IMG/VR virus record: IMGVR_UViG_3300036900_000151
Span: 1 to 39,486 of that record
Strand: one strand, 5' to 3'
DNA length: 39,486 bases
Origin: a virus
Below are positions 1-39,486 of this stretch, piece by piece. Position numbers and translations under genes: made by a program. A model generated the notes under the pieces. It worked only from the letters and a program-made list of their open reading frames with translations. It was not told the DNA's origin and searched no databases. Position 1 is the first letter of the stretch, and every line of letters begins with the position of its first letter.

Positions 1-127
1 GATGACGGCTGAGGCCGTCCGGTTCAACGTCGCCGCCTGTGGTCGCCAGATGGGCAAGACCACGCTGGGCATCAGTCGTATCGCCGACATCGTCCAGACC
101 CAGCCGTGCGCCTGGATGGCACCGACC
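1..127. repeat. Left copy of 127-bp terminal direct repeat (circle overlap)
   Basis: Bases 1-127 are identical to bases 39360-39486. The repeat lies inside the terminase large-subunit coding sequence and its length equals a common assembler k-mer size. The simplest reading is therefore the overlap left when a circular contig is written linearly, not a biological terminal repeat. The unique genome length is 39,359 bp. Confidence 0.95.
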
Positions 128-1219
128 TACAAGTACCTCGAGGAAGTGTGGCGCCACCTGCGCCAGGTGCTCGCGCCGATCACCGTCGAAAAGAGCGAGC
201 AGCAGCACCGCATCGCCACGCGCGGCGGAGGCTCGGTCGAGTGTTGGTCGCTCGACGATCCCGACGCCGCCCGCGGTCGCAAGTATCGGCGCATCGTCGT
301 CGACGAGGCCGCGCTGGTGCGTGATCTGGAGACTGTGTGGCAGGCCAGCCTGCGGCCGACGTTGAGCGTGCTGGGAGGCGACGCGTGGTTCCTGTCGACG
401 CCCAAGGGGCTCGATTCGTTCCACCATCTGTACCAGCTCGGCCAGGACGACCTGCAGCCGGACTGGAAGTCGTGGCAGATGCCGTCGTCTGCCTCGCCGT
501 ACATCAGCGCCGACGAGATCGAGTCGGCGCGGCGCGAGCTGCCCGAGCGGATCTTTGCCCAGGAGTACCTGGCGCAGTTTGTCCAGCTCGAGGGCGCCGG
601 GGTGTTCCGCGGCGTCTCGGCCGTCTCGCGACTGCAGCCCCAGCCGCCGTTGCGCGGACATCAGTACGTCATCGGCGTGGATTGGGGCAGGACCAACGAC
701 TTCACGGCTATCAGCGTCATCGACGCCAGCTCGCAGGAGCAGGTCGCGCTCGACCGCTTCTCGGAGATCGACTACGAGTTGCAGACCGAGCGGCTGCACG
801 CCTGGGCCGACGTCTATCGACCGGTGTTGGTGGTCGCCGAGCAGAATGCGATGGGCCGTCCACTGGTGGAGCGATTGCAGACGGGCTACGCACGCATCGT
901 CGGCGAGCCGCGGAAGGCGCTACCGGTGTGGGCCTGGGACGCGACCAACGCCAGCAAGGCGGCGCTGGTGCAGAGCCTCGGACTGGCGATCGAGCGCGGC
1001 AGCCTCACGCTGCTCGACGACGCGGTCCAGACCGGCGAGCTGCTCGCGTACGAGGCGTCGGTGTTGCCGAGTGGTCTTCTCCGCTACGGAGCGCCTGCCG
1101 GCCAGCACGACGACACGGTCATCGCGTTAGGACTGGCCTACCTTGGCGCCCAGCGGGAAGGCGCCGTCTCGGGCGTCAGTCGCTATGGGTTCAATGGCGC
1201 ATACGCTCTCGGGCGTTGA
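2..1219 (+). CDS. terL: Terminase large subunit (TerL), DNA-packaging ATPase/nuclease
   Basis: Cuts concatemeric phage DNA and drives it through the portal by ATP hydrolysis. The ATPase domain is visible: Walker A in ACGRQMGKT (residues 12-20), Walker B in RIVVDEA (97-103, D101 and E102), and coupling motif STPKG (132-136). An RNase H-like nuclease domain follows, with acidic residues in GVDWG (D227), VVAEQN (E280) and QHDDTV (D370/D371). The 405 residues from ATG 2 are slightly short. Across the circle junction the frame stays open upstream, and the text immediately before this Met (39325-39360) reads LSLPPLHQAQIR, which resembles the usual TerL N-terminus before Walker A. The true start may therefore lie near the right end of the window, with TTG 39238 or ATG 39145 as in-frame options. 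It overlaps TerS by 11 bp at the junction. Confidence 0.96.
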   Translation: MTAEAVRFNVAACGRQMGKTTLGISRIADIVQTQPCAWMAPTYKYLEEVWRHLRQVLAPITVEKSEQQHRIATRGGGSVECWSLDDPDAARGRKYRRIVVDEAALVRDLETVWQASLRPTLSVLGGDAWFLSTPKGLDSFHHLYQLGQDDLQPDWKSWQMPSSASPYISADEIESARRELPERIFAQEYLAQFVQLEGAGVFRGVSAVSRLQPQPPLRGHQYVIGVDWGRTNDFTAISVIDASSQEQVALDRFSEIDYELQTERLHAWADVYRPVLVVAEQNAMGRPLVERLQTGYARIVGEPRKALPVWAWDATNASKAALVQSLGLAIERGSLTLLDDAVQTGELLAYEASVLPSGLLRYGAPAGQHDDTVIALGLAYLGAQREGAVSGVSRYGFNGAYALGR

Positions 1220-1233
1220 GATGGGACGTCTGG

Positions 1234-1299
1234 ATGGTGGTGGTCATCTTCGCGCTGGTCGTGGCGTTGTGGCTGATCGTCACGCTCTCGACCAGGTGA
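1234..1299 (+). CDS. Possible 21-residue single-membrane-span peptide
   Basis: A very short ORF 14 bp after TerL translates to an almost entirely hydrophobic segment (MVVVIFALVVALWLIV...) ending in a polar STR tail, as a minimal one-pass membrane peptide would. A TTG at 1216 in the same frame could add six residues. There is no clear Shine-Dalgarno sequence. Similar tiny hydrophobic ORFs at 33460 and 34429 in this genome make it plausible, but chance cannot be excluded at this length. Confidence 0.3.
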   Translation: MVVVIFALVVALWLIVTLSTR

Positions 1300-1300
1300 T

Positions 1301-1558
1301 CTAGGACTTCTCGCGCTGACGCTCCCGCTCCTGCTCGGCATGGGTCTGATTCGGTTGGGCCGTCGTTCGATTGTTCGGTTGATTGGTGGGGGCGTTGCGC
1401 TCCTGGTCGAGCTGCTGCCGCTCCGCCTCGAGCTCTTCGGCCGTTTTCGGCACGCCGGCGATACGGTTGAGCGTGTCTTCTGGCGACTGGTCCGGCGTCT
1501 GGCGCTGCGCGTCCAGGGGCTGGGCCGGCGTCTCGCGCTGGGGCTCCTTGTTCTGCAT
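1301..1558 (-). CDS. Hypothetical Gln/Glu-rich protein on the opposite strand inside the late operon
   Basis: An 85-residue, very hydrophilic protein rich in Gln, Glu, Arg and Asn (MQNKEPQRETPAQPLDAQRQ at the start). The minus-strand reading has strongly G/C-biased third codon positions. The plus-strand reading of the same DNA is a hydrophobic Leu/Arg string typical of an antisense shadow. The start is ATG 1558; a TTG at 1588 would add ten residues. The centre (PKTAEELEAERQQLDQERNA) should form a charged helix. It is the only minus-strand gene between the terminase and holin genes, so it is either separately transcribed cargo or a regulator. Function unknown. Confidence 0.6.
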   Translation of the reverse strand: MQNKEPQRETPAQPLDAQRQTPDQSPEDTLNRIAGVPKTAEELEAERQQLDQERNAPTNQPNNRTTAQPNQTHAEQERERQREKS

Positions 1559-1670
1559 GACGCCGCCATGTCGCAGGGTTGGTGCCAATGCGACGCATGC
1601 GCCGGCGTGACTCCATTACTTGCCAGGTTATGGAGTCCATTACCTGCTGTTACACTCGCGCGAGACCGAC

Positions 1671-3722
1671 GTGGCCATCGATCGGACGCAGCACGAGCTC
1701 GACGCGCCGGACTCCCGCTACATCCTGGACCTGCAGACCGAGCTAGCGGACTCGTACCGCCAGCAGGACCTCGACATCGACGAGATGCGGTCGGTGCGCG
1801 AGATGAAGGTGCCGGCGATGGAGGAGGCCGACAGTCGCTACGTCATGGTGCACGTCGATCCGCGCGACCCGGACATCACTGAGGAAGCGTTCCAGCAGAC
1901 GGCCATCCTGACCCTGGACAGGCCGAAGCTCAGCATCGTCGGCGGCGAAGGCGACACGGCGCAGACCGTCGCGTCCAAGCTCGAGCACTTCACCGAAGAG
2001 ACGTTGTGGCAGTGCGGCACGCGCGACGTCGGCTCGGACACGATGACGCAGGTCACCGACAGTTGCCTCAACGACGGCGGCGGCTGGGCCAAGCTGCTGT
2101 GGGCGTCGGACCTGTGGCGCGAGCGGTACGCGCTGCCCTCACCCAAACGGGGTGATCCGACGTCGGCGTACACCGAGTACGACAAGGCCACCGAGGACGC
2201 CAAGAAGAAAGCCGGGCCACCCTTCGTGTGGGCGTACGTCGATCCGCGGACGGTGTATCCCCAACGCTCAGGCGGGCGGCTCGAGGAGGTCATCGAAACG
2301 ACCGAGATGACCTTGCGCTCGGCGTTCCGCAAGTACCGCCTGGGCCGCGACTCGGAAGGCGAGATCGTGCCCGAAGAGCTCGGCGCGATCGTGCCGCCCA
2401 TCGACGACACGTCCGGCACGGCGCGCGATCCGCTGGCGACCGTCGAGTTCCTCGAGCATTGGGACAAGACGTGGGTCAGCTACATGGTGGCCGGCCGCAA
2501 CTTCAAGAACCAGCGCACGGGCGTCATCGTCAAGCAGTTCAGGCACGGCTACCCCTTCGGCGTCCCGTACGACTACGCGCCCGGTCTGACCATGTCGTGG
2601 ATGCGCAACCGCAAGGTCGGCTGGGGCATCGGCCGGACGAAGCTCTGGTTAGTGAAGTACCGCCAGTACCTGCGCGCCATGCATGCGCAGTACGTGGCTC
2701 GCGATCTGATGAGCCCGCTGGTCACGTATGGCGACGCGCCCGCGGCGCTGCCGGCGGGCACGGGCGACGGGCTACCGCGGGAGCAAACCGACCTGGCACT
2801 GCATCCGGGCGAGATCCTGAACCTGCCTCCTGGTCGCCAGCTCAGTCGTATCGAGTACGCCGACGCGGCAACGTTGGAAAAACACATGGGCCTGATCGAC
2901 CAGGCGATCAGGGATCTCGAGTCGCCGCGGGTCACCACGCTGAGTGGCATGGAGGGTGCCGGCTTCGCCATCAGCCAGATCCTGTCGTTCACCCGTACGC
3001 GCGTGGGACCCGTGCGGCACGGGCTCGAGCAGCTGCTGTACGGGCAGACCGAGAAGCTGTGGTGTCTGATCCGTGAGCGGGCCAGCGAGAAGGTCTGGGT
3101 CTTCTACGGCGGTGGTGAGGTCGGCGACAAGAAAGCGAACGCCGAGTTCATCGGTTTTGGACCCAAGGACCTCGAGCGCCCCATGCACATCAAGTGGGAA
3201 GTGCAGGCGCTGCTGCCGACGGACGAGACCATCCGCGCGCGCTACGCTCACGAGCGGCTGGCCGCGGGCACGTTCGGCAAAGATGAGGCGGTCACGTACC
3301 TGGGCGACAACCCGGACGAGATCCGACGTTCCATCGCGCGCGACCGGATCCGCGCCAGCCCCGCGTATCAGAAGTGGCTGGACGCGGAGGTATTCATGTC
3401 CGCCGGTCGAGGCGACCTGCTGCAGAAAGCGCAGGAGGCCGAGCAGCTGGCGCTGCAGGGCCAGGTGTCCGCCGCAGGACCTGGTGGACCTGGTGGTGCG
3501 CCGCAGCCTGGTGTGTTCGAGGGTGGCGGACCAGGCATGGGTGGCATCCCGGATCTCGCCGCGCTCGCCGCGGCACCGAATGGCGCAGGCGTCAACCCAC
3601 CGCCGTACGGGCAGGTCGTGGCCGGTGGTCAGCAACCAGGTGGGACGATTCCGCCGGGTGGCGTGCCGTTAGCAGCGTCGCCGGCTGGCGGCACGCCGTT
3701 CCCGTCGCGAGGTGCGCAGTGA
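1671..3722 (+). CDS. Portal protein
   Basis: A 683-residue protein directly following TerL, the usual portal position and within the size range of podovirus and P22-like portals. It forms the dodecameric ring through which DNA enters and leaves. It is a mixed alpha/beta protein with features common in portals: aromatic-rich mid-domain strands (FVWAYVDPRTVYP, then VEFLEHWDKTWVSYM) and a long central helix region followed by GAGFAISQILSFTRTRVGPV. The C-terminal ~85 residues are Gly/Pro/Ala-rich and probably disordered. GTG 1671 is preferred because it gives a normal N-terminus (MAIDRTQHELDAPDSRY); the frame opens at TTG 1620. The assignment rests on context and general appearance, not on a diagnostic motif. 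Confidence 0.75.
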   Translation: MAIDRTQHELDAPDSRYILDLQTELADSYRQQDLDIDEMRSVREMKVPAMEEADSRYVMVHVDPRDPDITEEAFQQTAILTLDRPKLSIVGGEGDTAQTVASKLEHFTEETLWQCGTRDVGSDTMTQVTDSCLNDGGGWAKLLWASDLWRERYALPSPKRGDPTSAYTEYDKATEDAKKKAGPPFVWAYVDPRTVYPQRSGGRLEEVIETTEMTLRSAFRKYRLGRDSEGEIVPEELGAIVPPIDDTSGTARDPLATVEFLEHWDKTWVSYMVAGRNFKNQRTGVIVKQFRHGYPFGVPYDYAPGLTMSWMRNRKVGWGIGRTKLWLVKYRQYLRAMHAQYVARDLMSPLVTYGDAPAALPAGTGDGLPREQTDLALHPGEILNLPPGRQLSRIEYADAATLEKHMGLIDQAIRDLESPRVTTLSGMEGAGFAISQILSFTRTRVGPVRHGLEQLLYGQTEKLWCLIRERASEKVWVFYGGGEVGDKKANAEFIGFGPKDLERPMHIKWEVQALLPTDETIRARYAHERLAAGTFGKDEAVTYLGDNPDEIRRSIARDRIRASPAYQKWLDAEVFMSAGRGDLLQKAQEAEQLALQGQVSAAGPGGPGGAPQPGVFEGGGPGMGGIPDLAALAAAPNGAGVNPPPYGQVVAGGQQPGGTIPPGGVPLAASPAGGTPFPSRGAQ

Positions 3723-3724
3723 GC

Positions 3725-4246
3725 ATGCCGCTCGGGCCGGACCAGCCTCCGCCGCGGCCCAAGCAGGACCAGAAGAACGAGGTCGTACGTCTGCAGTCGG
3801 AGATAGCTAACGAGGTCTCGCGCGATGCGCCGGAGATCGCTCAGGGTGTTTTCGGCGACAACGCGCGGCATCCAGACATGGTCAACCTCCCGAACGCCAG
3901 TATCGACAACGTGTACCGCCAGAAGTACGAGGCGCAGGATCGTGCCTGGCTCCAGGCCGAAGCTCGGCGCGACCCCGAGCAGTTCATCACGGTTGCCAAG
4001 CGCATCGGCGTGACCATGCCGCAACCTGGGGAACCGCCTGCGGCGATCGCGCCGTCGCAGGCACCTCTCACGGCACCGCCGCCCACTCCGGTCGTGCCGT
4101 CTCCCGTTCCTGCAGCGGTCCCGCCGCCCGCAATGGTGCCTCCCGTTCCACTGCCAACGGCGCCTCCGCTGCAGGCTGGTGCACCGCCCGTGCCCGTCAC
4201 CTTTGGTCCGAACGGACAACCTCTTCCCCCTTCAGGCCTAGGCTGA
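3725..4246 (+). CDS. Hypothetical virion-associated protein with Pro-rich C-terminus
   Basis: A 173-residue protein starting at an ATG 2 bp after the portal stop, with a possible GTG overlap start at 3719. Residues 1-100 are charged and helical (VVRLQSEIANEVSRDAPEIA, then NVYRQKYEAQDRAWLQAEAR). Residues 100-173 are a Pro/Ala/Val low-complexity tail. Its position between portal and the giant internal protein suggests a head-completion or internal protein. I do not recognise a family. Confidence 0.75.
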   Translation: MPLGPDQPPPRPKQDQKNEVVRLQSEIANEVSRDAPEIAQGVFGDNARHPDMVNLPNASIDNVYRQKYEAQDRAWLQAEARRDPEQFITVAKRIGVTMPQPGEPPAAIAPSQAPLTAPPPTPVVPSPVPAAVPPPAMVPPVPLPTAPPLQAGAPPVPVTFGPNGQPLPPSGLG

Positions 4247-4250
4247 GCCG

Positions 4251-7200
4251 ATGCCCGGTACGCTGCTCGCCAGCGACTGGCAGTCATCCGTCGAGGACGA
4301 GCTGCATCGCCACGTCACCGACGCGATCAACGCCGCGACCCAGGCAGCGCAGAACGCGGCTGGTGCGATCCCGCAGATCCAGGCACCGCAGATATCGGTG
4401 CCGACGGTCAACCCGCAAGCGGTCCTGGACGAGCTGAACCAGCACGTTCAGAACATCGTCCAGACTGCGACGCAGGTCGCGCAGCCCGCGGTCGTCCAAC
4501 TCGGCCAGGTGCAGAACGAGTTGCAGAACCACGTCGCGACCGTGCTCGGTGGCGCAGCGCAGGGGCCGTTCACGCCGTTGAACCAGCCACAGCCGCAGCA
4601 ACCAACGTCGGCGCTCGGCCAACCCACGATCACCACGCTGGGCGGCGGCAGCACAGACGCGACGGCACCGCTCGGTGCGCCGGCAGCGGCAGGTGGCGAC
4701 GTGCTTGGCGCACCATCGGCGGACACGACCGCGTCAACGACCGCGGTTCAGACGCCGCAATCGCTCGGTGCCGCGGGGCGCATTCCAGCGAACTACAACG
4801 TCCCGATCGACAAGGGGCCGACCATCTCTCGAGCGCAGGCTGAGGCGGTCGTCAAGGGCACGCCGCTCGAGGGTATCGGCGGTCAGATCTGGGATCTTGG
4901 CGTCAAGTACAACGTCGACCCGGCGTTCGCGCTGTCGGTTGCCAAGAACGAATCGGCGTATGGCGATCCGAACGTCGCGCCATCGCAGAATCGCACGAAC
5001 AACATCTGGGACATCAGCAACGCGCTGTACGGTGGCACGCCAGTGCCTGGCACCCGGTGGGGCCAGTATCCAGACAAGATCACGGGTGCTGAGGCGTTCT
5101 ACAAGCTGATCACGCAGGAGTACTACCCCAAGGGGCAGACCAGCGTCGGCTCGGTGATGTGGGGCCCAGACGGCTCACAGACGCACGCATACGCGCCGCT
5201 GTCGGAGAACAGCGCCGACTACCCGCAGCGGTTGATCGACACGATGGGCAACTATCGACAGTTGCCCGGCGGCACTGGCGGTCAACCATCAACAGCGCCC
5301 ACCGCGCCGGTCACGACGGCTCAAGCCCGAGCTGCTGACCTGGGCTACAGGGACATCTCGCAGTTCGGCGACCAGCAGCTCACACCCGCGGAGGCCTATG
5401 CAGCATGTGGACCGGCTGCCGCTGTCCGATTTGCCGAGCGGTTCGGTCGTCAGCCGACGCTGAGGGAAGCGACCGACCTGGCCGCGAGCGTTGGATGGAC
5501 GGCCCAATCTGGCATGGCCGGGATCTCGAGCGAGCAATCGTTGATGAACAAGCTCGGGATCAAGACCAAGCTGATCGAGGGCCCGCAGTGGGACGTGTTC
5601 GCAAGGGAGGCGCAGACGGGTAATCCCGTCACCATCAGTACCTACGGCAAGAACGGCGGTCACTATTTCTTCGCGGACGCCTTCAACCCGGATACGGGCG
5701 CGTTCCACGTTGGGCAGTCAGGTAAGGATCTGATCGGCGGTTCGGAGTGGATGACGCCAGCGCAGATGCAGAACCTGATGGGCAGTGCCCAGGGCGCGCT
5801 CTTCGCTGACCAGCCGGTGACGCCCGTGCCGAGTACGGCGGTCGCCGGCGGTCCCGCGCCCACCCTGGGGGCGACAACAGGCACGGCAGCGGCACCGATC
5901 AACGTGCCAGGTCCGCAGGCTAAGCCTCCGATTGTGATGGGCCAGAACCAGCCCGTGACGCAGATCGGCGGCGACCAGCAGCAGGGACTCACGCCGATTC
6001 AGACCGCCGGGGACGCCGTCGCGGGCGTGGTCGGCGACATCAAGCGAGCGGGCCAGCAGGCGGTCGCGACGTTGGGTGGCGAGCTGCAGAACCAGGTCGG
6101 CGGCACGGCATCGCAGCTCGGCACCGGCGTCCAGAGCGGCATCAGCCAGGTGCAGAGCACGGTCGGGGGTGCAGCAGACCAGCTCGGCACGGCGGTGCAG
6201 CAGAACGTCGTGCAGCCAGCACAAGCCGTTGCCGCGGCGGTCGCGCCGAACCTGGGCGGCGATGACGCAGAGTTGGCGCGTCGGCGTGCGGCGCTGGATC
6301 AGCCTGGCTCGCCGACGCTTGGCGGTGTCGGCGGTGAGCTGGCGACCGGTCAGCCTGGTGAGCAGACGCCAGGCAGCGTGGTCGGCGGCCTGCTCGGTGC
6401 GACGGGCGGCACGGTCCAGTCACCTGCGGAAATCCGTAGGAACGTCGAAGAGGTCTCGCAGGGGCTGCAGGCCAACAATCCGATTCGCGACGTGGTCGTG
6501 GCTGGCGGTCTCTCGAACATGGTTATCGACCAGGTGGTGCAGAACCCGCTGCTGTTCGTGCCTGGTGCGCCGATGGGCGCGTCGCTCACTCGAGTCGGTG
6601 AGCAGATCGTCGGCGACGTCGCGCCGAACGTGGCGCCGGTCCTGGGGCGGCTCGGGGCCGCGGCTCTCAACGGCGGCGTGCAGAACGCCATCTACGAGAT
6701 GGGACGCGCGGACGCGACCCCGCAGTCGGTCGGTGAGGCGTTCGCGACCGGCGCTGGTCTCGGTGCTGGGCTGGACATCGCGCCAACCGCCATCCTGGGC
6801 ATCGGCAAGGCCGTGCTGAAGCGCGTGCCTGACATTGCCGATGCGGTCGGGCCAGCGGTCGGACAGTTCATCCGCAGCGAGCAGGGCGCGACGCGCATCC
6901 CTGGTCAGGGGCCGCAGCAGGACGTGCTGCACGGTATGGCCGTGCCGCGTACCGGTTACGAGCCTGGCACGCCCGAGCACACGACTGAGACCTTCCTGCA
7001 GGACCAGGCTCGAGCGCAGAACACGCCGAATCCGCAGCTTTCCGCGGCGGACATCGGCGGCCTGCCTGGCATGGCTGGCTCGAGGATGCGTGGTCTCCAG
7101 GAGGTCAGGGACGCTGTCGATGCGGGCCTACCCGCGGCTCGCTGGTATCAGGAGATGGTGCAGCAGGTCCGCAAGGACACGGGCGAGGACATCAACCCGC

Positions 7201-10200
7201 GGGAGGCAGCGGTGTTGATGGGGGCCTTCGGCGGCAACGCCGGAGTCGCTCCCAACTACCACGCCATGTTGAGCGTCTTCGACGCCATGCGTCAGGCGCG
7301 GCCCGACCTGACCGGCTTCGAGAACATGACCGAGCCGCAGATCCAGGCGACGCAGGCATTCAAGGATGTCGCGGCACTGGTGCATGGCGACAAGAGCTAC
7401 GCCGACGACTCGATGCTGGCTCGGGTGATGCGCGGCTACCGCACGGGTGAGATTCCGGTGCCGTCGGGAGCGAAACTCTCGAGCTACACCCAGGACTTCC
7501 TGCACGCGCTGAACGAGCAGTACGTGCCGTACTCGACGCAGGACGTGTGGCAGGGCCGACTGTTCGGCGCGCGTCCCGACGTGCAGGGCGGCAACGGTCT
7601 GCCGAACGTGTCGCAGAGCGACGCGGCGTACCGCACCATGCATGCGCTGACGAATTGGGTCGCGCGTGAGCGGAACCTACCACCCGAGCAGGCGCAGGCC
7701 GCGGGCTGGACGGTCTTCCGCACGTTGTGGACCGACCCGGTCATCGGGCCCGAGTTGCGAAACGACCGCGTCAGCCTGAGCGACGCGATTCGCCAGGGGC
7801 AGCAAGCTGGTCTGCTCGATCCGCGGACGATGGCAGCTGGCGGTCTCGCAGAGGTGACCGCGCCGCGAACGGCCGTGCCAACGTCCTGGGCCAGCAAGAT
7901 CAACGACGTCCGCGAACGCATCCAGAACAACGGCAGCTATAACGCCCCGCCACCGGAGACGGCGACGGCCGTCAACGAGATGGCGCTGTACCACCCGTCG
8001 ATTCAGTCCGCGGCGCAGCAGCGCAGCATTCTAGACCCGAGTGGCTTCCAGTACGGCACGGTGGCTGGGCCCAAGGTGGGCGTGCGCCGACCGGTCGGCA
8101 CCGAGCCAGCGGCCACCTTACGCGACCTGGCGCTGGGCGACCAGCCGGTGCTGCGCGTCAGGGGCGAGCTCCAGGTCGACCCGACGACGGGCAAGATTCC
8201 CTGGCTGCTGCCCGAGCACGCCGTGCAGCAGACCGCGGGGCACGCCTACGTTACGGTGGCCGGCGTTGGCGACGACGCGGCGCATCTGATCGGCCAGCGG
8301 CTCGGCGCGGATCGGTTCAACCATGCTGACCCGACGTCGACCAACACGGGTGGACTGGCGATCGAGCTGGGCTCACGCGCCGACCAGGCCAGGATCAGCG
8401 ACGCCCTCAACGCGGCGGGGCTGCCGGTCCTGCGCGAGCAGGGGGGCACGGGTATTCGCGTTCCGCTGCTCGAGGGAAGGCCTGCGGCGCTGGCGCGTAG
8501 CCTGCAGCAAGTCCTTTCGGATGAGGGCGTAGCGGGTACAATTGGGTACTACACCGGAGACACACATGCCGTTGAATCCCCAGGATCAAGCCGAGTTGGA
8601 CGCGCTCGGGATCAAGCCAGTCCCAGCGAACCATTGGGTGTACCGCCAGGGGACCGCCTTTCTGTCTCCCTCTTCCGGGACGCCCGCGAAGCCGCGTACG
8701 GAGCCCCAGGATTCGTTGCCCCCGGAGGGCGACAACGTGGCGAGCTCGGGCAACTCCCCTTCGGCATCAACGTCGGCGGCGCCGTCGCCGGCGGATACGC
8801 AGGCAACCTAGCTACACCGCAAGAAGCACCGCCCGAAGAACGTCTACGTAATATCGGGCTCGGCGCGACCGCAGGCCTGCTCGGCACGCGCGCGATCACC
8901 GCGGCGCTCGAGCGCAACCGACTGGCGCCGGAGGTCGCACGCGCGGCAACTGAAGGCTTCCGCGCGCCGGAGGTTGGCGCCCGACCAGGCGAGAACCTGC
9001 TGCGCGCGGCGACGGAAGAGCCGACCAACGTTCCCGGCGTCACGCGGCGGACGGAGACCGTCGGCGGCGAAGCGCCCGTCAACATTCCCGAGGCGCAGGC
9101 CGGCGCCCGCACGCTGAGCGACGTCCGCAGCAATCCGCACCTGCTCGCCGAGGCGCGGCCAGGCGAGGCGCCAATGACCGACGACGAGTTGATGGCGCAC
9201 TACGATCAGCTCGATACGCAGCGGCAGCAGGTGGAGGACCGCCTCGCGGCGATCGACGAGCAGCTGCGCAACCCGACGCAGAAACCCGAGCGCCCACCGT
9301 GGGGCGCAGGCTGGACCAACGACCAGCTCGTCACGCTCGCCAAACGTCAGGGCCTCAGCGCCTACGAGCCGCTGTGGTGGGAAAAGGCGGGCCTGCTGTC
9401 GGGCTCGGGCGAGGTGCGCGAGGACGTCGGGCAGTCCGGGCTGGCACGTGGTATGGGCCGTGGCGGAGCCGAGCCGACGCCGACCGAGCTCAGGGCGGAG
9501 CGGGCGCAGCTGGTGCGCGAGCAGACCAACATCCAGGAGGCCGGCGACCAGCTCGCCAACGCCACACCCGGTCAACGCTTCGTGCGGCGTGAGCAGGCGA
9601 CGACCGCGGATCTGCCGTTCGCGCAGGCGGAGGGCCCGCTCGGGGCCGGCGGCGGCCGCGACGAAGGTGCTCGCACGGCGCAGGAGATCGTCACCAACAA
9701 GGGCAGGCTGACCAGCGACGAGGCGCAACTGACCGGCGAGGCTGGCGGCGTCACGGGTCGTGGCATCGTCAACCCGACTGAAGCTGTGCCTGAAGCGCCG
9801 TCGGCAGACACGGTGCGGCGCATGCCGAACATGGACGCGCTGCTCGGCAGGGACATGCCTGAGGTGGCGGCCCAGATCCAGAAGTCAGCGGAGGATAACC
9901 CCGCGCTGTGGGACGCGTACCGGCAGGGCACGATCACCTTCGACTCGCTCAAGAACGACCTGGCCGCGCGTGTCGGAATGAGCAAGGAAGACTGGCTCAA
10001 GACCAAGGTGGGGCAGGCGTTCAATGAGCGTGAGCTCGTCGCGCTGCAGGCAGCGATGGTCGAGTCGCAGAACCGCCAGACGGCGCTGGCGCGCGAGGTC
10101 ATCGCCAGGGGCGGCGTCGATGCGCTGACGCCCGAAGAGCTGGCCTACTCCCTGTCCAGCCTGGTCGACGCTCAACGCCTGGCCGCGGTTGCTCGAGGGG

Positions 10201-12785
10201 GTCGTGCTACGGCTGGTCGGGCGCTCAATGCGCTGAAGATCCGTATGGACGAGGCGCTCGCCAGTTCGATCACCGCAGCCAACACGCGCAAGGCAGCGCA
10301 GCGAGTCGTGGCTCAGGCCAAGCGTGCCGCGGCTCGAGCGGATGAGCTGCTGCCGAAGGCGACCGAGCTCGAGCGAGAGAAGGCAAGAGCGACCGCGGCA
10401 GCGTCCCGTCCGGAGCGTCCAGGCGCGCCGCGAACGCCGCGCAGCATCATCGATCAGATCGCGCAGGCCTACGACGAGCTGGACCGCTACAACGCACTGT
10501 CGCTGCATGAGAAGGCGACCGTGTTCGACCGTCTGCAGGAGCAGCGCGCGGCGAACCAGGCCAAGCGTCGGGCGGCGGTTCGCGGCGCGCCGGAAGAGCT
10601 GCTGTCGGCGCTGCAGGCTGAGCTGCGGTGGGAGCAGAACAACTTCGCCAAGCGCAAGAACACCTGGGAAACGATGGCGTTCATGGACTCCAAAGCGGGA
10701 GAGAACGCAGCGCGAGAGCGGGCCGCGTTCCGCGGCGGGCTGTACATCGAGCAGCAGCGGCGAGTGGCGCGGCTCGCAGCGGACAAGGCACAGAAGGACG
10801 CGACCGCGGCGTTCGACGCCGAAGCGCGCCGACGTGGTCAGCAGTCGGCCAAGGCGCAGCGCCTCCTCGAGGGCATGGGCGGCGTCGAGGTCAACAAGAA
10901 GCTGCTCGGCGAGTTCGTCGCGGCCATCAACGATCCCGACCCGATGGTTGCCGCCAAGTTCCTGCAGGGCACGTCGAATATGTCCTGGTGGAAGCGGGCG
11001 GGCGTCATCCGCATCGCTGGTCTGCTGAGCTCGCCGATCACGCACATGGTCAACATGGGCGGCAACGTCAGCGGCGCGATCGTGGAGGTGCCGACCAGGG
11101 CGCTCGTGGTTGGAATCGATGCGTTGCGCGCGGCGGCGACCGGTGGCGAGCGGCAGGCGTACGCCGGCGAGTTGTGGCCGATGATGAAGGCGTATGGTCC
11201 TGGCTTTCTGGGTGCGCTGCCCGAGGCGGTCCGCACGCTCAAGACCGGCATCACCAGCGAACAAGCTGCCGACCTGAGCAGGATCCACGGTCGCTTCTCG
11301 CCGAACGAAGGCGTCAACCTGGCGGTCGAGGCGCCGCTGCGCGCGCTGCAGGCGGAAGACGTGCTGTTCCGCCAGGGTGCCTACTCGGCACACTCGATGC
11401 GCGTCGCCACGCGGCAGGCGATCCGCGAGGGCTACCAGGGTGCGCAGGTGCAGGGGCGGGCGGCGACCATCCTGAAGAACCTGCAGGACTATCCCGAGCT
11501 GGCGCAGGAGGCCGCGGACGCTGCCGCACGGCAGGTTTTTCAGGAGCGGCGTACGGTGCCTGGTCTGTCGCGCGTGCCTGAGCCAAACGAAGCAGCGCAG
11601 TTCGCCTACCAGCAGGTCCTGCCGTTCGTGCGGACGCCAGCCAACATCACCGCCCAGGGCGCAGGCATGAGCCCGCTCGGTCTACTCGGCGTGGCCCAGG
11701 CGGCGGGCAAGGCGCGTGGTCTGCCAACCGGCTCCGCTTCGGAGCGTGCGGTCAGAGGTCGCGAGGTGCTGCTCGCCGAAGAGCGGCTGGCGCGCACCGT
11801 GATCGGTACCGGCATCCTGGGCGCCGGCATCGCGCTGGGTAGCGCGGGCATGCTCACCGCGGCGTACCCGACCGATCCGACCGAAGCCTCCACGTTGCCG
11901 CAGGGCTGGCGTCCGTGGTCGATGCGGCTGCACGATCCGGTGACCGATAACACGTACTACGTGCCACTCCAGAACATGGGGCCGCCCGGCTTCGCTATGG
12001 CTATGGCCGCGATCCTGACCGATCCTAAACACCGCAACAAGACCGTCCTGGACCCGTCCGAGCAGGTCAACGCGGCGACAGCGATTGGGCGCTACGTCAT
12101 CGACAACACCTTCCTGCAAGGCGTCTCGGACATGGTCGACGCGCTGCACGATCCGAAGACCGGCGCCAGCAAGTTCGCCGAGCCGCTCGCGGCGAGCTAC
12201 GGGCCGTACTCGAGTCTTGCCAGGGAGGCGCAGCGGATGATGGGCGTCGCCTCCAGGAACCCGCACGACGGGCTGGTCGGGCTGATCGAGGCGTTCGAGG
12301 CCAACTATCCAGGGCTCTCGGGCAACGTGCCTGAGGCGACCACGCCACTCGGCGAACCGCGGACGCAGGGCGCGACGGGTATCGGTCGCTACATTCCTGC
12401 GCGCTACGACATCGAGCGCGACGAGCCGACGTTGCAGGCGCTACGCTCCGCGGGCGTGGGCATCCCGCCGGCTCCGAAGGCGATCAACGTCGGGAACGGC
12501 TGGTCGATCCAGCTCTCGGAGGCCGAGCAGGACCAACTCAAGCGGGCCCGTGGCGTGCTGATCCGCGACCAGGTCGCGTCGGTGCTGGCGTCGCCGCGCT
12601 ATCAGCGAGCGGTCGCCAGCGGCGATATCAGCTTTCAGAATCAGCTCATGGCGCAGGCGGTCAGCAACGCGGCGCAGAATAGCAACGTCGACTTTGAGCG
12701 CACGATGACCAAGGCGCAGCTTCAGGCTCGAGCAGAACGGAAGGCAGCGCCCGAGCCGTACATCCTGGGGAGCGCAGCAGACTGA
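4251..12785 (+). CDS. Giant internal/ejected virion protein with transglycosylase-like and C39-like peptidase domains
   Basis: At 2,844 residues this gene takes up more than a fifth of the genome. After an Ala/Gln-rich start, residues ~190-340 look like a lysozyme/glucosaminidase-type domain (VAKNESAYG, candidate catalytic E234). Residues ~370-510 look like a C39-type cysteine peptidase (C386 in YAACGPAAAV, H471 in GGHYFFADAF). A helical Gly/Ala linker and a conserved-looking block (~940-1230) follow, then long charged coiled-coil regions (~1900-2200). The C-terminal third has hydrophobic segments (~2253-2290 and ~2514-2540). Multi-domain proteins of this kind lie between portal and capsid in several podovirus-like groups and are ejected into the cell envelope with the DNA; that role is inferred here. 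ATG 4251 is 4 bp after the previous stop. A second ORF is nested at 8566-8811. Confidence 0.85.
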   Translation: MPGTLLASDWQSSVEDELHRHVTDAINAATQAAQNAAGAIPQIQAPQISVPTVNPQAVLDELNQHVQNIVQTATQVAQPAVVQLGQVQNELQNHVATVLGGAAQGPFTPLNQPQPQQPTSALGQPTITTLGGGSTDATAPLGAPAAAGGDVLGAPSADTTASTTAVQTPQSLGAAGRIPANYNVPIDKGPTISRAQAEAVVKGTPLEGIGGQIWDLGVKYNVDPAFALSVAKNESAYGDPNVAPSQNRTNNIWDISNALYGGTPVPGTRWGQYPDKITGAEAFYKLITQEYYPKGQTSVGSVMWGPDGSQTHAYAPLSENSADYPQRLIDTMGNYRQLPGGTGGQPSTAPTAPVTTAQARAADLGYRDISQFGDQQLTPAEAYAACGPAAAVRFAERFGRQPTLREATDLAASVGWTAQSGMAGISSEQSLMNKLGIKTKLIEGPQWDVFAREAQTGNPVTISTYGKNGGHYFFADAFNPDTGAFHVGQSGKDLIGGSEWMTPAQMQNLMGSAQGALFADQPVTPVPSTAVAGGPAPTLGATTGTAAAPINVPGPQAKPPIVMGQNQPVTQIGGDQQQGLTPIQTAGDAVAGVVGDIKRAGQQAVATLGGELQNQVGGTASQLGTGVQSGISQVQSTVGGAADQLGTAVQQNVVQPAQAVAAAVAPNLGGDDAELARRRAALDQPGSPTLGGVGGELATGQPGEQTPGSVVGGLLGATGGTVQSPAEIRRNVEEVSQGLQANNPIRDVVVAGGLSNMVIDQVVQNPLLFVPGAPMGASLTRVGEQIVGDVAPNVAPVLGRLGAAALNGGVQNAIYEMGRADATPQSVGEAFATGAGLGAGLDIAPTAILGIGKAVLKRVPDIADAVGPAVGQFIRSEQGATRIPGQGPQQDVLHGMAVPRTGYEPGTPEHTTETFLQDQARAQNTPNPQLSAADIGGLPGMAGSRMRGLQEVRDAVDAGLPAARWYQEMVQQVRKDTGEDINPREAAVLMGAFGGNAGVAPNYHAMLSVFDAMRQARPDLTGFENMTEPQIQATQAFKDVAALVHGDKSYADDSMLARVMRGYRTGEIPVPSGAKLSSYTQDFLHALNEQYVPYSTQDVWQGRLFGARPDVQGGNGLPNVSQSDAAYRTMHALTNWVARERNLPPEQAQAAGWTVFRTLWTDPVIGPELRNDRVSLSDAIRQGQQAGLLDPRTMAAGGLAEVTAPRTAVPTSWASKINDVRERIQNNGSYNAPPPETATAVNEMALYHPSIQSAAQQRSILDPSGFQYGTVAGPKVGVRRPVGTEPAATLRDLALGDQPVLRVRGELQVDPTTGKIPWLLPEHAVQQTAGHAYVTVAGVGDDAAHLIGQRLGADRFNHADPTSTNTGGLAIELGSRADQARISDALNAAGLPVLREQGGTGIRVPLLEGRPAALARSLQQVLSDEGVAGTIGYYTGDTHAVESPGSSRVGRARDQASPSEPLGVPPGDRLSVSLFRDAREAAYGAPGFVAPGGRQRGELGQLPFGINVGGAVAGGYAGNLATPQEAPPEERLRNIGLGATAGLLGTRAITAALERNRLAPEVARAATEGFRAPEVGARPGENLLRAATEEPTNVPGVTRRTETVGGEAPVNIPEAQAGARTLSDVRSNPHLLAEARPGEAPMTDDELMAHYDQLDTQRQQVEDRLAAIDEQLRNPTQKPERPPWGAGWTNDQLVTLAKRQGLSAYEPLWWEKAGLLSGSGEVREDVGQSGLARGMGRGGAEPTPTELRAERAQLVREQTNIQEAGDQLANATPGQRFVRREQATTADLPFAQAEGPLGAGGGRDEGARTAQEIVTNKGRLTSDEAQLTGEAGGVTGRGIVNPTEAVPEAPSADTVRRMPNMDALLGRDMPEVAAQIQKSAEDNPALWDAYRQGTITFDSLKNDLAARVGMSKEDWLKTKVGQAFNERELVALQAAMVESQNRQTALAREVIARGGVDALTPEELAYSLSSLVDAQRLAAVARGGRATAGRALNALKIRMDEALASSITAANTRKAAQRVVAQAKRAAARADELLPKATELEREKARATAAASRPERPGAPRTPRSIIDQIAQAYDELDRYNALSLHEKATVFDRLQEQRAANQAKRRAAVRGAPEELLSALQAELRWEQNNFAKRKNTWETMAFMDSKAGENAARERAAFRGGLYIEQQRRVARLAADKAQKDATAAFDAEARRRGQQSAKAQRLLEGMGGVEVNKKLLGEFVAAINDPDPMVAAKFLQGTSNMSWWKRAGVIRIAGLLSSPITHMVNMGGNVSGAIVEVPTRALVVGIDALRAAATGGERQAYAGELWPMMKAYGPGFLGALPEAVRTLKTGITSEQAADLSRIHGRFSPNEGVNLAVEAPLRALQAEDVLFRQGAYSAHSMRVATRQAIREGYQGAQVQGRAATILKNLQDYPELAQEAADAAARQVFQERRTVPGLSRVPEPNEAAQFAYQQVLPFVRTPANITAQGAGMSPLGLLGVAQAAGKARGLPTGSASERAVRGREVLLAEERLARTVIGTGILGAGIALGSAGMLTAAYPTDPTEASTLPQGWRPWSMRLHDPVTDNTYYVPLQNMGPPGFAMAMAAILTDPKHRNKTVLDPSEQVNAATAIGRYVIDNTFLQGVSDMVDALHDPKTGASKFAEPLAASYGPYSSLAREAQRMMGVASRNPHDGLVGLIEAFEANYPGLSGNVPEATTPLGEPRTQGATGIGRYIPARYDIERDEPTLQALRSAGVGIPPAPKAINVGNGWSIQLSEAEQDQLKRARGVLIRDQVASVLASPRYQRAVASGDISFQNQLMAQAVSNAAQNSNVDFERTMTKAQLQARAERKAAPEPYILGSAAD
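8566..8811 (+). CDS. Candidate overprinted gene nested out of frame in the giant virion gene
   Basis: An 81-residue ORF in another frame of the same strand. It has an ATG, a well-placed GGAG (8554-8557, 8 bp spacer) and a TACAAT hexamer at 8537-8542. The N-terminal half reads like a normal protein (MPLNPQDQAELDALGIKPVP...), while the second half is Ser/Pro/Ala-rich. The host frame also reads naturally through here (SLFRDAREAAYGAPGFV), so both frames may be used. The string DALG-x-x-PVP recurs in the zinc-binding protein at 34004. Function unknown; it could still be a chance ORF. Confidence 0.4.
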   Translation: MPLNPQDQAELDALGIKPVPANHWVYRQGTAFLSPSSGTPAKPRTEPQDSLPPEGDNVASSGNSPSASTSAAPSPADTQAT

Positions 12786-14833
12786 TGCCCTACAACACCA
12801 AAGCCGACGCCGTTTCCGCGCTTCTGCCGGGCTACCGCGTCGTCGGCGAAGCGCCGTACATCGTCAAGGTCGCCAATCCCGACGCAGGCAAGGCGGGCGA
12901 GCCGGCGCAGATTGACCAGACCCAGGGCATCATCCTGTCGGTCCAGGGACCAGGCGGTGAGCCGGACGAAGTCGTCGTCAAAGAGGTCGGCAACAACCCG
13001 AACACCAAGGGCGGCGTCGGCTACGACGTCATCAAGGGCCCGACCAAGGCACCGACCAAGGCGGCGACGCCCGCGCAGGGGCTTGAGCGACTTGACGCCA
13101 ACCTGCAGCCGATCACCGATCCGAACAAGCCAGCGGTCTACGTTCGCGACCCGAAAGCGCCGCCAGGCACGGCACCGTTCAAGGTTGAAGAAGCGGCAAA
13201 GCTCGGCGACCCGAATACCTGGACGCCGATCTACCGCACTCCAGGTGATCCGACGTCGGGCATCGTCGGCCAGTACGACCCCAAGACGCAGACGGTCGCG
13301 GCGTCGGTCAGCGCGGCGCCGAACGCCAAACCATCGGGCGTCTTCACCAATGTCATCGATCCGAATGATCCGGCCAAGAAGCGCGTCATCGGCCTGGTCG
13401 ATACGGGCGATCAGTCGCTACATCCAGTCGCAACACAGGCTGACGGCAAGCAGGTCATCACGACGGCGACGGGCATCTACTCGTACGACAAGGACACGGA
13501 CAAGGTCTCCCTGCTGACGACGATCGACCCGCACTCGCCGATCCAGATCGTCACCTATCCCGACGGCTCGATCTACTCGTTCAACCCGAACGAGCCTGAT
13601 CCGACCAAGCAGCTCAGCAAGCTGCAGGGGCAGAAGCCGCCGCAAACGATCACGTCGAACGGCACGACCTACACGCTGAAGGCGGACGGCAGCGGGTACG
13701 AGCTGCCGCCGGGCGTGAGCCGACCGACGACGGTCGACAACACGACGACGCTCAAGCGCATCGTCATCCGCGACGACCAGGGCAACGTCCTGTCGGACAC
13801 GCCGAATGTCAACTATGTCGCGCCCGCTGCGACCGTCCCCGCAGCAAACACGACCGCGCCGTACATCCAGGTCCAGGACCCGAACGACCCGAGCAAGCTG
13901 ATCTGGGTCGAGAACAAGGGGCGGGTCACTGCCAGTCAGGCGTTGAAGGATCTGGCTTCGCACCTCTCGGGCCAGGTCGTTTCGGGCGATATCACCGTTG
14001 ACGAGGCCAAGTCGATCATCGACGCGTCCAACGCGAAGATGACCAACGACATCAACGCCCTGAACGCGGCGCGTGGTGCCGCTGGTGATGTCCTGACCAA
14101 CGCGCAGGCCAACGCGACGACCGGTGCGAGCCTGCTCAACCAGAGGGTTTCGTCGGCGACCGGCGCGCTCAACAGCCTGATCAGCTCAGCAGCTGGCAGC
14201 AAGATGACCAGCATCCCCGCGGGCGTCGGCCAGGGGCTGGTGCAGGGGCTGACCGACTGGACGGCGCAGCTCGGCGGCGGTCAGGGCGTGTACGACGCCG
14301 CGGCGCGCATGGTGCAGGCGTCGGACCCGAAGATCAGCGGCGACCCGACGCTGGCGCAGCAAGCGCAGCAGGCGCTGGCGCAGATGTTCACCCAGTGGCA
14401 GCAGCAGACCGGCGCCCCGCATCCGCTGGTGGCGGCGACGGAGGCGGCGAAGGCATCGCAGGCGTCGAACGGGCTGGTCGCGCCGAACACCACAGGGCAG
14501 ACGACTGCTAGCGTGCAGGCCCAGCTCGCCGCGCAACAGGCAGCGGCGGCACAAGCTGCGGGTACCGCCGGTCAGCTCAGTACGGCGGCGCTGAATGCTC
14601 GAGGACTGATGGACAACCCGCAGGGGCGGGCGGTTGCTGCTGGTCAGGTGCCGGTTGCCGCGGGCGGAGCGCCGACGACGCCCGGTCTGTACAACCCCGC
14701 GTATCAGCAAGCGTTCGTGAGTCCGATCGGACTGCCGGCCACCGGTTACGTGGTCGGGGGCAGCCAGGTTCCGACCCTGCCCATTCCTGGTTACTCGCCA
14801 TATGGCCCGTTCCAGGCGCCGGTGACCGTCTGA
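12785..14833 (+). CDS. Large hypothetical virion/internal protein (682 aa)
   Basis: Its ATG overlaps the stop of the giant gene by one base (TGATG), so the two are probably translationally coupled. The first ~390 residues are rich in Asp, Pro, Thr and Val with beta-strand repeats containing DPNDP (ENKP, VIDPNDPAKK, VQDPNDPSKL), suggesting small repeated beta modules. From ~395 on it is Ala/Gln-rich and helical (SQALKDLASHLSGQVVSGDI...), and the C-terminus is Gly/Pro-rich. Such composition and position fit an internal or ejection protein partner of the giant protein. No catalytic motif is recognised. Confidence 0.8.
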   Translation: MPYNTKADAVSALLPGYRVVGEAPYIVKVANPDAGKAGEPAQIDQTQGIILSVQGPGGEPDEVVVKEVGNNPNTKGGVGYDVIKGPTKAPTKAATPAQGLERLDANLQPITDPNKPAVYVRDPKAPPGTAPFKVEEAAKLGDPNTWTPIYRTPGDPTSGIVGQYDPKTQTVAASVSAAPNAKPSGVFTNVIDPNDPAKKRVIGLVDTGDQSLHPVATQADGKQVITTATGIYSYDKDTDKVSLLTTIDPHSPIQIVTYPDGSIYSFNPNEPDPTKQLSKLQGQKPPQTITSNGTTYTLKADGSGYELPPGVSRPTTVDNTTTLKRIVIRDDQGNVLSDTPNVNYVAPAATVPAANTTAPYIQVQDPNDPSKLIWVENKGRVTASQALKDLASHLSGQVVSGDITVDEAKSIIDASNAKMTNDINALNAARGAAGDVLTNAQANATTGASLLNQRVSSATGALNSLISSAAGSKMTSIPAGVGQGLVQGLTDWTAQLGGGQGVYDAAARMVQASDPKISGDPTLAQQAQQALAQMFTQWQQQTGAPHPLVAATEAAKASQASNGLVAPNTTGQTTASVQAQLAAQQAAAAQAAGTAGQLSTAALNARGLMDNPQGRAVAAGQVPVAAGGAPTTPGLYNPAYQQAFVSPIGLPATGYVVGGSQVPTLPIPGYSPYGPFQAPVTV

Positions 14834-16296
14834 TGGCACTCGCGTATAACCCGCAGGGCAGCACCGCGGCGCTCAATCAAGCGGGCTATCTGGACACGCC
14901 CGAAGGCCGCGCAGCGTATCCAGGTACGACGTACCCGACTTCAGGAGGTTCCAACGTGGCTGATACGGCCGGTGGTCCGCTCGGCGATTCGATCCAGAAG
15001 CTGCTCAGCGCGATGGCCTCCGGCAACGCCGCGTCGGCACAGGAGGCCATCCGTCAGTTCAACCTGACGTACACCAACCAGGTCGGCGAGCTGTACGGCC
15101 AGAATTTCGGTGTCGGTCAGCCTGCGCCACCAGGCGTGCCGACGCTGCCCGCGGGCCAGGCCGTTGGCAGCATCGGCTACATCCCAGGCTTCACCGGCAC
15201 CGCGGCGTCGCAGACACAGTCGGAGCTGGCGCAGCAGGCCAGTACGGCGCAGGGTGCCGCCGGTCTGACCGGCTTCTACACGGCACCGAGCCAGTCGCAG
15301 TACACGCCGGGCACGTTCGTTCGGCTCGATCCCAGCACCTATGACACGAACACCTACGGACCCGTCCAGATCAGCTACGTGCTGCCGACCGGTCAACTGC
15401 AGCGCGTCAACATCCCGCAGGCCCAGGCGATGGGCTGGAACGGCAACCTGTCGACGATGAACGTGCTGCCGGCGCAAACCGCGATGGCGCTCGAGCAGGC
15501 GCCGCCGTCGCAGTTGCCGATGCAGACGATGGCCGGGCTCACCAACTACTCAAACTTGAACACCGCGGCGATCAACCAGGCGATTGCTCAGGCAGGCGTG
15601 ACGGGCATGTACTCGGCGCCGGCGGCGATCGTGGCGCCGGGCACCAATGCCGCAGGCGGCAAGTTCTCGGATCTGGATCAGGGCACGCAGCGCGCGTACT
15701 TCGTCTCGAACGGCGGCGACTGGAACGCGGCCATGAACAAGTGGGTCGCCGATTCGAACAACGCCATCCGCCAGGCGACCGAAGCCGCGGGCGGGACGTG
15801 GACTCCCAATCAGCCCGGCGCCCCGCAGGCAACGCTGCAGGCGCAGCAGCAGACGTATGCGCAGCAGATGGGACTGATCAACCAGGCGGCATCGCTGCAA
15901 GCGAATCCTTTCAGGCAGCAGCAGGCGATCGGTCAGATGGGGAGTCTCCTGGCCGGTGGCGGCGTGGCGTCGTTCTCGGCGCCGAACACGGTCGCCGGTG
16001 TGGGGACTGCCGGCGGTAACACCCAGGGCGGCATGGGCTACCTGCAGCAGATGATCGACGACATCCGCAACCCGACGCCGAATCAGACGTCGATGAACCA
16101 GGTGTTGAACGCTATTCCGACGCCGAACAAGGTCAACTCGACCGAGTTCCTGCGGGCGGCGCCGAGCACCCAGAACATGGTGTTGCAGGGGATGCAGGAG
16201 AAGTACGGCATTGACCCCAACGACGCGATGACGCAGATCAAGGCGACCCTCCCGCAGTTCCAGGCGCCCACCACCGTGGGCGCGGTCAGGAGGTAG
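14833..16296 (+). CDS. Hypothetical Ala/Gln-rich virion protein (487 aa)
   Basis: Joined to the preceding gene by another TGATG overlap, making a three-gene coupled block. It is rich in Ala, Gln, Gly and Thr, with helical stretches such as SAQEAIRQFNLTYTNQVGEL and a C-terminal helical region (EFLRAAPSTQNMVLQGMQEK). The composition resembles the C-terminal half of the previous protein, so both may be internal core or ejection proteins. No recognised domain. Confidence 0.78.
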   Translation: MALAYNPQGSTAALNQAGYLDTPEGRAAYPGTTYPTSGGSNVADTAGGPLGDSIQKLLSAMASGNAASAQEAIRQFNLTYTNQVGELYGQNFGVGQPAPPGVPTLPAGQAVGSIGYIPGFTGTAASQTQSELAQQASTAQGAAGLTGFYTAPSQSQYTPGTFVRLDPSTYDTNTYGPVQISYVLPTGQLQRVNIPQAQAMGWNGNLSTMNVLPAQTAMALEQAPPSQLPMQTMAGLTNYSNLNTAAINQAIAQAGVTGMYSAPAAIVAPGTNAAGGKFSDLDQGTQRAYFVSNGGDWNAAMNKWVADSNNAIRQATEAAGGTWTPNQPGAPQATLQAQQQTYAQQMGLINQAASLQANPFRQQQAIGQMGSLLAGGGVASFSAPNTVAGVGTAGGNTQGGMGYLQQMIDDIRNPTPNQTSMNQVLNAIPTPNKVNSTEFLRAAPSTQNMVLQGMQEKYGIDPNDAMTQIKATLPQFQAPTTVGAVRR

Positions 16297-16299
16297 ACC

Positions 16300-16434
16300 A
16301 TGCCGCTCACCAAAAAGGGCAACAAGATCATGGGCGCGATGAAGCAGCAGTACGGCGCCAAGAAAGCCAAGCAGGTCTTTTACGCCAGCAGGAACGCCGG
16401 CAGGATCAAGGGCGTGGACCGGAGCAAGAAGTGA
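16300..16434 (+). CDS. Small basic conserved-type phage protein (44 aa)
   Basis: A 44-residue, Lys-rich protein preceded by a near-perfect Shine-Dalgarno (AGGAGGT, bases 16288-16294). It reads MPLTKKGNKIMGAMKQQYGA and then a KKAKQVFYASRNAG segment. From memory this is a recurrent small phage protein type (KKG-x-KI ... YG-x-KK ... VFYAS-x-N-x-G) found near structural genes in many tailed phages; its function is not known to me. Its stop overlaps the GTG of the scaffold gene (GTGA). Confidence 0.8.
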   Translation: MPLTKKGNKIMGAMKQQYGAKKAKQVFYASRNAGRIKGVDRSKK

Positions 16435-17345
16435 CAATGTCCGATCGGGGCATCCACCCCGACCTGATTGAGGAAGAGCTCGCAGAACGCGAGGCTGCGC
16501 CGGCTCCACAGGAAGAGCCAGAAGGCGCTCGGGGTCGGCGGCGTGCAGCGCCACGTTCCAACGGATCGACCCCACCAGCGGTCACTCCGGAGGCACCAGA
16601 AAGTGCCGGCGACTCGTCGTCATTGCGTACCGACGAGCCACAGGCGCCGACAGAGCCTCCGGAGTGGTTCGCGTCCGTTCGTGAAGCGAACGATCCGAGT
16701 GAGGCGCTCAAGCTGCTGCTGAAGAACCTGCCGCGCGACCAGGTCGAACGCGACGAGGTCATCAGCGGGCTGATCGGCCAGGTGGGCGACCGCCGTGCGC
16801 GTGAGCTCATTCGTCAGCAGCAGCAACAAGCCGAAGAGCAGGCCAAGCTCGAGGCGGCGCGGAACAACGATCTGTACACCCTCGGCGAGCTCACGGCCAG
16901 GGAGTACCAGGACCGCATCGCTCAGCAGCAAGCTGCGCAAGCGGCTAGCCCCTTCATGGACGGTGTCGTATTGTTCCAGCAAACCCTTGACCCCTCCATT
17001 CAGGAGAAGGCCGGGGGCAGAGTATTTGGCGAAGGCAAAGGACAAGCTGCAGGAGTCGCTGAGTATCTCCAGTTTCTGCACGACGAAGCGGTCAAGCTCG
17101 GGGTGGAGCGAGAGCTCCAGCGTCGCGAGTCTGCTCTGCGGAAGTCAGTGCTGAGCGAGGTGCACGGCGACGAACAGGTACCCGAGCGCGAATCAGGAAC
17201 CCCCGGTCGCGTCCGCGAAGTTACCGACGAGCAGATTGAGGCGATGTCCATGCGTGAGTACGAGGCGCTGTTCGACGAGAACGGCAAACCAAAACCGGGG
17301 GTACGCCACAGATCAACTCGAGGCATCCCCCTGACACAACGCTAG
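16431..17345 (+). CDS. Capsid scaffolding protein (candidate)
   Basis: A 304-residue acidic, helical protein immediately upstream of the major capsid gene, the classic scaffold position. It has a Glu/Pro/Ala-rich disordered N-terminal ~80 residues, a Gln/Glu coiled-coil centre (RELIRQQQQQAEEQAKLEAA) and a charged C-terminal region (TDEQIEAMSMREYEALFDEN), all usual scaffold traits. The start is either GTG 16431, giving a GTGA overlap with the preceding stop, or ATG 16437. A scaffold is present in procapsids and lost or cleaved on maturation. The call rests on composition and position, not sequence identity. Confidence 0.75.
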   Translation: MTMSDRGIHPDLIEEELAEREAAPAPQEEPEGARGRRRAAPRSNGSTPPAVTPEAPESAGDSSSLRTDEPQAPTEPPEWFASVREANDPSEALKLLLKNLPRDQVERDEVISGLIGQVGDRRARELIRQQQQQAEEQAKLEAARNNDLYTLGELTAREYQDRIAQQQAAQAASPFMDGVVLFQQTLDPSIQEKAGGRVFGEGKGQAAGVAEYLQFLHDEAVKLGVERELQRRESALRKSVLSEVHGDEQVPERESGTPGRVREVTDEQIEAMSMREYEALFDENGKPKPGVRHRSTRGIPLTQR

Positions 17346-17355
17346 GGGGTCCACC

Positions 17356-18210
17356 GTGGCGACAGGCGCTACTGAATTCGTAGACAAGACCATCGCGGAT
17401 GGCGTGTTCTCACCGGACATCTGGAGCAAGCAGGTGCTCCGCGCCACCGAGTCGAACCTGGTCATCGCCAAAAGCGTGAATCGCTCGTTCGAGTCGGACG
17501 CGAGCGTGGGCAAGACCGTCAAGGTCGCCAGCATCGGCAACCTGGCCGCTCGCGCCAAGGCGGAGAACACCGCGATCGTCTATGAGACCGTCGCCGAGAC
17601 CGCGACGACGATCACGTTGAACCTGTGGAGCTATGCCGCGCTGGGCATCGAAGATATCGTCAAGGTCCAGTCGCAGGTCGATGTGCAGAACGAGTACCAG
17701 CGCAAGCTCGGGTACGCGCTGTCGAAGGACATCGACTCCAAGCTCGCCGCGGACTTCGCCGGCTTTTCGCAGGTGGTCGGCACGCTCGGCACCGCGGCGT
17801 CCGACGCCAACGTGCTGGCGGCCATCAAGCTCCTGGACGACGCCGACGTGCCCCAGGAAGACCGCTTCTTCATCATGACGCCAGCCGAGAAGGTCGCCAA
17901 GCTGGCGCTCGATCGGTGGAGCAACGCGCTGTACATCGGCACCGGCAACACGCCCGTCAAAAACGGGATGCTCGGCGACATGTACGGGCTGAACCTGGCG
18001 GTCACCACCAACCTGGTCAAGCCCGCCGCGGGACAGGCCAACAACGCCATCTTTCACCGTGACGCGCTGGCGCTGGTCATCCAGCGCACGCCGAAGAGCC
18101 ACGTCTTCTACGACATCGACGTGTTCGCGTGGAAGCTCGCCGTCGAGGTCATCTACGGCCATCAGGAGATGCGCGATAACTTCGGCATCCTGCTCAACGG
18201 AGCGAGCTAA
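17356..18210 (+). CDS. Major capsid protein (P22-coat/HK97-fold type)
   Basis: A 284-residue protein that forms the icosahedral shell. The start GTG 17356 follows a strong GGGGG Shine-Dalgarno stretch (17345-17349). The N-terminal half carries a pattern typical of P22-coat-like proteins of the HK97 fold: VIAKSVNRSFE, then GKTVKVASIGNLAARA, then TTITLNLWSYAALGIEDI and VQNEYQRKLGYALSKDID. The C-terminal half contains a strand-rich segment (SHVFYDIDVFAWKLAVEVIY). It lacks an obvious protease-cleaved delta domain, consistent with a separate scaffold gene just upstream. Confidence 0.9.
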   Translation: MATGATEFVDKTIADGVFSPDIWSKQVLRATESNLVIAKSVNRSFESDASVGKTVKVASIGNLAARAKAENTAIVYETVAETATTITLNLWSYAALGIEDIVKVQSQVDVQNEYQRKLGYALSKDIDSKLAADFAGFSQVVGTLGTAASDANVLAAIKLLDDADVPQEDRFFIMTPAEKVAKLALDRWSNALYIGTGNTPVKNGMLGDMYGLNLAVTTNLVKPAAGQANNAIFHRDALALVIQRTPKSHVFYDIDVFAWKLAVEVIYGHQEMRDNFGILLNGAS

Positions 18211-18212
18211 GC

Positions 18213-18869
18213 ATGACGACCGCAGAAAGCGGTCTGACGGGCAATGAGTTTCTGGACAAGCTGCTGGAGCGCACGCCGCCAGCAGCGAGCCAGCCACGCC
18301 ACGGTCAGAACTACAACTATCCGCAACGCCGCTACCTGAAGCCTGACGGCTCGGTCGTTCTGCTGCAGGGCGACCCGGTCAACCGCGCCTACTACCAGGA
18401 CAAGGGCTACCAGCTCCTGTCGCAGACGCCTGGTCGCGACGGCGGACTGAGCGAAGAGCAGCAGTACGTCCAGCTCGAGTACCCCAAGATCCTGAAGGAG
18501 CAGCGCGAGAAGGCGGCGATCATCAACGCCATCCGTCGCGCTGGCGAACGTTATCGGGATCTGAACCTGGAAGACACGTTCGACGAGTACACCGTCGACG
18601 AGCTGCGCGAGTATCTCGCCGACATCAAGCGCGAGACGGGCAAGGACATCCGCGTCATTCTGCCCAAGCGTGCCCAGGCCAGGGAGGACGCCCGCGACGC
18701 GGCGCTGCTCAATGGCGTCGAGACGCAGCGCGAGTCGCTCGAGTCGTTGCAGGCCAAGCTCGGCAGCGGTCAGCCCTTCCAGGGCACGGGCTACGACCCG
18801 ATCGACCAGGCCCGTCGGCGAGCGCCGCGTCCGTCTGGATCAGGCAACCCCACAGGAGGTGCCGCATGA
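18213..18869 (+). CDS. Hypothetical head protein with KPDGS motif (218 aa)
   Basis: Begins 2 bp after the capsid stop. Residues 38-67 hold RRYLKPDGSVVLLQGDPVN followed by a YYQDKGYQLL segment. The rest is a charged helical protein (KEQREKAAIINAIRRAGERY) with a disordered Pro/Gly tail. The KPDGS...KGY block recurs in the next gene, so the two proteins probably share a small domain. Position suggests a head decoration, completion or minor capsid role. Family not recognised. Confidence 0.78.
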   Translation: MTTAESGLTGNEFLDKLLERTPPAASQPRHGQNYNYPQRRYLKPDGSVVLLQGDPVNRAYYQDKGYQLLSQTPGRDGGLSEEQQYVQLEYPKILKEQREKAAIINAIRRAGERYRDLNLEDTFDEYTVDELREYLADIKRETGKDIRVILPKRAQAREDARDAALLNGVETQRESLESLQAKLGSGQPFQGTGYDPIDQARRRAPRPSGSGNPTGGAA

Positions 18870-19231
18870 GCGAAGCCAAAGCCCCGCCGCCCGTCGTTGA
18901 TCCATCGCCAGCTCAGGCGCCGATTGCGCTCGGTCCGACCGAGTACGTCTTCCCGCCTGCCGAAGCTTCGCCGCCCGAGGTCCTCGAGCTCAAGCCGAAT
19001 CGCTACGAGGACGCGACCGCGGGGCCGGACGCGCAGGTCAGCTCGACGGGCTATACGACGTGGACCAAGCCTGACGGCAGCACGTTCATCGCCCCGGTCG
19101 CCAACGACGAGACGTACGCACGCAAGGGTTTTTCCAAAGGCGCAACACAGGACATTCCTGACCTGGTTGCCTATCTCGCTGAGAACGCTGCCAAAGCGCC
19201 AGCGGCGCCCAGGACCAGCAAGAGCAGCTGA
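18866..19231 (+). CDS. Hypothetical head protein sharing the KPDGS block (121 aa)
   Basis: Overlaps the previous gene by ATGA. The N-terminal ~45 residues are Pro/Ala-rich and probably flexible. Residues ~62-92 (TGYTTWTKPDGSTFIAPVAN, then YARKGFSKG) match the KPDGS...KG block of the upstream protein with similar spacing, suggesting duplication of a small domain. The C-terminus is a short helix plus a Ser/Lys tail. Function unknown. Confidence 0.75.
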   Translation: MSEAKAPPPVVDPSPAQAPIALGPTEYVFPPAEASPPEVLELKPNRYEDATAGPDAQVSSTGYTTWTKPDGSTFIAPVANDETYARKGFSKGATQDIPDLVAYLAENAAKAPAAPRTSKSS

Positions 19232-19674
19232 TGCCTGGCGACATCAGCGGGATGATTGCGGCCCAGGTCGGCGCGCCGGCGGGCCTGTGGACGCACACGC
19301 CGGTGGATTACCGCGGCAACGAGGGGACGGCCAAGCCCGGCGGTTGGCCGACCGATGCATCGACCGCCGTGCCGCCGAACGGCTCCGCCAGCGGCGCGGT
19401 CGGTACGGCACCGACGATCAGCGCCATCTCGGTCTCGGGCATCACCACCACCGGCGCGACCATCAACTACACCTTGAGTGCTGCGGGCACCAATCAGGTC
19501 GAGTACGGGCTCACGAGCGCGTACGGTCAGCTGAACGCCGAGGGCGGCGGGTCGGGACCGATGACCAAGCCGCTGACCGGGCTGACGACGGCCACGCTGT
19601 ACCACTACCGCATTCGCGCGACATCGAACGGTCTGACCACCTACACCACTGACAGGACGTTCACCACAGCATGA
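19231..19674 (+). CDS. Fibronectin type III / Ig-like virion protein
   Basis: A 147-residue protein. Its C-terminal ~85 residues form a recognisable fibronectin type III-like domain: TISAISVSGITTTGATINYT, the NQVEYGLTSAYGQ strand pair, a Thr-rich loop, LTGLTTATLYHYRIRATSNG and the final DRTFTTA strand. The N-terminal part is Gly/Pro-rich. In phages such domains decorate capsids or tails and are thought to bind surface glycans or mucus. It overlaps both neighbours (TGATG at the start, ATGA at the end). Confidence 0.8.
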   Translation: MPGDISGMIAAQVGAPAGLWTHTPVDYRGNEGTAKPGGWPTDASTAVPPNGSASGAVGTAPTISAISVSGITTTGATINYTLSAAGTNQVEYGLTSAYGQLNAEGGGSGPMTKPLTGLTTATLYHYRIRATSNGLTTYTTDRTFTTA

Positions 19675-19940
19675 CCATGCAAGCCGAAGACGACCGCCTG
19701 GGGCAGGTCGCCTATGACGCGTACGCAACGCAGACGGGCGGCGTGTCGCTCGTGTCCGGCGAGCAGCTCCCGCCGTGGGCGGATCTGGACGACTCGATCC
19801 AGACGGCGTGGATTGCCGCGGCGCGCACCGTCCTGGCAAATGCCAGCGGTCTCATCGCCACCGAAGTCGGACCGCCGCCCGCGGAGCCCGACGACGAAGG
19901 TGACGAGCTCGAGGAACCGGAGGTCTCTCCAGGTGCCTGA
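19671..19940 (+). CDS. Hypothetical protein, possible head-tail connector (89 aa)
   Basis: Starts with an ATGA overlap; a second in-frame ATG lies two codons on. The first ~60 residues are helical (DDRLGQVAYDAYATQTGG, then DLDDSIQTAWIAAARTVLAN) and the last ~25 are acidic and Pro-rich. The pattern 'W...L...I..AW..AA..V' is common in small phage head proteins of unknown function. No firm family. Confidence 0.7.
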   Translation: MTMQAEDDRLGQVAYDAYATQTGGVSLVSGEQLPPWADLDDSIQTAWIAAARTVLANASGLIATEVGPPPAEPDDEGDELEEPEVSPGA

Positions 19941-20142
19941 CGATCCGACGCCCGACGTTATCAACGGCGAGCGATTCCTGAACATGTCGAAAGCCGAGGC
20001 GATGCGCGAGGTGGGCATCAAGTCCGAGGCTGATTACGCTCGCGCGTATCGCGAGGTCGAACAGGTCGTCAAGGCCAACCGCAACGACCAGGCATCTATC
20101 GTCATCAAGCGAGCTGGTCGGCCCGTTATCGACATTCAGTAA
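19933..20142 (+). CDS. Hypothetical small protein (69 aa)
   Basis: The likely start is GTG 19933, overlapping the preceding gene by 8 bp. It is a charged helical protein ([20 protein letters not shown], then [13 protein letters not shown]) ending in a short strand-like segment ([16 protein letters not shown]). It stops 3 bp before the collagen-like fibre gene. Function unknown. Confidence 0.65.
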
Positions 20143-20145
20143 GCG

Positions 20146-21852
20146 ATGACCGAATCCCTGCCATCCCTGGTGCCGGTCAGCAATCCCGCGCTGCCGCCGG
20201 CGCCACCTCTGGCGCCGCTGTCACCGGTTCCGCCGCTGGTCGAGAGCACGCCGCCATCGTGGCAGGGACCAATGGGTCCACCGGGGCCTGAAGGTCCAAT
20301 GGGCCCACAGGGGCCGCAAGGACCACAGGGCGCTGCTGGCGCAGATTCGACCGTGCCCGGTCCACCTGGAGCCGACGGTGCGCCTGGTCCACCAGGTGCT
20401 GATTCGACCGTGCCCGGTCCGCCTGGGGCGACTGGTCCGCAGGGCCCCGCGGGGCCGCAGGGCGCCGACTCGACGGTGCCTGGCCCGGCAGGGCCGGCAG
20501 GTGCGACGGGACCGCAAGGTCCGAAGGGCGATACGGGTGCGACGGGTAGCCAGGGCCCGCAAGGCGCGACTGGTCCCGCGGGCAGCACCGGCCCGCAGGG
20601 GCCGACCGGCGCCACGGGGTCGCAGGGCCCACCAGGCCAGGGCGTGCCTGTCGGCGGTACCGCTAACCAAGTCCTCGCCAAGATCGACTCGACGAACTAC
20701 AACACGCGCTGGATCGACGCGACCGCGATGGCGCTCGGCGGCGACCTGAACGGCACGATTGCCAACGGGCATGTCAACCTCCTGACGATCTCCGGCGGAG
20801 CATGGAATGTTGCTGGTGACGTGCACGCCGCTGATCTTTACGCCGTTCGCAGTGCGACCAGCGGTGTGGTGTACCTGGGTAGCGACAAGGTGCATTACCT
20901 GTACTTCGACAGCGCGAATAGTCGCTATCAGTTGCCCGGCGCGAGCGCGGTGTTGCAGGTTGACAGCGGCACGATCAGCTTCGTTGATTCGACCCACCAG
21001 ATCACCAACTCGGGCGGCAACTTTATCTACCTGGCCGGCTCGGGGCAGCACTATTTCTGGGGTACCGGCTCGCCGCAGACGTGGGCAACAGTCAACACGG
21101 GACCGCTCCTTGTCAACGGCACGATGCAAGCGAGCGGTTTAGCAACCTTCAATAGCGGTCTGAATGCTGCTCAGGTCAACTCAACGGGCGGCAATCCAAT
21201 CACCCTCGCACGCGACGCGCGGCTATGGTGGGGTGACGCGAATACGAGCATTCTCGGCTCCAGTGCCGACGCGAATATCTATATCGACACGTGGACAACC
21301 CTCTTCGTGCGGGCCCAGGGTTACACCCAGAAAGTCCTGTTCAAAGTCTCGGGACCGGGCGGCGATGCGACGGTCGGCGGCCTGCTCGCCGTTCCGGCTG
21401 GCGGCGTGAGTAGCGGCGGCAATTACACCGCGCAGGGTGTAGGCAGTAGCGGCTACGCCTTCCAGACTGCCAATGCGGCAGCAGCGTACGGCCAGGGCTA
21501 CGCCAACGCCTGGATTGCCGCCTCCAGCATTGACTTCAAGAAGAACATCCGACCGCTGCGCGACCCGCTCGCCATCGTGATGAATGACCGTCTGCACGGC
21601 ATCGAGTACGACCACGACTGGGAGCTCCCCGCTGGCGCTCAAGCCAACAAGATCAAGTCGGCTGGCCGCGCGCACTCCATCGGCTTCGTGGCTGACTACT
21701 GGCTACCGCATGTGCCGGAGGTGGTTAGCACCGACGAGTACGGCAAGGCGATGGGCATGGACTACGGGCGTGTCGCTGCCATCGTCTTTCAGGCGCTCAA
21801 GGAATACATCGCCAAAACCGATGCTCGTCTGGCTGCACTGGAGGCCCCATGA
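20146..21852 (+). CDS. Collagen-like tail fibre with S74-type C-terminal chaperone domain
   Basis: A 568-residue fibre. Residues ~1-38 are a Pro-rich leader. Residues ~40-163 are Gly-X-Y collagen repeats that should form a triple helix. Next comes a junction motif seen in many trimeric fibres ([20 protein letters not shown]), then beta-rich shaft modules. The C-terminal ~110 residues resemble an S74 intramolecular chaperone: S460 and K465/K466 in [12 protein letters not shown], a mid-region [16 protein letters not shown], and a terminal helix ([20 protein letters not shown]). In the family this domain assembles the trimer and then cuts itself off in front of the Ser using a Ser/Lys pair, and both residues are present here. 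It probably binds the host surface. Confidence 0.9.
20262..20640 (+). repeat. Collagen Gly-X-Y coding repeat
   Basis: About 41 Gly-X-Y triplets rich in GPQ, GPP and GAT. A nonapeptide GADSTVPGP occurs three times (near residues 66, 84 and 105) and interrupts the triplet rhythm, suggesting growth by internal duplication. Length can be expected to vary between relatives through slippage or recombination. Confidence 0.9.
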
Positions 21853-22124
21853 CGCAACCTGTTCCGCCCCAAACCATCGGCCTGGACCCGCAGACCGCCG
21901 ACGACGTCAACCGCCAGGTCGGCACCCATCTGCGCCAGTTTGTGGAGTTGAAGGAGACCATCGGCCACGATCAGGACTGGTTGCTGGGGGCGGACCTGCT
22001 GGGCAGTCCGTACTACTTCTCTGAAACCCAGGCGACCGACATCAAGACCGCGATTTCGCAGCTGGACGCCGCGCTCGACGCGGTGGACATGACGTTCATC
22101 AACCGCCTGACGGGGCTGTTCTGA
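21849..22124 (+). CDS. Hypothetical small tail protein (91 aa)
   Basis: Overlaps the fibre stop by ATGA and is itself coupled to the next gene by TGATG. It is a soluble, acidic helical protein ([20 protein letters not shown], then [20 protein letters not shown]). Its position between fibre and tail genes suggests a tail accessory or fibre-attachment role. No recognised domain. Confidence 0.72.
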
Positions 22125-22297
22125 TGGAGACGCAGACCGGCGCGCAGACGCAGGCGCCGCCAGGCGCCATGCCGATCGAGACCGAAGAGCTGCTGGCGGC
22201 GATCGGCGAGCTCTACGTCCAGGTGCGTCTGCTGCGGAAGATGCTCGCCCGCGAGCAGCAACCCAGGACACAGGACGCACGTGCCGTCTCTGGCTGA
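22124..22297 (+). CDS. Hypothetical small protein (57 aa)
   Basis: Starts in a TGATG overlap and ends 17 bp inside the next gene. Residues 1-18 are Gln/Ala/Pro-rich, residues 19-45 form an amphipathic helix (IETEELLAAIGELYVQVRLL) followed by a basic segment. The helix could be a coiled coil. Function unknown. Confidence 0.65.
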   Translation: METQTGAQTQAPPGAMPIETEELLAAIGELYVQVRLLRKMLAREQQPRTQDARAVSG

Positions 22298-23309
22298 GTA
22301 CCGCCGCGCGCTGGCGGTCGAGAGCGGCCCGTACGTCGGGCCGGAGAGCTACGACGTGCGCGCCACGTCGGGCACGACGGCTAGCGAGCTGGTGTGTTCG
22401 AACTACCCGATCATGAGCAGCATCGGCCAGAGCGATCTGTACGTCGAGCGACCGCTGTACCGCCCCAACGCGACGTGGGAGCAGGATCACAACCGCTACG
22501 TACTGAGCTACGACCCGCCCACCGGCACGCTGACCCCGGATCTGCCGTGGACGAATTCGATGCTGGTCGGTGTCAACTCGCCGACGACGTACGGCCAGCT
22601 CGAGGCCAACACGTACGGCGACTTCGAGAAGCAGCTGCTGACCTACGAGAACATGGAAGGCACGGGCATCAACGGCATCGGCGAGCGGTTCGAGATTCTC
22701 GGGCCGTGGGACGCGCCGATCATGCACCAGCTCATCAACGACGGGCTGAAGCAGTGCTGGATGGTCGTCGACGTGGTCTGCACCGCGGTGGTGGGCGTCA
22801 CGCGGCACGATCTGCGGAACGTGACGCCGTGGTTGCAGGACGCCAATCACATCCGCCAGGTCGGCATGCTGCCGACGGGTCAAGATCCGTCGACCAGCGA
22901 TCCATTCACGAATGTCGTCTATGGCGAGGTCGAACGGGATGGCGGCACGTTCGTGCTGAACACCGGCGCGCGCTCCTTCAACGAGGGCGACATCATCTAC
23001 CTGCGCTGCTACAAGCGCGCGTACGACCACTGCCGTATGGCCGGCGGCGTCTTCGGCGAGCAGAGTGGTCTCCACGGTGAGACCGACGAGGCGCCAATCG
23101 AACGTGACTGGCTGGCGAGCGCGGCGCTGACCGTCGGCTGGCGACGCTTCGGACACATGCTCGAGGCGGCCGCGAACCAGCGACTGATCCGCGACCAGGC
23201 GACCGCCAACGCGTGGTTTGCCGACCGCTCACGGCAGCACTTCACCGCGGTCGCGCCGACCCTGACCTTCCGACGTCTGCGCCGCTTTGGGCCCGCAGTC
23301 CGTTCATGA
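22281..23309 (+). CDS. Probable tail adaptor/structural protein (342 aa)
   Basis: The start is GTG 22281, inside the end of the previous gene. It is a mixed alpha/beta protein (MPSLAEYRRALAVESGPYVG; later NMEGTGINGIGERFEILGPW) with a basic helical C-terminus that repeats aromatic/Arg patterns (VGWRRFGHMLEAAANQRLI). Directly upstream of the propeller-like tail protein, it occupies the place where short-tailed phages encode the adaptor that joins portal to nozzle. That role is inferred from order only. Confidence 0.68.
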   Translation: MPSLAEYRRALAVESGPYVGPESYDVRATSGTTASELVCSNYPIMSSIGQSDLYVERPLYRPNATWEQDHNRYVLSYDPPTGTLTPDLPWTNSMLVGVNSPTTYGQLEANTYGDFEKQLLTYENMEGTGINGIGERFEILGPWDAPIMHQLINDGLKQCWMVVDVVCTAVVGVTRHDLRNVTPWLQDANHIRQVGMLPTGQDPSTSDPFTNVVYGEVERDGGTFVLNTGARSFNEGDIIYLRCYKRAYDHCRMAGGVFGEQSGLHGETDEAPIERDWLASAALTVGWRRFGHMLEAAANQRLIRDQATANAWFADRSRQHFTAVAPTLTFRRLRRFGPAVRS

Positions 23310-25249
23310 GCATCCTGTCGGCGCGGCGAAGCCCCTTCCCCTATCACTTCAAGATCGGAACTACGGGACTGCTGCTCGGTATCCCCAAGCCCGGCGCTCC
23401 GCTGCTGACCAGTTCGAAGACGCAGGACATCAGCCAGGTCGCGCCGCCCGACTTCAGCTACGGCGGCACGTCGCCGACCAGCGACCGCGAAGAGCCGTAC
23501 GAGTCGCTGGTGCTGGGTATGGGCCTGCGGACGCAGGAAAAATGGCAGGACTTCCGCTACCTGTCGGCGCAGGGCGTCGACCTGAGCGTGTGGCCGTGGT
23601 GCAAGGGGCCCGAGATCACGCTGCTAACGCCCGCATCGCACGATGCCGCGGCGGGCGTGCGGACCTTCTTCGAGCTCGGCGGGGTGCTGTACTGCGCCCA
23701 GGGGCGCTACGTGCTCAAGCGCACGGACGACGCGACCTGGTCGGTGGCCGCGGACTTCGGCGCGGGCGTGGCGATTCTGAACGTCGAGACCTTCACCAGC
23801 AACTTCGACGGCGTGCCGCGCGCGTTCTTCGCGCTCTCGAGCGGCGTCGCGCAGTGGACCAGCGACGGCGTCACTTTTCACGCGATGGCGACGTTTCATG
23901 CGCTGGCGTTCGCGGCGATCGGGCGGGAGTTCTGGTGGGCCGACGATGTCAACCAGCTCCGCAAGTGCGACACGAACGCGGACCCGACCAACGAGGCCAA
24001 CTACACCAGCCTGATCTTCCGCGCTGGCGACAAGCAGGCAGTCATCACCAGTCTGATGGTCTCTGCAGCGGGCACGCTGATCATCGCCAAGACCGACGGC
24101 CTGTACACCCTGGACGCACAAGGCGACGATCACCAGCTCTTCCCCTTCCTGCAGTTCGGGCCCGACGTCAACAACGGCAAAGCCTGGGGCCAGTTCGAGA
24201 ACGACCTGTACACCGCCTACGGCACGAACCTCTACCGCATCGATCCGAACCTCACCATCCAGGAGGTCGGGCCCGAGAAGCTGGTCAACAACGACTCGCC
24301 CGTGCGCGGCAAGGTGACCGCGTTTACGGGTGTCGGCTCGATGTTCGGGTGGGGCGCGGTCTTCAATCCGGACACGTTGACGGGCTACCTGATGAAGTTC
24401 GGCGGCTGGGTGACGCAGCAGTCGCTGATTGCCACGCCGGCGGTGCCGAACGCCTCCAGCTTCGACGCGGTGCACGTCGACGCCTGGCACGGCTCGCTGA
24501 GCGTGCCCTTCGCCAATCGGGCGATTCAGTCGCTGTTCGTCTCGAAGATTGGCGCGCCGGCGGGGCACACGCGCACATACCTGGGCTTCTCGGACGGCAC
24601 GGTTGGCTGGCTGATTAACTCCTGCGTCCCGAATCCCGCGGCGTGCAGCGCGTACCGCTTCACGGTCGGCGACGCGTGGGTCGACCTGCCGCTGTGGCAT
24701 GGTGGCTACCACGCGTCTCGCAAGAGCCTGCGGCACGGCTCGATCACCGGTGTGCTGGATAGCCAGAACTACGTCACCATCGAGTACAAGCTCGATCCGT
24801 CGGCGAGCTCCTGGACGCAGCTGGGCGGGATCTTCAACAGCGCGGTGTACGAGCAGATGCGCTTTCCGATCACGACGGCGACCGTGCTGGCGGCGTTCCG
24901 CATCCACCTGCAGAACAACGCCAACACGAAGTCGCCGCTGGTGAACGCCTTCAGCATCGGCCACGCGCTGCGTCCGCAGCGTTTCATGACCGTCCAGGTC
25001 GAGATCCTGTGCGCCGATGGGCTAGTGCGGCGCGACGGCGTGCCGCTGCGGATCGGACGACGAGAGATTCAGCGGGTGGTCGAGGCGGCGGTCGACGAGC
25101 CCGGTGCGGTGACCTGCACGCTGCCGGACGAGAGTGTTCAGGATCTGAGCTTCATCGACTACGCCGTATCGCAGTCGTTTGACGAGGTCGGGCGCCAGTG
25201 GCGAGGCTCCCTGTCGATCAAGGCGGTCCAGTGGATCGGCTCACCGTAG
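23306..25249 (+). CDS. Beta-propeller-like tail structural protein (tail nozzle candidate, 647 aa)
   Basis: ATG 23306 overlaps the upstream stop (ATGA). The sequence is almost all beta, with recurring short strand-turn units in which aromatic residues alternate with Gly/Asp: VLYCAQGRYVLKRTDDATWS, FFALSSGVAQWTSDGVTFHA, LIIAKTDGLYTLDAQGDDHQ, FENDLYTAYGTNLYRIDPNL. This blade-like repetition is characteristic of propeller proteins, and tail nozzle proteins of short-tailed phages have such folds. The C-terminal ~150 residues form a separate beta domain. Nozzle function is inferred from fold impression and gene order. Confidence 0.75.
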   Translation: MSILSARRSPFPYHFKIGTTGLLLGIPKPGAPLLTSSKTQDISQVAPPDFSYGGTSPTSDREEPYESLVLGMGLRTQEKWQDFRYLSAQGVDLSVWPWCKGPEITLLTPASHDAAAGVRTFFELGGVLYCAQGRYVLKRTDDATWSVAADFGAGVAILNVETFTSNFDGVPRAFFALSSGVAQWTSDGVTFHAMATFHALAFAAIGREFWWADDVNQLRKCDTNADPTNEANYTSLIFRAGDKQAVITSLMVSAAGTLIIAKTDGLYTLDAQGDDHQLFPFLQFGPDVNNGKAWGQFENDLYTAYGTNLYRIDPNLTIQEVGPEKLVNNDSPVRGKVTAFTGVGSMFGWGAVFNPDTLTGYLMKFGGWVTQQSLIATPAVPNASSFDAVHVDAWHGSLSVPFANRAIQSLFVSKIGAPAGHTRTYLGFSDGTVGWLINSCVPNPAACSAYRFTVGDAWVDLPLWHGGYHASRKSLRHGSITGVLDSQNYVTIEYKLDPSASSWTQLGGIFNSAVYEQMRFPITTATVLAAFRIHLQNNANTKSPLVNAFSIGHALRPQRFMTVQVEILCADGLVRRDGVPLRIGRREIQRVVEAAVDEPGAVTCTLPDESVQDLSFIDYAVSQSFDEVGRQWRGSLSIKAVQWIGSP

Positions 25250-25261
25250 GAAAGGACGCGC

Positions 25262-26296
25262 ATGGCACGTATCGAAACTGATCCGAACTACACGGCGCCG
25301 ACGTTTTCGCGTGCGACCGCGGCGACCGACCTGTTCAAGAAGGAAGACATCCAGCAGCTGGCCGCGGCGTTCTCGGGCCACGTGCACGACGGAAACGGCA
25401 AAGGGCTGGCCGTGCCGCTGCCGCCAGCAGGCTCGATCACTGGTGGCATGATTGCTGATGGCTCAATCGGCACGGCTGATCTGGCCGACGGTGCCGTGAC
25501 GAATGCGAAGCTGGGGCCCAATTCGGTCCTGTCGGCCAACATCGCCGACGGCACGATCACCGGTGCCGATATCGCGGCTGGCACGATCACCGGCACGAAC
25601 ATCGCCGATGGCACCATTACGGGCGCCGACATCGCCGCGGGCACCATCACCAGCGCCCACATTGCCGACGGCACGATCGTGACTGCGGACATCGCTGACA
25701 ACCAGATCACGTCGGCCAAGATCACCGACGGCAGCATCGCGACGGTGGACCTGGCTGACGGCTTGATCACCGCGGCCAAGCTGTCGAGTGCCGACACGTT
25801 CGCGATGGCCGGCTTGCACGTCACCGGCACGGCGACGCTGGATGCTTCGGTCAACATGCCGAGCGGATGTGTCATCGCTAACGGCACGGGCGGCCAGGTG
25901 TCGATCGGCACCACGCCGTTTTCGTCGTACCGCCTGACACTGGCGAACCTTGCCAGCCCCGCGGGACAGGGCATCGCTCAGAGTTGGGTGACGTACGCCT
26001 GCGTCGACCACGCGCTCGCGGCGAGCCTCAATGTGGCGCCGATCGACGATCCGCTCGGGAAGGTGCGCGCCATCCCGGCGTACTACTACCCGCATATGGC
26101 GATCGACGCGGACGGTAACCCGGTCGAGCCGCTCGAGACGGCGCAAACCTATGGCTTCAGCGCCACTGAGGTCGCCGCGGTTATCCCCGAGCTCGCTGAC
26201 GCCAGCAACAGCACGGTCGATTACGGACGTCTGATGACCGTGCTGTGGGCTGCGTGTCAGCAACTCGACGCGCGGTTGAGCGCGCTGGAGGCCTGA
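25262..26296 (+). CDS. Second tail fibre: decapeptide-repeat shaft with degenerate S74-like C-terminus
   Basis: A 344-residue fibre preceded by GGAAAGGA (25248-25255). Residues 64-173 are eleven consecutive ten-residue repeats of the type IADGTITGAD, expected to form a beta-helical or spike shaft. The C-terminal ~100 residues resemble the chaperone end of the collagen fibre (P-I-D-D-P-L-x-K-V, then YGFSATEVAAVIPELADASN, then TVLWAACQQLDARLSALEA). The residues at the expected self-cleavage site read ACVDHALAASLNV, with no Ser/Lys pair in place, so it may assemble without cleaving. The N-terminal ~60 residues probably attach it to the tail. Confidence 0.83.
   Translation: MARIETDPNYTAPTFSRATAATDLFKKEDIQQLAAAFSGHVHDGNGKGLAVPLPPAGSITGGMIADGSIGTADLADGAVTNAKLGPNSVLSANIADGTITGADIAAGTITGTNIADGTITGADIAAGTITSAHIADGTIVTADIADNQITSAKITDGSIATVDLADGLITAAKLSSADTFAMAGLHVTGTATLDASVNMPSGCVIANGTGGQVSIGTTPFSSYRLTLANLASPAGQGIAQSWVTYACVDHALAASLNVAPIDDPLGKVRAIPAYYYPHMAIDADGNPVEPLETAQTYGFSATEVAAVIPELADASNSTVDYGRLMTVLWAACQQLDARLSALEA
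25451..25780 (+). repeat. Eleven tandem 30-bp (decapeptide) repeats in a fibre gene
   Basis: Exactly 330 bp encode eleven decapeptides of the form (I/L)-A-(D/A)-G-(T/S)-(I/L)-(T/V)-x-A-(D/N/K/H). Repeats 4 and 6 are identical at the protein level, and several share long DNA identity. Copy number is likely to vary in relatives. Confidence 0.9.
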
Positions 26297-26535
26297 TGGC
26301 AGGTTCCTACATCGACGAGCAACTCTGGGCCACGGTCATCGGCCCTGGGCAGTTCAACTACGACTCGGCCATTTACAAGTACTGGCGTGCGCTGCGCCAG
26401 GCCGACCCGCCGCAGTACATCGGTGTGCCAGTCACGCCCGAGATCGAGACCGAGGTCGGCACCCAGCAGGCCTTCAGCTCGGGCGCGGTGATTAACTGGA
26501 GCTCTGAGAGCGGAGCCGAGCTGGCGAATGACTAG
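26296..26535 (+). CDS. Hypothetical small protein (79 aa)
   Basis: The ATG overlaps the fibre stop (TGATG). It is a mixed helical/strand protein (DEQLWATVIGPGQFNYDSAI, then EIETEVGTQQAFSSGAVINW) with no signal peptide or membrane span. It overlaps the candidate endolysin by 8 bp, so it could belong to the tail-tip or lysis module. Function unknown. Confidence 0.7.
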   Translation: MAGSYIDEQLWATVIGPGQFNYDSAIYKYWRALRQADPPQYIGVPVTPEIETEVGTQQAFSSGAVINWSSESGAELAND

Positions 26536-27100
26536 CGCCGCGATCTGGTCGCCGTCGAGGCCGTGGACGCCCACGGAGCAACCCCCCTACCCACCGGATC
26601 CGAGTCCAGGCCCGATCGGCTGCACGTACGACCCGAATACGCCGCCCGTGTACCAGACCGCGGACTGGACGTGCTCATGCGCCTCGAGCGCCTGGGTGCT
26701 CAACAGCGTGGGTGACGACCATCTGGGGCGTCCGTGGAACGAGTGGGACGTGGTCAACGCGCTGCGCGCCGCGACGTACCCCGGTGCCGTCGATCCCGCC
26801 TACGGTCTCGCGCGCGCGGACATGTACGACCTGGAGGTGATGTTCGCCAGCCTGGGCTATAGCGTCCAGCGGCGTCAGTACCTGACCGTCGACGACGTCA
26901 CGCGCATCGCGGGCATCTACCCGCTCCAGATCACCGGTGCCCGCTGGTATCACCACTCCGGCGCACGTGCGCTGAGTCCAGGCCTGCTGCACCTCGCCAA
27001 CCCCGCGCCGAACTGGAAGGGCGTCGGCCAGGAGATGGACCACAACGAGGCCGCGACGTGGGGCACCTGGAACGGCCTGTGGGTCGTAGCTAGGGAATAG
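26528..27100 (+). CDS. Cysteine-peptidase-like protein, candidate endolysin (190 aa)
   Basis: After a Pro-rich leader (residues 10-45), the sequence DWTCSCASSAWVLNSVG supplies a papain/C39-like nucleophile (C51, or C49). GARWYHHSGARAL gives the candidate catalytic His (H142/H143), and Asn/Asp residues follow near 161-172. A second C39-like domain occurs in the giant virion protein. Its place just before two small membrane proteins fits an endolysin in a lysis cassette. There is no signal peptide. A virion-associated or host-directed peptidase is also possible. Confidence 0.62.
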   Translation: MTSAAIWSPSRPWTPTEQPPYPPDPSPGPIGCTYDPNTPPVYQTADWTCSCASSAWVLNSVGDDHLGRPWNEWDVVNALRAATYPGAVDPAYGLARADMYDLEVMFASLGYSVQRRQYLTVDDVTRIAGIYPLQITGARWYHHSGARALSPGLLHLANPAPNWKGVGQEMDHNEAATWGTWNGLWVVARE

Positions 27101-27110
27101 GGAGGAAACG

Positions 27111-27269
27111 ATGCAAGGACTACCCGCGTATCCCGTCGCCCGCTCGTGGATCGGCGCGATCCTGGCTCTGTTGGTCCTGGTGCTCGACGTGGTGTTCCTG
27201 GCGACGGGCCAGCTCGAGCTCAAAGAAGGCCTGCTCATCGGCGGTCTGGCGCTCGCACTGCTCCTCTAA
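27111..27269 (+). CDS. Small two-span membrane protein, holin candidate (52 aa)
   Basis: A very strong Shine-Dalgarno (GGAGGAAACG, 27101-27110) precedes ATG 27111. Two hydrophobic segments (SWIGAILALLVLVLDVVFLA and GLLIGGLALALLL) flank a short polar loop (TGQLELKE). Size, topology and position right after a candidate endolysin suit a holin. The final stop codon abuts the GTG of the next gene. Confidence 0.7.
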   Translation: MQGLPAYPVARSWIGAILALLVLVLDVVFLATGQLELKEGLLIGGLALALLL

Positions 27270-27506
27270 GTGCTACTCGAGCGTCCCGATGACGACTACC
27301 ACGAGCCGGCCGCCGTCTCGATCACGCGGTTACTGTGTCAAACAGCGGTGGTGCTGGTGGTGCTCTTCGGCGCCGGCACGCTGCTGCTGGTCCGTCCGGA
27401 GTACTCGAGCGCGGCGATCGCGCTGATCGGGGTCGTGGTGGGGGCGTGCTTCGGGCTGGTCAGGTTCGAGGGCCTGCGCCGACGGCGCGACAAGAGCTCG
27501 ACCTAA
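27270..27506 (+). CDS. Small two-span membrane protein (78 aa), second holin or antiholin candidate
   Basis: GTG 27270 follows the previous stop without a gap. An acidic N-terminus (LERPDDDYHEP) is followed by two hydrophobic helices (LLCQTAVVLVVLFGAGTLLL and SSAAIALIGVVVGACFGLV) and a basic tail (RRRRDK), giving a positive-inside C-terminus. Paired small membrane proteins next to an endolysin are common as holin/antiholin pairs; which is which cannot be told. It is the last gene of the rightward late block and converges on the minus-strand cluster. Confidence 0.65.
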   Translation: MLLERPDDDYHEPAAVSITRLLCQTAVVLVVLFGAGTLLLVRPEYSSAAIALIGVVVGACFGLVRFEGLRRRRDKSST

Positions 27507-27530
27507 CGGCTAGCCACACCATCATCTCTA

Positions 27531-27806
27531 TCAAGCGATCCAGCCGCGTTTACGCATTTCGGCGAACCCTGCGCGGAGCTCTTTCGCCTTTAGCGGGTTG
27601 ACATAGTGGCACGCCTGGCAACGACAGCCGATGATCGCGTTCTTCGGGATGTTGGCAAGGACGGTTTCGTGCAGGTGGTCGATATTGCCGCATGCTGAAC
27701 ACTGAATGTCGATCATGTGCGACCCGTCATGGCAAGCTGGACTCAAGGGTTTGGGCGTCACCCCGGCGTAGGTTGGATTGTCCGTGATGCGATGCCGAGA
27801 CTTCAT
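27531..27806 (-). CDS. Zinc-ribbon-like small protein (91 aa)
   Basis: Cysteines C36-x2-C39 and C61/C63-x2-C66 form a zinc-ribbon pattern (QCSACG ... GCRCQACHYVNPLKAKELR). The ending YVNPLKAKELRAGFAEMRKR is helical and basic. The start is ATG 27806, with an alternative Met at residue 31. It is the last of six minus-strand genes, 14 bp after its neighbour. Possible nucleic-acid binding or a host takeover role; not recognised further. Confidence 0.7.
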   Translation of the reverse strand: MKSRHRITDNPTYAGVTPKPLSPACHDGSHMIDIQCSACGNIDHLHETVLANIPKNAIIGCRCQACHYVNPLKAKELRAGFAEMRKRGWIA

Positions 27807-27820
27807 GGCCTAACCGCTTT

Positions 27821-27979
27821 CTAGCGCCTCCAGACCGCCCTGGCGAAGGTCATGCCGCCGACGATGCCGAAGCACGCCGCGGCGACCACGGCCGTGGTGT
27901 ACTGCTCGTACATGTAGCTGAACACGGTGGTCACCAGCAGCATCGCCGTGGCGAACCATTCCACCCACAAGCCCCTCAC
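27821..27979 (-). CDS. Small membrane protein (52 aa)
   Basis: The start GTG 27979 overlaps the upstream stop (GTGA). The protein is mostly two hydrophobic helices (VEWFATAMLLVTTVFSYMY and TTAVVAAACFGIVGGMTFA) with a short basic tail. Inner-membrane location is expected. It directly follows another membrane protein, so the two may act together. Function unknown. Confidence 0.62.
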   Translation of the reverse strand: MRGLWVEWFATAMLLVTTVFSYMYEQYTTAVVAAACFGIVGGMTFARAVWRR

Positions 27980-28275
27980 TTGTGGCCTAGATACATAACC
28001 AGGAACATCAGCGCAACGATCAGGCATGCGACAACGCCGACCGTGGCGCCGTCCAGCATGAAGGCGACGCCCCTGGTGAGCTCGGCCACCAACCCCAACG
28101 CGGCGAACAACGCAACGATGGCGGCGACGACGATGGCCGCGCGGCGGAGGCCGACGACGCGGTCCCTGCGTTGGTCTCGGCGCAGGCGTTCCTCGTGCAC
28201 CTCATGGTCGTACCGGTTGGCCGTGTGCAGCTGCAGGAGCTGGTCATCCGAGAGCGACTTGAGGTCGCGTGTCAC
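27976..28275 (-). CDS. Membrane protein with charged N-terminal helix (99 aa)
   Basis: The start GTG 28275 overlaps the upstream stop (GTGA). Residues 1-40 are strongly charged and helical (DLKSLSDDQLLQLHTANRYD, then EVHEERLRRDQRRDRV). Two hydrophobic spans follow (AAIVVAAIVALFAALGLVAE and VGVVACLIVALMFLVMYLG). The layout resembles small phage membrane proteins with a cytoplasmic coiled coil, for example superinfection-exclusion or spanin-like proteins, but no family is recognised. Confidence 0.65.
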   Translation of the reverse strand: MTRDLKSLSDDQLLQLHTANRYDHEVHEERLRRDQRRDRVVGLRRAAIVVAAIVALFAALGLVAELTRGVAFMLDGATVGVVACLIVALMFLVMYLGHK

Positions 28276-28664
28276 TGGTTGATCCACGCCAACCATTTGT
28301 CGGCGAGCAGCAGGACGTGGTCGCTTTTGATCTCCTCGCGGCTCTGGCCCCACAGGCCGACGAAGTTGGCCGCGGCTTTCAGCACGGCGAGTCGGGTGAT
28401 GCGCTCGTCGCGGTTGGAGCTCGAAACTGCGGGAGTTCCGTCGTCCGGCATGGCTCTGATGACCTCCAGGCTGTTGATGAAGCCCTTGGGCTGGACCTTG
28501 ATGCGCACCACGACGCCGACGTCGGGCAGCTCGACCGGGCGAAACTGCGAGACGTTGAACCAGTCGCCGTTGACTTTGATGCCCTTGTCATTCCTGGATT
28601 CGATGACGCCTTCGATGACGTTGGGGTAGATGTGCCCGTTCGAGCCGCCATTGGCGGAGATCAC
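28272..28664 (-). CDS. Hypothetical protein, possible OB-fold (130 aa)
   Basis: The start GTG 28664 overlaps the upstream stop (GTGA). The N-terminal ~70 residues alternate strands and turns (YPNVIEGVIESRNDKGIKVN, GDWFNVSQFRPVELPDVGVV, VRIKVQPKGFINSLEVI), a rhythm compatible with an OB-fold nucleic-acid-binding domain. The C-terminal half is helical (ERITRLAVLKAAANFVGLWG, then HVLLLADKWLAWI). A single-strand DNA-binding or accessory replication role is a guess from that pattern. Confidence 0.65.
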   Translation of the reverse strand: MISANGGSNGHIYPNVIEGVIESRNDKGIKVNGDWFNVSQFRPVELPDVGVVVRIKVQPKGFINSLEVIRAMPDDGTPAVSSSNRDERITRLAVLKAAANFVGLWGQSREEIKSDHVLLLADKWLAWINQ

Positions 28665-28930
28665 CGCCGATCGGCCACGCGCAATTGCGGGCCGTCGTCC
28701 AGCCCGAGCTGGCGGCGACCCTCGCGGTAGAGGGCGAGCGCCGAGTCCATCGCCTGGCGCGCGTTGTGGTCGTAGCACTTGACTACCAGCCGCGGGCCGG
28801 AGGCGCTGTCGGCGATCTCGACGGAGCTCTGCGGCTCGCTCGGCTGGAGCACGACGCCCGCGGGCGTCGTGTCTGGTGGCTGGAGAAACGTGTCCTCCAG
28901 CCCTTCCCACAAGTCAGCCTGCTGGCTCAC
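28661..28930 (-). CDS. Hypothetical protein (89 aa)
   Basis: The start GTG 28930 overlaps the upstream stop (GTGA). The N-terminal third is acidic and Pro/Gln-rich. The centre has a strand (PRLVVKCYDHNARQAMDSAL) leading into a helix (ALYREGRRQLGLDDG). No recognised motif. It is tightly coupled to the preceding zinc-ribbon gene and the following OB-like gene, so the three probably share a function. Confidence 0.62.
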   Translation of the reverse strand: MSQQADLWEGLEDTFLQPPDTTPAGVVLQPSEPQSSVEIADSASGPRLVVKCYDHNARQAMDSALALYREGRRQLGLDDGPQLRVADRR

Positions 28931-29331
28931 GCGTCGGGACCCATGTGGTCAACCAGTGCGGCGCGGCAGTACGCCTCGCCCTCATCGACCTCGTCCGGGT
29001 CGACGTGGACGCCGTTGTGGTGGGTGCGGCAGTCCTCGCACAGGCTGGCCCAGGCTTCGTCCAGCACCTGATAGCAGTCGCGGCACACGCCCTTGTCGCC
29101 GGAGCCGAGCAGCGCGACGACCTGGCCGATGGGCTCCTTGACCGCCAGCACGCCGGCCTCTTCCTGAAAGTAGATGAGCGTGCCCGTCAGCAGGTGGCGG
29201 TCTGACTTCGTCTCGTACGTGCGGCGCGGCTGGACGTACGCCACGGTGCTGGGGTTGACCCAGACCTCGAGATAGCCGATGCCCTGACCGTAGTCAAAGC
29301 TCGTGAGGCGCTTGAGCGATACGCTAGGCAT
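28927..29331 (-). CDS. Zinc-ribbon protein, first gene of the minus-strand cluster (134 aa)
   Basis: The preferred start is ATG 29331. The N-terminal ~75 residues are strand-rich (SFDYGQGIGYLEVWVNPSTV, then LLTGTLIYFQEEAGVLAV). A four-Cys ribbon follows: C83-x2-C86 and C98-x2-C101 (CRDCYQVLDEAWASLCEDC). The tail is acidic (DPDEVDEGEA). It is the promoter-proximal gene of a leftward operon divergent from the XRE repressor, so it is likely expressed early or in lysogens. Function not recognised. Confidence 0.7.
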   Translation of the reverse strand: MPSVSLKRLTSFDYGQGIGYLEVWVNPSTVAYVQPRRTYETKSDRHLLTGTLIYFQEEAGVLAVKEPIGQVVALLGSGDKGVCRDCYQVLDEAWASLCEDCRTHHNGVHVDPDEVDEGEAYCRAALVDHMGPDA

Positions 29332-29455
29332 TGGTCGATGCCCTCCGACAAGGGTGTTGGCCTCGAGCAGGTCGGCGCCTCTAACGCTGGCCTGCTCTCT
29401 TTGCACCCTCACAGGTTACTGTCAGTGCGCGGTCAATGCAAGTATACTGGGACAT
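29332..29455. promoter_or_regulatory. Divergent promoter/operator region between minus cluster and repressor
   Basis: This 124-bp intergenic region is more A/T-rich near its right end. It holds two perfect 8-bp palindromes, AGTATACT (29441-29448) and ACATATGT (29452-29459, running into the repressor start). TATACT (29443-29448) is a good -10 for the rightward repressor, but no convincing -35 is visible. Leftward, TTGACC (29436-29431) is a possible -35. The palindromes are candidate operators for autoregulation. Confidence 0.55.
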
Positions 29456-29677
29456 ATGTTACTCACCAATGACGCTGATCCGACCCTGCTGGGACGACGC
29501 GTGCGCCAGCAGCGACTCCTCCAGGCGCTCACCCAGACAGACCTTGCCGAGCGTGCCGGCGTCAGTGCCGCGGCCATCATCCGTATCGAACGCGGCACAC
29601 ATAGCGCCCGTCCGAGCACCCTGCGCAAGCTGGCTGCCGCCCTGGGCGTCAAGCCGACCCAGCTCACGTCGGAGTAA
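29456..29677 (+). CDS. XRE-family helix-turn-helix repressor (73 aa)
   Basis: A small single-domain HTH protein. LGRRVRQQRLLQALTQTDLA, then ERAGVSAAAIIRIERG and PSTLRKLAAALGVKPTQL, match the five-helix XRE/Cro-CI fold nearly end to end. ATG 29456 lies only 7 bp after a TATACT -10 and has no real Shine-Dalgarno, so the mRNA may be leaderless, as for lambda cI made from PRM. It sits directly upstream of the integrase and divergent from the minus-strand cluster, consistent with a lysogeny regulator. Confidence 0.85.
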   Translation: MLLTNDADPTLLGRRVRQQRLLQALTQTDLAERAGVSAAAIIRIERGTHSARPSTLRKLAAALGVKPTQLTSE

Positions 29678-29692
29678 AAACGTGCACAAAGC

Positions 29693-29723
29693 TGCCCCGC
29701 GCCGCTCGTGTTCGGCCGGGGCA
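29693..29723 (+). terminator. Strong GC hairpin between repressor and integrase
   Basis: TGCCCCG (29693-29699) pairs with CGGGGCA (29717-29723). After a bulged C, GCCG pairs with CGGC around an 8-base loop. No U-run follows, so it is either a weak or factor-assisted terminator or attenuator, or a protein-binding or structured leader that separates repressor and integrase expression. Confidence 0.45.
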
Positions 29724-29763
29724 ATGGCAGATCCAACAGTGTGAAAGGACTGAACCTGCAGCT

Positions 29764-31482
29764 ATGAGTGTAATCGGTGTCCTGATCCGCAATTCAACCG
29801 CTAAGCAGGTCGGCAACTACCGCTCAGAAGCGCAGTACGACCTGGGCCCGCGCATCGAACAGCGCGGCCACACGATCCGCTACTACGACGAGCAGGGCAC
29901 CTCAGGGTCTGATCTGACCAAGCGCAAGGTCGCCATGCAGATGCTCGATGACATGAAGGCAGGCGTCATCCAGGGCATCGCCGCGTTCGACTTCAAGCGC
30001 CTCACACGCGACGAGTTCGGCGTCGACGGCGGCACGATCGCGCGGCGCATCGTCGAGGCACACGGGCAGTTCCATACATGGGACCGCGAGTACAACCTGC
30101 GCCTCGACGACGATCTGATGCAGTTTCAGTTCCAGTGCTTCATCGCGGGGCTCGACTGGCGCAACATCCGCAACACGCTCTGGAGCGGGACATTCAAGAA
30201 GCTCGAGCGGGAGCCGCACTACATGAAGACGCCACTCGGCTACGTGAATGTGGCTGACGACCGTGACAAGAAGCACGTCGCCAAGAACCCGGAGCACCAG
30301 CACGTCATCGACGCGCTCGCGAGGCTCTTCGACGAGTGCGACTCATTGGCCGAGATCTGCCGACGTCTCAACACTGAGGGACCCGCGCGGCCGGCGTTCC
30401 GCGGTCGCGGTGGCGAGAGTACGCGTTGGATGGTGTACGGATTGCGCTACATCCTGCGCAATACGATCTATACGGGCACCTTCAGGTTTGGCGTCCACAC
30501 CAGGCAGCGTTCAACGGTCTGGGACAAGTTCGCGCTGGATGCCAGCGGCGCGCCGCGTGACTTTGAGCAGTTCCGTCCTGATCTGGCCTATTGGGACCCA
30601 GCCCGCGTCCGTCGCTGGCGGCGCAAGTTCGACAAGCCCGCGAACACGCGCACGATGAAAAGCGGCAACAAGCAAGCGTTGCCCGGCGTGCTCGAGTGCG
30701 AGACGTGCGGCTCGCGTATGATCGGCTTCGGCGCCGGCACCTACGCGTGCTCGGCCAAGGGCGTCGGCCGCGGGACTGACGGCCGGCCCTGCACGGCGCC
30801 CCAGAAGATTCGTGAGTTCGTGGCGCTGCGGCTGCTGCGCGAGGAGTTGCCGAACGTGCTAGCGGACGCGCAGGGACTCGCGGAGCGCGCCCGTGCCAAC
30901 CTCCTGGAGCATGCGGCACCCTCGGCCGCGAAGCAGCGACTGGCGTTCCTTGAGGAGCGCGTCGCTTACATCAGCCAGCAGATGCTCGAGCGCGCCGAGC
31001 TGCAGCAGGCGACCGCGCTGCTGGATCGCATCACCCAGGCGCAGCTGGAGATCGCCACGCTGAAGGAGCAGGTCGTCGACGAGGAGGACGCTCGGCTCAA
31101 CGACGAGGAGGTCGCGGCCGTGTGCGACCTGCTCCTGAGCAACCCGATCGCCCTGATTGACGGCATGTCGCCGGAGCGCCAGGGCCGCGTCTACACCATG
31201 CTGTTTGCGAACGTGCGTATCGAGACGCGTGGGTTCGGTGGCGGGCGTCAGTGGCGGCTGCGGTCCTACACCGCGCGCCTGGTCGACGAGCCGCGGGTCA
31301 CGCCAGAGGCACCGTGGGCGCGCTGCCCGCACCCGAGAACCACCTATCCGGACGGCGAGCGGCCGGTGCTGATCTTCGGCGAGCGTGCGCCAGGAAGGGG
31401 TGCAAGCGACATATCAGCACGCGGATATGTGGACTACCTACCTTCATTGGTTGAGCTAGCTGGCGCGCTCTCTTTGGGTTGA
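29764..31482 (+). CDS. int: Large serine recombinase (phage integrase)
   Basis: A 572-residue site-specific recombinase for integration and excision. The resolvase-type catalytic domain starts with GVLIRNSTAKQ: S11 is the nucleophile and R9 a catalytic Arg. R79 and R82 in FKRLTRDEF match the second Arg cluster. A recombinase domain follows (~residues 150-290, including RYILRNTIYTGTFRFG). The zinc ribbon uses C312-x2-C315, C329 and C343. The coiled coil is at ~395-450 (AKQRLAFLEERVAYISQQML). Domain order and length are typical of large serine integrases. It marks the phage as temperate; the attP site is expected next to this gene but not identified. Its last 49 bp are overlapped by a minus-strand ORF. 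Confidence 0.95.
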   Translation: MSVIGVLIRNSTAKQVGNYRSEAQYDLGPRIEQRGHTIRYYDEQGTSGSDLTKRKVAMQMLDDMKAGVIQGIAAFDFKRLTRDEFGVDGGTIARRIVEAHGQFHTWDREYNLRLDDDLMQFQFQCFIAGLDWRNIRNTLWSGTFKKLEREPHYMKTPLGYVNVADDRDKKHVAKNPEHQHVIDALARLFDECDSLAEICRRLNTEGPARPAFRGRGGESTRWMVYGLRYILRNTIYTGTFRFGVHTRQRSTVWDKFALDASGAPRDFEQFRPDLAYWDPARVRRWRRKFDKPANTRTMKSGNKQALPGVLECETCGSRMIGFGAGTYACSAKGVGRGTDGRPCTAPQKIREFVALRLLREELPNVLADAQGLAERARANLLEHAAPSAAKQRLAFLEERVAYISQQMLERAELQQATALLDRITQAQLEIATLKEQVVDEEDARLNDEEVAAVCDLLLSNPIALIDGMSPERQGRVYTMLFANVRIETRGFGGGRQWRLRSYTARLVDEPRVTPEAPWARCPHPRTTYPDGERPVLIFGERAPGRGASDISARGYVDYLPSLVELAGALSLG

Positions 31483-31583
31483 GCCGCCTTCTTCTCGGGC
31501 CGACTCAGGATCTCGCGGACCTCGTCCGCAAACAGGCGCGCGAGCTCGTCGAGTAGATCCTGCCGCTGGGGCTTGTCGGCCAT
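31434..31583 (-). CDS. Small charged protein antisense to integrase 3' end (49 aa)
   Basis: A short ORF starting at ATG 31583 and ending inside the integrase gene. The protein is helical and charged (MADKPQRQDLLDELARLFAD, then EVREILSRPEKKAAQ) with a Ser/Ala/Asn tail. The start lies 2 bp after a 53-bp element that is repeated upstream of the early operon at an almost identical distance from its first ATG, which strongly supports real expression. It might act as a peptide, or its transcript might interfere with integrase mRNA. Confidence 0.5.
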   Translation of the reverse strand: MADKPQRQDLLDELARLFADEVREILSRPEKKAAQPKESAPASSTNEGR

Positions 31584-31585
31584 AG

Positions 31586-31638
31586 CGCCAGTCTGCGACG
31601 TGGCGGCGTCTAACTAAAAGGCTGAAGATGGGTCCAAT
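31586..31638 (-). promoter_or_regulatory. Inverted copy of the 53-bp early promoter-like element
   Basis: Read on the minus strand: ATTGGACCCATC (31638-31627), six variable bases, CTTTTAGTTAGACGC (31620-31606), seven variable bases, TCGCAGACTGGCG (31598-31586). Three conserved blocks at fixed spacing match the copy at 32988-33040, with 42 of 53 bases identical by hand alignment. It points leftward into the 49-codon ORF and the integrase 3' end. Confidence 0.75.
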
Positions 31639-31646
31639 GTTGGCTC

Positions 31647-31660
31647 ACGCCGCACGGCGT
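31647..31660. terminator. Short GC stem-loop downstream of the PAS-like regulator
   Basis: ACGCCG and CGGCGT form a perfect 6-bp inverted repeat around a 2-base centre, about 20 bp past the regulator stop. It could help end leftward transcription before the inverted promoter element, or be a small operator. No U-run is present. Confidence 0.3.
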
Positions 31661-31679
31661 AGCGGATGCCAGGATGATC

Positions 31680-32456
31680 TCAGGTCTCGGCGTCCCCAGG
31701 AAACTCGTACTTCGGCAGCGTACGGTTCAGAAAGTCGCGCACCAGCTCGGGGTGCTCGTTGAGCATCAGGAGGGTGTCGACCAGCTCGCCGACGCCGCGA
31801 CCCTGAACCGCGCGGTAGGTCTCCGCCAGTAACGAAGGCGGCACGCGCTTCATCTCGAAGAAGAGATCCGGCTGCACGTTGAACACGTCAGCTTCGGGTA
31901 CGTACGGGGCCCCGATCGGGTGGGCGCACACGTAAAAGCGGTCGGTCTGCTCGCCCGTGTAGCGCACCGACATGTCTGTCACCTGGCAGTGTCCGTCGGC
32001 GACGTCGATCCAGGCGCGCTCAACGCAGGCGACCTTGAACGTCGGGTCCTGCTTGAGCCGCCGCATGCATTCGATGACCTGGTCATCCATCGCCACCCCG
32101 TGCCGTAGCAGCTCGATGGACGGCTGCCCGACGATGTCCTCGGCGGGTCGGCCGAGTGCCCTGGAAACCGACTGGCGTGCATACGTGAGATCGAACGGTG
32201 GCTGGCCGAAGATGACCCAGACGAAGTCGTGCTCGTCTTCTGGCAGCAAAGGCCATGGCAGGTTGTAGTGCTCTTCGTAGTTGTAGAGCGTCTGCTTGGA
32301 CATGCCGAACCCGGCGTCCTCCGGCGAAGGCGAGTCGAAGCCCTGAATAAACCCCGTCCTTGACGGATGCGGGATGTGTTTTGCGCGCCGCCGCGTGTCG
32401 TACCGCTCGTATCTGCAGAGAACGTCTTCAACGGTCAAAGAGGGTCTGCCTGTCAC
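31680..32456 (-). CDS. PAS-like regulatory protein (258 aa)
   Basis: From GTG 32456 (GTG 32486 is an alternative). Residues ~1-75 include a possible HTH-like stretch (FGMSKQTLYNYEEHYNLPWP). Residues ~90-185 resemble a PAS domain: a helix with VSRALGRPAEDIVGQPSIEL, then CMRRLKQDPTFKVACVERAW, and strands through DGHCQVTDMSVRYTGEQTDR and FYVCAHPIG. The C-terminus is helical (LVDTLLMLNEHPELVRDFLN). PAS domains sense ligands or mediate protein contacts. A sensor-type regulator in the lysogeny region would be unusual. The family call is tentative. Confidence 0.55.
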   Translation of the reverse strand: MTGRPSLTVEDVLCRYERYDTRRRAKHIPHPSRTGFIQGFDSPSPEDAGFGMSKQTLYNYEEHYNLPWPLLPEDEHDFVWVIFGQPPFDLTYARQSVSRALGRPAEDIVGQPSIELLRHGVAMDDQVIECMRRLKQDPTFKVACVERAWIDVADGHCQVTDMSVRYTGEQTDRFYVCAHPIGAPYVPEADVFNVQPDLFFEMKRVPPSLLAETYRAVQGRGVGELVDTLLMLNEHPELVRDFLNRTLPKYEFPGDAET

Positions 32457-32661
32457 CCAACCGCACCCCCAAGCTCTGGCGCCCACTGCGCGCCTGCGGG
32501 AAAGCTTTCAGGGCCGGTCGGAGAGCGACGCGGCCTCGCCCTCTAACACTGCCTGATACCTGCGTCTAAAGAAAAGGCTATGAAAGAGTCACGTTACGGT
32601 CCAAAGAAGGGACTGTAAAGCAACGACGCAACATCCCGCTCGTGTGATGCCGGCAGGGACG
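32457..32661. promoter_or_regulatory. Upstream region of the PAS-like gene with partial promoter-element copy and hairpin
   Basis: No gene is seen here. On the minus strand it carries TTTGGACC (32605-32598) and GCCTTTTCTTTAGACGC (32578-32562), matching blocks 1 and 2 of the 53-bp element but with a 19-base gap in place of about 6. Overlapping it is an inverted repeat, TTACGGTCC (32594-32602) against GGACTGTAA (32610-32618) with one G-T pair. This probably is the promoter/operator of the PAS-like gene, about 105 bp upstream of its start. Confidence 0.55.
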
Positions 32662-32946
32662 TTAGTGGGACTCGGGAGGGACGCGCTGCAAGCGGGCGGG
32701 CGAGACGCGCAGAGCGGCCGCGAGGCGGCGGACGCTGCTGATGCGGATCTCTTGCTGCGCTTCGGCGCGCATGACAGTCTTGCGTCCGACCCGTGCGCGC
32801 TGGGCGAGTTCTTCCTGGGTCAGTGCGCGCTCCAGGCGGATCGCTCGTAAGCCGGGGACGAGCACCGCTGTCATGCTGGGGGCCCGCTGCGGTGTCAGTA
32901 CAGGTGCGTTAGTGTCCGTCTCTGGTGGCACTAATGTGTCGGTCAT
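32662..32946 (-). CDS. XRE-family helix-turn-helix regulator (94 aa)
   Basis: ATG 32946 is preferred because GAGG lies 9 bp before it; ATG 32961 would add five residues. The N-terminal ~35 residues are Pro/Thr-rich and flexible. The rest is a Cro/CI-type HTH (VPGLRAIRLERALTQEELAQ, then RARVGRKTVMRAEAQQ and SSVRRLAAALRVSPARL). It is divergent from the early operon across a 97-bp gap containing the right copy of the 53-bp element, the usual place for a Cro/CI-like regulator acting on an early promoter. Confidence 0.82.
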   Translation of the reverse strand: MTDTLVPPETDTNAPVLTPQRAPSMTAVLVPGLRAIRLERALTQEELAQRARVGRKTVMRAEAQQEIRISSVRRLAAALRVSPARLQRVPPESH

Positions 32947-32987
32947 CGTATCACGCCTCATCTAGGCAAGTCCCAGGCCGTCTCAAG

Positions 32988-33040
32988 ATTGGACCCATCC
33001 TTACACTTTTAGTTGGACGCTCGGCCATCGCAGACTGGCG
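32988..33040 (+). promoter_or_regulatory. 53-bp early promoter-like element facing the early operon
   Basis: ATTGGACCCATC (32988-32999), CTTTTAGTTGGACGC (33006-33020) and TCGCAGACTGGCG (33028-33040) occur at the same spacing as the inverted copy at 31586-31638. The first early ATG (33044) follows 3 bp later. The conserved blocks do not fit a standard -35/-10 pair with a 17-bp spacer, so some may be repressor operators. It lies between the XRE gene and the early operon, where a switch promoter is expected. Confidence 0.75.
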
Positions 33041-33043
33041 GGC

Positions 33044-33217
33044 ATGAGCGAGTCCGAGGCGCAGGAGCAGGTCGAAGGCAAAGTCATCTACGAACCCCGT
33101 CGCGTGTGGAAGGCGATCGAGCGCCTCGCGGCGGGTGAGCGGCGGCACTGGCGCGACCAGGCGGCCATCCTGCTCGAGCGGGCCGTGGCGTCGGATCAGC
33201 TCGAGCCCGTCGCCTGA
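33044..33217 (+). CDS. Small ribbon-helix-helix-like protein, first early gene (57 aa)
   Basis: The sequence has a strand-like segment (GKVIYEPRRV) followed by two helices (WKAIERLAAGERRHWRDQAA, then ILLERAVAS), the layout of Arc/MetJ/CopG DNA-binding proteins, whose second half often reads like 'A..L..ll..a'. It is the promoter-proximal early gene, which suits a transcriptional regulator. At this length the call is tentative. Confidence 0.6.
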   Translation: MSESEAQEQVEGKVIYEPRRVWKAIERLAAGERRHWRDQAAILLERAVASDQLEPVA

Positions 33218-33220
33218 GCC

Positions 33221-33460
33221 ATGCGCGTCGACGATCCCAGGCTGGCGGACCCGTCGTTCGCGGCCGGCTTCTCGGCAGGCGTGCGGCAGAGCGCCGATCT
33301 GGGTACCCAGGTGCTGGTGGCCCAGCTGCAAGAGACCATCGATCAGATGGCGCGCGTGCTGGCCGAGATGCACCAGGGCCTGGGCAAGCTCGAGGAGCTC
33401 GGCGCCGTGTTGCGTGAGGCGGAGCTCGGCTCGGCGTACTGGCGTGAGGAGGGCCGCTGA
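33221..33460 (+). CDS. Hypothetical helical protein (79 aa)
   Basis: Starts 3 bp after the previous stop and overlaps the next gene by TGATG. It is an almost wholly helical, amphipathic protein (FAAGFSAGVRQSADLGTQVL, then AQLQETIDQMARVLAEMHQG and LEELGAVLREAELG) likely to form a coiled coil. No recognised family. Confidence 0.7.
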   Translation: MRVDDPRLADPSFAAGFSAGVRQSADLGTQVLVAQLQETIDQMARVLAEMHQGLGKLEELGAVLREAELGSAYWREEGR

Positions 33461-33555
33461 TGCCCGCCTGGCTCGTGCTGTTGGGCGTGTGGCTACTCGC
33501 GAGCGTGTGCTTCGCGCTCGGCATCGCCAGGTGGTTCAGGTGGTTGCGCGACTGA
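33460..33555 (+). CDS. Tiny single-span membrane peptide (31 aa)
   Basis: Starts in a TGATG overlap. It is one hydrophobic helix (MPAWLVLLGVWLLASVCFAL) followed by a basic, Trp-rich end (ARWFRWLRD), consistent with an N-out, C-in membrane peptide. The exact stop/start coupling supports it being translated. It overlaps the next gene. Function unknown. Confidence 0.5.
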   Translation: MPAWLVLLGVWLLASVCFALGIARWFRWLRD

Positions 33556-34007
33556 GCGTCGCCCACGGCCTGAGCTATCCGCAGACGCGGAGCATGGCCG
33601 TGCGCATCGTGCCGCAGCGGACGCTCACCCGCGCCCAGATCCTGCTCGTCGAAGCCATCGTCGGCGAGGACGAGTGGACGCGCTGGGTGAAGTCCCGCGC
33701 AAAGGTCTGGGACTGGCGCGGCGTCCACCTGCGCGACTCGGAGGGCGTCATGGAGAGCGTGCATATCACGCGTCTGGACGGCTTTTCCGAAGCCCTGGGC
33801 CAGCCCGACTGGCGCTTCTGGCACGAGGAGCTGGGCGAGTCCTTCGATGCCGAGCTCAAGGGCAAGCACGGCACGCTCAGCAAGGACCAGAAGCGAACGA
33901 TTCCGTCAATGCGCCGCGGTGGCATTGTCGTGTTCACCTGGTGGCCGCGCGACTGGCGGGAGGTTGAGCACGTCTTTCAGTACGGACTGGAGGGTCGGAC
34001 GAGTTGA
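33540..34007 (+). CDS. VRR-NUC-like nuclease domain protein (155 aa)
   Basis: The C-terminal ~120 residues fit the VRR-NUC pattern of the PD-(D/E)XK superfamily: an N-terminal helix with conserved Glu (AQILLVEAIV), VHLRDSEGVM, then the core D-A-E-L-K-G-K (candidate D/E-x-K residues), GTLSKDQKRTIPSMRRGGIV and VVFTWWPRDWREVEHVFQ, equivalent to the usual 'Q...l..l...G..v.v..p.d...v'. Family members cut branched DNA or act with replication and restriction systems. The start could be GTG 33540 (overlapping the small membrane gene) or ATG 33594. The central segment is somewhat divergent. Confidence 0.75.
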   Translation: MVARLSVAHGLSYPQTRSMAVRIVPQRTLTRAQILLVEAIVGEDEWTRWVKSRAKVWDWRGVHLRDSEGVMESVHITRLDGFSEALGQPDWRFWHEELGESFDAELKGKHGTLSKDQKRTIPSMRRGGIVVFTWWPRDWREVEHVFQYGLEGRTS

Positions 34008-34195
34008 AGACTGAGACCGAGCCGGATTGGGATGCGCTGGGCCTCGAGCCCGTGCCCGAGTACTGCCAGGTGTCCGGGTGCACACAAGCCGTCGAGACGT
34101 GGTGCCCGCTATGCTCGCTGTTTCTGTGCGCCGAGCACGACGAGCTCACGCCGCAGCGAATGCACGACTGCGTGGGCGGACCGGCCGATGCATGA
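34004..34195 (+). CDS. Zinc-finger-like small protein (63 aa)
   Basis: The TTG start at 34004 overlaps the previous stop. Cysteines C21, C26, C34, C37 and C42, with H45, H54 and C56, form a B-box-like or treble-clef-like zinc site (CQVSGCTQAVETWCPLCSLF). The N-terminus contains DALGLEPVP, similar to the ORF nested in the giant gene. Probably a protein- or nucleic-acid-binding accessory factor; function unknown. Confidence 0.68.
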   Translation: MKTETEPDWDALGLEPVPEYCQVSGCTQAVETWCPLCSLFLCAEHDELTPQRMHDCVGGPADA

Positions 34196-34436
34196 CGCGC
34201 TGCCCGCGACGTTCTGGTCGCTGGACACGCCTGCAGGGCCATTGCTGCTCGCGCCATGCGTGCACCCGACATCGAACGCCGAACACCCTGACATCCCGCT
34301 GAGCGTCACGTGTCCGCGGCATCTCCGGACCTGGTACTGGTGCCTGGACCGCGCCGAGGCGTGGTGCGACGGCGGGCCGCCCGAGTACGAACACCACGCC
34401 GCCGAGCTCGTGCCCATGGAGCGTGACGATGACTGA
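34188..34436 (+). CDS. Hypothetical Cys/His-containing protein (82 aa)
   Basis: Starts at ATG 34188, overlapping the previous gene by 8 bp. It contains scattered Cys/His (APCVHPTSN, VTCPRHLRTWYWCLDRAEAW) that could bind zinc with the preceding protein, and an acidic end (MERDDD). Aromatic-rich in the middle. No recognised family. Confidence 0.62.
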   Translation: MHDALPATFWSLDTPAGPLLLAPCVHPTSNAEHPDIPLSVTCPRHLRTWYWCLDRAEAWCDGGPPEYEHHAAELVPMERDDD

Positions 34437-34515
34437 CGACGCCGTGCGGGTGGTCATCACCGTGGGCACCTTCGCGGTGCTGCTGGTGTTGATCTTCACG
34501 AGGGCCGCCAGCTGA
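34429..34515 (+). CDS. Tiny single-span membrane peptide (28 aa)
   Basis: Starts 8 bp inside the previous gene and ends in a TGATG overlap with the next. A short acidic N-terminus precedes one hydrophobic helix (VRVVITVGTFAVLLVLIF) and a small tail (TRAAS). Stop/start coupling to the secreted lysozyme gene supports it being real. Function unknown. Confidence 0.5.
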   Translation: MTDDAVRVVITVGTFAVLLVLIFTRAAS

Positions 34516-34988
34516 TGGCGCGGGTACCGGCCTTCGTCGCGGGCCTGGTGTGCGGCCTGGTGCTCGGCACCGCGGTCATCATCGGCCACGCCGACGACGT
34601 GCAGGCCGAGGTCCTCGCGGCCGCCGCGGCGGCACACGTCGACCCGACCGACCTGGCCGGCGCGGTCTCGAGCACCGGCCTCGACCCGTGGATCTACTTG
34701 CGCGCCGTCGGCGAGCTGGACCCGCCCGCACCCAGCCCGCTGACGGCAGCCAGCCCGCGCGTCGCGTGCATCATTCGCGTCGAGTCTCGAGGCGATGCGC
34801 ACGCGGTGAATCCGCGGTCCGGCGCGGCGGGGTTGGGGCAATTCCTGTCCTCTACCTGGAAAACGACCCCCCAGGGCCGCGCCGGACTGTCGGTGTTCGA
34901 TCCGGTCGCCAATCGCGCCGCCATCGACTGGATGGTGGCCAACGGCCGTGCGGGCGAGTTCGACGCCGTGCGGTTCAGCGGGTGCTGA
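34515..34988 (+). CDS. Secreted resuscitation-factor-like transglycosylase (157 aa)
   Basis: The N-terminal hydrophobic segment (VPAFVAGLVCGLVLGTAVII) looks like a signal anchor. After an Ala-rich linker, residues ~82-155 form a lysozyme-like domain: ACIIRVESRGDAHAVNPRSG with candidate catalytic E90, GAAGLGQFLSSTWKTTPQGR, then VFDPVANRAAIDWMVANGRA. This resembles Rpf/transglycosylase-like domains that cut peptidoglycan glycan strands. It lies in the early operon rather than the lysis cassette. It could remodel the wall during infection or act in late lysis with the cysteine-peptidase-like protein. Confidence 0.8.
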   Translation: MARVPAFVAGLVCGLVLGTAVIIGHADDVQAEVLAAAAAAHVDPTDLAGAVSSTGLDPWIYLRAVGELDPPAPSPLTAASPRVACIIRVESRGDAHAVNPRSGAAGLGQFLSSTWKTTPQGRAGLSVFDPVANRAAIDWMVANGRAGEFDAVRFSGC

Positions 34989-35602
34989 TGCTGCATGGCA
35001 TGGCTCTTTGTGCCGGGGCTGGCGGACTCGAGCTCGGACTCAGGATCGCTCTCGGCGACGACTACCGCTGTGTGGTGTACGTCGAACGGGAAGCCTACGC
35101 AGCGGCAACTCTCGTGGCGCGGATGGCAGATGAGGCCCTGGATCCGGCACCTGTCTGGGACGACCTGGCCACCTTCGACGGCAAGCCTTGGCGTGGCGTC
35201 GTGGATCTCGTGTCTGCGGGGTTTTCGTGCCAGCCCTGGTCGATCGCCGGCAAGCGCCTCGGGCTCGGCGACGAGCGATGGATCTGGCCGGACATTGCTC
35301 GCGTCCTTTGCGAAGTTAGACCCGAGTGGGTCTTTTTGGAAAACGTCGGCGGGCTTGTTCGAGGGGGATTGGAGCAAGTTCTGCGCGACCTGGCCGCACA
35401 GGGGTTCGATGCGGAATGGGATTGCGTTTCGGCGGCCGAAGTTGGGGCGCCGCAGCTTCGCGAGCGGCTGTATATCCTCGCGCACCACCCTCTGGACGAC
35501 GCCGACGCTGGACGACAGTGGCGGACGGACCACGCAATACGCCCAGGGCGGGACTGCCTTGGGCGTACAGGCCAGGTACTGGCAGACGCCGACCAATGCT
35601 GA
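34988..35602 (+). CDS. C5-cytosine DNA methyltransferase, catalytic part (204 aa before frame break)
   Basis: Methylates cytosine C5 using SAM. Motifs in order: I (MALCAGAGGLELGL, SAM binding, residues 5-18), IV with catalytic Cys (SAGFSCQPWSIAGKRLG; Ser replaces the usual Pro before Cys), VI (FLENVGG) and VIII (GAPQLRERLYILAH). The frame then stops at 35602 before any complete target-recognition domain or motif X. Those parts continue in other frames downstream. ATG 34988 overlaps the lysozyme stop (TGATG). Likely roles are self-protection from host restriction or epigenetic marking. Activity depends on how the frame break is resolved. Confidence 0.82.
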   Translation: MLHGMALCAGAGGLELGLRIALGDDYRCVVYVEREAYAAATLVARMADEALDPAPVWDDLATFDGKPWRGVVDLVSAGFSCQPWSIAGKRLGLGDERWIWPDIARVLCEVRPEWVFLENVGGLVRGGLEQVLRDLAAQGFDAEWDCVSAAEVGAPQLRERLYILAHHPLDDADAGRQWRTDHAIRPGRDCLGRTGQVLADADQC

Positions 35603-35990
35603 CAGTTTGGGTGGACATCTCAGTCGCAGCGGCGACCGGTCTGACGAGCTTCTGTTGAAGGGGCAAGCACGGTATTGGGCAACGCCGAACACGCAAGACA
35701 TCAGTGGCTATCACCCACTCCAGACGAATGGCAGGACCGAGCAGGACCACGGGGCGAATCTGAAGGATCACGCCACTCACTGGGCTACTGGCCCCCAGAT
35801 CGAAGCTACCGCGGCGAATGGCCGAGTGAGCTTGAACCCGCGGTTCGTCGAGTGGCTGATGGGATGGCCCCCTGGGTGGACCGACTGCGGCTCACCGGTA
35901 ACGGAGTGGTGCCGCTGGCTGCGGCAGTCGCGTTCCTACGCTTACGAGATCGCCTGTGCACGGGAGGATATGAATGACTCGAGCTCTTGA
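35481..35990 (+). pseudogene. Methyltransferase target-recognition region continued in a shifted frame
   Basis: In the frame one base ahead of the catalytic part, ~170 codons stay open and read like the variable region of phage C5-methyltransferases: TTLWTTPTLDDSGGRTTQYA, the repeated phrase QARYWQTPTNAD / QARYWATPNTQD, then SLNPRFVEWLMGWPPGWTD, a common closing segment. No convincing start exists within it, so it is either the frameshifted middle of the same protein or a remnant. Its stop at 35990 lies 17 bp inside the next gene, unlike the neat overlaps elsewhere. Confidence 0.6.
35864..35977 (+). pseudogene. Methyltransferase motif X back in the original frame
   Basis: In the same frame as the catalytic part, this segment reads DRLRLTGNGVVPLAAAVAFL followed by RLRDRL, which matches the C-terminal motif X of C5-methyltransferases (GN-x-V-x-P...). 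Its stop (35975-35977) overlaps the next ATG as ATGA, the junction style used throughout this operon. That argues that the ancestral gene ended here and that the whole gene ran 34988-35977 with two frame changes. Confidence 0.6.
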
Positions 35991-36984
35991 ACAACGCCGA
36001 CCGCTGGATAAAACCTCGGGCATCCGTCAGTTTGGCGACCTGCCGCCGGCCACCTCGAGCATGGATCTCACCCGTGCGCTGGAGCTGGCGGGCATTGACG
36101 AGCCGGAGCTGGTGCTGCTGGCGTCCACCACCTTCAAAGAGTGCTCCTCGATGGAGGAGCTCATCACGCTGATCGCCACGGTGCGGCGGCGTGGGCTCGA
36201 CCCGCTGCTCAAGCAGGTCTATTACGAGCGGTTTGGGGGCGAGAGCAGCGGTCCCTCGCTGCACATCGGCATCGACGGGCTGCGCACCATCGCCGTCAAG
36301 ACCGGACGCTACGTCGGCGCGGGTGAGCCACGCTTTTCGGACGTCTACGACATGCGCGTCGACGATCGCGGCGGGACGAAGCCCGTGCCAGCCAAGTGCG
36401 TCGTCACCGTGTTTGCCAATAATGGCGGGCGCGTGGGCGCGTTCGAGGGCGTTGCGTTCATGGACGAGTGCTACCCCGGCGTTGGAGCGCGCGGGCGGAT
36501 GTGGCGCGCGCGGCCGCGCAGCATGCTTGCCATCGCCGCCGAACGGCAGGCGTTGCGGCGTGCGTTCCCATCCGAGACGGGCGGCCTCGCGGACGTCGAC
36601 GAGGGCGAGCAACCGAGCGGACCGGTGGTGGTTGAGCGCGCGTCACCAGCCCAGACCATGGCCCAGGCGGACGAGTACACGCGCATGCTCGGCGAAAGCG
36701 TCTACGCCGTGGACACTCGGACCGGCGAGGTCGTGCAGGACCCGCGCGCCGCGGCGATCGTCGAGCAGGCGCACACAGCGGCCCAGGCGCGCGACGAGAC
36801 GGTGGCCCAGCTCAGCCGCGCGCAATTGCGGGAGCGCTGGGGCCTGCTGACGGGGAAGGCGCGCGACCTGGGCGTCGAGTACGAACCCATCAGTCAGTCG
36901 GTAAGTGACGCTGACGCCCTCGCCGCGGTCGAGGACCTCGAGCGGCTGGTGCACCAGGCCGAGGCCGGCATCGTCGCCTCATGA
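35974..36984 (+). CDS. bet: RecT/Redbeta-family single-strand annealing protein (Bet-like)
   Basis: A 336-residue recombinase that anneals complementary strands. The family core lies at ~35-215: LITLIATVRRRGLDPLLKQV, then LHIGIDGLRTIAVKTGRYVG, strands ending VGAFEGVAFMDE, and WRARPRSMLAIAAERQALRR followed by AFPSETGGL, which match the lambda Bet/RecT landmarks (substrate-loop IDG-x-R, 'M..K.AE..ALR.AFP'). The C-terminal ~120 residues are acidic and helical, often an interaction tail. No exonuclease partner is recognisable beside it; the VRR-NUC-like protein upstream might act instead. It overlaps the methyltransferase end (ATGA). Confidence 0.88.
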   Translation: MTRALEQRRPLDKTSGIRQFGDLPPATSSMDLTRALELAGIDEPELVLLASTTFKECSSMEELITLIATVRRRGLDPLLKQVYYERFGGESSGPSLHIGIDGLRTIAVKTGRYVGAGEPRFSDVYDMRVDDRGGTKPVPAKCVVTVFANNGGRVGAFEGVAFMDECYPGVGARGRMWRARPRSMLAIAAERQALRRAFPSETGGLADVDEGEQPSGPVVVERASPAQTMAQADEYTRMLGESVYAVDTRTGEVVQDPRAAAIVEQAHTAAQARDETVAQLSRAQLRERWGLLTGKARDLGVEYEPISQSVSDADALAAVEDLERLVHQAEAGIVAS

Positions 36985-37235
36985 GCCGTTGGTGGCTGGT
37001 GGAACTGCACGAGGACCTGGAGCATTTGCCGTTGACGGCCACGACCGCGCCGACGGATCGCTTCGGCGTGTGGAACGGCGTGCGCAGCGTCAATGGTGTC
37101 AAGCAACTGACCGACATGGAGGTGGTCAGCTTCGAGACGCTCGAGGAGCTGCTGAGACCGACCGATCCAGAGCTGATTCGTTTGTGGAGGAGGCAGAGGG
37201 CCGAGCGTGCCAAGGAATCCACAGCCAGCACTTGA
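36981..37235 (+). CDS. Hypothetical protein (84 aa)
   Basis: Starts in an ATGA overlap. It begins with a strand (SRWWLVELHEDLEHLPLTAT), continues with a second strand (GVRSVNGVKQLTDMEVVSFE) and ends in a basic helix (IRLWRRQRAERAKE). This small alpha/beta protein is of unknown family. Its place next to the annealing protein suggests a DNA-metabolism accessory. Confidence 0.7.
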   Translation: MSRWWLVELHEDLEHLPLTATTAPTDRFGVWNGVRSVNGVKQLTDMEVVSFETLEELLRPTDPELIRLWRRQRAERAKESTAST

Positions 37236-37476
37236 GGGCGAAACCGAGCGTGAGTACGCGTGGCGAATCTATCCGGATGACGCGCGCGAGCTGCTGCTGG
37301 CGAAGGCGGCGCCCGCGCGACGCTGCGCCCAGACGGGCTGTGGGGCGCCTATCTGGTGGGGTTTTACCCGTGCCAACAACCGGCGCTGCCCCTTCGATAT
37401 CAAGCCCGACGGCACCAGGACCGGCACGAGTCACTGGCGGACATGCAGAGACAGACCGAGAAAGGACAACCACTGA
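37207..37476 (+). CDS. Putative zinc-binding protein (89 aa)
   Basis: The start is GTG 37207, 29 bp inside the previous gene. Cysteines C40, C45 and C61 with H76 and C80 form a probable zinc site (RRCAQTGCGAPIWWGFTRAN, then RRCPFDIKPDG and TSHWRTCRDR). The N-terminus is acidic (EGETEREYAWRIYPDDAREL). The pattern 'C..C..PI.W......P.d..P..GT..SHW..C' is common in short phage proteins of unknown role. Confidence 0.72.
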   Translation: MPRNPQPALEGETEREYAWRIYPDDARELLLAKAAPARRCAQTGCGAPIWWGFTRANNRRCPFDIKPDGTRTGTSHWRTCRDRPRKDNH

Positions 37477-37477
37477 C

Positions 37478-37774
37478 ATGCGACTCAAGCTCGACAGCGT
37501 GACGCACGCGCGATCCAGCACGCAGGATGGAGTGCGAACCAAGTTCGCGTTGCGGTTCCAGTTGTTGGACCCGGTCGATCGTGAGGAGGCCTTCGCGCTG
37601 GTTGGTCAGACGCTCGACGCTCAGTTTGAGCCGCAGCAGGAGTCCTTACCGGGGATGGAGGATCGATCGAATGGGCACGTGGCGGATGCGGTTGATGTCG
37701 ACGAGGAGGAGCCGATCGCGATTCCATCCAACGGTCGCCGTCGCCACGGCACACGCTCGAGCGAGCAAGTCTAG
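37478..37774 (+). CDS. Hypothetical protein (98 aa)
   Basis: ATG 37478 is preceded by AAAGGA. The N-terminal half is strand-rich (MRLKLDSVTHARSSTQDGVR, then TKFALRFQLLDPVDREEAFA) and carries QFEPQQESLPG; the second half is acidic and disordered with a basic Arg-rich end. It could be a small single-strand-binding or recombination accessory protein, given its neighbours, but no motif proves it. Confidence 0.68.
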   Translation: MRLKLDSVTHARSSTQDGVRTKFALRFQLLDPVDREEAFALVGQTLDAQFEPQQESLPGMEDRSNGHVADAVDVDEEEPIAIPSNGRRRHGTRSSEQV

Positions 37775-37789
37775 CCGGAGGGTCGACGG

Positions 37790-38713
37790 GTGGCCTTCGA
37801 CTGGATCGAGTCGCACCGCGGGCTCAGAGACCATCCAAAGACGGTCGCGCTCGCCGCGGCGTGGGGTGATCGCAAGCCATGCGTGCTCGGCCACCTGCAC
37901 GAGTTGTGGTGGTGGACGTTGGAGTACGCGCCGGACGGTGTCATTCGCTCGGCGTTCTTTCCGCAGGTGGTGACCGCGTGCGAGTGGCATGGTCGGCCGC
38001 AGAAGTTCTGGAGTGGACTGGTGGAGGCCGGTTTTCTGGAAGTCCTAGCCGGAGTGGACGGGTACGTCGTGCACGACTGGGACGAGTACGCCGTGCGACG
38101 CATCCAACGCTACGAAAAAGAGAACCAGCGTAAGGAGGAGTGGCGCAAGAAAACCGGACGCGCCGGCCGGACGGAAGACGATGCGCCGGCCGGACGTCCG
38201 GAAGTTCCACCCGGACGCGCCGGCGGCGCATCCCCTACGCGCGCACGCCACCAACCGGACCTACCGACAGGACGCGAAGCGTCCTTACCGGACCAACCCC
38301 AAACCCCTTTGCCGCCGGACGTCGCGGATGCCCTGGACGCGGACGCTCAAGGCCCTCCGGGCACCGCGTCCGCTCAGCGCATCCCGCCGAAGTGGGAGGA
38401 GGTCGCCCCCGGGCAGCACCGCGGCAGTCCGAACGGCCATGGCGAAGTGGCGCTGCTGACGGCCCGCTGCCCGCGCTGTGAGCGATCCATGCCCGTCGCT
38501 GACGTCGAAAACCACGACTGCCAGCTCGTGCCGGGCGAGCCGGTACAGGCCCCGCCGAAGCGCCGCGGCGGCCGTGGTTTGCATCGTGTTTTCGAGGACT
38601 CGGACAGCGTGCCGCCGGAGGTGCGCGCCGAGCTCGAGCGAATGGAGCGTGAGCGTCCGACGCCTGAGCAAATCGCCGCCGAGGTCGCGCGGATCGGCCA
38701 GCAACCGCGATGA
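37790..38713 (+). CDS. Candidate replication initiator / replisome organiser (307 aa)
   Basis: GTG 37790 follows a strong GGAGGG. Residues 1-115 form a winged-helix-like domain (FDWIESHRGLRDHPKTVALA, then SAFFPQVVTACEWHGRPQKF and GLVEAGFLEVLAGVDGYVVH) of the kind found at the N-terminus of phage replication initiators. It ends in a basic helix (RRIQRYEKENQRKEEWRKK). A long Pro/Arg/Ala-rich linker follows, then a small zinc site (ARCPRCERSMPVADVENHDC) and a charged tail. An origin may lie in or near the gene but no iterons were seen. Confidence 0.68.
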   Translation: MAFDWIESHRGLRDHPKTVALAAAWGDRKPCVLGHLHELWWWTLEYAPDGVIRSAFFPQVVTACEWHGRPQKFWSGLVEAGFLEVLAGVDGYVVHDWDEYAVRRIQRYEKENQRKEEWRKKTGRAGRTEDDAPAGRPEVPPGRAGGASPTRARHQPDLPTGREASLPDQPQTPLPPDVADALDADAQGPPGTASAQRIPPKWEEVAPGQHRGSPNGHGEVALLTARCPRCERSMPVADVENHDCQLVPGEPVQAPPKRRGGRGLHRVFEDSDSVPPEVRAELERMERERPTPEQIAAEVARIGQQPR

Positions 38714-38940
38714 TTGCTAGCGCCGACTGGTACCTTGCGGCACGCGAACGCTGCCACGCGCTGGCCGTGGAGCTCGTCCGACTGGATCGGCTCGCTTCAA
38801 TGTTCGAGTCCGAGGGCCAGTATGTGCGCGCCGATCGTGTGCGTTTCGATCGCGAAAGTGTGCGCGAAGATCGCTCGAAATTGATGCGCGAAGTGTGGCG
38901 CCGTCGGCGCGTTCTGGCGCCCAGCCGGGTCCATGCCTGA
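38710..38940 (+). CDS. Hypothetical helical protein (76 aa)
   Basis: Starts in an ATGA overlap and ends in a TGATG overlap with the small terminase. It is highly charged and helical throughout (LAARERCHALAVELVRLDRL, then ADRVRFDRESVREDRSKLMR), so a coiled coil is likely. Function unknown; its position links the replication and packaging genes. Confidence 0.68.
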   Translation: MIASADWYLAARERCHALAVELVRLDRLASMFESEGQYVRADRVRFDRESVREDRSKLMREVWRRRRVLAPSRVHA

Positions 38941-39371
38941 TGCCGCGGGGTGTCCCGCACTCCCCCGAGCTGCGCGCCCAGGTCGTCGCCGCGGTGCTCG
39001 CCGGTACCACCGTCGCTCAGGCAGCTGCGCAGTTCAAACTCGACAAGGGCCTCGTCTCACGCTGGGTGGCAACCACCGCGCCAGTTGCAACCGTTGCAAC
39101 CCGCCAACGCGCGCGCGACCCCGAGACGGTCGCGGAGCTGCTGTATGACCTCGTCGCCGACCACGTCGAAGCGCTACGTGTTCAGCTTCAGGCAGCAAGT
39201 CGCCCAGAGTGGCTGGCGCAACAATCCGCTGCCGAGCTTGCCCAGCTCGTGGTCGCCGAGCGGGACACGCTCATTCGCGTTCTCGCCGGATTCCGACCGG
39301 TCGACAACGGACCAGCTGAGCTCCCTGAGCCTGCCGCCACTCCACCAAGCGCAGATCCGGATGACGGCTGA
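38940..39371 (+). CDS. terS: Terminase small subunit (TerS) candidate
   Basis: A 143-residue protein from ATG 38940, which overlaps the previous stop. Residues ~6-45 are a helix-turn-helix typical of small terminases and transposase-like HTHs (SPELRAQVVAAVLAGTTVAQ, then AAAQFKLDKGLVSRWV). The middle is helical (ETVAELLYDLVADHVEALRV), as expected for oligomerisation, and the end is Pro/Ala-rich. It directly precedes TerL with an 11-bp overlap through the circle junction, the usual arrangement. It would recognise the packaging site and regulate TerL. Confidence 0.82.
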   Translation: MPRGVPHSPELRAQVVAAVLAGTTVAQAAAQFKLDKGLVSRWVATTAPVATVATRQRARDPETVAELLYDLVADHVEALRVQLQAASRPEWLAQQSAAELAQLVVAERDTLIRVLAGFRPVDNGPAELPEPAATPPSADPDDG

Positions 39372-39486
39372 GGCCGTCCGGTTCAACGTCGCCGCCTGTG
39401 GTCGCCAGATGGGCAAGACCACGCTGGGCATCAGTCGTATCGCCGACATCGTCCAGACCCAGCCGTGCGCCTGGATGGCACCGACC
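39360..39486. repeat. Right copy of 127-bp terminal direct repeat (partial duplicate of terL start)
   Basis: Identical to bases 1-127. It carries the last 12 bases of terS and the first 42 codons of terL, so the terL fragment here is not a second gene. Confidence 0.95.

Follow-up and report, generated by a model that had tools for sequence, protein, structure and literature searches.

A phage cytosine-C5 DNA methyltransferase locus with its conserved parts distributed over two overlapping reading frames

Features of the locus

The window, that is, the whole 39,486-nucleotide stretch of the virus record IMGVR_UViG_3300036900_000151, contains a cytosine-C5 DNA methyltransferase locus with two same-strand reading frames, here called frame A and frame B, the latter at +1 relative to the former (Table 1). 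Frame A has the catalytic chain with motifs I-VIII and, at its far end, motif X, while frame B, which starts a few bases later, has the second chain with the target-recognition region (TRD) and motif IX. The frame A translation from its ATG reads MLHGMALCAGAGGLE...FSCQPWS...ENV...QLRERLYILAHH...DADQC and ends at the first in-frame TGA; after the second, frame A is open up to a final TGA at 35975-35977, and this stretch includes TGNGVVPLAAAVAF. Frame B is open from 34989 to 35987, and its text includes YWQTPTNADSLGGH... and LNPRFVEWLMGWPPGWTD. The motif IX DNA reads LNPRFVEWLMGWPPGW in frame B and ...RRVADGMAPWVDRL in frame A. Motif X lies in frame A but behind two stops, so it is not on the catalytic chain of the window, whereas in most relatives it is joined to that chain.

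Table 1. Coordinates of the features at the methyltransferase locus in the window
Feature	Position	Strand	Details and basis
Frame A N-terminal ORF, catalytic chain with motifs I-VIII	34988-35602	+	204 aa; PF00145, phrog_363, Moonbeam gp69 alignment
Frame B ORF, recognition chain with TRD and motif IX	34995-35990	+	331 aa; phrog_1008, Moonbeam alignment, openness in relatives
Adjacent starts (A ATG 34988, B ATG 34995)	34988-34997	+	sequence
Catalytic cysteine codon of motif IV, frame A	35228-35230	+	sequence, alignment
Target-recognition region (YWQTPT...), frame B	35580-35831	+	sequence, Moonbeam alignment
Motif IX, LNPRFVEWLMGWPPGW, frame B	35832-35879	+	sequence
First in-frame TGA of frame A	35600-35602	+	sequence; relatives normally open at this site
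Second in-frame TGA of frame A	35642-35644	+	sequence
Frame A C-terminal ORF with motif X	35675-35977	+	100 aa, possible TTG start; phrog_32758, Moonbeam alignment
Motif X (GNGVVP), frame A	35897-35914	+	sequence, Moonbeam alignment, relatives

An earlier note on this DNA had placed motifs I-VIII in the first frame up to about 35490 and target-recognition text in the +1 frame between about 35490 and 35870. Both frame assignments hold, but the limits do not, as frame A reaches 35602 and frame B is open across the whole gene. Its placement of motif X in the first frame, with the stop in an ATGA overlap with the next gene, was confirmed in the sequence, where the final TGA of frame A overlaps the ATG (35974) of a RecT-like gene. 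The upstream gene (34515-34988) encodes a short transglycosylase SLT-domain protein, and its stop overlaps the frame A start as TGATG. A reading of TGA as a sense codon was rejected because TGA terminates this transglycosylase gene and also frame B. The promoter scan found no promoter, and the record has no second C5-methyltransferase able to supply a catalytic chain. Elsewhere in the record, PHROG matches include tail-fibre-like proteins (20146-21852 and 25262-26296) and an integrase (29764-31482), and the long ORFs at 4251-12785, 12785-14833, 14833-16296 and 23213-25249, one of them of 2844 aa, had no PHROG match at E 0.001.

The N-terminal part of frame A matches PF00145 in Pfam (E 1.2e-30), with motifs I, IV (including the catalytic cysteine), VI (ENV) and VIII present, as well as phrog_363 (4.8e-48). 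Motif IX and the TRD of the C5-methyltransferase family (PF00145) are also present, but in frame B. The C-terminal ORF of frame A matches phrog_32758 (4.2e-7). By profile, frame B belongs to PHROG 1008 (E 4.5e-30, residues 83-298), the match starting at about 35241 within the catalytic region of A, and a further match to it, at 35241-35888, had an E value of 1.6e-32. PHROG 1008 is annotated as 'DNA methyltransferase', with no indication that it overlaps a catalytic gene in another frame. Neither Pfam nor NCBIfam has a match to frame B, which counts against a two-subunit reading, and a PDB profile search with the B family returned just weak matches, to the MS2 coat protein.

Residues C81 and Q82 are invariant in the frame A alignment. 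Motif IV (35222-35236) reads FSCQPWS, with a serine replacing the usual proline ahead of the catalytic cysteine; SCQ in place of PCQ is common to the closest relatives (L011, L012 and L013) and is counted against the reading of the locus as dual-coding for two subunits.

The single-frame C5-methyltransferases of actinophages, such as gp69 of Mycobacterium phage Moonbeam, are homologous to all three parts of the window locus; unlike it, they have one continuous frame, with stops in the shifted frame. Residues 5-159 of Moonbeam gp69 align with frame A (E 7e-27), residues 215-329 with frame B (E 2e-15; HLTRSGDRSHELLL against HLSRSGDRSDELLL) and residues 339-357 again with frame A, at motif X. As a protein of one frame matches A, B and A in turn, the parts of one enzyme are distributed A-B-A at this locus. 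This alternation of conserved parts, which the earlier note had read from the letters, was thus borne out by the profiles, by Moonbeam gp69 and by the comparative data below. We infer that the single-frame gene is the ancestral state and the two-frame layout derived; compensating indels around the specificity domain, also suggested earlier, would fit as the likely origin, given the A, B, A alignment of gp69.

Conservation of the layout and tests against chance

The layout was followed in 160 distinct loci in which motifs IV and IX could be recognised; these came from two IMG/VR scans (one with the A protein, one with B), named phages, and one scan of bacterial genomes with a B alignment. The latter matched 408 stretches, of which 80 were kept, most of these from Alphaproteobacteria. 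The A-protein scan was independent of B, the genome scan selected on the motif IX peptide, and none of the scans selected on open frames. Three actinophage loci (L003, L004 and L006) were excluded from the 160 and used as single-frame or split controls.

In 159 of the 160 loci, motif IX stands at +1 to motif IV, so the frame break noted in the window is conserved among its relatives, and both frames are stop-free from before motif IV through motif IX in 147 of the 160. The earlier remark that both frames look protein-like at once was also right. Over the same stretch, viral and phage loci have between 1 and 25 stops in the third frame, for example 18-19 at 51% GC (L007 and L131). In the genomic set, both frames are open in 76/79 loci and motif X is in frame A in 79/79, counts of little independence, since six loci remain after dereplication. 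L066 is the single exception: its motif IX stands at +2 to motif IV, for which an indel, a sequencing error or a different layout could be the cause.

According to the earlier note, its reading would be refuted by reads showing a 1-bp assembly error at either junction. More generally, a single-frame gene could have been misassembled or misread at one junction or at both. The contig is a metagenomic virus record, which leaves room for such an error; however, the same frame relation is found in isolated phages and in sequenced bacterial genomes, which contradicts an error as the source of the layout. Because many independent contigs have the identical layout, an assembly error does not explain it, and its probability is practically negligible.

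Frame B might also be a mere shadow, open and conserved only through its position opposite a conserved, GC-rich frame A. Because such a frame A could leave B open for free, the synonymous codons of A were shuffled in 40 dereplicated dual loci, which preserves both the A protein and its codon usage. In the catalytic part, one B stop was seen against 51.5 expected, and in the TRD part none against 54, for an overall count of one against about 105 in these diverged loci. The three controls had eight B stops in the catalytic part against 9.2 expected, consistent with the null. In the reciprocal test with B codons shuffled, the stretch between motifs VIII and IX had three A stops against 135 expected in the 40 loci, two of the three being in the window and one in L013. 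The nominal P values (1e-21 and smaller) exaggerate the independence of the loci, because these share ancestry.

For the window alone, the openness of B over the catalytic part is unremarkable: B stayed open there in 87% of the shuffle trials, and in other genes of the window (64% GC) shifted-frame open stretches reach 319 codons, so open-frame statistics from the window only are not decisive. For the family, the shadow explanation is contradicted by the missing B stops; in addition, the conserved text of the TRD part is that of B and not of A, and the A-B layout persists in loci of about 51-55% GC. A shadow therefore has a very small probability. The substitution pattern between the window and L012 is frame-specific: over the catalytic part, 42 of 74 changes fall at the third codon position of A and are A-synonymous in pattern, and over the TRD, 48 of 95 fall at the third position of B, with a B-synonymous pattern. 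With more than 140 related loci sharing the overlap, the gene is very likely a true double-coding one.

The N-terminal residues of B follow a conserved pattern, M(x)W[LIFC][YFHV]. In 119 of 146 loci, the B start is preceded at a distance of exactly 4 nt by a start of frame A (ATG, GTG or TTG). In the window, the spacing between the two ATGs is 7 nt and not 4, which counts against the two-subunit reading. The start region also bears on programmed frameshifting, which the earlier note had offered as one option and by which ribosomes would pass from A into the +1 frame B past motif VIII, possibly returning ahead of motif X, so that a single long enzyme results. The canonical motif order indeed requires A, B and A, and the first stop of frame A in the window has the context TGC TGA C; UGA followed by C is the known +1 shifting context in prfB. 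However, the part of B ahead of any such shift stays free of stops (the one against 51.5 over the catalytic region), B begins at a conserved start of its own, stops near the junction are absent from most relatives, and two opposite shifts would be required. Frameshifting is unsupported because a stop-free upstream B and a conserved B start would be needless under a shift after motif VIII; it is considered improbable, and the dual-coding reading does not need it.

The interrupted catalytic frame

The window has two stops in frame A where its relatives are open, and this is counted against the two-subunit reading. Stops of frame A confined to the interval between motifs VIII and IX are found in seven of the 160 loci, and all seven retain motif X in frame A. 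Two of these, L160 and L240, are 86% identical and have several of the stops of this interval in common (by eye, from translations). Between them, 43 of 72 changes in the N-terminal part of A are A-synonymous against a neutral expectation of 0.29, and in the TRD stretch 75 of 107 are B-synonymous (neutral 0.29); at motif X all four of the four changes are A-synonymous, which are too few for much weight. These frame-specific changes show that truncation of A past motif VIII has not ended selection on either chain.

The main competing explanation for the window is recent decay, in which a functional dual-coding ancestor had frame A inactivated by the two TGAs, with B persisting since the loss is young. 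In its favor, only the three A stops mentioned above were seen in the 40 diverged loci, two of them in the window, and most relatives have A open, including L011 and L012, which are intact; moreover, one of the window stops arose through a B-synonymous change (GCG to GCT, both Ala, in comparison with L012). Against decay, the seven loci are broken solely between motifs VIII and IX and always retain motif X in A, and L160 and L240 share such stops with the A-synonymous excess in the catalytic part and at motif X. As these two loci are broken yet under purifying selection, truncation of A need not mean decay. Decay of the catalytic chain is a serious possibility for the window, held at somewhat under even. 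The decayed gene proposed in the earlier note thus stands as far as the two stops of frame A are concerned, but not for B, which is intact, nor for the layout, which is that of 159 of the 160 loci.

In the window, the A chain would terminate past motif VIII and motif X would be on a separate A-frame ORF. The enzyme might then work in pieces, namely A residues 1-204, B and possibly a motif X peptide; alternatively, A was disabled not long ago. An enzyme in pieces is possible because L160 and L240, similarly broken, remain under selection. A lead for the restart of the motif X piece is the TTG at 35675, which has GAAGGGG upstream, and an ATG is found at the equivalent WATP site in L160 and L240. 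The clade formed by L145, L160 and L240 has a long recognition frame with repeated WPTP/WATP units, opposite which frame A is stop-rich; these repeats may represent multiple target-recognition units.

The intact A chain of L012 was modeled with AlphaFold2. Residues 1-167 form a confident catalytic domain (pLDDT mostly >90), with M.HaeIII and M.HhaI as its PDB matches, and residues 375-395 a confident motif X helix, and between them about 200 residues (174-374), where the TRD should be, have no confident structure. In this model, the stretch of A opposite the TRD of B looks like a linker, open but not confidently folded. Being stop-free without a confident predicted structure, the stretch of A between motifs VIII and X offers a clean test case for the sharing of constraint by overlapping genes. 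B modeled alone had a pLDDT of 54.9 and was poor except for the motif IX region and a C-terminal helix, a result that counts against the two-subunit reading; the confidence of the model is too low for interpretation.

A putative two-subunit methyltransferase and its known counterparts

Here it is proposed that the locus codes, in its two frames, for the two subunits of a cytosine-C5 DNA methyltransferase that would work like M.EcoHK31I; this reading is likely, and it explains the sequence data best. Ribosomes would initiate at either one of the two neighbouring start codons, and the A and B chains would then assemble; the A chain would bind AdoMet and bear the catalytic cysteine, and the B chain would contribute the DNA-recognition domain. 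The resulting enzyme may methylate the phage's own DNA and so counter host restriction. Assembly of the two chains is plausible because M.SssI and M.HhaI, if split at about the same place, give fragments that are inactive by themselves but can combine into a working enzyme. For the family, an A+B heterodimer is reasonably probable, and for the phage of the window, whether the methyltransferase would be active is judged to be evenly balanced.

The small chain of M.EcoHK31I is reportedly coded in an alternative frame within the gene of the large chain. M.EcoHK31I is a C5-methyltransferase of two polypeptides (YGGCCR; Lee, Kam and Shaw 1995, as cited in PMC3404938), and according to PMC3404938 its large chain has motifs I-VIII and X and its small chain only motif IX. 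The relatives of the window locus similarly carry I-VIII and X on A and motif IX on a separate chain B, a likeness by layout. Unlike in M.EcoHK31I, B overlaps essentially all of A and starts beside it, the A chain of the window is cut past motif VIII, and the canonical TRD text is in B, whereas the TRD of M.EcoHK31I was predicted on the large chain (PMC3404938). Neither the dual-coding gene family nor this precedent, in which motif IX sits on a second chain (PMC3404938), is in the earlier note.

Like M.AquI (CYCGRG, two subunits), the locus has a C5-methyltransferase divided into catalytic and recognition parts; in contrast, the small chain of M.AquI has both IX and X, and here X is in the catalytic frame. 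Closer to M.AquI are gp6/gp5 of Firecracker and 38/39 of Camerico, in which the +1 frame holds IX as well as X.

Long same-strand overlaps of two enzyme subunits are rare among well-supported cases. The overlap described here extends over almost all of the gene, and its conservation reaches across more than 140 loci. No report of dual-coding or overlapping phage methyltransferase genes was found in a literature search that covered few subscription journals. In its broadest form, the proposal is of a large family of near-fully overlapping same-strand gene pairs of phages and Alphaproteobacteria, about 1 kb long and with twin starts, in which both genes encode C5-methyltransferase subunits, the B subunit is absent from Pfam and NCBIfam, and some members, the window phage included, have a three-piece enzyme (catalytic chain, recognition chain and motif X peptide); taken as a whole, this is tentative and rather unlikely. 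The split parts catalysis from target recognition, which is also the aim of engineered split methyltransferases.

In the phage records examined, half of the enzyme is missing because annotation usually retains one frame, and if A is the frame retained, the recognition part would be absent from any specificity prediction based on that chain only. Only one of the two frames is annotated in L005 (1641-2774) and L007 (1691-2605), from Alfacinha1 and ABMM1, respectively. In Acidovorax phage Alfacinha1, the frame annotated as a cytosine methyltransferase is B, despite an open frame A that carries the catalytic motifs, and in Acinetobacter phage ABMM1, frame A is annotated and B omitted. The control loci L003 (1709-2879), L004 (1589-2534) and L006 (1833-2679), of Mycobacterium phages Jarcob and Firecracker and Gordonia phage Camerico, have motifs IX and X both at +1 to motif IV, and each is annotated as a pair of genes that overlap. 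This split or frameshifted layout is nearer to that of M.AquI.
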